From Biscogniauxia marginata (taxonomy: Eukaryota; Ascomycota; Sordariomycetes; Xylariales; Xylariaceae), in NCBI GenBank assembly GCA_022695795.1, contig MU404131.1, forward strand, positions 124,001-188,000: a DNA stretch of 64,000 nt, read 5' to 3'. The notes under the pieces are model-generated. The model was given only the letters and a program-made list of their open reading frames with translations. It did not search any database and was not told the origin of the DNA. The translations under genes and the position numbers were made by a program. Positions 1 through 64,000 of the stretch are shown here, one piece after another (position 1 is the first letter of the stretch; the number at the start of each line of letters is the position of its first letter).

Positions 1-479
1 GCTGGAGAGATACAAGCAGCCGCATATCCAGGCACTGATGTAGCTTGAGCTGCTACTGGAGTGGTGGTCTGGATTGTGTTATCTATAGCTCTTCCCATTA
101 ATATGTCAACGACTTCATGTTGTTGGAGCCATCGTTTTGAAGGTTCCGGCGTAGTAGTGATGTCCTCCGTTGTTGTTCTGGTCGCAGTACTAATTGTTGT
201 CACCGCGGTGGTGCTGTTGCTCATTGTCAATTATCTCTCAGGGACAGAACTAATAGTTCACGTACCTTGTATCCGAAATCACGGTGATTCTTACGAACGC
301 TTCACAATCATTTTTCCTTAGAAATGTCGCAACTTTCTGAACCGCTGGTTCTCCCGCGTTAGAATAGTCTGTCTTGGGGCTGCAAATATCCGACACTTAC
401 CCCGAAGGCAGTCATTCGCTGCACATTTTGCTGCTGTCTCTGTTACTAACGCTGCTAGGGCGAAGAAGAGGGGATGCAT
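1..479 (-). CDS. Secreted Thr-rich protein, N-terminal part (runs off left edge)
   Basis: Three exons read leftwards: 401-479, 266-344 and 1-213, with introns 345-400 (donor GTAAGT, branch TCTAAC) and 214-265 (donor GTACGTG). Phases match across both junctions. The start at 479 gives a hydrophobic signal peptide (MHPLFFALAALVTETAA). It is followed by a short Cys-containing stretch (KCAANDCLRG), then a segment rich in threonine. This order (signal peptide, N-x-CLRA-type Cys motif, Thr-rich linker) is common in secreted or cell-wall-associated hypothetical proteins of filamentous fungi. The C-terminus lies outside the window, so no function can be assigned. The exon structure is inferred from splice consensus and frame only. 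Confidence 0.6.
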
Positions 480-1376
480 CTCGCAGCATCAATTTAGTAT
501 GCAATTATTTCGCCGCATGCTCCTTGATGAAGTAGTCAAAATTCGATCTCACAATAGTCATCCGCAAATTGCGTCATGATCCTGGGGCTAAGAGAATGAA
601 AGAAGCCTTTCAAGAGACCCCTCCCTCTCTATTCTCAAACACGGAGAACTTGGAACCATTCGCACGATGTCGCAGTCATCGACGCTTTAATTTCATTATT
701 ATGCACGCTTGTAAGGAGAGCTAAGCATCGTGGGACCAATAATCGGCTTTCGATCTAAGTCCAGGGGGTTGGATCTGACCGGATCTAACTACGACTCGCT
801 GGGGACTGAGATATCCCTGCAGCTTAACTCTCAATACTTATTACAGGCCACTCGTCATTTATACGACTCTTCGTTAATATACGCACGATACATAAAAAGG
901 GCGAGAGTATAAGAAGGACAAGTATAATGATAGAATAAAAATGTCATTAATCTATATAGAATAAGGGAAAACATAATACCATGGTATTTTACCTATTAGA
1001 CAGCTATATATTACTAAGTCATTGCGATTTCAAATTGAACTAAGTAGACCTGGTATATCTACTCATCCTGCTAACTTAAATCACTTAATAACTCGTTTAA
1101 CTACCTACATAGTGTTATTTGGTGACATTCATTCACCAAAGCAGATCTCTAGAAGCTTCTTACTATAAAGTTCAAATTATTCAAGCTTTTATAAACAAGA
1201 TCAATTGCTTTATATAAGATGTATCAGATTCTATAGGTTTTCTACGGGTGCCTCAGTTAAATCAACTTACCAGTCCGTAATATATTATATGTACATGTTA
1301 AGTCGAGTTAACGGATAACACAGCTACGGGGCTCATGTAGGGTATTTTATCCCAACTCAAAGGTGACTAGATCTAC
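480..1376. other. Intergenic, no gene seen
   Basis: Upstream region of the first gene. Only short open frames without family resemblance occur here. AT content rises from about 900 to 1350, but no repeat ends were recognised. Confidence 0.5.
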
Positions 1377-2010
1377 CTATATGACGAGAATCTTCTGTCC
1401 TTGCGTAAGAGGATTAGACGGATTGAGTTCAGTGGCGCATGTGGAAGCAAGAATTGAGAAAACCAGCTTGATCAACTTTTTCATCTGGTCGATAACTGGC
1501 CGTACCAATATGTCGTTTTCATCGCCGTTTACCATGTCGAGTAGCTTGGCCCGGCCGTCGCCATCCAAACGCGTGTGAAATGTAGCATCTTATTCGGCTC
1601 GTCTCGTCTAGGCTTCTCCCGAATGGCAAGGTCCTGCGCAGCGCGGTTATCTCGGCGGCAGCGCTCCAGCATGGCCGCCAGAGACTTAGTAGGGATGTGA
1701 TGTGGGGTCTCCTGGCACTGGTATCTCTGCCAGCTCTTGGTTCGGAATACCTGTGCTTGTATAGGCTTGAATGTCACCGAACCGGCGTGCTTCATGCGTA
1801 CGTGCTCTCGAATACGGGTTACCTCGCTGACACAATAGGGGCAGTCGGAACACCTGTTCACCGTCTCCGCTGCCAGGAAACTAACCGGTTCGATAGGTTG
1901 CACAAGCTCGGTCCCCTAGAACCAGGCCGTGTGTTTCTCATCGTCTGTCATCAGGAGGTCGAGCCCCTGTAGCTTCTTAATAGTGTCGTCTCTGGCTTGG
2001 ACGTCTACGG
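1377..2010 (-). pseudogene. OrsD-like (DUF3505) C2H2-type protein, decayed fragment
   Basis: The frame at 1529-1903 carries a C-x2-C...H-x4-H-like element (CSDCPYCVSEVTRIREHVRMK), followed by a VQ-x-F-like segment (IQAQVFRTKSWQRYQC). This resembles the zinc-finger and following part of the fungal OrsD-type family, named for the orsellinic acid cluster. The same frame continues upstream to about 2010 through a TAG at 1916-1918. Downstream, coding resemblance moves to another frame (1377-1568, LDGDGRAKLLDMVNGDEND), which implies a frameshift near 1530-1568. A nonsense change plus a frameshift and missing ends mark it as a relic. The family match is from motif memory, not a search. Complete members are much longer. 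Confidence 0.45.
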
Positions 2011-2937
2011 TATAAGTCTTCAGATGGCTAGATACATTGGACTGCGTATTGTGGACGAGATGTAGAACAGAACATGATCTATCGAAACGAGTTTTCTTTA
2101 CTTATTTAGCTGCAAGTACATGAAACTTGACGAACCTGGTGAGCACAAGCTACTTTCCTAATATAATTTATTCCTAAGGATTGCTTTCTACACTATATTT
2201 ACTCTTTTCATCACTGGAAATTTCGTGAAACTGTGACATAGTAGAGAAAAATAAATTAAAATAGAGGCGGGCTTCATCTTTGGTGGATACCCATTTCAAC
2301 TACTCAAGACGAGGCCTATTTCTTATGGAGAGTCTTATAAACGTAATTAAATCCCATTTTTCATTACATATATTCATCATACACACATGAATACTAAATA
2401 CTGCTAGTTATCACCTGATAATGAAAATTTGTTTTTAAAATAAAAGAAGACAATCAGTTTTGAGTTGTCACATACTAAAAGACCCTCCCCTTTCTTTTTC
2501 TTCTCAACTCTTTCGCAAGAATAAACCGTCGTCTTTAGCATATAAAGAAATGTGACATGAGTCCATGTATACCTACATAGGTGGGCTCTCAGCTGTAGTT
2601 GTCACAGGACCGAAGCCAGATCCGTGATATAATACCCTCAGTCAAGGAATGCAAACAATAAATACATGATACGGCGAAGGTTTATCACATCTAAACCACT
2701 CTAGTACAAGAGCGACTACGAGCTTGAATTATTTCTCGCCAGGAGGTGATATATACTCGTATAAAATCAATGTACTACCGTGTTCTATAACAGCGATGCT
2801 CTCTCTGATGCTCCCATTCCCTAGGATACATAATCCAACCAACACATCCTAACATATCAACCCCCCCAATCTACAATAAAAAGAGCCCTAATATAAACTT
2901 TCCCTGCTCCCATGTCCTTTTCTTTCTCTTCCTTGCT
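2011..2937. other. Intergenic, no gene seen
   Basis: Fairly AT-rich spacer downstream of the MFS gene. No coding frame, repeat boundary or RNA gene recognised. The pyrimidine-rich stretch near 2900-2935 lies just past the MFS stop codon and probably belongs to its 3' UTR. Confidence 0.5.
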
Positions 2938-4552
2938 CTAAATCCTAACTCCCCATCCCTCTCCCGTCCTCCTCATCCCCACCCACCTTGCCGCGCACAC
3001 GAAACCCATCCCGACCAGCAGCGAGACCCCCGTGAACGCCTGCGCGCCCTCGTACCTGCCTCCCATCGCCGATATCAGCGCGCCAGACAGCGGGTTCCCC
3101 GTCAGCACGGCGAAGCTCACGATCGTGAACGCCATGCCGATGCGCGTGCCTTGGGCGCCCGGGTGCGCGGCGGTGAGCGAGCCCAGCCCCGCCGGGAACA
3201 GGGCCTGGATCCCGCCGGACGCGAACCCGTACGCGGCGGCCCAGCCGTACAGCGCCGCCGGGTCGCGCACCGCGGCCCACGAGAGCAGCGCGGCGCCGCA
3301 CGCGAGGCACACGGGGATGGCGACGGTGAGGGGTCCGAAGCGGTCCGCGAGCAGGTTCGGGATGAGGCGGCCAGGTAGCCCCGCGGCGTTGGCGACGAGG
3401 AGTATGTCGAGCGAGTCCTCGTACGAGAGGGTCTTGCCCGCTAGTCCGAGCGCCGCGGCGGGCGAGCGCGCGAACGCCGCGAGGTAGTAGAACCCGAAGT
3501 AGACGCCCCAGAAGTTGAAGAACATGCTCACGGCGTAGAATGTGTACTCGAGCTCGGCTAAGGCGGCCCAGTCAACGAGCGGCCCCGTCCGGCGCGGTGG
3601 CAGCCGAGGCTTCATGAAATAATTGACGAACGCGAGGGTCACTAGCTGCACAAGGCCCATGGCGCGGACGGTCCAGCCGAACCCGGCCGTGGGTAACAGC
3701 TGTCGTGCCATGGCGGGGAAGACGAGCCCGCCGGTGACAGAGCCGCTGGCCACGAGGCCGATGGCGAAGGAGCGCCGCGTGCTGAAGTAAGACGAGACGG
3801 TCGAGATGGCAGCGCAGAACAGGCACCCGCTACCGAGACCCATGCACAGGCCCTGCGAGAGCAAGAGCTGCCAGTACTTGGTAGCAGCGGATGTGGCGAA
3901 TATGCCGAGCAACGTGAGGAGCGTGCCCGCCGCCAGCACTGGCCGCAGGAACCCGGCGTCGACCATGCGGCCCGCGAACGTGCCGATAAAGTACGTCAAG
4001 AACACCTGAATCGAGCCGATCCACGAGATGTCCGCGGGCGGGCGGGCGAAGAGCGTTGCGTAGTACGTCTGGAATATACCGAACGAGTTGATGAACCCCC
4101 ACGTGTTCATGACGATAAAGTGCCCACAGAGGCCTACGTTTGATATGTAAATTTCCATGTTAGAACCCCGGTTGTTTATCTGGGGAGGATACGCTAGAGT
4201 CACGAATGTAAGTGAACTGAGACTTACACATTAACCAAGCAATGCGGCCTCCGTTCGGTGGCGGCCCGGGATTCCAGTCCGCGTTGGTCGATATCCTACT
4301 TAACACGCGATTGATCACTCCCGGCTTGTCATGAGCTCCTGTGTCGAAAAGCTCCCGTTCGGGTGGTGTCTGCCATATTTCGGGGCCACTACTTGTCCCT
4401 GCTTGACCATTCTGCCTCGTAACCTTTTCTTCCTTCTCTTCTTCTGCCTTCTCTAAATCGCTAAGATCTGTAGAGACTATTCCTCCAGTTTGATTCTCTT
4501 CATATGCGGGAGATTCACCTCCGCTCGGGCTCAACTGAGCAGAAGATGGCAT
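2938..4552 (-). CDS. MFS transporter, monocarboxylate-transporter (MCT)-like
   Basis: Two exons, 4228-4552 and 2938-4133, give 506 residues. The 94-nt intron 4134-4227 has a GTAAGT donor, a TTCTAAC branch site and a TAG acceptor. Splicing restores the family hallmark at the first membrane helix (AWLM joined to CLCGHFIVMNTWGFINSF). The first ~85 residues are a hydrophilic, acidic cytosolic tail. After that come about 12 hydrophobic helices with a central loop near FMKPRLPPRRTGP. Fungal MCT-like proteins sit in the plasma or vacuolar membrane and move small organic acids, riboflavin or secondary metabolites, so the substrate here is unknown. The gene is GC-rich and intact. No biosynthetic backbone gene lies beside it, which argues against a cluster-specific role. 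Confidence 0.88.
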
Positions 4553-5969
4553 ACTATTGTAGAGTTATTTCCAACGTTAATTCAACGTACCAATATTATT
4601 GTCCGTGGGGTGATAGAAGGGTATAAGCTATAGTTAGCCGCATGGACTTTCGGTATATATTTATGAACTCAATTTCTATTCACAACCTTTTAGCGACGGG
4701 CTAACTTGCGGTAGATTGAATCATTAACCGGATTATCGTCTTAGAAATTTGGAAGAATAATACTTTTAAACTCACACGGATAGTATATATGATATCCTTT
4801 CATTTATAACCAAGAGACGAAGAGCTAACCAAGGCAAAATAAGTAATCTGGGGAAGGGCGTATAATTCATTAGAAGAACCGGGGTCAACCTTTTTGATTA
4901 GCTACATTTTTCCTTAAACCGGACCGTTCAATGCACATATGTATGTGCTTAAGTGGGACTTGATCTTTGGATATAAGGCGGGCTTGACTATATCTACCTG
5001 ACACAGCCGACGACGATAAAGGGTGTAGGAGAATTCATCGAACTAACGGGGAAATTTGATTACCATCTACCTAATTGTGGATCTATACAAGTGACTTTTG
5101 CCATGTTCATGCTTCGATGAAGACGAGTCCTGGTGAATTGAACCGCGAAGGCCTATGGCTTATAGGCCCTCATTACAGAGATGAGGATGTAAAATGCGAG
5201 ACTCAACTCGGGATATTTCACCTCAAGCTCGGGATCTTACTGTCCTGAGTACATCAGAACCCCCTCCAAAAATTAGTTAATCTACATGACCTCTAGTACA
5301 CTGGATCCGCTCTAGCCGACAACCGTGACCCACGCCAATGGAATGTTAGGTTTATAAGGATTGGACCGTAAAGGTTGAAGCCCTAAATCCTCGTGAGTAT
5401 GTCCATTTGCCGACAGAAACTAGTGTAAAAGGATAGAAGTGGACCGGGACGTGATGATGGTTTGTCAAGACTGGTTGAAATTTCATGAGTCAAATGTCAT
5501 CGTCTTACCTTCTCCGACATCGCTTACCGGCCCTCCTGTTTATTCAAAAATTTATGTAGAGTAGACCCGGAATATGGATAATACGACATTCATTGCATTA
5601 GATGACTGTGCGGCCTTTCCAGGGATACAAAGTGACGAAATGGCTCGTATATACCTACTTGTAGGAACATCGGAATGTATATCTGAGTGGGAAGCAAAGC
5701 TCGCAGAAATTGAATATGTCTTGCTTCTGACCTGACCGTAAGTATTTACATCGAATTACCTTAATGAATCGACCAAACTTGCCAACATCTTGTGATTGAT
5801 CTTTTGAAACTCCTTTCACCAAAGCTATTATGCCAGAGACGAGGCGACAACCTTGTCTGTGCATGGCCTGTTGTTAAATATCGAGCAAAAATTCCGATAG
5901 AAGCAAATCGAGTCTGCACCAAAACCCACCCACAATGCAACAATGTGCATATTTCAACCTCAGAAGATA
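4553..5969. other. Intergenic / promoter side of MFS gene
   Basis: Separates the MFS start from the 3' end of the next minus-strand gene. Open frames at 5655-6057 lack family resemblance and partly overlap the neighbouring coding sequence antisense. Nothing else recognised. Confidence 0.5.
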
Positions 5970-8900
5970 TCAGACCCCATGCGCTGTGAGGACATCTTCT
6001 AGTTTCTTTATGGCCAAGTCGCGCTTCCTGGTAGTGTTCCGCACTTTGGATCGGCAAACAGCCTGCTTGCAGCTATTATCAAACCAACCAAGGGTTAGAT
6101 CATCCGCCCACCAGGTCTTATCCTCGCCATCGACCTTCGAAGTGATGAGGACCGAAGTCAAGTCCTCAAATCCTGAGACCACGATAGGAGACAACTTGCA
6201 GTTCTCCGTGGTTAGGCAAGCAAAGACACTGGCTGTTTGCGAGACCGTTGCCGTCTCCTGCTTGGACTGGTAATCGTATCTCAACCCAGTGAAGTTGAAC
6301 ACGCAAGGGGCAGCTTTGGAATCACACCCGAGACTAATACCGTAGAAGTTGAAGGGAAAGCAAGGCGATCCTCTTCGAGGCCCGACACTAATCTTGGCCG
6401 CATCCAATGGCACCTCCGGCTCAGTTATATTCGAGATCGATGCCGGCGTGAATTGAAGCATAAGTTTCCCAGACGAGGGGTTGAAGGGATCGGGAGGCGG
6501 GGGTAGCCTATCAAATCCCGGAGAAAACCAGAATCGGTGATAGGGACTGAACATTGGTACTGGCTTCACGTCGTGGGGATCTACTCCGGACCCAACACCA
6601 AGAGGAGGGAGATCATCGAACTAGTAAGGTCAATTTTGTCTCTTTAGGGTTTGTAAATAGGCCTTTAGAAGACTTACATTCAAAGTGAAGTTGCCGCTGT
6701 CAGCTGAATTTCCGCAAAAAGCCGCAGTTGGCCCTTGTGTTGTAGTGAGCCGATTCTGATTTGAGTCGAAGGAACGAACAATGATAGTTGATAGTGTAGA
6801 CGGCTCAGGACTTTTGGCAGGTAATCTTTGCGCAACTGAGGGAGAACTGAACACGTATGCACCGGCGGTAGTCTTCGAAACTGGACGGGGACTCTCTTCG
6901 ACACTTGGATCAGCCGCAATGCTTAACTGCGCCATTCCATCAAGATCCTCCGTGGGGGATACTGTAGAGGTAAGGCTATTCGCAGAGGTTGCAACCTGAG
7001 CGCACCATGAGAAAGTCATCGTCAATATCTCTAGGGTTGTCATCGAGATGCAGCTAGCAGGGGTTTTAGTACTTGCGACCGAGATATTCATCACTTGTGA
7101 CGATTCGAGAGAGGACAAAAGAGCCGACAGTTGAGGCAAAGGCAATTCAAATCCAAGGTTAGAGGTAGATGGCTGCGGAGGTGCTGTTACTGCCGGTGCT
7201 TCTGCAAGGCTTCCAGCTGGCGAAACAGGTGGCGGAAGACTGGGCATCAGCGGGATAGAGATTGATGGGTCAACTTCTGGTGTTGGAGGTCCTGGCGAGG
7301 TTCCTGAATCGGCTGTCCCGTCAGTGCAGGTAGTGGTCTTATCAGATATCGTCGGCGTTGGAGAGCCTACTGAAAAACTCGTGGATAAAATCGACATGAT
7401 TGTGCACGACCCACTGCTACAAGACACCGGGACTGAGCAGGGCGGTGGCCAAAGAACACTGGTCGAGGGGCCAAGTGTAGACGCGTCAAGACAGGATGTC
7501 AAGAAAATAGTGGTCGACCCTGTAGACGTCTCGGGACTTGGGGAACTTAACGACGGGGATCCCGTTCCCAGTGCTTGCTGGCTTGCTGATGTGGTAAGAT
7601 TCCATCCACTGCTTGGGATAGACGACAGGGGACCCCGAGAAGAGGTTAAGGTCTCAGGTGGGGGATTTGGTCCAGTAGCCAAAAGGGTATCGGAACATGA
7701 AGTCGAAATATTCCTAGTTCCTAGGGGTAGTGATGCTAGAATGGAAGGGTCAGTCTCATTATGCATTTGCAATAACAAAACAGAAAGGTCGAAGCTGAAT
7801 CACAAACAGGACGGGGTATCCCACCTATTGGAGTCCATGACTTGATAGTCTTCGTGCGTGTTGGAGCATCTGAAATTGTGGTGACTCTTGTAATGTTGAT
7901 CCAGGGAGGTGCCGAGCCTATAGAAGGAGAAATTTTAGAATTGGGACTGGTATCTGTGATAGTACCGGTACCGAAGACCGCATTGCTATCAGTGAAAGCA
8001 TTAGTACCAGTGATAGCGCCGCTACCAGAAATAGCACTGCTTGCGGACGCTCCTGGTGATACATTTGAGGCACTGACTGTCGGCGAGGGCGGAGGAGCAC
8101 CGTAAACACCACTCGGAAATGAACTAGCGATGGTCATAGTGCCTGGTACACTTTGGTCATCCGAAGGAGGACCGGAAATCGTGATAATTCCTGGCGAACT
8201 CTGGACGCTTTGACCGCTTTGAGGAGGGCCAGTGATAGTGACGACACCGGGGCTACCTTGACCATCACTTCCACCAGGACCGGCAGATCCAGCAGTGGAG
8301 CCTATAATAGGTGGAAGAACCGAGAGGCTCCCTCCATAACCTCCTGGATTTGTTATGATAGTTCCTCCATTAGATGGAGTTGGGCTGATTGAGCGAGTGC
8401 CTAGTCCTCCGGATGGTCCTTCAGGAGTAGGCGACGTGAAACTCTCTCTGATGCCACCAGTACCGGTAGGCCCCCCAGGTGTAGCCACGGTATTAGCCGG
8501 TGATGTGAGATTACCCCTATCACCCCCACTGCCAGGCCCTTCTGATGAGCCACCAGGAACGGTCAAAGTGATCGTGGGCAGTCCAGGGCTGCCACCGTTG
8601 CCACTTCCACCCAGCCCTTCAGATGGACCACTAGGGACAAACGATGTAAGCTGCGTTGGTGTAAAGGTGCCACTATTGTCTTCGGAACTTGGTCCTTCTA
8701 ATGAACTTCCAGGAATGGTCAGAGTGATTGTTGCCAATTCCGGACTGCCTCCATTACTACCGCCATTAGGACCTCCAGATTCCCCAGAAGGGCTCTCAGG
8801 CGCGCTTGTCGTCGTGATGATTGTTAAAATAGAGGAGCTTTCGTCGCCTGTTGGAGGGTTGCCAAAGATTGTAAGAACTTCTGGAGTTGAGGATGCGGGG

Positions 8901-9987
8901 GGATTTCCAGATGATCCAAGCTCACTCTCAAGCGATGGTGAAGTCTCCTGGCCACCTGAGCCAACTGGGCCTTCGGAAGATTCGGGAGGGTATATCGTGA
9001 TAACAGTTGGCGAGGTTCCCTGACTTCCTGGACCGCTGATCGACTGGTGAGGCGGTACTATGATAATTGTTGCGGGTGTACTTTGGCCGGCGGGGCCGCC
9101 TTGACCGCTACCTTGCCCACCACCGCTTGGTGACTCACCGGTGGCCGTGATGGTGATGGTTGGTAATTGGGAACCTCCGCCTTCGCTTCCTTCAGAGGCA
9201 GATTCAATACTGGTATCTCCTATTGGCAAAGAAGAGATACCAAACGGGCCAGGGGGTACAGGCGAAGCTGTTAGGGTAGTGATGGAAGCGCTGCCCCATC
9301 CGCCAGGGCCATCTGGGGTTGTCCCAGTGATAGTGATGACCCGGGGAGTCGCAGATGAGAGTTCTTGACTGTTAGAATTACCGCCATAGCCACCACCCTG
9401 AATGCTAGGTTCCAAGGTGATCGTCAATGTACCCAAGGCACTATTAGGAGGTGCTTGTGTAAATCCGACGGGGTTTGGATTAGGTGGCGAGACGATGGTA
9501 TAGGTTAGGACACTCGATGCATTCTGACCGGAGGCAGGAGGTAAGGTTAGTGTGAGGAAATCGGTAGACCAAGGGATGGCATCAGTTGAAGACGAGCTGC
9601 ATGGGATACTAATGGTTCTCGGAGGAGACCAGACAATTGGACCTGTAGAGGATGGATTAAAGATCGAGCCGCCTTGGTTAGGACCACCTTGTCCGGGAGC
9701 CGGGGCTACGGTAGAAACGACTGTAGAGAAGACAGTCGAGAAAACAGTCGGCAGGAAAGCCGGAGTGACAGTGACAAAGACGGTGGTGGGTTTGGGTACA
9801 GGACATGTCTTGTTACCAGCTCCGCTTCCACTAGGACCAGACCTGTCATGCCACAGTTAGCCTGAGGGAGTGAAGAGAACTAGCGACTGAATGAATGAAG
9901 GACTTACGGACGGACGTAGCCTTGGGCGGATACCGATCCCACGAGTCCAAGAGCCCAGAGGACACCCAGAAGGGCGTCTCCACGCAT
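5970..9987 (-). CDS. Large secreted Gly/Ser/Thr/Pro-rich protein with conserved C-terminal domain (DUF7371-like)
   Basis: Four exons: 9908-9987, 7825-9842, 6678-7735 and 5970-6620, giving 1268 residues with all phases consistent. Residues 1-21 form a signal peptide ending SVSA|Q. The middle (~residues 25-1050) is low-complexity, with recurring TITIT / GPSGGxG / ESPSGG units like those of cell-wall or surface proteins. The last ~215 residues start FDDLPPLG after the 57-nt intron and contain FSPYHRFWFSPGF, a glycine-rich core with paired cysteines, and WWADDLTLGWFDNSC. I recognise this as the C-terminal domain that follows Ser/Thr-rich tracts in many fungal secreted proteins (I believe DUF7371; function unknown). 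Intron 7736-7824 has a weak GTGGGA donor but a good CTGAC branch and the only phase-consistent acceptor found. Probably extracellular or wall-bound. Confidence 0.72.
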
Positions 9988-10991
9988 CGTCAGTGTTCCT
10001 TGCAGTCCGACTTTTGATGGCTAGCCAGGGTGATTGGTATTGGTGGCGGTAGCGGTATAGAGAGGTAGGTAACGAATGAATGAATCAATAACAAGTGCGA
10101 GAAGTACGATGGAAAAGAGAGGGAGAGGCCGGAAGGGCCGAGAGATGCGGTGGAGGGAGAGAAAAAGACGGGAAGAACTGGCGTTAACCTGGCGGACAAA
10201 TCGAAAAGTCTGAAACCTCAGGTACACATGTAGACTCTTCTCGTGCCTTCTCATCTTGTATAGAAGAGCGTCATCGGGGAAAGGGGAAGGCGCGAGCACT
10301 ACTTGTACAATAAGCCCGCTTACTTCAACTTAACACCTTCCCCCTTATATGACTGATTGCACTATTCGAGGTAGTTCCTTCCCAAGTATGTGTACTAACC
10401 TCAGGTAGGTCCTACCTAGGTAGTTACTCGAGATGGTTTAGGAGTCGCAGTTGGCAAAAGGTAAAAGAGGCCTCAAGTATGATATCATCAAGTTTCATAA
10501 AAGCCCGGTGTTGCTCAACGTAGCTCCCTATCTGATCATGCCCCTAGGTGCTCTCTAATAGTAGGTAGGTACCTAATTGCCTAGGATGTACCTAATGTAG
10601 GTAGACTGATATGATACCTAAGGTAGGTACCTGGCTACCAAGTCTCTACCTAAGAATGTCAGTATAGGTAACTTCAGCGACGATGATGATAATTTGCTAT
10701 TATCTTGGCCTCTGCTCAGAACGCCTCATGAGGAACGGCCATTTTTTGAAATGATAAAAGCGACATAGTGGTAAGCATCCTTTCACAAGGTATAGCGGGA
10801 ATGCGCGCATAGCTCCTGTATCAGGATATCTTTACACTACTGTGAAAAGGGCTGATATAGAGAGGTATGTATCAATAAGATAAACAGGTCGAGAACCGAG
10901 TCAAATTGCTCGAAGATGAAGGGAAACTCTGAAATACGATCTAAAATAGTCTATAATGAATCTTGTCAACTCCTCACTATAAGTCATATCT
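9988..10991. other. Intergenic with clustered TAGGTA/TACCTA motifs
   Basis: Between two minus-strand genes. Repeated short palindrome-like words (GTAGGTACCTA, CTAGGTAGGT) cluster at about 10400-10660. No coding sequence recognised. The 5' part (9988-10200) is the promoter side of the large secreted-protein gene. Confidence 0.5.
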
Positions 10992-11979
10992 TCATACTGG
11001 ATCGTCAACATAAGGTGGAGGAGGACTATCTGGCTCCTGATCTAGCGAACCCCCCCTCGGCGCATCCGCAGCTGTAGAAGCCGCTGGGAGCCCCCTAGTT
11101 TTCCCTTCGATTTTGGCCGTCCAGAGCGCCGAGCCGGCCGTTGAGGTCAAGAGGAAGAAAAGCGACAGGACGGGCACGAGCTCGAGCACCATTGCTATGG
11201 TACCGAACCAGGTGTACTCCCACATCCTACTCCGGATCTCCTGCTTGCGTTCATTCTTGGTCAGGCCTCGTAACTCGAACCAGCGGTAGTGTGCGAAGGT
11301 GCCCAGGCGCGCGCCCGTGATGAGAATGAAGGCCGGGACACCGACGTAGGGGATTAGGTTTAGCGGCAGGCAGATGACCATCTCAATGATCTGGATGAAG
11401 CTCCACGGCTGGTAGACGGCGGCCGTCGTCGGCTTGCCGAGCTTCTTGACAGCGTTGGGCGCATCCGGGAAGAGGATCCGGTGGGGTGCCACGAGGTCTT
11501 CGAGACCGTGGTTAATGAGGGTTGCCTGGTGTTGAATTAGCTTACCGAGTGTCTGACAACAAAAGAAAAAAAAGGGTAGGCAATGAGGATAGTTGATTGA
11601 TTCGCGAGACTAGACTTACATCGAAGACGTCGACGCGACATTCGTCGACGAAGAATCCCTCGAACAACCCTTGAATGACGACCAAGCCCTCTCCAAGAAC
11701 TAGGACGACGGCATTAACCCACGCCCCGCGCCCGTGGAAAATCGCCAAGAAGGCGTACTGGGGTAGGAAGGTGAAGGCGAAGAGAATGAAGTACACGAGG
11801 ATGGACATGATGGAGAGCGGGAGCAGACGCCCGGTGAACAGTGGATAGAAGGTCGGATGACGTAGGAAGTAAACGATGCCCCGGAGCGGGTACGAGCCCG
11901 CGATCAGCGCTCGGGAGACATAGTTGTAGGGTCGCTCGAGAAATCGCATAGGCGCGGGAAGTCGGGTTTCGGAAGCCAT
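10992..11979 (-). CDS. EI24-domain / outer spore wall RRT8-like membrane protein
   Basis: Exons 11620-11979 and 10992-11552 with a 67-nt intron (GTAAGTC donor, TTGTCAG acceptor, phase 0) give 306 residues. The protein has an N-terminal FLERPYNYVSRALIAGSYPLRGIVYF segment (residues ~13-38). It then has several hydrophobic segments (FYPLFTGRLLPLSIMSILVYF, a long Val/Leu-rich helix, NLIPYVGVPAFILITGARLG, and TIAMVLELVPVLSLFFLL) and a Pro-rich hydrophilic tail. Order and length fit fungal proteins grouped with yeast Rrt8/Lds1/Lds2 and the EI24/CysZ-like fold. Yeast relatives localise to lipid droplets and the spore wall. A role here in lipid or wall biology is inference. The gene looks intact. Confidence 0.65.
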
Positions 11980-12501
11980 ATCATAGTTCTATGTGAGGTA
12001 GGTAAATGCGAATACACATGTTGTAGATGGATGAGAAGCCGAAGTTAAAACTACCCAATTCACATGTTTTAGCGACGACAGGGCAGGCAGCTAGTTTCAA
12101 CACATTGCTGGACGCGCTTGGGGGCGCTGACGTATGACGTGGCTTAGGTACCTGTTTGGGCTCGGCATTTCTCCCCCAGCTGCTGACAGCTGTGCGGACA
12201 AGCATTGTTGATAGGTCAATGTGGACGGTTACGGTAACATTACCACCCGAAGTCGCTTATACACATGTACTGGAGACGTCTAGCAATTGCTGTAAATCAA
12301 ATGAAGTAAATTACCCATTCTATCGTACATTTAGTAAGCTTAAGAAATTCCTGGGAAAAATGCTCTTAGGTTTCTTAATGAGCCAAATTACTCTTTTGTT
12401 TGTCAGGGAGGTCCGCACCTCTGTTCAACCAATACACTGAGTATGAGAAACCAAAACCTGAACTTGGGCTCCCCCAACCCCCTTCCTTGGATATCTAACT
12501 C
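11980..12501. other. Intergenic, no gene seen
   Basis: Short spacer between the RRT8-like start and the end of the oxidase gene. A 94-codon plus-strand open frame at 12156-12440 has no recognisable family and lacks gene-like structure. Confidence 0.5.
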
Positions 12502-14041
12502 TCAGATCGACTGCGGATGAGCGAACACATTCTCCGGGTCCAGCTTCCGCTTCAACGCCTTCAACTTCCCGTGCAACTGGTCCCCGTAGTACAGTGCATG
12601 CGCCTCCTCCTTCGTCAGCGTCGGGTCGACGTAGTTCTCGTACGCGCCGAATTCGGCGAGATTCCGCGTCATGGCGCGATTCAGCCCGTTGATGAAGTTG
12701 ATGCCCTCGGCGGGAAACTCGTCCATGTCGTCCACGTAGCCGTAGTGCTGCGCTACCCACATCGCGTCGCGGTGGCTGAAAGCCGAGAACTCAGGGCCCT
12801 TGGTCCTGATCTGGCTATCGGTGCCGCCGTACAAGTCGACCGTGATGAAGTACTGGACTGGTGCGTGCGCGCCCTCGTTGAGGAGGTAGCTGAAGTAGCT
12901 GGTCAAGGCGTCCTTTGACATGCCGGGATGGGGCACCGTGACGCTCTTGGCGAAGAAGTTGCTGTGAGCAGAGTAACTTTCCCCAATACGCAGGTCGTTC
13001 CCGCCATTGAGGAGTTTGAGGGATGTCAACCAGTCGACTTCGTGGGCCTCGATACTCGGTTTTACAGGAATTCCGCCAAGGAGCGCCGGAACGATGGTAG
13101 AGTTGAATGCTTCGATGGAACCGAAATACGTCCCTCCGACACCGAATCGCTTAGGTCCAAGGTGAATACCGAATCCGAGCTTTCGATCGATTGGAGAGGA
13201 ATCATTAGCGAATGATTGGATGTACGAAAATGCATGAACGGCGCTCTCCACACTGCTCACAGCGTCGTTGATATCAATGAACCAGTTGACGACCTTTTCA
13301 GGGACCGGCCGTGTCAGGAGGTAAAAGTTCACAACGATGCCAAAAGAGTCGGCAGCACCGCGCATTGCCTAATCGCAAAATGTCAGAGTTATCTTTTCAT
13401 CGAGAAGAACCAGATACACCAACATAGTATAACTCGGCGTTCTCGTCTTCGGAAGCATAGACATAGCGGCCGTTAGGCATCACTACATCCAGTCCTACGA
13501 TTTGATCCATGGAGAGGCCCCACGCTCGCGAGGAAAATCCATAACCGCCATGTGTGAAGTGGCCTCCTATTCCAACGCCCGCGCAAGTACCGTGGGGGAG
13601 AGCACGTTTGCCCTGGCTGTAGAGAGTTAGCGCCAGGTCACCTAGCCGTATACCACCACCGACTTTGGCGATACCGTTGGAACCAAGCTGGACATCCTGA
13701 AACGCTCGTAAGTCAATCACCATCGCCCCATCGCTCCCCCCATTGCTGTAGGACCCATACGAGTGGCCTCCAGATTTAGCTTGGATCTTCAATCCATATT
13801 GGGCGGCGCAGGTGATTGCATTGGATACGTGCTCAACGCTAGTAGGGAGAACGACGAAAGCCGGAGTAACCGGGAGGCGCAGGTTATAGGTGGTTGAGTA
13901 AGTATTCCAATCTGGATCGGAGAGGGTTTTGTACGGTATGTTCTTCGCGCTCAAGTAGTTCGATACAGGAAAAAGAGAATTGTCCACTCGAGATTCACTC
14001 GAAGGTGCAGTGTTCAAAGACGAAGCCATTCTAAAACCCAA
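12502..14041 (-). CDS. FAD-linked oxidase, berberine bridge enzyme (BBE)-like
   Basis: Exons 13424-14041 and 12502-13368 (55-nt intron, phase 0) give 494 residues. Splicing restores the family motif ELYY|AMRGAADSFGIV. The FAD-binding PCMH domain is at residues ~57-230. His93 in SGGHSYG and Cys153 in GTCAGVGIGGH occupy the two positions used for bicovalent FAD attachment in BBE and glucooligosaccharide oxidases. The C-terminal BBE domain ends YYGDQL...KRKLDPENVFAHPQSI. The enzyme should oxidise a sugar or small-molecule alcohol or amine with O2, releasing H2O2; the substrate is unknown. No signal peptide is visible at MGFRMASS, although many relatives are secreted. Met5 is an alternative start, and an upstream exon cannot be excluded. 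Confidence 0.87.
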
Positions 14042-14759
14042 TCTATGAAAGTGCTTTAGGAGAACTAGGTTGACAAATGAAATAAAAGATACTTGGTGTT
14101 GGAAATTTTACAAAAGATTTTAAGACCTAGAAAACTTTCCCTTTTATATTTTAGCGACGTGAAGCTTTAGCTAGGCATGTGTCACATATGTGAATTCACG
14201 ATGTTCATATCAGTGTGAGGTCATCATACATTCATGATTGTCATCTGGCCCCTTCCAATCAAACGTGCAATCTTAGAACAAAAGAATGTGGTTTGACCCC
14301 TGAGCAAACTTATGTTGGGACCGAAGGAAACAAACTAGAGCAGAATCCAAGCAAGATAATATATATATACAAATAGTCTTACGCCATTCGTCGATATTAA
14401 CCCAAGGCCTTGTTGGCCATTATTGTATATCTCTTGGTAAAACCTTGATCACGGCGTAAGATTATCAAGATATCTTGTAGCTTGGAGTAGTCCTCGTAGG
14501 AATAAGTCGTAAAAATACTTGTGAGATACAAGTGGTGTAACTATGACCAGACTACATGTATGACGAAGAGTTACTTAAACCTCTGTCATAAATGTACATT
14601 AATTACCCAGGAATACTGTATAATAGGGCACTGACTTGCAATTTGTGGATTAGCTTCCAAGCAGCAGAATCGGGATTTACACCACACGTCTTGCTAGAAC
14701 ACTGTCCAATCATCAGAATCATCCATTCAGTTGGCTAGTAGATAGGATAAAGCACTCAC
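14042..14759. other. Intergenic, no gene seen
   Basis: Promoter side of the BBE gene plus the downstream part of the decayed gene that follows. A GTGAGT donor at 14759 opens what may be an intron, but no continuing exon could be recognised below it. Confidence 0.4.
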
Positions 14760-15451
14760 CTGTAGGTATAGAACACCCTCTTTCACCTCGATATCCCAGT
14801 AAGAATCAGCCTTGAGCCTTCGCATGATCGTGAAAGCGATCTCGCCCTCGTGGACTGCCTTGTAGAAGCCATCCTGTAGGAGCTCATCCTCCCGACTTTC
14901 TGTCACCTCAGCTGGCTGACTAGGCCCTCCCAGCACAGCCACGTGAAGTAGTCCAGCTGGCCCTGCCAGTCGGCGCGTGGCTGCGTGTTCGCGGCCCTTC
15001 TCTCCTTTGAGAGCCTCGCAAATGTGACCTTGAAGCTGGGCGACACCTGATGTTTATCTTGGTGAGGATCTGCGCGATCTGTAACTGGGCCTCATCGATG
15101 TTCGTGTCCAGGCAACGCAGCGCAAAGAGCAAGCGGATCGGACCCTCGTATATGTCGACTCTTCTAGAAGCGCTCTGCATCGTCTAGGTCATTGTGTCAA
15201 AGCTGACAGTGAGATATCATTGATTCTGACATCCAGATGGCGTGAAGCAGATGTACTGACCAGACAATAGATCCCTGAAAATACAGGTCGGTCTCTGACT
15301 CCTGGAATAAGGGTGACGCCCCTGTTAAAAAGGCTAGATTAAGGCTGAAGGAACTTGTAGGTGTCGAGGTGGAAATAGAACCAGAATGGCATCCTATAGC
15401 CGCCAACCTAGATCCGTACGATCCAGATAAGTCGGTCTTCGTGTCGTCCAT
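14760..15451 (-). pseudogene. Unrecognised gene, apparently frameshifted
   Basis: A start at 15451 (MDDTKTDLSGSYG) leads to a plausible intron with donor GTACAT and acceptor CCTAG before ACGATGCAGAGC. Protein-like sequence follows (VDIYEGPIRLLFALRCLD). It then changes frame near 15050-15065 to DKHQVSPSFKVTFARLSKER...WQGQLDYFTWLCWEG, and again near 14945 to SQPAEVTESREDELLQDG...VKEGVLYLQ, ending at a consensus GTGAGT donor at 14759. Codon-like quality in three successive frames without usable splice sites suggests a recently broken gene or assembly indels. I do not recognise the family. Confidence 0.4.
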
Positions 15452-17501
15452 TGCAGCATGTGTGCAGGCGTGGTGCGACAGCCTATCGGCTCTGGTGGAA
15501 GATAAGGAAACTCAGAGTGGGCAGACATACTTGTCGAGAAGATAAATCGTCAAATGAAGATTATCCTTGCGGTTCGTGTAGTCCCAACTTCGGTATAAAA
15601 GCTGTAGGTTAACGAACAGTTTCGGGGTCAGGTCCCTAAGAGGGTCAAGCTGGCTTTATAATTGCTTTATCAAGAGACCCGCCCATCTTGTACGCAAATG
15701 GAAGCGCTGTTTAAGGGTGCTCTACTTGATAGCTTTATTAAAATGGCAGTCTCTTCAACACCAGCAGCGCACACATCAGCCCACATAGATAACTAGCAGA
15801 CGTTAAATATGGGGTATACGACCCCTGGTCTCCTGTATCTATATATATATAGGATGGGTCATTCCACCTACACTCACCTTGGACTAATTGTAAGGGTACG
15901 GATACAACTTGTTGTTGCGCTGGAGAGGGAAAGATCCTCTCCAAGCCTGGGCACCTATCTAAGTACTATATACATCTTGATGCATGGGCCATATGTCCGT
16001 GACACTAATATACCTACTTGATCCTATCCTCATCTCTTCGTCTAATATCAACAGGGGAAGCCGGCTGTGGTCGATCCGAGACAGACGAAGCCATCCAAAA
16101 CTGCAAAGCTGGAATTCGATACATTGGCCAGTCGGAATTCTTATCTCGACCGAACGACCTCCTGCTTAATCCCCTTTATCACGTTGTTTACAAGAGAGGC
16201 AAGTCTTCGGCAGAAGCCCTTTGCAGTCACAGTCCGGTTATATAGTTTTTATCCGTTGTGATTCGAGTACGTGGAGAATTGGAGTAGACTTAATGGTCAA
16301 GACACGCAACGTATGAGCCCCCCCTCCCTAATTTCGCCAAGCGATTTCTAAAAAGAAAATTGCGCGTGCCGCATAACTCTGATAAACAAATACCCTTACA
16401 GTACCCGGGAGTCGAGATAAATCTACACTAATCCGTGTTTAATGCTGGCCTCGTGTATGATCGCCTGATGGTGTCTACAGGGGATACATATATGAAGTTT
16501 TCTGTGTTACCAATAAAAGTGCCATCTTTTGTTGAAGGCGTGCTGGGATATACGAGCGTTTTGGCTAATGGTTTATGTTGGACCTTTAGGCGGGATTTTG
16601 GGTTGAAGAAGAACTCTTGGTGATGAATAAGTTTATGAATTCAAATCCTGGCACATACCAGGAATTTGTCGATTTATATAGGTTTCTCTACATACAATAC
16701 TATCTCAGGTCTGTCTATACCCTGGATCGAGACTAATCTAGACGCGTGACAAGCTAGTTCCAAATACACATTGCAGGACGAAGCTGGGAGTGAGAGGAAT
16801 ACATGAAAAATATAACGAAGCACTGATAGCTATAACTTCAATTATACCATGAACATAGCCCCTTCCTCTCATCCTCAGCGCTACTCACATAAGGCTTAAT
16901 TACTCTTATCTTATTCTTTACCTTATACTCTGATGCATTGATTCATATAATTTTAAGCTTACACTTTAATCAGATACAGTCCCAAAAGCTTTATTCTTCA
17001 GGTTTGAAGCTCATTGTTGAGAATTTATGACATTAAGTATGGACAGTCTTTTAGCATCACGGCTGTCTACCCCAGGAGATGATGCATGCAGTCGCCATGA
17101 TGCAAGATGTTAATCTAAATATGAGGGACCTCATAATTATTAATATCTGAAGTAGAAAGTTGGCTTGAAGGGTCGGTATACAGTGTACTACTTATTTTAA
17201 ATGCCTTGTGGATTCCTATTAATGGGGTGCAATTCGGGATTTCGATCCTGGAGGACCCGTATCAATGAAAGGGCCGCTCCTTTGGAAGTCCACGTGGCAA
17301 ACTATAGCAGTGAAACGTTATGAAAGAAATGCTTTAAGATTTTTTCTAAAACAAGTACTTTTTGGTATTTACGTTTGTTGCAGACTCCATATCTACAGCC
17401 ATCTAGATTTACTAAACAATATGCACACCCACCCTCTCTATATCTATTCGAGCCACCTATTTCTTCACCCAACCATACCATTTTTTCGTGTTACCCATCG
17501 C
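15452..17501. other. Intergenic, no gene seen
   Basis: Two kilobases with only short open frames (for example 15809-16261 and 16435-16623 on plus) that show no domain, signal peptide or splice structure. No repeat boundary recognised. Confidence 0.5.
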
Positions 17502-19319
17502 TTATGATGTTGTAATGTAAAGGCCAAGGGGCCAGGGGTTGTAATCCTGGAAGAAGCGGGAATCGGTCGAGCCACCGGCCGCGTTGCTCATCTCGAAAGC
17601 GATCGTCGTTCCCGCAGGGCACACGAACGTGTCAAGGGTGTAAGCATTGCCGGGGGCCATCACTAGTTGATCATATGTCTTTGCTACACCAGGGAGGGTA
17701 TTGAAGGTCGTGGTCGACCTAGCGGCACTATCCAAGCGCGCGAACTCGATGGCGCCTGAGCCTGAGAAGTTGAACGACGATGTCTCTAGTTTGTCTAGGG
17801 TGGGGAATGGGAAGACTATGTTGCATGTCTTGTCTCTATTGTCGGTTTTCGGAATGTCGAAGTCGAATATCGATGAGACAGAGGACGTCACCTCGCCAAA
17901 GTATGACGTGCCATAAGAAGTATCGGGGTTGCCGCTGTCTACAGGAATGATAAGATGAGGATACTCCCAATCACCTGTCAGCTCCCCAGGGCATGTATGA
18001 GATGGAGCTTAGGAGCTTGTAGAACTGGGCTGGTCGGAAAGACTAGATGTGGCATATGAAGATGAAGCATTGATAGCGGTTGAAGTAGCTGGGGTGGTAG
18101 TCGCCGTAGTTTGGTATAGACTAGACGATATTCCTGGACTACTTAATGATCCCGAAGAGCTAGTAATTGTAGAATTACATGGGACACTTGATGTTTTTGA
18201 ATCATGAGTCGATGGCGAGCTATCAGGGTAATTCGTCACCTCAGGACCACTGCCAGTAAACGGTATTGTACCAGTATTGTAACTGAGGATTGTTGATAGA
18301 GGGGAGGATATGTTCGCGTAAGTTGATTGGGTAGTCGCAGTCGGATAGCTCGGTCCGCCCGCCATTTCTGATTCTGCAGAGGAAGTCTGCGTAGTATTGA
18401 AGGTACCGGATGTATATGATATCCCTGACCCGGATTGGACGCTGGTTGTACTGGTCACTTCAGTATCAACTGGTCCGGTTGTAGTAGACGAATTCATCCC
18501 TGTGCACTCTGTGACAGGAGAGACAGTGGTACTCTGTGTAATCGTAACGTAAATCGTGGTATACTCTGTATTGCACGAACCACAGCTAGGGCTTGGCGAA
18601 CTAATAGGGGTAGATGAACTAGTGTTTGAATAACTAAGGTGTGTAATTGAAGATTCTGTTGTCGAAGTTATAGTAAGTTCCAAGGATTCGATAGTTTGGC
18701 GAGTAGTTGAAGAAGTCGTCCCTGAGCTACTAGAATATGATGTCCCAGATTCGGTTGACTCTATCGTGGTATTACCAGGGACGCCTACCGTTGAATCCGA
18801 CTGACTCGGTGTTGCGGTGGTGGTAGCTATACTAGAATTACTAGGAGTTGTCGTTGTAGAAATACCCAGAGACGTTGATGAGCTGCAGTTGCTTGCATTG
18901 CATCCATCAGCCTTTAACATTATTTCCCCGCAGTTGGATCCGTTTGGCCAGAGGTAGATCATCACAAGATCGTCTACATTTGTGGCGCACTCGTAGAACG
19001 TGGTTTGACCGTTGTATGAGAGCGTGCCATCACAGTCTATGCTGAACCCCGTCTCAGGGGTTTGCCCAACATCACATTGCAGGACAGTTGCCGGCGGAGT
19101 CCACCAACAACCTCGACCCTGTGCATCTATGATAGTATCTCCATTAAAGATGAAATTAGAAGGTGTTTCGCCGGGTCCTGCTCTTGTCTGACCGCTGCCG
19201 TATTGGCCCACGTGGGTCGAGACAGAGGTGGTCAAAGTAAAAGCGCATCCATCCTGGCGACTAGTGATGGCATAAGTACCACTCGCCATGAGTGAGAGAA
19301 CTGTCGACTTTTGTAACAT
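17502..19319 (-). pseudogene. Secreted But2 C-terminal-domain protein, interrupted by in-frame TAA
   Basis: One uninterrupted frame of 606 codons contains a single internal TAA at 18009-18011 (codon 437). Residues 1-436 have a signal peptide (MLQKSTVLSLMASGTYA), a Cys-containing N-terminal domain (CAFTLTTSVSTHVGQYG ... GRGCWWTPPATVLQC), and a long Ser/Thr linker. After the stop the same frame reads TCPGELTGDWEYPHLIIPVD and SIFDFDIP...FFQDYNPWPLGLYIT. This is the complete But2 C-terminal domain of fungal wall-type proteins. The stop could arise from CAA by one C-to-T change. A 51-nt intron (17975-18025, GTTCTA donor) would also remove it in phase, but it would delete the conserved TCPGELTG start of the domain. 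So the gene is either disrupted or spliced at a weak site. Confidence 0.75.
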
Positions 19320-20115
19320 ATCAGTGAAAAAGAATGAACTATTTTGAATAACTCTAATATTATAATTACGAAGCTGCCAATGGGATAGATAACCATGATA
19401 TACTGACTGAGAAAGACATCTGCGTCAATGTAGGGAAGCGGCCTTAACCTTATAACTAACTGGCTATTCCTACAGGATTACGAATCCTGTTTGTGAGGGA
19501 TTTCGGTAACGTAAATATCATCTGGTCACAGTTGGGGCTCTACGAATCAAGAATTGTGATTGAGTCGAGTAGGTATTCGACGCGCGTTCACAATATTGCT
19601 ACTAGTCAGCGACTTTCTGCCATAACTGGAGGATCTGCAAGTAAGCCAGCCAGCAATCGAGACTAAGACTAAACATTGGCTATTCGTCTCTGGTAAGGAA
19701 TTACAATATCGTTACCCAGGTAGTTGGAATTTTTATGATGAGGCCCTTATGACATTAAACGACCTAGTCGCTTCTTTGTGCCGTTCAACCCATCGGTATT
19801 AGGTATGCATCTTTCCAATGTGTAGTCTAGTGCAGGTTGTGTTCGAGTTACAAGGCTCGATAGAAAGCCCCATTAGAGGGCTGAGTTGATCTATGCTCCA
19901 CAACGTAATGCATATGAAATCCTCCCGGTTGTTAGGATAACTGACGCAGGCCATTTGCCGCGGTGATGCAGAGTAGTGTGTAAATGTAAAGGCCGACTGA
20001 CTCGTATAGGTGAGTGGGCTGTAAGCGACACGTGAAGATGACGGCTGTCCTTTTTCTCTTATTCCATCGCCTTTTTGCATATAAATGATGCCTCCACGGA
20101 ATCGAAGGCTCCAGT
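19320..20115. other. Intergenic up to the AT-rich block
   Basis: Promoter side of the But2-type gene. Composition is normal until about 20115 and then drops abruptly to very high AT. An open frame at 19799-20080 (minus) shows no domain and is not called. Confidence 0.5.
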
Positions 20116-20269
20116 ACAGGAGGTTTTGGGGTCCGAAAATGGTAATTATAACAATATGATTTTAATTTAAAAACTAATTATAAGCTTATATTAAACGGGT
20201 TTTAAGAAATTACTTTTTTATAATTAATTAAAATTATATAAATAAATTAGTTTCTATAATTATTATATA

Positions 20270-20665
20270 ATATCGTAATTAATTAATATTATTTAAATTG
20301 TTATATTTAAATTTTTTTATAAAGTCAAGTTTTTTAAATATTAATAACTTAACTCGTAAGAATTTGAAAAATCTCGGACCTTTTTTTTTAATTATATAAT
20401 TTTATAATTTAATTAAAGTTAAAAACAAAAAAAATTAAAATCGTAATATATAAAGAAAAACGCAAAATGGTTTATATATTTTATTTTAATTTCTCGCGTT
20501 TTCTTTTTACACTTTTTAATTAAATTATATAATTAAAAAAAGTTTTAAAATTTTCTTATTTTTATATATAAAGTGATTAATATTTAAAAAAGTTGATTTT
20601 ATATAAGAAATTATTTTACTTTTAAGCTTATTTCGCTTATTTATTTATATAATATATTATTAGTT
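20270..20665. mobile_element. Degenerate foldback MITE (copy D)
   Basis: The left part contains AAGTCAAGTTTTTTAAATATT followed by AATCTCGGACC. The right part contains the imperfect inverse (AAAAAAGTTGATTTTATATA) and ends in a TTCGCTTATTTATTTATATA segment like the ends of the better-preserved copies. Limits are approximate because both arms are heavily mutated. Confidence 0.4.
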
Positions 20666-21331
20666 TTTAAAATAAATAAATAAATAAATATATTAATTTT
20701 AATATAAACGTATAAATATAATTTTATAAAGTTTAATAATAATTATAAATAACGTGTCTTATAAGTAAATAAGCTATATAAACGAGTAAATTAGTTTTTA
20801 TAACTTTCGTAATTTTAATTACTAAAAAATATTTATATAGCATTAAAATTAATTAATAATTATTATTATTTAAATTTTTTTTTTAGTTTTACGTTTTAAA
20901 AACTAAATACATTTTTATATTAAGTATTTAATTTTTTAACGTGTAATTTAAATTAACTAGTTTATAAATAATATATTTATTATTATTATTAAAACGTGTA
21001 AAATTATATTTATATATTTATTTATTTATTTTAAAACTTAATAATATTAATAAAAACTCAAATAACTTATATAATTAAATATAAACGGTATTATTTAAAA
21101 ATAACTTATTATAAATTAACGACATTTTATAATGTTTTTTATATAATATTATAAAGGCGAAATAATAATATATTTATATAATTAATTATAAAACTAAATA
21201 CTTTAAAATTTATATTTTATAAAAAAATAATAATCGTTTAATATATTATTAATTTAAATAATTAATTATTATTTCTTCGTTTAAGTTATATTATTATGAT
21301 AATAAACTTTTTATTACACGAATATAACGTA

Positions 21332-21523
21332 AAGCGGGTTAAAAAAAACTAAACTTTTAATTTTATATAGCGATAAAAATTATTATAAACACGTTAAAAT
21401 AAATATATAAATTATTAAAAAGCTTTATACGAAAACTTAAATATATATTGAAAATAGTTTAAATTAATATATAAAACAATTACGAAATATAAAATTTTAA
21501 AAAAAGATATATATAATTTTAAC
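21332..21523 (+). pseudogene. Fot1/pogo-family DDE transposase remnant
   Basis: In one frame the codons read KRVKKN*TFNFI*R, NY*KALYENLNIY, KLIYKTITKYKI and DIYNFNE. This matches, with RIP-type changes, the end of the CENP-B/Tc5-like DNA-binding region and the first catalytic motif of pogo-type transposases (consensus NWxxNFIKRH ... YQRALCEDP ... DIYNFDE). The catalytic Asp of the last motif is Asn here (AAC at 21521-21523). Stops sit where Gln or Trp is expected. The frame presumably continued to about 22900 but is unreadable. Inactive. Confidence 0.7.
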
Positions 21524-22009
21524 GAAATAAAATTTATATTTAAAATAATTATTTAAATTAATACAATAATAATAAAAATAAAACGATATAAATAAATTTA
21601 ATAAATTATTAAAAAATAAAAATAAAAATAAAAATAAAAATAAAAATAAAAATATTAAATAATAATTAAATAATAAATAAACTTAATATAAAATTTATAA
21701 AGTATTTTAATTTTTATATTAAAAATCGAATATAAGGTTTTAAGCGTTTATTAATTTTAAATAATTATAAAAATTATTATTTTATAAAATTCGAAAAATG
21801 TTATAAAAAACTCGATATTATTATATTTTATATATTTAATTATTTATTATATAAATTATAAATTTTTAATTTTATATATTTTAAAGTTTTTTAAAAAATA
21901 TATAATAATTACGTAAAATTTTTAATAAAACGCTATTATTATTACGTTATAAAAAACTTATTAATTAACTTTATAAAAATATTTGTTATTATAATAATAA
22001 TTTCGAATA

Positions 22010-22447
22010 ACGTATTACATAAGCAAGTAGACGAAATAAGCTCGCGGATAAAATGGTTTCTTATATAAAATCGACTTTTTCGAAAATTCATAACTTTACG
22101 CGTAAAAGTCGGAAAAATCTCGAACCTTTTTTTTTTAGTTATATAACTATATAATTTAATTAAAGTAAAATTTAAAAAAATTAATATTAAAAAACACGAA
22201 AAAAAACGCGTAAAAACTAAAATTATAATAAAACGTATAGACCTTTTTATGTATTTCTTTATATATTTCACTTTTTATCTTTTTGAATTTTATTTTAGTT
22301 AAATTATATAGTTATATAACTAGAAAAAAAGGTTCGAGATTTTTCTGACTTTTACGCGTAAAGTCATAAATTTTCGAAAAAGTAGATTTTATATAAAAAA
22401 CAATTTCGTTCGCGAGCTTGTTTTATCTACTTGCTTATGTGGTACGT
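22010..22447. mobile_element. Foldback MITE copy A, nested in Fot1 copy 1
   Basis: Two arms of about 150 bp are inverted copies: left ACATAAGCAAGTAGACGAAA, right ...CTACTTGCTTATGTGGTACGT. A ~100-bp centre separates them. Flanking TA is duplicated (22008-22009 and 22448-22449). The second Fot1 copy has the uninterrupted sequence CGAATATATAAATT at 50821-50834, which proves the insertion and its TA target. TA duplication and ACGT ends fit mobilisation by a Tc1/mariner-pogo transposase, perhaps that of the Fot1-like element here. Confidence 0.75.
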
Positions 22448-23147
22448 TATATAAATTAAATTAGTTTTTTTTAATTTAAAAAAGTTATTATTATATTACT
22501 TTTTATATAAAAAACATATATATATTTTTCTCGATTTTAATATAAATTAAATATTTTAAAAAGTTAAAATATTTATAATAATTTATAAAGTATTATTATA
22601 ATTAAATTTTATTATAAATAAAAAAAAAGTTTTAAAAAAGCTTTTTTTATAAATATTATAAATATTTATAATTAACTTATAAAAATTACTTTATTATTAA
22701 TATATAAAATAGTTTTATTATAAAATAAATAATTATAAATAAATAATAATACGATTAAAAAAAAGGGCCTTAAAAGAGTAATAATTAAACGGAAATAATA
22801 TAATATATGTATTTATATAACGAATAAAAATGAGTTTAATAATATTTATATAGTAAATGAAAAAGTATTTAATAATTTAAATTTCGAAGAGTTATAATTA
22901 ATTTTAAAAGGTTTTAACTTAAAAAATATAATAAATTAATTAATTTAAATTACGCGTTAAAAAACCGAATATTTAATATAAAAAAAGTATTCGGTTTTTA
23001 AAACGTAAAATTAAAAAAATTTAATTTAAATAATAATAATTATTAATTAATTTTAATACCGTGTAAATGTTTTTTAATAATTAAAATTACGAAAATTATA
23101 AAAACTAGCTTATTTGCTTATATAATTTACTTGTTTATAAAACACAT

Positions 23148-23272
23148 TATATTATTTTAATTAATTAATATAAATTACACTTTATAAATTAAATATTTAA
23201 TATAAAAAAGGTATTTAATTTTTTAAAATATAAAATTAAATATAACAATTAAATAATAATAATAATTAATTA
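23148..23272. repeat. Partial inverted arm of another Fot1-like copy
   Basis: Contains the arm hairpin (TAAATATTTAATATAAAAAA with GTATTTAATTTTTT) found in the Fot1-like inverted repeats. It abuts MITE B. A matching terminal segment reappears at about 23945-24032, so this copy is a truncated right end split by later insertions. Confidence 0.5.
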
Positions 23273-23677
23273 ACGTGTCTTATAAACGAGTAGGCCACTT
23301 AATTTCCTATATAAAATCGACTTTTTTAAAAATTCAAAACTTTGCGCGTAAAACTCGTAAAAATCTCGGACCTTTTTCTTTAGTTATATAATTATAAAGT
23401 TGAATTAAAAATAAAATCGAAAAAAATAAAAGTAAAATGTATAAAGAAATACGTAAAAAGGTCTATACGTTTTGTTTTAATTTTAGTTTTTACGCGTTTC
23501 CTTTTCGTGTTTTTTGAAATTAATTTTTTTAATTTTAATTTTAGTTAAACCGTATAGTTATATAACTAATAAAAAAGGTCCGAGATTTTTTACGATTTTT
23601 ACGCGCAAAGTTATAAATTTTTGAAAAAGTCGATTTTATATGGGAAATCAAATGGCCCACTCGCTTATAAGACACGT
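23273..23677. mobile_element. Foldback MITE copy B
   Basis: 405 bp bounded by ACGTGTCTTATAAACGAG and CTCGCTTATAAGACACGT, with TA on both outer sides (23271-23272 and 23678-23679). Arms are inverted copies through AAAATCGACTTTTTTAAAAA and AAATCTCGGACC. No coding capacity. It is the least mutated member with both ends contiguous and is useful as a reference for the family. Confidence 0.75.
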
Positions 23678-24181
23678 TAATTTTAATAGTTATATAAATA
23701 GTTTTGTTATGGTAGTATAAAGGAATTTAAGGTAATACTTAATTTCCTGGTTTATTAACAAAAATATTAAAGGTGAAAAGAAAAGGAAATTTAAAATGGT
23801 TTTAACGACTATTTACGCAGCTTAAATACATATAAGTCTCCTAGGCTTCTTATTCCTTTGACTTTATTGTTTTATAATGAATATAATAACGAGGTGCTTT
23901 GCTTATTATTTTGCTGCTAGGCTTAACATTGCTAAGCCGTGATAATTTTTTTATAATTAAGATTATAATAATTATAAAAACTAGCTTATTTATTTATATA
24001 ACTTATTAATTTATAAGTGACGTTATATTTCTTTTTTAAATTATATAATTAAATTTATTTTAATAGAACTAATAAACGTTTATATATAAAAAATAAGTTT
24101 ATTTATATTTTATTTTATATTTTATTTAATTTTTAATTTATAATATTAATAATAATATTAAAAGTTTTATAATTATACTTT
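23678..24181. other. Fot1-like right end interrupted by a ~240-bp less AT-rich segment
   Basis: About 23945-24032 matches the terminal arm of the Fot1-like elements (AATTATAAAAACTAGCTTAT ... GACGT|TA). Between about 23700 and 23940 lies a segment with visibly more G+C and no counterpart elsewhere in the window. It is probably a small later insertion of unknown type; its ends were not identified. Confidence 0.45.
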
Positions 24182-24186
24182 ATAAA

Positions 24187-24595
24187 TGTGACGAACCTCC
24201 TTGTGTGTTCCTAGTTAGCTGACTTCACAAGTAAGTACGTACTAGGTTTTCTTGATTTAAAGGTAACAATGAGTTAAGATTGGTTTAATTAATTTATAAT
24301 GTTATGTTCGTTAAAGAGGTTTTAAGGTATTTTCACTATAATATTAAAGAGTAACTATAGTTTTAGATTAATAGCTAAAAAACTAAAATGAATAACTAAA
24401 TACATAAGGAAATTCTAATTTACTTATACTTATTTCTCTTTTCCTTAAAATAAATAAGTCGCTAAATCGCTTTATTAAGAGGAGCGATTTATTAAGTCAC
24501 TAAATCATTAAATCGCTCTACTAAGGCGAGCGATTTATTAATTCTCTCGTTAAACCACGTAACTAACACATAGTTCTATTTTAAGGTTCGTAATA
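24187..24595 (-). repeat. 3' LTR of E1 (409 bp)
   Basis: Begins TGTGACGAACCTCC and ends TTCGTAATA on plus, against TGTAACAAACC...CCGTAACA in its partner. It contains three AATCGCT/AGCGATT inverted units, one cluster more than the 363-bp partner, which explains the length difference. The part at the left (plus orientation) is shared by all LTRs in the window. The part at the right, U3 in element orientation, is not. Confidence 0.9.
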
Positions 24596-24708
24596 TCATT
24601 CTTCCTTTCTAAGGATCTTTGTCTTAAAGATAAAAAGAGGGCCTTATTATTTTTTTTTCTTATTTATTACTTTTTTTAGGCTATTTTACTTTTTTTTTTT
24701 TTTTTATT

Positions 24709-25431
24709 ATGTTTCATCGTATAATTAAAACTCGAAAAAAAGTCTTTAATTACTCACGGCGTGTCGAGAAACAAATAGAAAATAAGGTTACTTTTTTAAA
24801 AGCTATTTCTTTAAACGGAAAAAAAGAGATGGCTTATTTTCACTATAAACGTTCTAAGAAGAAGTATATAGCTTTTAATAATTTCGACCATTATATTAAA
24901 TATATTTAGCTAAATCGAACTCGTTATAACGTATTTAGAATTACGCGTAAAAATATAACCGAAATTTTAGAATAATTTTAAAAAGTTAAGGCTAAATTAA
25001 AAGTGGCGAAGTCTTGTTATTAAGTTATATAATTAGTTACCAAGGAAAAAATGAACTATGTACGCCGTTTACGTACCGAACGTCGATTATAGTTAAGTAA
25101 GTTACGTAAAATAATTACTCGGGATTTTAATTCCCTCGAGGAATTAGAGCGCGTCAAGCGCGAAAAAAACAAACAAAAACGTTTTATTAAAGAATCACAA
25201 CGCATAAAAGGATCGCAGCGTTAGTCTAAATCTTCGTAGGGTTTACCTGCTTCCAAGGCCTACCCTTTTTCCTTTCTCGATCGTTCCTAACAGGATTAAA
25301 ACTTCGATATCTAGGCTTTCCTAGCCGGTCTAGATTCTAGCGGTAAAAATCCTTAATTTTATTCGTTAGGTTTTTTAAATGCTTAAGTAGTTCTTAAGTG
25401 TTTTCTTTTAATAAGTAACCTTCTTATTTAA
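24709..25431 (+). pseudogene. Antisense ORF of E1: putative Zn2Cys6-like / helical protein, RIP-decayed
   Basis: One frame from ATG 24709 reads through RIP-type stops (TAA/TAG, all derivable from CAA/CAG) to 25431. At residues 43, 46, 53, 62, 65 and 73 stand six tyrosines (C-to-Y by TGY-to-TAY). Their spacing, x2, x6, x8, x2, x7, equals the Gal4-type zinc cluster spacing and matches real cysteines in the two other copies. A basic helical region follows (YVRRLRTERRL, SLEELERVKREKNKQKRF), then a tail AFLAGLDSSGKNP. The last ~190 bp overlap the end of pol on the other strand. Zinc binding, DNA binding and dimerisation are inference. The open ancestral frame is strongly suggested. Confidence 0.7.
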
Positions 25432-28400
25432 CAAAATATTATAATTAACTTTTAACTTGTTTTAAATTTAATATCTTTTTTACTTCGTACTTATTAGGGT
25501 TTTCCTTAAATTCTAATTAGTTTTTTAGTATAACGTTATTTAGTATTAATTTTAGGAGCGAAACATGAAATACAAGATATATTCTAAATCCTTTTAGTAG
25601 TGCTAATTTATAGTTAATTTTCGAAATAACCTCTTTAATTTTATATAGTTTTAATTTCTTGAATTTAAGTTTTTTGCTAAGTCGTTTTGTTTTAATTTGG
25701 GGTGTTTTTAATATTACGCTTTGTCGTTAATAAAGTAAATAAACCATGTTTTCTTTTTTAAGAATTAGTTCCTTAATTTTTTTTTCATTATAATACTTTA
25801 TTATTTTATCTTAAATGAATTATAATTCTTTTTATAACCGTTATTATACTGCTTAAATCTTTTTGGATAATACTTCTACTCTCGGGGCCTTTATTTCGAT
25901 TCTTGGTACTTCCGTGAGTTCGATTGGTTGTTTTTAAGCTTCCGCCTTTTGCTTATATATTGCTTCGTATAGTGATATTTTTATGTTTTTATTAATCGAA
26001 GTGTTATATGCTATTTGGGCTATTAATAGCAATTTTATCTAGTTGTTTATTTCTTAGTTAATATAACTTCGTAAGTATTATTTTATTATTTGATTTAGTT
26101 TCTTTGTTTATTCGTTAGTTTAGGGGTAATACGTTATAAATAATTTTTACTTAATTTTTATTTGTTTTATTAAGCTAGTCCAAAATTTTAATATAAACAA
26201 CTTATTTCTATTTGAAATAACGCGTTTTAGTAGCCCATGTTTATTAACGTACTTTCTTAAGAAGTTGAAAGTTAATTGTTTTATTATGCTTAATTCGTTA
26301 AATGGTAAGAAGTAGGCGTATTTCGTGAGTTTATTAACGATTACTTATATGCTGTTATAAGGTACTCCTGTAGTAAGATCTTTTAACTCTAGAAGTTTCA
26401 CTATAAAATCCCATGTAATTATATTTTATACTTTGTTAAGTATTTAGGTTAATTATAATAATCTATATAGTTTATATCGTAATGCTTTAGCCTTATTATA
26501 AATATTATAATTCTTTATAATTCTTTTAATTATTTATTATATTCTTAAAAAGTCGAATTCTTTTTAAAGTCGTTTTATTATTTTGAAAATCCCTTGGTGG
26601 CTATATAAAGAATGTTCGTGAAATTCTTTAACGAATTCGTCTTGTATTCGTTTTAATACGTATACCTTTTCCTTGTACGAGAGAAGTTTGTCACTAAATC
26701 CTTATTAAGATTATAATTATTTTTCTTTTTAATTATAATTTTCCTTGAAACGTTGTTTCTAATCTCCTATGTTAATTTATATATAAATTAATATAATTAA
26801 TCCGTTATTTTATTACTAAAACATTTAGACATCTCTTTTATTGATTTTTGATTTATAATCTCCTTTTCTGCTAAGAAGATCTACTTAGATATTTTCCTTT
26901 CCTTTAATATACTGGATTTTAAAATTAAATTTAAATAGGAAGATCATTTAACGCTTATGTTTTTAATTAAGCGTTTATATTATTATGAATTATGTAAGGT
27001 TCTTATGGTTTAAGTAAATGTCGATAAGTTCCTTAATTCCGCTGAGTTATGGTTCCTATTCCTTTAGTGCTTTAATGATTATTAATAGTTCCTTGTTATA
27101 GATTTAATAGTTTAATTTAGCATTATATAGTGCTTTAAATAGGTACGTAACTAGGTACCATTTCTCATTGTCTTTTAATTGCTCTAGAACTGCTTTAATA
27201 ACGAAATCTAAAGCGTTTATCCTTAGTCGTTTCTTTTTATTTTCGTTTAGAAGTTTATATATAACCTTATTAATTACAACTTCTTTTAACTGCCGAAAAG
27301 CCTGTTTAGCTTTTTTAATAAAATAGAAAGCCTTTCTTATTTTTATTAGGGTAATTAGTTTTATTAATGGTTTAACAATACGCTTGAAATCTTTAATGAG
27401 TTATTTAACATAATTAACAAAGCCAAGAAATACGCGTACGTTTATAACACTTTTAGGTTTTAATTAATCCTTAATTGCTGTTATTTTTCCCTTTTAAATG
27501 CGGATTTCCCCTGGATTTATTATAAACCCTAAATAGTTTAGTTTTTTGACATGCTATTCACTTTTAGTTGGATGAACGAGTAGGTTCGCCTTTTCCAGGG
27601 CTTTTAATACTTGCTTTACATGTTTTTTATGCTTCTTCTCATTTTCTAAGTAAATTAAGATATCGTCCAAGTAAACAAATACAAATTTATCCAGAAATTT
27701 GCGAAAAACTATTATAATTATATGTTAAAATGTAGCGGGTGCGTTAATAAGTTTAAATAGTATAACTTTATATTTATAATGTTTATATATTATTTAAAAA
27801 GCTATATATTGTTCGTGTTTTTTAGTTATTTTAATTATATAATATTTATTACGAAGGTTTAATATTATAAAGATTTAAGTTTTATTAATTTATCTTTTTA
27901 TGAGTTTTATTAGTGGTAGCGAATACCCGTTTTTTTTAGTTATTTTATTAAGGTGTCGGTAGTTAATTATTCGTCGTTATACTAGGTTTCTTTCTTTATC
28001 GACATGTTATTTCCCGTTTTTATCGATTTTAAGTACCATAATTACCGGGTATTTTAACGAGGATTCGGATTCTCGAATATATCCTTTGTCGAGATCTTTT
28101 TAAATTCCCTTTTATAATGCTCTTTATTTTTCCTAATTTATAAGATACACTAGAAATAATTTTAGCTGTTTTCCTTTTTTAAAGTGGATTTAATGATCTT
28201 ATTAGCTATATTTCGGTAATTCTTTTTTTGTTTTATTTTTAAATAATTTATAGAAACGAAAGTACTTACGTAATACTCTTTTCGTTAAATTTTCAGGCTT
28301 GGTTACTCGAATTATATAAGTAATATGTTTCGTTTTTACATTTATTTTTCTGGAGTTACTTGCGGTACTCATCTCGTAACCCGTAGTAATTAACTCCTTT

Positions 28401-31230
28401 TATTTCTGATTTTAATAAAGCGTGTTTATCTCGAAATTTATTCGTGGATTACTTCTTTTAAGCTAATTCATTCCCAAGATTATATCGTGATTTAATATAT
28501 ATGTAATATTAAGGATAATTTATTTAAAATACCCTTAAATAGTTACCGAAAAAGGAATTATTTTTCTTAATACCTTACTATTTTTATAACTAAATATACT
28601 TTTTTTAAAGTTTTATAACTTATACGAACTTTATTTATATACTTATAGTATTTTGTTTTTTTAAGCTACCTTTATTAAGATATAGCTTTTATTTACTCTT
28701 AAATCTATTAAGGCTTTATACTCTCTTCTATTATATCTAACTTTAGTTATAATAATATTATTAAGTCCTAATTAGATTTTATATAAGGACTTATTATTTA
28801 TGGCTTCTCGCTGCTTTACTAGCGAGAGCTTTTGCCGTTTTTTTGGTTTTCTACGTCCCTTCTCCTTTAGTTTTTTTTTAGTTATTATAACCCAGATATC
28901 CTTCTATTCTTAGGCTTTCATAAGAGCGTGTTTCTAGTAATCATTACTTAGATAGTCTCTTTAATTACCCTTTACGTAATAAGGGGTAAAAGGTCTATCC
29001 TTTATATAAAACCTTATACATTAAAACTTTAATTCTTTTTCGAGGGCCTTTTTGTAACTCAAGTTTATTCTATTAACTCGGAATTTTTTAAAGTTCTAGA
29101 TTATCCTCGAATAAAATAAATAATTATTAAGTTTACTTATTAAAGGTATCTCGATGTCTCCCCTTAGGTTTATATTAATTTCCGGAAGTTTTCCTCCTTT
29201 TTTAAGGTATATTTTAATGATTTATTTATAACCTCGTTTAGTCGCACGTGTTTTTACTTATTACTTTATTAAGTGTTTTTTTATAAAGCCAAATAAATTA
29301 ATGTCATATTTAGTTCGTTTTTTAAGCCATTATGGAAAATATAATCCTTTTTATAATTCTTATAATTCTTTTTTAATCTCGTCTTTTTCGAAACCTACTT
29401 CGAGTAAGTTATATACGTCGCATGGTATTAAAGTGTAATATATATAACTCTTAATAATTGTTTCGTTACTTTTTTCGGAACCGGAGTGAAAATAATATAC
29501 TCAAGGAAAATGTAGCTATTGTGGGGTGTTATCACAAATATATTTATTTTCTTTCGTGTCGTCACTTTTTAGTTCTTAAAGATAATAACTAACTTTATTT
29601 TTAAAACTTTTATGTATTTAATAAGCATCGTTAATATAAAAGCTTTAATGTAACGATATATATTCCCTTAAGCTTTAATAAATATTATAATTATTATTTA
29701 TATAAAACCTTTAGTTTAAGTTATTATACTGGCTTTTTCTTTAATAGGTTTCGCATTTATCGTTTTTGTAATGGCTTTAATATAAATCACTATGGTTTAA
29801 CTTAATTCTTAAGTCGTATCCTAGCTTGTAATTATCATATACGTATAGTAGTTCGCCCTCGTTATATCTTTATTTGGCTTGTTTTAATATGAGATATTCT
29901 AAATATAAGTAGTCATTCTCTAGATAGTCCTTATAATTAACTTAATAAAATTTATAAACTCTTTTTATAAAGGTCTTCTCGATCTTTTTTACCTTAATAA
30001 TATTAATAATAAATACTTGGTTTATTTTTTCGTTATTTTTAAATTAAACCCTTACCTCGGCGACTCTTTTCTCGAGTTAAAGAATCCCTTTTATTCTTGG
30101 TTTTTATTTCTTAAGACTTTAATACTCGTTTTTATAATGTCTTTTTTTTTTATAGTTAAAATACTTAATAGTTGATTTATCTCGTTTTTTTTATTCCTTT
30201 TAAATAACGTTGATTTTAATAGGGTTTAACTTAGTTCTAGTGCCTTTTTTGATTTCGGTACCGCTTTTGTGATTTCCTCTTTTTAGTTGATTGCTATTCC
30301 TTCGTTGTACCGTCTTTTTCTTTTTAAGGTACTGTTCGAAGTTCTCGTTATTAATGGCAATTGCCATTATAACGTAGTTATTAAACTTTCTTAGGTTCTT
30401 TTCTTTATATAGGTTTATTTTATATAACTTATTTTTTATATGGTTTTTTAATTCTTAATAAAACAAGTAATTATAACTAACTTGCGAGTTTTTTGAACTT
30501 AATAGCGTAGTTTAAAGCCTTTTTATCTTGTCGTAATTTATGAAATCGAGTTTCGGCTTATTACTTAAGAATTAAATTACTAAATATAGACTTAAGTTGT
30601 TTTTTAAACTCCTTATAATTCTTAAAAACTTTTTTCGTGTCTTTCTAAGCGTTTAATCTATTTTCTAAATAATCCTTTAACACTAGTTAAAACCAGGTTA
30701 AGGCGGTTCCGGCGAGAAACTAAAATACCGTGAAAACCTTTTATTCCTTAGTAGTAATTATTTTATAATAAAACCGTAAATAGGTTCTAGCTTAAATCAA
30801 AAATCCTTTTAAATCGCTTAACCCATTATATTTACTAGGTATAATTAATTTAAAACCCTTTACGTCGGGGGTTATTATATTATTTTCGTCGTTTAAGTTG
30901 TTGGGGTCGCTATCGTTTAAAGGTGGTTACTTATCTCTAGAAAGTAGGGGTTATTTTATTTGTTTATTTTCTTTTTTAAGTATTTCTTTCTCCTCCTTTT
31001 CTTCTTTCTTAAATGATTCTTCTTACTAAGCTTCCGAGATGTCCTTTTATGACTCTTTTTTAGCTATAACTATAATGAACTTTTATGTTAATTCTTTTAA
31101 ACCTTTTAATTATACCGTAAAAAGACTTAAAGCTTTTATTTAAAAGCTTATTAATTATTATTTTTTTACTTATTTCTTTTCTTATTACCCTTTAGTCTTA
31201 AGGGGTATGCTTGTCCTGGGACTATTCGAT
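25230..31230 (-). pseudogene. gag-pol of E1, decayed
   Basis: Landmarks in reading order: gag zinc knuckle at 30122-30163, where the C-x2-C-x4-H-x4-C residues read Y, Y, H, Y (YFNYKKKRHYKNEY). RT palm motif NYRHLNKIT near 27938-27964 and catalytic YLDD at 27662-27673. RNase H segment INALDFVIKAVLEQ at 27178-27222. Integrase HHCC segment FHEHSLYSHQGIFK at 26591-26640, and integrase core VIVNKLTKYAYF at 26312-26345 with Asp replaced by Asn. Chromodomain YEVKKILNLKQVK ... EGYLLKENT near 25378-25489. Numerous Trp and Gln codons are stops. The C-terminus reads GRPWKQVNPTKI and stops near 25230. Limits of gag are approximate. Confidence 0.85.
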
Positions 31231-31284
31231 TAAAAGTCCCTTCTCTTAAACCAATATTAAGCACTAATTAAGGAGCTATTAAAA

Positions 31285-31647
31285 TGTAACAAACCTCCTT
31301 ATATGTTCCTAGTTAACTAACTTTATAAGTAAGTACGTACTAGGTTTTCTTGATTTAAAGGTAATAATGAGTTAAGATTAGTTTAATTAATTCACAATAT
31401 TATGTTCGTTAAAGAGGTTTCAAGGTACTCTCATTATAATATCAAAGAGTGACTATAATCTTAGATTAATAGCTAAGAAACTAGAATGAATAACTAAATA
31501 CACAAAGAAATTCCAATCTACTTATACTTATTTCTCCTTTCCTTAAAATAAATAAATCGCTAAATCGCTTTACTAAAAGGAGCGATTCACTGATTCTCTC
31601 GTTAAACCACGTAACCAGCACGTAGTTCCATTCTGGAGTCCGTAACA
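31285..31647 (-). repeat. 5' LTR of E1 (363 bp)
   Basis: Plus-strand ends TGTAACAAACC and CCGTAACA, i.e. TG...CA termini in both orientations. It is less mutated than its partner at 24187-24595, with C or G retained at several positions where the partner has T or A. It lacks one ~46-bp AAATCGCT-type repeat present in the partner. Confidence 0.9.
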
Positions 31648-31652
31648 ATAAA

Positions 31653-33588
31653 ATGAATTAATAAGTTAAAAAGAAAATAAATTATAAAATATTAACTTTT
31701 TATAACTAAATAATAATATATAACTAATAATAATTTTATATATTCTTTTATTTAAATTTAATAATAAATAAATATTTATAAAAACCTTATTATTATTATT
31801 TATAATACCGTTTTATCACTTTTTTTAAATTAATTTTTTAAAAAGAAAATAATTAAATACTTATAAAAAATTAACTGATTTTTATTAATTAAGCCTTATT
31901 TTAATATATAATAGTGTTTATATATGTAACGCCTATTTTAAATCAACTTTTAACATTGAAACCTGTTTTTTTTTAAAATGAACTCTATGCGATTTCATAG
32001 CCGGCCTCTTAAACTTACTGTTTTTTTCCGATGCAAGACCTAGATAGAATGTGACTAAATACTCACTTACCTTCAAACAAGTAAATTCCAACGGACAGCT
32101 AATTAAGAGCGACTAACCCGCCCTATGAAAAAAAAAGATATAAGAACAAGGAACACAAGACGATACTCCAATTATTGCTTTCATCGAACTCGATGCAGTA
32201 CTATCTTTGAGGGCCGAGCCGAAGTTGTATTAAGAGATCATGGAAACATTTCCGGATGACAACAGTTTACACTACCGTGTCGAGAAGATTATTTGGGCAA
32301 TACCTGAGTTTGTGTTTTAAACCCAAATCTCCTACTAGTTTGGAGCCATCATCCCTAATATTAGAACATACATTGGTGCCGCTGTGAGAAGACTTATCTT
32401 AGACACCTCGTAGCTCGGGACTTTCAGGAACACAGATAGTACAGGAGACCCAACCCTTACCTATTCGGCTTCATCTGAGTCCATCTTGTGACGGGCTTAC
32501 ACAACTAGATCTATATCGGATGTAACAATCTTGGCTCATGCAAACGACTTACTAGGCTTAAAGAAGCTACATGGGAAATAGACGAAACTACGGTGAAAAG
32601 AGACTCCACGATAGGTTCAATATAGATTCCTTCGGCTTCCACGGATGGCAGTTCTGTATAACCCCATGCTGCTTTCTTGACTACGGAACCCTTGAGACGA
32701 CCTCCAGCGGCCTGGTCACTGCATAGATATTCCGATCCTTGTGTTCTCGTGCCGCACCTCGACACCTTAGTTCCTACTTGCTCCTGTCACACTTCGGCAT
32801 TTCGATATTTACTAGGCAAGCCTACCTGACTCTCGTCGAAGACTTGGTTCCCCTTTGTCTTTGCCGTATTAGCTACCCGGAATACCATTATCGTTATAAC
32901 GTGGACCACTTACGATCGATAGAACCATTCTCTCCGCCAAATAACAGGTTAGAGTCGCACCTAAGCTTCGTCAGCCGCCCGATTTGTATTACAGGACACA
33001 ATTCCCCGTCACACGATATGGTGAACCGGAAGCCACACGTGTCAACGACTCAATTACGGATTTGAAGATTTATGGACCGACTACTTAGTATCATCTCAAT
33101 TGAAAGAAGGGACGTGGTGGATGGTTATTTAGTTTAGAACACGGCAGGCGTTCGTGTCTAAGACAGCAGATAAGGGAGCACAAACGGGGATGAGCTCGCC
33201 GGACATTTTTTGTGGAGAAGCTTCCCTGCCTAGATATCCCTTCTTCGGATCCAAGGCGACTGTAGCTTAAGTCGGCGACGTAAAGATAGAGAAAAATGGT
33301 ACCCTGTTTTTCCATTTCGCCCCCTTAGTTGTCCTGGAATGTCTTCCGTATAATCTCTGCCAAGGCAGAGATTTCGCTGTCTCAGCTCTACGAATCTAAA
33401 CATATAATGATCTACAACTACAGTCGTCATCTCGGATTGTGCCTTGTGGCTTTATCTATTTCTTAATGTATTATAATTTTCTTGGCATCTCCCCATCTGC
33501 TCTTGCAGTCGAGTTCTTGAGGTCCAGGAAGGTTGCCTTGAACGTTTTCTGACAACAGTTGCCGCTGCGCCCACTAACCGTTTTCACG
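31653..33588. other. AT-rich edge, then intergenic DNA before the antiporter gene
   Basis: AT-rich sequence continues to about 31990 and composition then becomes normal. Open frames at 32511-33430 on both strands show no family and no splice-consistent structure. The ~300 bp before 33589 act as antiporter promoter. No TATA box is obvious. Confidence 0.45.
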
Positions 33589-35647
33589 ATGCCCACTCTT
33601 GATGTGAGCGAGCTGAATGTAGTCATCGCTATCCTTGGTGAGTCTCCAGCCGAGAAGTAAGAGCTCTGAACTCGATTAACAGTAGCTAATCCCCCCCCAG
33701 GGTCTTTCACAGTAGTATACGGCCTAGTGGCTGTCAAAATCAAACGCGTATGGTATCTAGGCGAAGCTTGTGAGTAACATCCCTTAACAACCTATCGTAT
33801 CTGTTTTCTGACTTATACATTCATCAGTGCCGGCTCTCTTAATCGGCATAATACTGGGACCCATAGCAGCGAAGTTTATAGATGCGGAAAGATGGGGTTC
33901 TGCAACTCCAGGCCAGGAAGATGCTATTACCTTGGGCGTGATGCGCGTGATGATCGGTATCCAACTGTAGGTTTTGACATCACTCTAAATGAATTACCTC
34001 AAGGGACTGAACAATTATCTTAGTGTAATCGCCGGGTATCAGTTGCCGGCTAGATATCTGCAGTTTCGTTACAAGGAGATCCTCGTATGCCTTATCCCCA
34101 TCATGACATTGATGTGGCTCGCAACCTCCGTGTGCGTGCTCGCCACAATCCCAAAGGTCTCGCTCCTCGCGACTCTCGTCATCGGCGCCTGTGTGACGTC
34201 CACCGACCCTATCCTCTCTCAGGCCGTTGCCAAGGGTCCTTTCGCCGACAAGTACGTGATGCGGTCCCTGCGTGAGATCATATCCGCCGAGGCTGGTGCC
34301 AACGATGGTTTCGCGTCCCCGTTTCTCATGCTTGCCGTCAACCTAATACGGCTTTCGGAAGACCATGAAGAAACCCTTATTGATCGGAATAGGGGTGTTG
34401 GCCCCCAGACCAGCGATGTGGGCATTGCTCTGGGCAACTGGGTGATCGAAACGCTCATCTACATTGTTTTTCTCGCTAGTGTCTACGGAACCGTGTGTGG
34501 GTACTGTGCTATGATAGGAGTTAGGTTCTCTCTATCCCGGAAATGGATCGACTCAGAGAACTATTTGCTGTTTCCGAGCGCCCTTGGTGTAAGTCTTCAG
34601 TAATGCATATATTGAAAATAATCTCCGTTACTATGAGACGCTAATATATTCTATCTGATAAGCTCTTCATTGTTGGCACTTGCGGAGCTATCGGGACGAG
34701 CGACCTCCTTGCGTGCTTCGTCGCCGGGTGTGCACTGAACTGGGATGGGCAGTTCCTCGCGGAGACAAAACGCCGCCACGACGAGGTAAATTCTTGCATT
34801 GACGTGTTGCTCAACTTTGGCGGCTTCATGTACATCGGGACTTCGCTGCCGTGGAACGAGTTCCATCAGCCCGACACGACTGGCATCACTTACCCTCGTC
34901 TACTCGGTCTTGGCGTCCTCGTTCTCCTTTTCCGTCGGATCCCTGCTTTGCTCATCACCTATAAAGCGATGCCAGCCGTGGTGAAGAGCTGGAAGGAGGC
35001 GATATTCATGGGATACTTCGGTCCCATCGGCGTTGGAGCCGTATACTACCTCCAACATACCCGTCTCCTATTTCCCAAGAAAGCAGATGCCAGTCCTTCG
35101 GAACGACAACTACTAGATGCACTGTGCCCAGGTACGTATGCTCAAAAAGAAAAATATTTAATACATGCCTTCATACATATATTTTTAAGGATTCAAATAA
35201 AGAAGAAAACCTTTGCTTACGAAGTACCTCCCCTTAGTCGTATACTTCCTCGTGCTCTTCTCTATCGTCGTCCACGGGCTCTCGATTCCGGTTCTGAGCG
35301 CGCTGTACGGCCGCTACGGCGTCCCGCTAGTTACCGATGACGCTGTCGAGATTCGCCGTCGTAGCATTTACATGCCGACGCCACCGAACGCGTTCAAGGG
35401 CGACCGGGACACGTTCATCGCGTACAACCGCTTCTTCCGCCCGTTCGCGAGCCTCACCATGCTGCCCCTCGCCCGCACGCGCTACCGCGTCGACTACTAC
35501 TCGGACAGCGGAAGCGGCAGTGGCAGCGGCGGGATGACGGACCTCGAGGAAGAGCAGAAGAGGGCTCCCGCTAGCCCTAACCTTGCCCCTGAGCAATGTC
35601 AGGAGAGTAAATACGATGTAGCGCCCGCGTGCCATATAGGATCATAA
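33589..35647 (+). CDS. Na+/H+ antiporter (CPA1-type, fungal Nha1/Sod2-like)
   Basis: Six exons: 33589-33637, 33701-33769, 33828-33966, 34024-34588, 34663-35131 and 35238-35647. Phases are consistent throughout, giving 566 residues. All five introns have GT-AG ends, including branch-like GCTTAC before the last acceptor. The N-terminal region reads VKIKRVWYLGEALPALLIGIILGP. The transport core holds TSTDPILS (Asp147) and AEAGANDGFASPFL (Asn179-Asp180), the paired motifs of cation/proton antiporters. Around 12 helices end at VHGLSIPVLSALYGRYGVP, followed by a short hydrophilic tail with a Gly/Ser run. It should export Na+/Li+/K+ against H+ at the plasma membrane. The tail is far shorter than that of yeast Nha1. 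It is the only intact gene between the two AT-rich blocks. Confidence 0.9.
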
Positions 35648-36060
35648 TATGAGGCCTTCCGCTCGCGAGGAAATTGCTGGTTGAATGAAATTTATGTCTG
35701 CATTTTGGGTGATTAGTTATATTATGAAATTCGAGTATCAAGAGGCTGGCTTCTCTCTCTTTCCCTTTCGAACTTTTTGGCGTATAGTTAGAAGGGTTGG
35801 TCTTAGGGTGGACAGTTACGACTATAAGGAGTTTGGAACTAGCAGGGAATATCTTCCCGGGTTTCTATGTTGCTATTATATGTGATCATGTCTGTCACTG
35901 GTAGCTAGATAGGTGCCAATGCTTGGTTATTTGGGATGACCTTTCAACGATTTATTAGTTCAGGAGTAGGCTAGCTTGAATTAGATGGGCTGCGCAAAGC
36001 GCCTCAGTAGAGATCATAATATCAACTACGTCCGTACCATCTAATTCATTAGTACCGCCA
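35648..36060. other. Intergenic downstream of the antiporter
   Basis: Normal-composition spacer with a 66-codon plus-strand frame (35685-35885) lacking any recognisable feature. The second AT-rich block starts at about 36060. Confidence 0.5.
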
Positions 36061-36252
36061 CAATCTAGCTAGCTAATTATATTAATTAATTATACGAAAT
36101 TTAAAGCATTTAAAAATATAAATTATTTTTATTTTTATTTTAAATATAAAATATAAGAAAACTTAAAACGTAAAATTTAAATAATTTTATATTATTAATA
36201 TAAAAAAATAAAAGAATTATATAAATAATAATTTAAAACGTTATTTAAATAT

Positions 36253-36470
36253 AATGTATTATATAAGCGAGTAAATAAAATAAACTCACGAACGAAATTT
36301 CATAGTTATTACACTTTTAATTATTAAAAATCATTTACGTTATATTGAAATTAATTAATAATTATTATTATTCGAACCGTTTTATTTAACTTTATACTTT
36401 AAAAACTAAATATCTTTTTTATATTAAATATTTAGTTTTTTAAAATGAAATTTATATTAATTAATTAATT
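36253..36470. repeat. Left terminal arm of a truncated Fot1-like copy
   Basis: Starts ATGTATTATATAAGCGAG next to TA and includes the arm hairpin (AAAAACTAAATATCTTTTTT ... TATTTAGTTTTTT). The remainder is not recognisable as the element. The following 36470-37640 is otherwise featureless AT-rich DNA, apart from a more GC-containing patch at about 37320-37450 of unknown origin. Confidence 0.5.
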
Positions 36471-37643
36471 ACATTTTCTAAATTAAAATTAATAAATACC
36501 TTTTTATTTATTATATAAATACGCGTATTATAACTAGTTTAATTATATATATTATATTATTTTTATTTAGTTATTACTTTTTTTCGAGGCTTTTTATTAT
36601 TACTTTTAACTTATAAAATTATTTCGTTTTTTATATAAAGTATTTTTTTAATTTTACGTTATTTATTAAAAATAATGAATTTTATCTCGTAATAAAAATA
36701 CTTTATATATTAATATTAAAATTATTTTTATAAATTAATTTGTTATATAAAGAGGTTAAGCTAAGTATAATTAATGTATTTTTATAAAGGAGGAATAAAA
36801 CAAAATAAACGCTTACTTTATCTTAATATAAAAAGAGGGAGTTTACCTTTATATATATATATATTAAGTTAAAAACTAATTTAAAATAAATAAAACACGT
36901 GTTAATATCAGTTATAACAAGTATACACCTTATATTAAACTTATTTATAATACTTATAAAAAACTATTTTAATACTTTTTAACTTTATTTATAATGTAAT
37001 TAAATTATAAAAACACCTCGCGAGTTATTATAATTTTTTTGATTTTTTAAAATACTTGATTTATATTAAAGTTAATATATATATAAATAATATAATAATA
37101 ATTTTTTAATTATATAAAATTTAATTTATATATTTAAGTTAATTATTATAATAATAAATATTTTATAAAGTTAATTAAATTTTTTTTATAATATAAATAT
37201 AATAATATTTTCTTTTAATAATAGTTTTTATAATTATTTAAAATTAAAAAACAAGTAAATTTGTTTATTTATTTATTTCGTGTATTTATAAAATTGTTAA
37301 TAGTTAAATGATAAGTAGTAAGGTGTTATTATCCGGATGGAAGTACCTATATACTTATGACATATAAGGATCGCACCTTCCTCACGACCTTTAATAAATA
37401 GTTCTTTTTATAAACAACTTAATATATATCGTCTCACTTATTTACTTTGCTTACTTTACTTTACTTATTTTACTTTCACTTACATATGTACTTATTAACA
37501 ATTACTTTATAAAATTTATATAAAATTTATTTATAATTTAATTATTATTTAATATTATAATTTTACTTTTTAATAATAATAAATTATTATAATATTATAA
37601 AGCGAAATATTTTTTTATTAAAATAATATATAATAATAAAATA

Positions 37644-37670
37644 ACGTGTCTTATAAGCGAGTAAGTCATA
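37644..37670. mobile_element. MITE copy C, left terminus (split by E2)
   Basis: ACGTGTCTTATAAGCGAGTA next to TA (37642-37643) is the MITE terminus. It is cut after TCATA by retroelement E2 and resumes at 48638 after the second TCATA. See the right portion at 48638-49052. Confidence 0.7.
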
Positions 37671-38084
37671 TGTAACGAACCTCTTTATGTGTTCCTAATT
37701 AACTAACTTTATAAGTAAGTACGTGCTAGGTTTTCTTAATTTAAAGATAATAATGAATTAAGATTGATTTAAGTGATTTACAATGTTTTATTCGTTAAAG
37801 AGGTTTTAAGGTACTTTTATTATAATATTAAAGAGTAATTATAGTCTTAAATTAATAGCTAAAAAACTAGAATAAATAACTAAATACGTAGGAAATTTTA
37901 ATTTACTTATACTTCATTCTTTATAAGGAGTTATATTTATATTCTTTTTAATTCTTAAGAAAATAACAGAAAATCTTGGTATTCTCCTTAATTCTTAGGA
38001 GAATAACAAAGAATTTTTTCTAGAGTCATGTAACCTTAAATCATATAACCACTTAAATTCTCTTTACCTTTATTAAGTTGTAAC
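37671..38084 (-). repeat. 3' LTR of E2 (414 bp)
   Basis: TGTAACGAACC...GTTGTAACA. It differs from the partner 48218-48632 almost only by T/A in place of C/G, that is by transitions, and is the more heavily mutated of the pair. Confidence 0.9.
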
Positions 38085-38151
38085 ATTATATCTCCCCTTT
38101 AAATGGTTTTGTTTTTAAAACTTCTTTTCTTAGTAACCTTTTATTTTAATT

Positions 38152-38814
38152 ATGTTATTTTATCGTGTTACTAAAAATGTGTAAATAGGTTTTAAAAAAA
38201 GGAATTCTTTTAAATACCAATACGAATTAACTACCGTTATTAATTAATTTAAATATATAATTATACTTTATATTTATTGTTTTAAGAAGGGCTTATTATG
38301 TAAGATGTTAAAAAATTAAAAAAAATGTTAGAATTATAACGAGATTAATGTTATTTCTTGTAACGGTAATCACGTTTCCTTAAAATCCCTTTAAAACATC
38401 TAGAAAAAAAAACTTAGGATAAATCGAGAAAAACGGGTAGCCGTTTAATAACTTTAAGAACTGTTAAGTAAAATTACGCAGTTAAATCGTTAATTTAAAT
38501 AGTTATATAAACGTAAGGTTTAATTTATTCGACGTAAACTTTAAAACCTAGATAAGTTAAAAAATTAAAAATGTATTAAGGCGGAGTAAAAGCGTTTTTA
38601 AGCCGAATAACAATTTTTAACTAAATAAGTTAAAGTTACTTCCAAGGTTGTCCCCTCTTTTAACTAGTCATAACTAGATCACAACCTAGGTCTTTAAATC
38701 CCCCTAGGCGATTTGGGTTTTAGCGGTAAAAGCTTTTAAGCTTAGTCGTTAAATTCTTTAAATATTTAAATGGTTTTTAAGTATTCTTTTTTAATAAGTA
38801 ATCTTTTTATTTAA
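38152..38814 (+). pseudogene. Antisense ORF of E2: Zn2Cys6-like, best-preserved cysteines
   Basis: ATG at 38152 lies in the same frame as a cluster at 38269-38361. Codons at 38269, 38278, 38299, 38326, 38335 and 38359 are Tyr, Cys, Cys, Cys, Tyr and Cys, with spacing x2, x6, x8, x2, x7. Four of six cysteines are therefore still present. Downstream frames read RF*AE*Q and VVPSFN*S*L, matching E3 with Gln codons turned into stops. As in E1 it lies between the 3' LTR and the end of pol, on the opposite strand. Confidence 0.65.
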
Positions 38815-41108
38815 CAAAATATTGTAATTAATCTTTAACTCGTTTTAAATTTAATATCCTTTTTATTTCGTACTTATTAGGGTTTTCCTTAAATTTTAGT
38901 TAGTTTTTTAGTATAATGTTATTTAATGTTAATTTTAGGAGTAAAATATGGAATATAAAATGTATTCTAGATTTTTTCGATAGCGCTAGTTTGTAGTTAA
39001 CTTTTAAAATAACCTTTTTAATCTTATATAATCCTAATTTCTTAAATTTAAGTTTTTTACTAAGTCGTCTTATTTTGATTTAAGGTGTTTTTAACGTTAT
39101 ACTTTGTTATTAACGGAGTAAGTAAATTATATCTCTTTTTTAAAAAATTGGTCCTTTAATTCTTTTTTTATTATAATACTTTGTTATTTTGTTTTAAATA
39201 AACTATAATTCTTTTTATAGCTATTACTATATTACTTAGACCTTTTTAAATAGTACTTTTACTTTTAAGGCCTTTATTTCGACTTTTAGTATTTCCGTGA
39301 GTTTAATTAATTATTTTTAGATTTCCGCTTTTTACTTATATATTATCTTGTGTAATAATATCTTTATATCCTCGTTAACCGAAGTGTTATATACTATTTA
39401 AACTATTAATAATAATTTTACTTAATTATTTATTTCCTAATTAATATAACTTCGTAAATATTGTTTTATTATTTAGTTTAATCTTTTTATTTATTCGTTT
39501 ATTTAGAGATAATACGTTATAAACAATTTTTATTTATTTCTTATTTATTTCATTAAATTTATCCAAAATTTTAAAGTAAATAACTTGTTTTTATTTAAAA
39601 ACTAGCTGTTTTATTATGCTTAATTCGTTAAATAGTAGGAAGTAGGCATATTTCGTGAGTTTATTAATAATTACCTATATATTGTTATAAAGTACTCTTA
39701 TAATAGGATTTTTTAACTTTAGAAGTTTCACTACAAAATCCTATATAATTATATATCACGCTTTATTAAATATTTAGATTAATTATAGTAGTTTATATGG
39801 TTTATATCGTGATGTTTTAGCCTTATTATAGATATTATAATTTTTTATAATTCTTTTAATTGTTTATCGCATTCCTAGAAAGTTAAATTCTTTTTAAAGT
39901 TATTTTATCGTTTTGAAAATTCCTTAATAGCCGTGTAGAGAATATTTATAAAAATTTTTAACGAATTCGTTTTATACTCGTTTTAATATATATACCTTTT
40001 CTTTATATAAAAGAAGTTTGTCGCTAAATCCTTGTTAAAATTATAATTATTTTTTCTTTTAATTATAGTTTTCTTTAAAACGTTATTTCTAGTTTTTTAT
40101 GTTAATTTATATGTAAGTTAATATAACTAATCCGTCATTTTGTTATTTAAATATCTAGACATCTCTTTTATTAATTTTTAACTTATAATCTCCCTTTCTA
40201 CTAAGAAGATCTGCTTAGATATTTTCCTTTCTCTTAATATACTGGATTTTAAAATTGAATTTAAACAAGAAAATCATTTAACACTTATATCTCTAATTAA
40301 GCGTTTATATTATTATGAATTATATAAGGTTTTTATAATTTAAATAAATATCAATAGGTTCCTTAGTTTTGTTAAGCCATGATTCCCATTTTTTAACGCT
40401 TTAATTACTATTAATAATTCTTTATTATAAATCTAATAATTTAGTTTAATACTATATAGTGCTTTAAATAGGTACGTGACTAGATACCATTTTCCATTAT
40501 TTTCTAGTTATTTTAAAACTACTTTAATGCCGAAATTTAAGGCGTTTATCTTTAGTCATTTCTTCTTATTTTCGTTTAGAAGTTTATATATAACCTTATT
40601 AGTTATAACTTCTTTTAGCTATTAAAAAGCCTGTTTAGCTTTTTTAATGAAATTAAAAGCCTTTTTTGTTTTTACTAAGGTAGTTAATTCCGTTAATAGT
40701 TTAGCGATACGCCCGAAATCTTTAATGAGTTATTTAACGTAGTTAATAAAGCTAAGAAATGTATATATATTTATAACACTTTTAAGTTTTAGCTAATCCT
40801 TAATTATTGTTATTTTTCCTTTTTAAATGCGGATTTCTCTTGGATTTATTATAAACCTTAAATAGTTTAGTTTTTTAATATGTTATTTATTTTTAGTTAA
40901 ATAAATGAGTAGATTTGCTTTTTCTAGGGCTTTTAACACTTGTTTTATATGTTTTATATGTTTCTTCTCGCTTTTTAAGTAAATTAATATATCGTTTAAA
41001 TAAATAAATACAAATTTATTTAGAAACTTACGAAAGATCATTATAATTATATATTAAAATATAATAAGTGCATTAATAAATCTAAATAGCATAACTTTAT
41101 ACTTATAA
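38640..41108 (-). pseudogene. pol 3' half of E2 (chromodomain, integrase, RNase H, part of RT)
   Basis: Collinear with 25230-27800 of E1: the same integrase segment near 39640-39675 and the RT active-site region near 40985-41000. It stops abruptly at 41108-41113, where the LTR of E3 begins, in the middle of the RT domain. Confidence 0.75.
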
Positions 41109-41113
41109 TGTCT

Positions 41114-41581
41114 TGTAACGAACCTCCTTGTGTGTTCCTAGTCAGCTGACTTCACAGGTGAGTACGTACTAGGTTTTCTTGATTTGAAGGTAATAATAGG
41201 TTAAGATTGATTTAATTGATTTATAACGTTATGTTCGTTAGAGAGGTTTCAAGGTACTCTCACTATAGTCTTAAATTGATAGCTAAAAAACGAAAGACTA
41301 ATTACATAGGAGATTCCAGTTTACTTATACTCATTACTTCTTTTTTATAACATGTTAGATATGCTTAAATAAAACTTATCCACTCTTATTCATAATACTG
41401 GATTAACTTGGATAAGATTTATTCACTTTTATTTACATCACTAGATTAGCTTAAATAAGATTCATTTATTTTTATTTATATTATGTAATATTAAATCACT
41501 TTTTTATATTAAATCGGAATATTTATAATTTAATCTTAATATTTTTATTAACTTGTTATTAACACTATTTAATTTATAATA
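41114..41581 (-). repeat. LTR of E3 (468 bp), distinct U3
   Basis: TGTAACGAACCTCCTTGTGTG start, end at ...AATTTATAATA. The first ~220 bp (plus) match the other LTRs. The rest contains three tandem ~50-bp units with GATTAGCTTAAATAAGATT-like words found in no other LTR here. Confidence 0.8.
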
Positions 41582-41653
41582 TTATTTCTCCTTTTTAAAA
41601 ATCTTTATCTTAAAAATCTTTTTTTCTTTATAAGTTAACTTTTTTATATTATT

Positions 41654-42351
41654 ATATTAAATACTCGGGTTACTAAACGTCGGCGTATTAACCAAAAAAA
41701 AAAACATGAAGAACTTTCTAGTCGCATTTTTAGAACTAGTTTTAATATTAATACTATACCTTGTTCTTATTACTTTAATTATAATTTAAAATGCGTTATA
41801 GCTTTAAAGGCGTCGAAGAAATATAGTAAATATATTCTTCACAATCGTTAGTGTGACGGAACGGGCATTCTGTTAAACGCATTTTATCGCCTTAACACGA
41901 AAAAAGCGCGTTTATCTTCGCGGGAGCGGGAAGCGAAAGCATTTTTAAAACAAATAACTAAAGCTATATTTAAAATGTAATTACAAATATTAAAGTTTAT
42001 TTCGCATATTTGGAAGTTTTGTTGTTAAAAGGAATTACTAAAAAAAAAAAGGGTTTAAAAATGTTATAACGTAGTTTTCAAAATCTAGATAAGTTAAAGG
42101 AGTAGAAGCGCCTTAAAGAAGAACAAAAGCGTTTTCAAGCCGAACAACAGTCTTTAGCCGAACAAGCTAAAGTTGCTTTTAAGGCCGTCCCCTCTTTTGA
42201 CTAGTTATAACTAGGCCACGACCTAGATCCTTAGACCTTCCTGGGCGATCTGGGTTTTAACGGTGAAAACTCGCAAGTTTATTCGTTAGGTTTTTTAGGT
42301 GTTTAAGTAGTTCCTAAGTGTTTTCCTTAAGTAAGTAACCTTCTTATTTAA
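41654..42351 (+). pseudogene. Antisense ORF of E3: Zn2Cys6-like with best-preserved helical part
   Basis: Begins at ATA 41654 (ATG in the other copies). The cluster at 41762-41854 reads CSYYFNYNLKC, a nine-residue spacer, then YSKYILHNR*C, i.e. spacing x2, x6, x9, x2, x6 with three Cys kept. After a frameshift in the A-run at about 42035-42050 comes GLKML*RSFQNLDKLKE and KRLKEEQKRFQAEQQSLAEQ, a strongly helical K/E/Q segment. The tail includes TFLGDLGFNGENSQVYSLGF. Stops are TAG/TAA at Gln positions. Confidence 0.68.
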
Positions 42352-45300
42352 CAAAATATTATAACTAACTTTTAACTCGTTTTAAATTTAATATCTTTTT
42401 TATTTCGTATTTATTAGGGTTTTCCTTAAATTTTAGTTGGTTTTTTAGCATGGCGTTATTTAATGCTGGTTTTAAAAGTGAAATATAAAATATAAAATGT
42501 ATTTTAAATCTTTTTAGTAACGTTAATTTATAATTAACTTTCGAAATAACCTTTTTAATCTTATATAGTCTTAATTTCTTAAATTTAAATTTTTTATTAG
42601 GTCGTTTTATTTTAATTTAAAGTGTTTTTAATATTATGCCTTATCGTTAACGAAGTAAGTAAATTATGTTTTTTCTTTTAAAAATTAGTTCCTTAATTCT
42701 TTTTTTATTATAATACTTTGTCATTTTATCTTAAATAAACTATAATTCTTTTTATAGCCGTTATTATACTACTTAGACCTTTTCGGATAGTACTTCTACT
42801 CTTAGGGCCTTTATTTCAACTCCTGGTGCTTTTATGAGTTTAATTGGTTGTCTTTAAACTTTTACCCTTTGCTTGTACACTGCCTTGTGTAATAACATTT
42901 TTATGTTCTCGTTAACCGAGGTATTATATGTTATTTAAGTTATTAATAGTAATTTTACTTAATTGTTTATTTCCTAGTTAATATAACTTCGTAAATATTA
43001 TTTTATTATTTAGTTTAGTTTTTTTATTTGTTTATTTATTTAAGGATAATACGTTATAAATAACTTTTATTTAACTTTTATTCGTTTTATTAAGTTTATT
43101 TAAAACTTTAAAGTAAATAGCTTGTTTTTATTTAAAATAATGCGTTTTAGTAATTTATATTTATTAACGTATTTTCTTAAGAAATTAAAAACTAATTATT
43201 TTGTTGTGTTTAATTCGTTGAATAATAAGAAGTAGGCATATTTCGTGAGTTTATTAACGATTACTTATACGTTATTATAAGGTACCTTTATAGTAAGATT
43301 TTTTAACTTTAAAAGTTTCACTATAAAATCCCATATAATTATGTGTTACGCTTTGTTAGGTATTTAGGTTGGTTATAATAGTTTATATGGTTTATATTGT
43401 GATGCTTTAACCTTATTATAGATGTTGTAATTCTTTATAATTCTTTTAATTGTTTATCGCATCCCTGGAAAGTCGAATTCTTTTTAAAGTCGTTTTATTG
43501 TTTTGAAAATTCCTTGGTGGCTATGTAAAGGATGTTCGTGAAATTCTTTAACGAATTCGTCTTGTATTTGTTCTGGTACGTATATCTTTTCCTTATACGA
43601 AAGAAGTTCGTTGTTAAATCTTTATTAAAACTGTAATTATTTCTCCTTTTAATTGTAATTTTCCTTGAAACGTTATTTCTAGTCTTTTATGTTGATTTAT
43701 ATATAAGTTAATATAATTAATTTATTATTTTGTTATTTAAATATCTAGATATCTCTTTTATTGATTTTTAATTTATAATCTCCCCTTTTATTGAAAAGGT
43801 CTATTTAAATATTTTTTTTTTGATGTGCTGGATTTTAAAATTAAATTTAAACAGGAAAATTATTTAAAGTTTATGTTTTTAATTAAGCGTTTATGTTATT
43901 ATAAATCATATAAGGTTTTTATGGTTTAAATAAATATTAATAGGTTCTTTGGTTTTATTAAGCCATGGTTTTTATTCTTTTAATGCTTTAATAACTATTA
44001 ATAATTCCTTGTTATAGATTTAATAGTTCAATTTAGTACTATATAGTGCTTTAAATAGGTATATGACTAGGTACCATTTTTTATTGTTTTCTAGTTACTC
44101 TAGGACTGCTTTAATGGCGAAATCTAAGGCGTTTATCCTTAGTCGTTTCTTCTTATTTTTATTTGGAAGTTTATATATAACTTCACTAGTTACAACTTCT
44201 TTTAGCTGTTAAAAAGCCTGTTTAGCTTCTTTAGTGAAATAAAAAGCCTCTCTTGTTCTTGTTAAAATAGTTAGTTCTATTAATAGTTTAGCGATACACC
44301 TAAAGTTTTTAATAAGTTATTTAACGTAATTAACAAAGCCAAGAAATATGTGTATATTTATAACATTCTTGGGTTCTGGTTAATCCTTAATTATTATTAT
44401 TTTCCCTTTTTAAATGCGGATTTCTCCTAGACTTATTATAAATCCTAGATAATCCAGTTTTTTGACATGTCATTTATTTTTAGTTAGGTGGATAAGTAGG
44501 TTTACTTTTTTTAGGGCTTTTAATACTTGTTTTACATGTTTTTTATGTTTCTTCTCGCTTTTTAAATAAATTAATATATCGTTTAAATAAATGAATATAA
44601 ATTTATCTAGAAACTTACGGAAGATCGTTATAATTATATATTGAAATGTAACAAGTGCGTTGATAAGTCTAAATAGTATAACCTTGTATTTATAATATTT
44701 ATGTATTATTCGAAATACGGTATATTATTCGTGTTTTTTAATTATTTTAATTATATAATATCTATCGCGGAGGTTTAATGCTATAAAGATTTAGGCTTTG
44801 CTGATTTGTCTTTTTATAAGTTTTATTAGTAGTAACGAGTATTTGTTTTTTTTAGTTATTTTATTAAGGTGTCGGTAGTTAATTACTTGTCGTTATACTA
44901 GGTTTCTTTTTTTATTAATACGTTGTTTCTTGTTTTTATTGATTTTAAGTATAATGATTACTAGGTATCTTAATAAGAACTCTAATTCTTAAATATATCT
45001 TTTATTAAGATTCTTTTAAATTCTTTTTTATAGTGCTTTTTGTTTTTCTTGATTTATAAGATATACTAAAAATAGTTTTAATTATTTTTCTTTTTTAAAG
45101 TAAATCTAATAATCTCATTAGTTATGTTTTAGTAATTCTTTTTTTGTTTTATCTTTAAATAATTTATAAAAACGGAAATACTTACGTGATACTCTTTTCG
45201 TTAGATTTTTAAGCTTAGTTACTCGAATTATATAGGTGATATGTTTCGTTTTTGCATTCGTTTCTTTAGAGTTACTTGCGGTATTTATTTTGTAACCCGT

Positions 45301-48180
45301 AGTGGTTAACTCCTCTTGTCTTTGATTTTAATGAAGCGTGTTTATTTCGAAATTTATTCGCGGATTACTTTTTTTAAGCTAATTCATTCCTAGTATCATG
45401 TCGTGACTTGATATGTGTGTAATATTAAAAATGATTTATTTAAGATGTCTTTAAATGGTTATTAAGAGAGGGACTATTTCTTTTAGCACTTTGCCATTCT
45501 CGTAACTAAATATATATCCTTTAAAGTTCCGTAGTTAGTATGAATTTTATTTATATATTTATGGTATTTTGTTTTTTTGAGTTATCTTAATTAAGATATA
45601 GCTTTTATTTACTCCTGAATTTGTAAGGGCTTTATATTCCCTTTCATTGTACCTAACTCTGGTTATAATGGTATTATCAAGTCTCGACTAGACTTTATAT
45701 AAGGACTTATTATTTATGGCTTCTTGCTGCCTTACTGGTGAGAGCCTTTGCCGTTTTTTGGTTTTTTACTCCTTTTCTCTTTTAGGTTTCTTGTTATAAC
45801 CCGAATGTCTTTCCATTTTTAGGCCTTCATAAGAACGTGTTTTTAATAATTATTATTTAAACAGTTTTTTTAACTATTTTTTACGTAATAAGGAGTAAAA
45901 AGTCTATTTTTTATATAAAACCTTACATATTAAAACTTTAATTCCTTTTCAAGGGCCTTTTTATAACCTAAGTCTATTTTTCTATTAACTTAAAACTTTT
46001 TAAGGTTTTAAATTATCTTTAAATAAAGTGTATAATCCTTGAGTTCGTTTATTAAGGGTAATTTAATGTTTCTTTATAAGTTTATATTAATTTCTAGAAA
46101 TTTACCCTTTTTTTAAGGTATACCTTAACAATTTGTTTATAGCTTAGTTTAATTATACGTATTTTTGCTTGTTGTTTTATTAAGTGCTTTCCTATTAAGC
46201 CGAATAAACTAATGTTATACTTAACGCGTTTTTCGAGCCATTATAAAAGATATAGTCTTTTTTATAATTCCTATAACTCGTTTTTAACTTCGTCTTTTTT
46301 AAAACCCGCTTCGAGTAAATCATATACGTCGCATGGTATTAAGATGTAACACATGTAACCTTTAATAATTACTTTATTGCTTCTTTTGAAACTCGGGTGA
46401 AGATAACATGCTTTAAAGTAATGTAGCCATCGTGGGACGTTATTATAAATGTATTTATTTTCTTTTATGTTATTACTTTTTAGTTTTTAAGGATAATAAC
46501 CAGCTTTATTCTTAAAATTTTTATGTACTTAATAAACGTCGTTAGTATAAAAGCTTCAATATAACGATGCGTGTTCCCTTAAGTTTTAATGAATATCGCA
46601 GTTATTATTTATGCAAAACCTTTAATTTAAGTTATTATGCTAGCTTTTTCCTTAGTAGGTTTTACACTTGTCATCGTTATAATAGCTTTAATATAGCTTA
46701 TTATAGTTTAACTTAATTCTTAAGTCGTATCCTAGTTTATAATTATTATATTCGTATAGTAATTCGTTTTTGTTATATCCTTATTTAGCTTGTTTTAATA
46801 TAAAATATCCTAAGTATAAGTGGTTATTCTTTAAATAGTTTTTATAGTTAACTTAATAATATTTATAAACTTTTTTTATAAGGACTTCCTCGTTTTTCTT
46901 TGTTTTAATAGTGATAATAATAAATACTTAATTTATTTCTTTATTATTTTCGAAATAAACTCTCGTTTTAAAAGTTCTTTTCTCGGGTTAAGAAATTCCT
47001 CTTATTTTTAGTTCTTGTTTCTTAGGACTTCGGCACTCGTTTTTATAATGTCTTTTCTTTTTATAATTAAAACACTTAATGGTTAATTTGTCTCGTTTCT
47101 TTTGTTCCTTTTAAGTAGCGTTAATTTTAATGAGGTTTAATTTGGTTTTAGTGCCTTTCCTAGTTCCGGCACCGCTTTTGTGATTTCCTTTTTTTAGTTG
47201 ATCGCCATTCTTTTGTTATACCGTCTTTTTCTTTTTAAGGTATTATTCGAAGTTTTTATTATTAATAGTAATTACTATTATAACGTAGTTATTAAACTTT
47301 CCTAGGTTCTTTTCTTTATATAGATTTGTTTTATATAACTTATTTTTTATATAGTTTTTTAGTTTTTAATAAAACAAGTAATATAAGCTCTTAATAAGTA
47401 GTTATAACTAGCTTGCAAGTTTCTTAAACTTAATAGCGTAGTTTAAAGCCTTCTTGTTTTGTCGTAATTTATAAAGTCGAGCTTTAATTTGTTGTTTAAA
47501 GATTAAATTGCTAAATATAGACCTAAGTTGTTTTTTAAATTCTTTGTAATTCTTAAAAACCTTTTTTATGTTTCTTTAAGCGTTTAATCCGTTTTCTAGA
47601 TGATTTTTTAACACTAGTTAAAACCAGGTTAAAGCAGTTTCGACGAGGAGCTGGGATACTATAAAAACCTTTTATTTTTTAATAATAATCGTTTCGTAAT
47701 AAAACCGTAAATAGGTTTCGGCCTAAATTAAAAATCCTTTTAAATCGCTTAACCTATTATATTTACTAGGTATAATTAGTTTAAAACTCTTTATATTAAG
47801 AGTTGTTATATTATTTTCGTCGTTTAAGTTATTAAGGTTATTATCGTTTAAAAGTAGTTTTAATTATTTATTTCTAGAAAGTAAAAGTTGTTTTATTTAT
47901 TTATTTTCTTTTTTAGGCGTTTTTTCCTTTTTCTCTTCTTTTTCTTTAAATGATTTTTTTTGCTGGGCTTTCGAGGTGTCCTCTTAAGACTCTTTTTTAG
48001 CTATAATTATAATTAACTCTTATATTGGTTTTTTTAAATCTTTTTATTATACCGTAAAAGAATTTAAAGCTTTTATTTAAGAGTTTATTAATTATTATTT
48101 TTTTATTTCTTTTTTTGTTACTTTTTGGTTTTAAGGGGTATATTTATCCTGGAACGGTTCGACCGAAAGTCCTTTCTTTT
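42180..48180 (-). pseudogene. gag-pol of the E3/E2 chimera
   Basis: Domains in the E1 order. The gag zinc knuckle at about 47035-47078 keeps two cysteines (KCFNYKKKRHYKNEC), showing that the tyrosines in E1 are mutated cysteines. The RT active site near 44577-44590 reads YLND. The integrase core is near 43225-43265 and the pol C-terminus (NPDRPGRSKDLGRG) near 42190-42260. It is less decayed than E1 in places, but stops are frequent. Confidence 0.75.
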
Positions 48181-48217
48181 AAACCAATGTTAAGCACTAA
48201 TTAAAAAGCTATTAAAA

Positions 48218-48632
48218 TGTAACGAACCTCCTTATATGTTTTTAGTTAACTAACTTCATAAGTAAATACATACTAGGTTTTTTTAATTTAAAGGTAATAA
48301 TGAATTAAGATTAGTTTAAATAATTTATAATGTTTTGTTTATTAAAAAGGTTTTAAGGTATTCTTATTATAATATTAAAGAGTAACTATAGTTTTAAATT
48401 AATAACTAAAGAATTAAAATAAATAACTAAATACGTAGGAAATTTCAATTTACTTATATTTCATTTTTTATAAGGAGTTATATCTACATTCTCTCTAATT
48501 CTCAAGAGAACAACAAAGAATCTTGGTATTCTCCCTAATTCTCAGGAGAACAACAGAGAATTCCTTCTGGAGTCATGTGACCTCAGATCACATGACCACT
48601 TAAATTCTCTTTACCCTTGTTGGGTCGTAACA
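48218..48632 (-). repeat. 5' LTR of E2 (415 bp), least mutated
   Basis: Its right half retains normal G+C, with a duplicated unit ATTCTC(A)AGAGAACAACA that shows what the family looked like before RIP. Ends GGGTCGTAACA, followed by the TCATA duplication. Confidence 0.9.
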
Positions 48633-48637
48633 TCATA

Positions 48638-49052
48638 CAAGCGAGTGGGCCATTTAATTTTCTATATAAAATCGACTTCTTTTTTTAAAAATTTATAACT
48701 TTACGCGTAAAAATCATAAAAATCTCGGACCTTTTTTATTAATTATATAATTAAAAGGTTTAATTAAAAGTAAAATCAAAAAAATAGAAAAAAATATATA
48801 TAAAGAAATACGTAAAAAGGTTTATATGTTTTGTTTTAATTTTAGTTTTTACGCGTTTTCTTTTTATGTCTTTTAATATTTATTTTTTCGATTTTATTTT
48901 TAGTTAAACTTTATAATTATATAACTAATAAAAAAGGTTTAAGATTTTTACGATTTTTACGCATAAGGTTATGAATTTTTAAAAAAGTTGATTTTATATA
49001 GAAAATTAAGTGGTTTACTCGTTTATATAACTTGCTCGCTTATAAGACACGT
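48638..49052. mobile_element. MITE copy C, main portion
   Basis: Continues the terminus at 37644-37670. It runs from CAAGCGAGTGGGCCATTTAA to CTTGCTCGCTTATAAGACAC followed by GT and TA. Arms are inverted copies of those of MITE B. Each terminus has two ~17-bp subrepeats (ATAAGCGAGCAAGTTAT type). Joined across the retroelement it measures about 442 bp. Confidence 0.72.
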
Positions 49053-49554
49053 TATAATTTAAATAATTTTAACTTTTTTAAAAAAATTTTATTAAATTTA
49101 TGATAATTATTTACGTTATTTTATATTTATTATTATTATATTAATTTTAATAATTATTTTAATTATAAATTTTATTTTATTTTAATTATATATATATATA
49201 TATATATTTAAATATTATATTTAATAATTATATTATATATTAATTTATCTTATTTTTAATATATATTTAAGGTTTCGTAAAAAGCTTTTTAATTATCGAT
49301 TTATTTATTTAAGTGCGTTTAAAAAGGTTTTTATTATTATATAAAATTAAAAACTTAGTTTTATTTAACGCGCTTTATATTACGATTATATAATAAAATA
49401 ATTATTATTTTAATAACGTAATAAAAACGAGAAAAAAATTATTTAAATTTAATATATTAATTAATCGCGTAAATATATTTTTAAATCGTTATTATAATAT
49501 AATATAAAAGATATTATAAATTTTTAATAATTTATAAAAATTAATATTTAAATA
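49053..49554. other. AT-rich DNA, nothing recognised
   Basis: Extremely AT-rich, with a (TA)n run near 49180-49208. No repeat ends matching the families above. Confidence 0.5.
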
Positions 49555-51628
49555 ATGTATCTTATAAGTAAGTAAGCTAGTTTTTATAACTTTCATAGTT
49601 TTAATTATTAAAAAATATTTACATGGCATTAAAATTAATTAATAATTATTATTATTTAAATCGTTTTTTTTAGTTTTACGTTTTAAAAATTAAATACTTT
49701 TTTTATATTAAGTATTTAATTTTTTAACGCGTAATTTAAATTAATTAGTTTATAAATAATATATTTATTATTATTATTAAAACGCGTAAAATTATATTTA
49801 TATGTTTTTTAAAATAAAAAAATTAAAATTTATTTATTTATTTATTTTAAAACTTAATAATATTAATAAAAACTTAAATAATTTATATGGTTAAATATAA
49901 ATAGTATTATTTAAAAATAAGTTATTATAAATTAATAATATTTTATAATATTTTTTATATAATATTATAAAAACGAAATAATAATATATTTATATGATTA
50001 ATTATAAAATTAAATATTTAAAAACTTACGTTTTATAAAAAGATAATAATCGTTCGACGTATTATTAATTTAAATAATTAATTATTTTTTTGTTTAAGTT
50101 ACGTTATTATAATAATAAACATTTTATTATATAAACGCGACGCAAAGCGTGTTAAAAAAAACTAAATCTTTAATTTCGTGTAATAATAAAAATCATTATA
50201 AACGCGTTTAAATAAATAAACAATTAATTAAAAAGCTTTATATAAAAATTTAAATATATATTAAAAATGGTTTAAATTAATACGTAAAACGGTTATAAAG
50301 TATAAAATTTTAAAAGAAAATATATATAATTTTAATAAATATAAAACGATATAAATAACTTTAATAAGTTTAATAAAAAATAAAAAATAAGTTATAATTA
50401 TTTAAATTAATAATATTAATAATTTTATTATATTATTATTTATTATATTAATTAAAAAAAGTATTTAATTTTATAATATCGTAATAACTTATTATTATTA
50501 AAAATAAAAATAAAATAATAATTAATAATTAAATAATAAATAAACTTAATATAAAATTTATAAAGCATTTCGATTTTTATATTAAAAATTAAATACGAGG
50601 TTTTAAATGTTTATTAATTTTATAAAATTTAAAAAATGTTATAAAAAACTTAATATTATTATATTTTATATATTTAATTATTCGTTATATAAGTTATAAC
50701 TTTATAATTTTATATGTTTTAATATTTTTAAAAAGGTATATAATAATTATTTAATAAAACTTAATAAAACGTTATTATTATTACGTTATAAAGAAAAATT
50801 CGTTATTATAATAATAATTTCGAATATATAAATTAAGTTTCGCGTAATTAAATTAATTTTTTTTAATTTTAAAAAGATATTATTATATTATTTTTTATAT
50901 AAAAAACGCGTATACTTTTTTTAATCTTAATATAAATTAAGTATTTTAAAAAGTTAAAATATTTATAATAACTTATAAACTATTATTATAAATAAAATTA
51001 AAAAAATATTAAAGAAGTTTTTTTATAAATATTATAAATATTTATAATTAATTTATAAAACCTATTTTATTATTAATATATAAAGTGGTTTTATTATAAA
51101 ATAAATTACATTTTTAATAAGTAACGTAAAACTAAAAATAAATAATTATAAATAAGAAAAACACTTAATATAAAAAATATTATAATTAATAAAAAAAGAT
51201 GTCTCGAAAAAAAGTAATAATTAAATAAAAAATAATATAATATATATAATTAAACTAGTTATAATATACGTATTTATATAACGAATAAAAATACGTTTAA
51301 TAATATAATAAATAAAAATATAATTAATAATATTTGTATAATAAATAAAGAAGTATTTAGTAATTTAAATTTTAAGGAGTTATAATTAATTTTATTTATT
51401 ATTAATTCTTTATTTTAATTTTAAAGGGTTTTAACTCGAAAAATATAATAAATTAATTAACTTAAATTACATGTTAAAAAACTAAATACTTAATATAAAA
51501 AAGGTATTTAGTTTTTAAAACGTAAAACTAAAAAAGACGATTTAAATAATAGTAATTATTAATTAATTTTAATATTACGTAAATGTTTTTTAATAGTTAA
51601 AATTACGAAAGTTATAAAAATTAATTTA

Positions 51629-51727
51629 NNNNNNNNNNNNNNNNNNNNNNNNNNNNNNNNNNNNNNNNNNNNNNNNNNNNNNNNNNNNNNNNNNNNNNNN
51701 NNNNNNNNNNNNNNNNNNNNNNNNNNN
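51629..51727. other. Assembly gap (99 N)
   Basis: A run of N of about 100 bases, probably a placeholder rather than a measured length, lying directly before the 17-bp tandem array. Confidence 0.97.
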
Positions 51728-51848
51728 ACTCGTTTATATGGCTTACTCGTTTATATGGCTTACTCGTTTATATGGCTTACTCGTTTATATGGCTTACTCG
51801 TTTATATGGCTTACTCGTTTATATGGCTTACTCGTTTATAAAACACGT
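51728..51848. repeat. 17-bp tandem array (about 7 units) at transposon terminus
   Basis: Perfect repeats of ACTCGTTTATATGGCTT, ending ACTCGTTTATAAAACACGT next to TA. The unit equals the terminal subrepeat seen once or twice at the ends of the Fot1-like elements and MITEs, so the array is a local expansion of a transposon end. It is interrupted on its left by the gap. Confidence 0.9.
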
Positions 51849-51850
51849 TA

Positions 51851-52066
51851 ACGTTATTTAAAAATAATAATAAATATATTAATTTTTAATTAAATAATAT
51901 AAATTACGCTTTAAAAAACTAAATATTTAATATAAAAAAGTATTTAGTTTTTAAAGTATAAAACTAAATAAAACAGTTTAAATAATAATAATTATTAATT
52001 AATTTCGATATAACATATATAATTTTATTTACAAGCTTATTTAGTTTATTTGCTTATATAATATGT
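51851..52066. repeat. Right terminal arm of another Fot1-like copy
   Basis: Contains the hairpin arm (AAAAAACTAAATATTTAATA ... GTATTTAGTTTTT) and ends GCTTATATAATATGT next to TA (52067-52068). Followed at about 52100-52150 by a (TATTTT)n-like simple repeat. Confidence 0.5.
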
Positions 52067-52229
52067 TATTAATATATTTTATATATTATAATTATAAAAG
52101 TTTTATTTTTATATTTTTATATTTTTGTATTTTTGTATTTTTATATTTTTATATTTATATTTTAATAATAATTATAGTTATATATTATTTAATATTAAAA
52201 TAAAAATATAATAATAAAGTAATATATAT

Positions 52230-52669
52230 TATGACGAACCTCCTTATATATTCCTAGTCAGCTGACTTTACAGGTAAGTACGTACTAGGTTTTCTTGATT
52301 TAAAGGTAATAGTGAATTAAGATTAATTTAAGTGATTCATAATGTTTTATTCGTTAGAGAGATTTCAAGGTACTCTCACTATAGTATCAAGGAGTGACTA
52401 TAGTCTTAAATTAATAACTAAAGAACTAGAATGAATAACTAGATACAAAGGAAATTCCATCCTTTTTATATTCATTCTCCCTTGTATACGTTCTTTCCGT
52501 TTGGTATGTTGGATACCTAAAAGAATTAGACTTAATCAGATGAATACTTCTGATTAGGTTACGTGATGTTGCATCACATTACAAAGGAGAGGACCACTGG
52601 ATCATTTAGTCTTGGTCCGTGCCCGAATACCCCTGTCAGAAATTCTTCCAACACAGTTGGCTCGTAACA
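52230..52669 (-). repeat. Solo LTR of the Ty3/gypsy family (440 bp)
   Basis: TATGACGAACC (TGTGACGAACC with one transition) to CTCGTAACA, flanked by a perfect TATAT duplication (52225-52229 and 52670-52674). No internal sequence remains, so LTR-LTR recombination removed the element. It carries a fourth U3 type (with CTTCTGATTAGGTTACGTGA) and is little mutated. Confidence 0.9.
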
Positions 52670-52674
52670 TATAT

Positions 52675-53388
52675 AATAATTTAATAACGCGGTTATTATT
52701 ATTTAAATAATTATAATAATATAACTACATAATTTATAAACTTTTTAAATTTATAATTAAATATTTTTATTAAAAGTTTTTTTTAAACTTCGATTATAAA
52801 ATTAAATAAAACTTTATTTTCTTTAAAAAAATGTAAAGGATATTAAAATATTACGAATTAAATAAATTTAAATTATAATATAATAATTAATAACGTTGTT
52901 TTTATAATATAAAAATAAATATTTAAAGTTTTAAATTAATATATATAATTCACGGATTTTCCTAAGTTTATAACTATTAAAGTTAAAAAATAATTAATTT
53001 TATATAAAATTTTAATTAATTGTAAAAGATTTATATCGTGTGAACCATGAATAAATCTTGATGATATTGCACCGCGTTTAAAAACCAAACGACGAACAAG
53101 TCCGCGAAGTTCTCACTAAAGATAGGGGCTAGATGGAATATTGATGAGTGATCACATAGTTGTTCGCTAGTTACGGTAAATTATAATAGCGATCATTTAA
53201 CATTAATCTATCTCTTCAGGCCAGGCCGAGCCGAGAGTAAAGAACAACAATCTTGAAGGAATGGCTTGTATTAGTGAGTAGAGCACTCTACTAATTCGCA
53301 GCAGAAAGTAAAGGAAACGAATTCGCATCTCTAACTATTGACGAAGAAAAAGGAAAAGAAAAAGAAAACTACTGATACTAAGGCACCC
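52675..53388. other. AT-rich edge and intergenic
   Basis: AT-rich until about 53030, then normal composition. No gene recognised. 53331-53519 is only the antisense shadow of the neighbouring decayed gene plus a purine run. Confidence 0.5.
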
Positions 53389-54486
53389 CTAGGCGTATAA
53401 TATGTCTGCACGTTCTTGTTCTGCGGGAGCTCGCAATGCGACATAATCCTCCGCGGCAGCGTCTCCCCTCTCTCCCACTTCTCTCGGGCTCCCTCTGGCA
53501 TAAAAGCTACGGCCAGCAACGAACGTCTCCACCGTCAAGCCGGCGTCCGAGCCAGACGAATGGCACACATCCCGTCCCTCTCGATCGAAATGATCGATCC
53601 CTAGCCAGTCCAAGACCTTTCCCATACCGGCGCGAGGAGACGACTGCGTCCCCAAGACTCGCTCCGTAATCGCCGTCCAGACTTGAAGATCTATCATTGA
53701 CTAGCACTTCTCCCGCCAGTGGCGCTCCAACACCCTGTCATTCTCCACCTCTAAGTGGTAATCCCACACGACCCGAACGATCTTACGCTTGGCCTTCACG
53801 GCCGCCCCCACCGCCGTGAGGTTTTTCGTGCTAAGGCTTCCCCAAATCCCGTTGAGATGCCGCACCAGGTTTCTCTCCTCGGTCCGGTCGGACAGCCGAA
53901 AGTGAAATAGCTTAGGAGTTATCTTCTCCTGCCAGCTCCATCTCTCCGGAAGCTTCTCTCGCCTGCGCGGCCCGAAACAGTCCTTCCTCTCTTCCACTAA
54001 GATGTTTACCGTCTTGACGAAGCATTTAATCCAGTTGCAACTAAAAGGGCCGAGGGCCATCTTCGGATACGACCCTTTGCGACCGTTTCTGTCGTGTATG
54101 TCGCGAAGATCGAGCCAAGACAAACCGACCGACATCACCCGGCGTCTCTTAGTGACCTCTATCATCTTCGTCCGCCCTTGGGCATCTGGTGTTCGCACGT
54201 TTCACTTCGTCGGGTGCGGATCTCCTTCGTGCTCTTCACAAAGGATGATCGGGAGGTCCTCTCACCGAACGTTAAACGGGAACCACGTGCTCAGCTCGTC
54301 GTCGGTAAAAGAACCGTGTGGCCGATTAATAATTCCCAGGACCCTGCTGATGTCCTCTTTGCTATTATAACCGTCTTGCCCGACATATCTTCGAGGCTAG
54401 TAGTCGTCTCCGGGCTTTAACGAGAAGACCGAATCGTCGACAGGGTCCTCCTTGCTCGACTCCTCATTCCACGCGAATCGGTTCAT
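53389..54486 (-). pseudogene. Unrecognised gene with four internal stops
   Basis: A single frame of 366 codons runs from ATG 54486 to TAG 53389, interrupted only by TAG 54397-54399, TGA 54262-54264, TGA 54202-54204 and TAG 53701-53703. All four are one transition away from Gln, Arg or Trp, with no indels. The protein is hydrophilic, with segments such as WFPFNV, RRVMSVGLSWLDLRD and VWDYHLEVENDRVLERHW, and no signal peptide or membrane helix. I do not recognise the family. It lies 350 bp from the AT-rich block, and transition-only damage suggests RIP leaking into flanking DNA. Confidence 0.65.
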
Positions 54487-55780
54487 GATGTATGAAGGGG
54501 AGAGACGATTATCTGTAATGCAAAGTTGGCATGGGAGTTGACGAATAGTTACGGTTTATCCAAGAGCGATATGATCAAATGAATAAAACTTGTCAAATCA
54601 TCAAAACTTACCCAACAAGTTTGCTGAGATGAGACGAAGATATGAGGATAGGATCAAGTGTGTTGGTTCAAGGTGAGTTTAGATAGGAGGGCGAAGCCCG
54701 TCCTATATATGCAGATACAGGTGACAAGGGTCGTATAGCCCCATATTTCAACAAAGTTCACCGTTTAGTTCAAGCAACCTTGAAGAAAAGAAAAGAAAGA
54801 AAGGGGGGAAGGGCACCGGAGGAGAGACTGTATCTATAGGTCTAGAAAAAGATCGATTTTTTCCCCTTGAATAGCCGGCGAGACTAACCGTGAGACTTCA
54901 TGAAAAAGAAGAAGAAGAGAGAAAACCTGAAGCTGGATCTTGAGTGAGAACGGGTAAATATAGCGAGGAAAAAGTTGCACAGCCCATTATTTCAACTCAC
55001 CATTACTTGCTGCCTACGAAATTCGTCCGTCTGTCCCAACCAAAATGGGATAGCCGACGAGTCATTACAACTCATCATACTACGCAGTAGGTGTCATTGG
55101 GCTACTCTAAGTAAAAACAGATGGTTCGCGTCAGACCTAAGCTACAACTCATTATGAAGTCTTGATGCCGTTGTCTTTGACCACATTGCTAATCATCCCG
55201 AGTTGCTAAAAGGGGCAGCATAAAGTCAGCATGAGTTGTGAATAAGGCAACTTGATCGGTGATGCCAGCTACCGATAATGGAACTACGGGAAAGTAGAGC
55301 TATACACATAAAAATCATAAAGCTACCTAATACAAGGCTGGCGATGATCCTTGGCAAGTCACACGAGGCATGTCCGTGCAACTTAGCTTGTCCACTCGCA
55401 ATGGTACCTAGGTAGATAGTTGTGGTACGGATGAAAAACTCGTTAGACATTAGTAATCGAGGTTAATAATCTACCCCTATTTTCAATCTTGGGCATATAG
55501 GTTTGCCGAGAAATTGACGATGACTACTACCAGCATTGAGAAAACCGAATTGGTGACATCGAATAGGTAAAGTACATGTTTGAACCGTAGAAGCCTAGAT
55601 CGAGCACATCGAAACCTTGTTAACGAGCAATATCATCTCTGCGGTACGATACCTCGTCGCACAAAGACCCTACTACTACACCACATCGGTACATCGAAAG
55701 CTCCGTTACGGAAGAGACCTTCGAACTTGGACTTCCAATAGCCACGGCATGTTTAAAGGACGCTCGATGGCCAGGACATG
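54487..55780. other. Intergenic, no gene seen
   Basis: Normal composition. Small frames at 54975-55450 lack features. The 5' part of the multicopper oxidase should lie at about 55000-55780, but only possible traces just before 55781 are seen. Confidence 0.45.
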
Positions 55781-56330
55781 ATGCCAGACTGGAGCGTGCC
55801 AACGTTGAAGCAGAGCCTCCTTGACATATCGGTGTTCTCAGAGTCGCAGGACGTTGATCCGCTAAACGAGAAGGAAGCATGGTATACTTCGTCATCGAGA
55901 ACGATATGAATGCACTGGGACTGACACACCCAATCCATCTTTATGGGCGTGACCTTTGGGTGCTAGCTTGGGAGGCAAACGCCAACTATACTGATTCCAT
56001 ATCGCTTCAGTTAACAACCCTCCCGCGACGAGATGTTGCTATGTTGCCTAAGAACGGGCATCTGGTGATCGGGTTCATCACGGATAACCCGGGTGTATGG
56101 CTAATGCATTGTCATGTATGTGTTAAAATCTGCCGCAAGCCTCTGTAATGACTGAGCTACACACATCATGCGCACTGCCTGTTTGGTAGATTGGCTGGCA
56201 CGCATCTCAGGGGTTTGGGCTGCAGGTTATCGAGCGTGAGGCAGACATCCCGCCTCTCTATGACGCTGATAGCCTTGATTCGACGTGTGTGAACTGGACA
56301 AAGTTTGCAGAGGAGATGCGAGTAATCTGA
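55781..56330 (+). pseudogene. Multicopper oxidase (laccase-like), C-terminal remnant
   Basis: 55781 onwards reads PDWSVPTLKQSLLD...NEKEAW, then shifts frame by one base at TGGTATAC (about 55880) into VYFVIENDMNALGLTHPIHLYGRD. An intron 56116-56189 (GTATGT...GGTAG) joins LMHCH to IGWHASQGFGLQVIEREAD, and the gene ends at TGA 56330. This is the Cu-oxidase_2 domain. The canonical HPxHLHGH ligand motif is HPIHLYGR here, so a type-3 copper histidine is lost, while HCHIGWH is intact. The N-terminal two thirds are missing. Frameshift, lost ligand and truncation make it non-functional. Confidence 0.8.
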
Positions 56331-56980
56331 GATGATTCAGGCATATAGTCTAACGCGTTTGTGCTGGAGGCAATCTGCGTGATCATTCCGGCCTAATTGC
56401 TGCAACTGCTAGCAACGTCTTCGGGATTCAGACGTTTGATTCAGGCAATCGGATGACTACCTAGTTATATACGGCTGACAGCAGGATAAGGTGTTTCATG
56501 AAATTTGAACAATTAATGGGAGGAAACAAAACCATGGTCTGGCTGATGTAACTTGGACTTAGTATTAATGTCTATAGATGTAGTGTAGATGAAGAATTAC
56601 AGGTAGGTACCTGGGAGCGCAGTGATTTGACTGCAGATAAACTTCCAAGCTACTAAGGTTATCTACCAGGTAGGTAGATACTGGTAGTGTACACTGTGTG
56701 GCTTATCGGTCTATAAGTCATCACGTGGCTCTGATTCGATGACTCAGCACAGTATCGAAGATTTCAGTAGGTACTGGAACGCCAAGCCATTTCCGTCTCC
56801 ATCCCCCCGGAATCTTTGTTGATTGCAACTAGTATCCATCCACTCTTCAGTTGAATTCTCTATACGGAATTGAATTTCCTGCCTTGCGAGTTCGTGTTGA
56901 ACTGCCCGTGTTATTAAGCCGCACTCACTTAATCTTCTGATCTTACGTCTACTTCTTCGCTGAGAAGGACTGTGCTGGGG
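56331..56980. other. Intergenic with TAGGTA motifs
   Basis: Contains GGTAGGTACC / CAGGTAGGTAG words near 56600-56680. Serves as promoter side of the zinc-finger gene. The minus-strand open frame at 56744-57067 is a shadow. Confidence 0.5.
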
Positions 56981-57889
56981 ATGAATACAACACAGTCTCA
57001 AGCTTCCGACGCGGTACGAGCTGAGCCCCTGCCTGCCCCCCAAGCCATAGCGGAAACTCACACTCATGCACCTTGCATATAGGAAAGTGACGCTCTTTCC
57101 AGCACATCGGGGGTATCAGATCCGGACAGATTAATAGAACAAATCTTGGGAAGACGTCTGCCCCATAATGAACGGACACAGGCAACATTTGCGCCACTTC
57201 AGGACCTGAGGCCGGTAACATACGACTGCGAGGAGGATGTTACCAGTAAATGGAGGTAAGTGGCCCCCTATTCGGAAGAGTCGCATTGAAGACAAGAGCT
57301 GGGTGTCCACTACTAACCGTATCGCAGCCGACGGGCGCATCATCATGTGCCTTGCGTCTGCCCGGAATGCGGGAAATCTCTCAGTAGGCTTGATTCGCTT
57401 TGGCGGCATAGAAAAAGTGTACATGGTGTACGTAGCCGGCACTATTGTGAAAGGCGCGAATGCGCAAAACATCCGGGGTTCAGTCTCTCGGACAATCTCA
57501 GGCGCCACATGAAAATCTCACATGGAATCGCTTTGGAGTCTTACGGAACCGAACCCTACCACCGTCCCAAACCCAGTAGTGATCAAAACAACTCAAGCAC
57601 GACGGAGACTAGACTAAGTACTACTGAATCGTTCCTATCGCAAGCTGATGCGTCGCTCTACTTAGCCAAAGGTACCAACGGCGATCTCACGTTACCAGGG
57701 ACTAGTGGGCCAGACGACCTAGAATATGTTGACCGACATGGATTAGTCCAGCGACTCAGAGCACAGATCGACGAGTGTCAGAAACTTCAACAGCAATGCA
57801 GGGTTCTTCGCCTGGAGAGAGACGAATACGTTGAGGCACTGGGAATATCCGAACAGCTGAGGGAAAAGCTCGAGAATGAGAAGCGCTGA
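56981..57889 (+). CDS. C2H2 zinc-finger protein with C-terminal coiled coil
   Basis: Three exons 56981-57013, 57083-57255 and 57328-57889 (phases 0 and 2) give 255 residues. Introns have GTACGA and GTAAGT donors, the second with a perfect TACTAAC branch site. An N-terminal Ser/Asp-rich region is followed by two fingers. The first, at residues 80-101, is CPEC-x12-H-x4-H (CPECGKSLSRLDSLWRHRKS). The second, at 109-134, is C-x4-C-x14-H-x4-H. A polar linker leads to a charged helix at about 205-255 (VQRLRAQIDECQKLQQQCR) that should form a coiled coil. It is likely a nuclear DNA-binding regulator or adaptor. Targets are unknown, and the short exon 1 is the least certain part. Confidence 0.75.
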
Positions 57890-60254
57890 TGCCGCGTGCT
57901 TCTCTGTCCCTACTTGTCGCCACATAGGGAAACAGTACATTGTGAAGGCTTCGGCGCATGTCGCGCAAATTCCATCCACCGTCATATGGTATTTATCTTG
58001 TAGGCTCGGGCTAGAGATCGGGAAGCCAGGCTACCCTTCGACACAATGCTTACGACTATGTGTGCTAGTTAGCCTTTTTGGCCCAGGCATGAACTATGAA
58101 AGTGGCCTCCTTCTAAGGTCCAGATGGCGCATTCAACTACGGTTCTCTGAGCGACATTGTGGACATGGACTAGCAAAAACGACTATTAACGAATCTCGTT
58201 ATCAATTGGCGATGTGGGAAAGGACGTAGTGCTGTGCCTATCAAAGACACGTGCAAACATCACTGAGCTGGATATGCACGAGATGATTCAAGTTGGCTTG
58301 TGGGCTCGCGTGACTTAGTGGTTGCAGGCAGGCGAAAGGTTTGACAGAGCGCAGAGGTTGATATCACATCAACCCTCCTTGCCTGTTATCGAAGGTCGGA
58401 TCGGCAGCTGAACGACTTACCAATTAGTCACGCGACAGTTTCGCCCGGAGAAAACCTCCATCGAAGCAACCAACTTGTCCCACGTTTTATAGATACACAG
58501 CGATGACGGAATATGTACTTACTTGAACCAAGTCCGTCAGCGCTTGATCCGGATTTGACGCCGAGAGGTCGAGGGTTTATACCCGATAAAATCCCTATTC
58601 AAGGATCCCACGTAGTTGTTGGTTCGATGCCGTAGGTAACTGGAGAGGAGATTCCCTGGCAGGTACATATGCAGGTGCGTGAAAGGGGGGTAAATGCACC
58701 TGGCGGGGATGCGGAGGTGGATGTCTATTACTTTACTACGTGGCGAGATTTACGGGGCCAGATTGGTGATACCTGGAGTGTTATATTCTTGGTGAGATAA
58801 AAGATTAGGCCTAGGCCAAACATATGTATGTAAAACAAAGTAATATAAGCACCAAATCCCACAAACTAACCCGAAGCCATCTTTGTCGTCATCGTGTGTA
58901 ACTGGCACGGAGGAGGAGCTTAGCTGGTCCTTACTATCCATTTGTAAGACAGCCAGTGGCTAAGGTTTAGGTAGGGTTATCAGATATCTGTGGGGAAGGC
59001 ACGTGTGGCTTAGCAAATTTAGCCTTAGTTCAGATTTCGCCATGACCCAGTTAGGCAATCAACCATCCTTCCTACAACCTCTTTTCTTTTGGTTTCGTTT
59101 CTGAAGCCAGCATATCCAGAAGCCGCGTGGAATGTAACTAGAACAGAAGTCAGTGTGCTCATATGACGTAAGGTATCTGCTTATACCCGTTCAAACATCT
59201 TAGGTTGTACTCGAGGATTAGTACGGACACAATGGCTTCTCCTTTGCTGTATTTTACCAACTCCCGTCCGTATACCTAACCTAGCTATTTGGAAGCATGC
59301 GATGATGCGTACCTAAGTAGGTACCTAACCCAGCAAGTTTAAATCCACTGTGGGCCGGGCCGGTAGTTTCTCCGAACTAGAGTAATTTTCTCCGCGTTTT
59401 GCGTTTTATAGCTTTCGGCTTAATTAACGACTTTTAAAACCCATTCCTTTTGTTGTTAGTTAGTAAGAGAACACCACCTACGCTACATACGGACGTACGT
59501 GGACCCAAATCTAACCTGGTGGCTTCTCCCTCAGTCCAGTCGGTCGGGTCTCGTGGGAAAGCTACCTCCTAGTGTAAGTACCTAGTGTACATAGCATCAA
59601 ACTTACCTAACCTACCGGCCTAGCCTGGCCTATCCCGAATCTGGTATATAGCTACCCCGCATCATTCGTTTAGTGAGGCCGGCTTACATCCTACGAACGA
59701 AGTGAAGTATTCCAATCTACATAAAGAGTCCGGACGGCTTAAGTATGTACCTAGGTAGGTAGGTACACCGGGGGATCTGCGTGATGAACGGTTCATGATG
59801 ACGATGTGTGATACAGGTTGTAGTAATCATCTCGTATTCCATCTATTTATTCACCCACATGCATTCCCGTTATCCCGTGTCCCATAGCAAACAAATAGCA
59901 TACCTGTAAGCCTTAGTCCGGGGGAAGATTAAACAAAATAGAATCAATTATAAAAACTATTGTACCTATTCAGCACAGGACGTAAGCCCACCCACTACTG
60001 TTGCATACATACACCATCTACTTAACAACGAGGAAACGAAAAATACGACAACTTACGTACTTATATTGTCTATAGCAACCAAAGTTGACATAATAAGAAC
60101 TATCTAACCACTTACTTTACCCGCCGCCCACCTTCCTAGTTTAGCTCACTTGTAAGACCACTCTACATACTTCCTACCGTCCGCCGCGCATGAACTCCCC
60201 AACTTTACCTTGTCTTGGTATCTCACTCTATACCTTCTTCTTAGCCTCACGAGT
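57890..60254. other. Intergenic, no gene seen
   Basis: 2.4 kb of normal composition. Frames at 57876-58229 and 58750-58941 have no recognisable features. TAGGTA/TACCTA clusters occur at about 59300-59345 and 59740-59770. The last few hundred bases hold CT-rich stretches typical of fungal promoters and probably drive the HAD gene. Confidence 0.5.
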
Positions 60255-61124
60255 ATGACGTCCAAATCCAAAACCGTCATAGCGTTCGACCTGTACGGGA
60301 CGCTGTTGTCCACAGAGTCGATAGCACATCAGCTGGCCAAGACGTACGGCGATGAGAAGGCCGAGTCGCTGGCCGCGCTGTGGCGGCAGTACCAGCTGGA
60401 GTACACTTGGAGGATTAACAGTATGGGTATGTACGCCATTTTCTTCTTTCCTTTCCATTCATAAAAACTGGTAAATATTCCCTACCGGATCTTTCTAAGA
60501 GTTCCCCCTCAGACTACTTTCTACGTGGACGAGAAAGATCGAGCTCTGTATTAGCTAACTTAGGGTGTCTCTCTAGGCGAGTACAAGCCCTTCGACGAGA
60601 TAACGCGCAACGCCCTCAGACATGCGGCAGCCGAGCGGCGCCTGACGCTCTCGACAAGAGACGCAGAGGACTTCATGAGATCCTACGATGAGCTACGTGC
60701 CTTCCCCGAGACATCGCGGGCACTGGAACTTCTGGAGGGGGAGGACGATAAGATCGAGGCCTGCATATTCACCAACGGCACGGACAAGATGGTCGCGAAC
60801 TCGCTTCGGACCTCGCCCGACCTGGCGCCCCACGCGGACAAGTTCAAGTCGCTGATCACGGTCCACGAGACGAGATGTTACAAGCCGGATAAGAGGACGT
60901 ATGCCCATCTGGTGGAGCAAACGGGTAAAAAGGGAGATGCGCGCAGCGTATGGGTAGTGAGCGCCAACCCGTTCGACGTCGTTGGCGCTAAGGCGGCGGG
61001 GCTGAGGGCTGCATTTATCGACAGACCCGGTAGGGGCTGGATCGATCGGCTGGATGATATACACGCTCCCTCGCTCATCGTACGGGGCATCGACGAGGCA
61101 GTTAAATCCATCCTGAATCATTAG
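60255..61124 (+). CDS. HAD-superfamily hydrolase, L-2-haloacid dehalogenase type II
   Basis: Exons 60255-60426 and 60577-61124 give 239 residues. The 150-nt intron has a GTATGT donor, a GCTAAC branch and a CTAG acceptor. Motif I is VIAFDLYGTLL with nucleophile Asp12. Motif II is FTNGT (Thr123/Asn124). Motif III is Lys160 in CYKPDKRTY. Motif IV is SANPFDVVGAKAAGL (Asp191). This spacing and the small helical cap after motif I are those of type II haloacid dehalogenases. The predicted reaction is hydrolytic removal of halide from L-2-haloacids or a related dephosphorylation; the native fungal substrate is unknown. No signal peptide, so cytosolic. Convergent with the DJ-1 gene, 164 bp apart. Confidence 0.9.
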
Positions 61125-61288
61125 TACATGCCAAGAGATTTTGTACAGTAGATACAACATCATGATTTCGCATGGTCATTATCATCATCAGCATCATCAT
61201 AGCAACTGCTTGCTGGGATGGCATAGATCGCCCATCCTTGACTAATAGATGTAGGATCAGCTCGAGGCAATCCCGATCCTTACTATGC

Positions 61289-62393
61289 TTATACAATCTT
61301 GTTGAAACTCTCTAGTAGCTTGATAGCCTCCTCAGCAAAGAGCTCTGCGTCTCCGGGATAACGAGCGCTGAGATAATTATATTGCTCATCCTCGACGACA
61401 AAGCTAGTAGGTGGTAAAGTCAGAGACGGATTGTCTCGCAATACAACATGCCATTCGCAGAAAATAGAAGGGGTGGAGAAACTTACGGGCCAGGATTCAT
61501 ACTGGTCCTGAACTGGGCCGGGTGGCCGAGAACATTCGTGACCTAGAAGGCATCATGTAATTAGACAGTGGCATCCTGACAAGCCAAGCCATCCCCCGAG
61601 GACCCTAACTTACCGCTTCCTCGACGTTCTCGCTCCCATGGCCATAGGTCTTGTAGTAGTCGCCCAGAAACGCGCGCGTACCCCAGTACGCCGCCTGTTC
61701 GAATTTCGCGGGCAGCGCAGTGGTGAGGCAATCACGTATGACGCTCCGGCCATCGGGGTCCTTGGACTGGGCCAAGACCATGACACCGTGACACACGGCG
61801 GCCACGGCCTTCCGGCCAGGCTTCCTCGTCTTGGGGAAGTACTCAACCATCAGCTTATGGACGACGGGCGAGTCGATTATCTGCCGGACACCCTTGTCGT
61901 GGCCGCCGGGGAAGACGACGAGGTCGTACGGGTCGAGCGAGAAATCGGGCGAGGCCCACGATAGGGGATGTATCATCTCCTCGCTTCGCTGCATCGTCCT
62001 ATACTTGGCGACGACATCTTTCTTTGCGCCCTGAGTGAGGTTTTATTAAGGTCTGGTATCGCACGGCACAGGTTGCTTGGTATGGATAATTGACAAGACG
62101 TACGAGTAGCTTTTGTGTGAATCCCTCGAGCATCTTCTTGTCGCATCTTGGGGGCTTGCCGGTCTCGGTGGCGAAGTATACTTCGTAGCTTGATTGCTTG
62201 AAGGCTGTGTAAGGCACGGCAGTCTCTATAGATATAAATAGACAGAAGATTTTTAGTAGAATTCTTGTATGCATCGTATATTGTCTATTCGTGATTGCGC
62301 ACCTGTTGGGTCGTGGCCATAATCGGCCATCATAAAGATGACCTTGGGTATGGATATCGACGTCCCGGGTGTCAAGATCTGCGGTTCGTCCAT
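61289..62393 (-). CDS. DJ-1/PfpI-family class I glutamine amidotransferase-like protein
   Basis: Five exons: 62303-62393, 62104-62225, 61614-62030, 61487-61542 and 61289-61403. All phases agree, giving 266 residues. The start at 62393 yields a short N-terminal extension, then IPKVIFMMADYGHDPTETAVPY, where the family core begins. The nucleophile elbow is Cys151 in AAVCHGVMVL, and the preceding FPGGHDKGVRQIID segment forms the oxyanion side. The protein ends AEEAIKLLESFNKIV. Relatives are annotated as DJ-1/PfpI or class I GATase-like proteins, some with glyoxalase, deglycase or chaperone activity. Which applies here is unknown. Cytosolic by lack of a signal peptide. Confidence 0.88.
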
Positions 62394-63316
62394 GCTGAAT
62401 AAAAGGTGTGCTTGTGCTTGTGCTTGAGTAGAGATTGTAGGTCTTCCGAGGAGTTCGCGAAAAGGAAGGCTGAAAAGGTGCTCAGCTGAGAAAAGCAGTC
62501 ATCAGCTCTGTGATATGTGAGACGGCAAGTGTACAAAAGACGTACGTAAGCAACAGAAGTCGAATGTGTAAATAAATGTTGACGTAGCGCGAGGAAAAGC
62601 CGCTGTGGATGCTCGGCTACCCGGCATGACGCACCAATTGTTCGGTGGATGCTTTGGTTTACAGGGGGGGCTTGTTCACTATAGTTATTATTGGTGGGGC
62701 TGTAATCCGTACGTAGGGTGTACCTTAGCGATGTCTAGGTAGGTAGGTACCTATGAATGCCTGCGAAAATAAAACTGGGTCCTTCGACTAGAACATGAAG
62801 TTGTTCTGCACCAATACATTTCATTCCTTGTTTAACCTGGACTATAATACTTGGACGATTCCGATGGCTATACAATGTATGCAGTGTAAGTGCGACAACG
62901 CCAAATCAGATCGTATAGATGAGTCAGATCCCTTCGCAATATCTTAACCTAACCAACTTGACCTTCGAAATGGCTCCGACCGTGAAAGGTCCGGCTGACC
63001 CCCGATCATCACCCAGGGTCACCTATGGCGTTATACAGTTCACCATGGAGGAGCCCACTGGTCATCCCCGATTGGTCCCAAGGGATCGCCGGCAGGTCAA
63101 GTTCGTTCGTTGGCCCACTCAGCCCTGCTCACTGCCGCCCAGCGCGGCTCGCGGCAACTCCTTCAGCCCAACGCCGTTCTGGTGTTTTGGTGTGCACTCC
63201 TTCTGCTAGCAGGCATCCCTTGTGATCGCCTTGTGCTGCGAAAGCGTGGAAGCGAGAAAGGAGTCTCCTATATAAGAAGTTGGCCAAACGCCTTCATCCC
63301 GCCGTGCCTGCCCGCC
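62394..63316. promoter_or_regulatory. Divergent intergenic region between DJ-1 and hydrolase-like genes
   Basis: Serves both genes. A TATA-like CTATATAAG lies at 63268-63276, 41 bp before the proposed start of the right-hand gene. A TAGGTAGGTACC word occurs near 62736. The plus-strand frame 62919-63209 has no recognisable domain and may be leader sequence. Confidence 0.4.
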
Positions 63317-64000
63317 ATGATTTCACTGATCTCTCTTCTCTACTTTTATATTGTGGGCGGTGTTGTCGCCATGGTTGCAGGTCTCTTGGCGGTGTCGCGT
63401 GTCCGCCGCCGTGGCCGTGAACGGTCCCGACTACAACCACAGGCCGATATCGACCATACTGAGTTCTTCGGCTCTCAGGTCGGCGGAAAGTCTGTCATCA
63501 GCTACAGCTACACCGACCTGCCCTGGAAGCTCCTGGTCTGGGATATAAGATACTTCTTTACTTTCGTCTGGGCACTGCCTTGGATTGTCTGGCCCTTTAG
63601 ACCCTGTCAAGGGGAGCACTTCGACGAGTTGTCATTTACGCGCCAGAACATGTGGTGCTTGTTTATTCACGGCATCCTCATAATATATCAGGTCTCTTTC
63701 ATATTGGCACTACCTACAGCCTTCCTCCTCCCTGTGTGGCTGGTGCTTATCGGGTTGGCCATCTTCTTCACGATCAACTGGCTGCTGTGTCTGTGCTTGA
63801 ATGGGAAAACCATCGTCTTCGAATCAGATCCGAAATATGCTCCGGCATTAGAAGAGCATAAACATGAGCAGTGGATTTACTTGAACGGCGTCGCTTGCGG
63901 GTGCGTTTATATATAAACATGGTGATTATTAGAGACACGACTTTGGCTGACGCGGTCTAGGGAAGCTTGGCTACAGAGTAATATCAACCGCCTAGCACTT
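63317..64000 (+). CDS. Membrane-anchored alpha/beta-hydrolase-like protein (runs off right edge)
   Basis: Exon 63317-63900 and the start of exon 2 at 63961 (intron 63901-63960, GTGCGT...TCTAG). The chosen start gives a hydrophobic anchor (MISLISLLYFYIVGGVVAMV) followed by an Arg-rich stop-transfer. Two more hydrophobic segments lie at about residues 105-170. The junction reads QWIYLNGVACG|EAWLQSNINRLAL, which I recognise from fungal membrane proteins whose C-terminal part carries a lipase-like GxSxG hydrolase domain. The catalytic region is outside the window. In-frame upstream codons to 63110 exist, so an earlier start or exon is possible. Confidence 0.65.

What the first reader, a model, noticed from the sequence alone, without database searches (positions are those of the whole stretch)
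24709..25431. Antisense Zn(II)2Cys6-like ORF carried by a fungal Ty3/gypsy retroelement
In E1, between the end of pol and the 3' LTR, a plus-strand frame opposite gag-pol is open from ATG 24709 apart from TAA/TAG codons that all revert to Gln by one C-to-T change. Six positions with Gal4-type spacing (x2, x6, x8, x2, x7) are Tyr here and Cys in the sister copies, the change RIP makes from TGY to TAY. A basic helical region follows. Three copies (also 38152-38814 and 41654-42351) share start position, cysteine spacing, helix and tail, so this was a real gene of the element. Antisense ORFs at this site are known in some plant Ty3/gypsy lineages. I know of no described fungal zinc-cluster version.
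Basis: partly seen in the sequence, partly recalled or inferred. Interest (0 to 1): 0.88.

Follow-up and report, generated by a model that had tools for sequence, protein, structure and literature searches.

The report
Antisense zinc-cluster-like gene in fungal retrotransposon
A family of fungal jumping genes, now mostly destroyed by mutation, carried an extra gene on the opposite strand that probably made a small protein with six conserved cysteines spaced like those of a fungal DNA-binding domain; opposite-strand genes at this site are known from other elements, with function unknown.

Summary
Opposite gag-pol, between pol and the 3' LTR, lies a protein-coding gene at window 24709-25386 (+), not to 25431. 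In 54 copies from this genome, changes that RIP (repeat-induced point mutation) cannot make favour third codon positions (p=0.0001). Six columns, each with some Cys, are Cys or Tyr in 54 of 54 copies, spaced CX2CX6CX8CX2CX7C, the Zn(II)2Cys6 pattern (chance spacing 3e-7). Two divergent families, including the window's other two copies, give similar results. The last 200-260 bases overlap the 3' end of pol, and both frames look constrained there. One copy without RIP signature has an intact 230-aa frame; another keeps all six Cys in an intact N-terminal part.

Limits: PF00172 is that six-Cys copy's best Pfam hit but below cut-off; profile and structure comparisons were no help; no expression data; the large protein database was off. 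An antisense gene at this site (brtn) is published for Boty-like elements of Botrytis; I could neither read that paper nor compare sequences. My reading: a new variant of a known kind, probably a dimeric nuclear DNA-binding regulator.

The parts
24709..25386 (+). antisense gene of element E1 (225 codons plus stop), broken in this copy by RIP-type stops
   Evidence: codon-position bias of transversions, shared terminal stop in 53 of 54 copies
24835..24927 (+). six-cysteine cluster, codons 43, 46, 53, 62, 65, 73 (all Tyr in this copy)
   Evidence: only Cys/Tyr in 54 of 54 copies; spacing chance 2.9e-7
24928..25203 (+). basic, predicted helical region after the cluster; boundaries approximate
   Evidence: alignment; in the intact relative L091 a helix at 74-116, mean pLDDT 66 in its first block and 84-97 from residue 81
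25127..25386 (.). tail-to-tail overlap of the antisense gene with the 3' end of pol; pol may stop earlier, up to about 25187
   Evidence: transversion changes 0.21-0.22 per column in each phase, against 0.87 (antisense third positions) and 0.64 (pol third positions) outside
25127..31284 (-). gag-pol region of E1, broken by RIP; RT, RNase H and chromodomain over cut-off, integrase zinc-binding below it, searched piece by piece
25343..25489 (-). chromodomain of pol
   Evidence: PF00385, 25.2 bits against 25.1, E 1.5e-5; position computed from the frame
24187..24594 (.). 3' LTR of E1 (element on minus strand); ends approximate
   Evidence: pairs with 31285-31644
31285..31644 (.). 5' LTR of E1; ends approximate
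24595..24708 (+). leader between LTR and ATG; begins with the complement of the probable polypurine tract
   Evidence: sequence of window, L090 and L091; the tract is inferred
38152..38769 (+). same gene in a second element family; end placed by eye at the matching stop
41654..42055 (+). N-terminal part of the same gene in a third element family; later part lies in another frame

Best explanation
This is a genuine, selected antisense accessory gene of chromodomain Ty3/gypsy elements, present in at least three diverged element families of this genome. It encodes a protein of about 225-230 residues: a short basic start, a six-cysteine cluster with Zn(II)2Cys6 spacing, then a long basic helix, with its last third overlapping the pol 3' end on the other strand. 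Shown: coding, conservation of the six cysteines, overlap, RIP decay. Inferred: the six cysteines hold two zinc ions, the helix dimerises, and the protein, transcribed antisense from the 3' LTR side, goes to the nucleus and binds DNA. The role I think most likely is control of the element's own transcription from the LTR, comparable in logic to HBZ of HTLV-1. The copy in the window is dead.
For: Codon-position bias of transversions in 54 copies (0.493/0.295/0.871 per column, p=0.0001) and in two other families (10 copies p=0.0001; 11 copies p=0.0017). Six Cys/Tyr-only columns with the right spacing in 54 of 54, again six of six in the 10 copies of family 2 and five of six in the 11 of family 3, where the sixth has one exception. 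Intact natural frames: 230 aa in L090; 145 aa with all six Cys in L091. Reduced third-position change of both frames in the overlap. In the L091 model a helix starts at the first Cys of the first CXXC pair, another spans the second pair, and a long helix follows. PF00172 is the best Pfam hit of L091.
Against: PF00172 below cut-off for L091 and absent for L090 and for 16 of 16 RIP-damaged copies scanned. Profile comparison with 12 host Zn-cluster domains was no better than shuffled controls. Foldseek and VIA-align gave nothing relevant. In one subfamily of family 2 a seventh column (27) is also Cys/Tyr only, so the six are not unique there. The overlap part shows no codon phase of its own (p=1.0). 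No other-species relative could be examined. No transcript, zinc or DNA-binding data. A candidate LTR repeat was confined mostly to one subfamily.
Confidence: 0.55

Rival explanations
1. The gene is real, but the six cysteines form another zinc-binding or structural module, and the protein works as an RNA/DNA chaperone, in nuclear import or in integration rather than as a transcription regulator.
For: No match to PF00172 over cut-off and no fold match; cluster profile no better than controls against host Zn clusters.
Against: Spacing fits the binuclear cluster in all three families; PF00172 is still the best hit of the six-Cys copy.
Confidence: 0.3
2. This is simply brtn, the antisense gene published for Boty-like elements of Botrytis cinerea, seen in another fungus. 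(Compatible with the best explanation; it bears on novelty.)
For: Same place and orientation in a chromodomain Ty3/gypsy element (passages of papers); a Monilinia transcript resembles both truncated Pol and BRTN, as expected from the overlap seen here.
Against: BRTN sequence not held, so homology is untested; the passages I read do not mention zinc or cysteines of BRTN.
Confidence: 0.65
3. The open frame is an accident of base composition or a shadow of pol on the other strand.
For: The last third does lie opposite pol and shows no phase preference of its own (p=1.0).
Against: Codons 1-139 lie outside pol and show strong third-position bias; intact GC-rich natural frames exist.
Confidence: 0.02
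4. The gene matters as an antisense transcript that makes double-stranded RNA or small RNA, the protein being secondary.
For: Proposed in general for such genes (passages of PMC7264820).
Against: Constraint is on codons and on cysteines, which an RNA-only role does not predict.
Confidence: 0.08

Closest known systems
brtn, antisense gene of Boty-like Ty3/gypsy elements (Botrytis cinerea, Sclerotinia; Zhao et al. 2011, PMID 21802103, not held: known here only from its title and from passages of citing papers)
   Same: Fungal Ty3/gypsy with chromodomain; extra gene between pol and 3' LTR on the opposite strand
   Different: Sequence not available, so homology untested; no zinc-cluster or dual-coding statement in the passages I read
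Antisense TRP28 (PF04195) genes of plant Retand elements, and Grande gene23, RIRE2, PvRetro13 (PMC11963269, PMC7264820; passages)
   Same: Same site and orientation, retained in most copies, some nuclear or suspected to bind DNA
   Different: Plant elements; Retand is described as non-chromovirus; no TRP28 match here; here a six-cysteine cluster and overlap with pol
Fungal Zn(II)2Cys6 regulators (PF00172, Gal4 type)
   Same: Six cysteines with CX2CX6CX5-12CX2CX6-8C spacing (definition recalled) followed by a helix
   Different: Below the PF00172 cut-off, carried by a retroelement, short protein
HBZ of HTLV-1 (named in a passage of PMC11963269; its bZIP nature is recalled)
   Same: Antisense gene near the 3' LTR, nuclear regulator
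   Different: Different DNA-binding module; analogy only

Membership tests
Fungal Zn(II)2Cys6 cluster (PF00172) | six cysteines spaced CX2CX6CX5-12CX2CX6-8C (definition recalled) | tested here: met
   Family 1: 54 of 54 copies Cys/Tyr only at all six columns, up to five Cys in one copy. Family 2: six columns in 10 of 10 copies; in 18 further copies one Arg is the only exception, and a seventh column is Cys/Tyr too. Family 3: five columns in 11 of 11, sixth in 10 of 11. L091 has all six Cys
Fungal Zn(II)2Cys6 cluster (PF00172) | profile score above curated cut-off | tested here: not met
   L091 13.5 bits against 21, E 0.079; L090 none; 0 of 16 RIP-damaged copies
Fungal Zn(II)2Cys6 cluster (PF00172) | binuclear-cluster fold | tested here: inconclusive
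   L091 model pLDDT 72, cluster region 62-71 by block; no relevant fold match
Fungal Zn(II)2Cys6 cluster (PF00172) | zinc and DNA binding | not testable with these tools
   needs protein
brtn of Boty-like elements | gene between pol and 3' LTR, antisense to gag-pol | tested here: met
brtn of Boty-like elements | chromodomain Ty3/gypsy host element | tested here: met
   RVT_1, RNase H and Chromo over cut-off (Chromo by 0.1 bit); integrase zinc-binding and Tf2-1 SH3 below it
brtn of Boty-like elements | sequence homology to BRTN | not tested
   sequence and paper not held; protein database off
Plant TRP28 antisense genes (PF04195) | TRP28 domain | tested here: not met
   no match in 16 copies plus L090 and L091

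The most novel reading that the evidence does not exclude
A lineage of fungal chromoviruses carries its own Zn(II)2Cys6-type DNA-binding regulator on the antisense strand, dual-coded with the end of pol, so that element control and the chromodomain end of pol evolve locked together; it would be a fungal counterpart of antisense retroviral regulators such as HBZ, reached with a DNA-binding module typical of fungi.
Probability: 0.35. Interest if true: 0.78.

Novelty: new variant of a known kind. Interest (0 to 1): 0.58.

Why it matters
Antisense genes between pol and the 3' LTR recur in plant Ty3/gypsy elements and in at least one fungal group, and the passages I read say that their function is unknown. 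A six-cysteine module with Gal4-type spacing gives a concrete, testable guess for a fungal one: zinc binding, DNA target, nuclear site. The overlap with pol makes it a natural case of two strands coding under joint constraint. As a method, transversion-only codon tests let one recognise a gene in a family almost wholly destroyed by RIP without rebuilding it.

Tried and rejected

Papers. Ten searches. None of the rows listed pointed, by title or start of abstract, to a zinc-cluster gene in a fungal retroelement; but lists were capped (for example 20 of 181, 12 of 396), I opened only a few papers, and most subscription journals are not held. led to the papers that cite brtn. In PMC3248453 (fungal LTR survey) the words zinc and antisense do not occur in the main text.

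Rows dropped before the 54-copy test: L041 (5' end broken) and L024 (only the N-terminal half homologous); window copies 2 and 3 were tested in their own families. In family 2 the test ran over the first 150 codons, which may reach into the pol overlap of that family.

Full report
What is there. The window is part of a 45.3-Mb, 229-contig genome. AT-rich blocks (GC 0.09-0.28 per kb) at about 20-32 kb and 36-53 kb lie between flanks of higher GC. Their dinucleotides carry the mark of RIP: E1 has TA/AT 1.36 and (CA+TG)/(AC+GT) 0.47, the outer flanks 0.90-0.93 and 1.04-1.07. E1 is a Ty3/gypsy element on the minus strand, LTRs about 24187-24594 and 31285-31644, with RVT_1, RNase H and (by 0.1 bit) chromodomain over the Pfam cut-off, and integrase zinc-binding and SH3_Tf2-1 below it, found in four pieces read with X at stops.

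The antisense frame is a gene. A DNA search of the own genome with 24500-25500 gave 42 matches; a protein search gave 150; counts are lower bounds. I fetched 39 of the DNA-matched places plus 16 further ones and, with the window copy, had 56 copies; L041 and L024 were dropped, leaving 54. RIP makes only transitions, so I counted purine/pyrimidine changes by parsimony on a tree built from the same alignment. In the part that does not overlap pol (24709-25126) they are 0.493, 0.295 and 0.871 per column at codon positions 1, 2 and 3 (231 changes, permutation p=0.0001); between LTR and ATG there is no phase (p=0.63); in pol alone the variable phase is pol's own third position (0.638 against 0.36-0.40, p=0.014). 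This is what a protein-coding gene leaves before RIP destroyed it.

Where it ends, and the overlap. In the + frame each column before codon 226 that is a stop in 30% or more of the copies is a sense codon in some; codon 226 (25384-25386) is a stop in 53 of 54. The intact copy L090 ends at the matching place, judged by eye. Pol's frame ends at 25127-25129 in 47 of 54 copies; in L090 it stops about 60 bases earlier, so the overlap is 200-260 bases. Taking 25127, purine/pyrimidine changes in the shared part fall to 0.21-0.22 in every phase; pol third positions 0.218 against 0.638 outside (p=0.00075), antisense third positions 0.218 against 0.871 (p=0.00005). Neither frame shows its own periodicity there (p=1.0), which is expected if both are constrained but is weaker evidence than the clean part. 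The last stretch, 25301-25386, is less constrained (0.24-0.38), so the final residues of the antisense protein are the least certain.

The six cysteines. Before the pol overlap, codons 43, 46, 53, 62, 65 and 73 are the only columns that hold at least one Cys and are more than half Cys or Tyr; they are Cys or Tyr in 54 of 54 copies. One more such column, at 185 in the overlap, is 0.91. Cys occurs in 5 to 20 copies per column; no copy keeps all six (the maximum is five), and 17 keep none, the window copy among them. RIP turns Cys codons into Tyr codons, so this is the decay of six cysteines. If six columns fell at random among 139 codons, the chance of the pattern CX2CX6CX5-12CX2CX6-8C is 2.9e-7.

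Two more families. The copies at 38152 and 41654 belong to two diverged families. In 10 copies of the first, exactly six columns are Cys/Tyr only with some Cys, spacing x2,x6,x8,x2,x7; changes 0.273/0.160/0.440, p=0.0001. In 11 copies of the second, five columns are exclusive and the sixth has one Ser; spacing x2,x6,x9,x2,x6; changes 0.445/0.336/0.636, p=0.0017. In 18 further copies of the L090 subfamily the third position is Cys in two and Tyr in 16, so the Tyr of the intact copy there may be an old RIP change; one Arg was the only exception at the six columns, and a seventh column (27) is Cys/Tyr only there.

Natural unbroken copies. L090 (contig C118) has an open 230-aa frame, GC 0.46 and no RIP signature (TA/AT 0.75), five Cys and one Tyr at the six positions; pol on the other strand has a few stops. 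It was the only full-length match without stops among those listed (150 candidates scored, 167 matches, not all listed). L091 (contig C2) looks like an internally deleted element in which the start of gag is joined to an intact N-terminal part of the antisense gene with all six Cys. L091 and L090 match each other at 40% identity, E 7e-10.

Is it a Zn cluster? PF00172 is the best Pfam match of L091, over residues 47-67 of the 145-aa frame, but at 13.5 bits against 21; L090 has none. Host Zn-cluster profiles did not separate the copies from controls, save one copy slightly above them. AlphaFold on L091 with 12 stop-free natural sequences gave pLDDT 72: a helix at 37-42, starting at the first Cys of the first pair, another at 51-63 spanning the second pair, and a long helix 74-116, confident from residue 81 on (block means 84-97); Foldseek and VIA-align were inconclusive. 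So the spacing criterion is met and the family criterion is not; I call it Zn(II)2Cys6-like.

How it may work (inference). The ATG lies about 115 nt inside the 3' LTR in E1 and about 75 nt in L090; the leader begins with the complement of the probable polypurine tract. A transcript starting in the LTR would therefore be short-leadered and antisense. A cluster followed by a long helix is the layout of dimeric fungal regulators (general knowledge). The most economical role is feedback on the LTR promoter; nuclear import or integration are live alternatives.

What is known. Citing papers state that Boty-like elements of Botrytis carry an antisense gene, brtn (passages of PMC8365987; PMC7264820; PMC4227169), with gag, RT, IN and CHROMO domains in the same element. 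A Monilinia transcript resembles both truncated Pol and BRTN (passage of PMC5987419), which fits the overlap found here. In plants, 97% of Retand clusters carry antisense TRP28 genes predicted to bind DNA (passages of PMC11963269). The brtn paper itself is not held, so I saw only its title and cannot say whether its authors noticed the cysteines. My recollection that many fungal 'hypothetical proteins' share such a cysteine pattern comes from no call and is only a lead.

Verdict. A real gene, a known kind of place, and a content for that place that I did not find described in what I could read. Gene reality is near certain; zinc-cluster nature likely; function a reasoned guess.

Noticed in passing
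L091 (G000:C2:903700-904700): GC-rich, apparently internally deleted element in which the start of gag is joined to the N-terminal part of the antisense gene; perhaps a non-autonomous derivative.
   Followed up: partly
L090 (G000:C118:1-1400): Copy without RIP signature at a contig end, antisense frame intact while pol has a few stops.
   Followed up: partly
L021 and L103: Short in-frame tandem expansions inside the basic tail of the antisense gene (a repeated QHIKRS unit in L021, a KRLKKK unit in L103); in L021 the array lies around the pol overlap.
   Followed up: no
window 22155-22400 and 23303-23548; 49207-49445 and 50075-50313: Long inverted repeats (80% and 79% complementary) inside the AT-rich blocks beside the elements.
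   Followed up: no
window 37671-52528: Two pol 3' regions but one pol 5' region among four LTR copies: a truncated or nested pair of elements whose LTR pairing is unclear.
   Followed up: no
own genome: More than a hundred damaged copies of the antisense gene or pieces of it, in at least three families (150, 135, 171, 135, 167 and 135 overlapping matches).
   Followed up: partly
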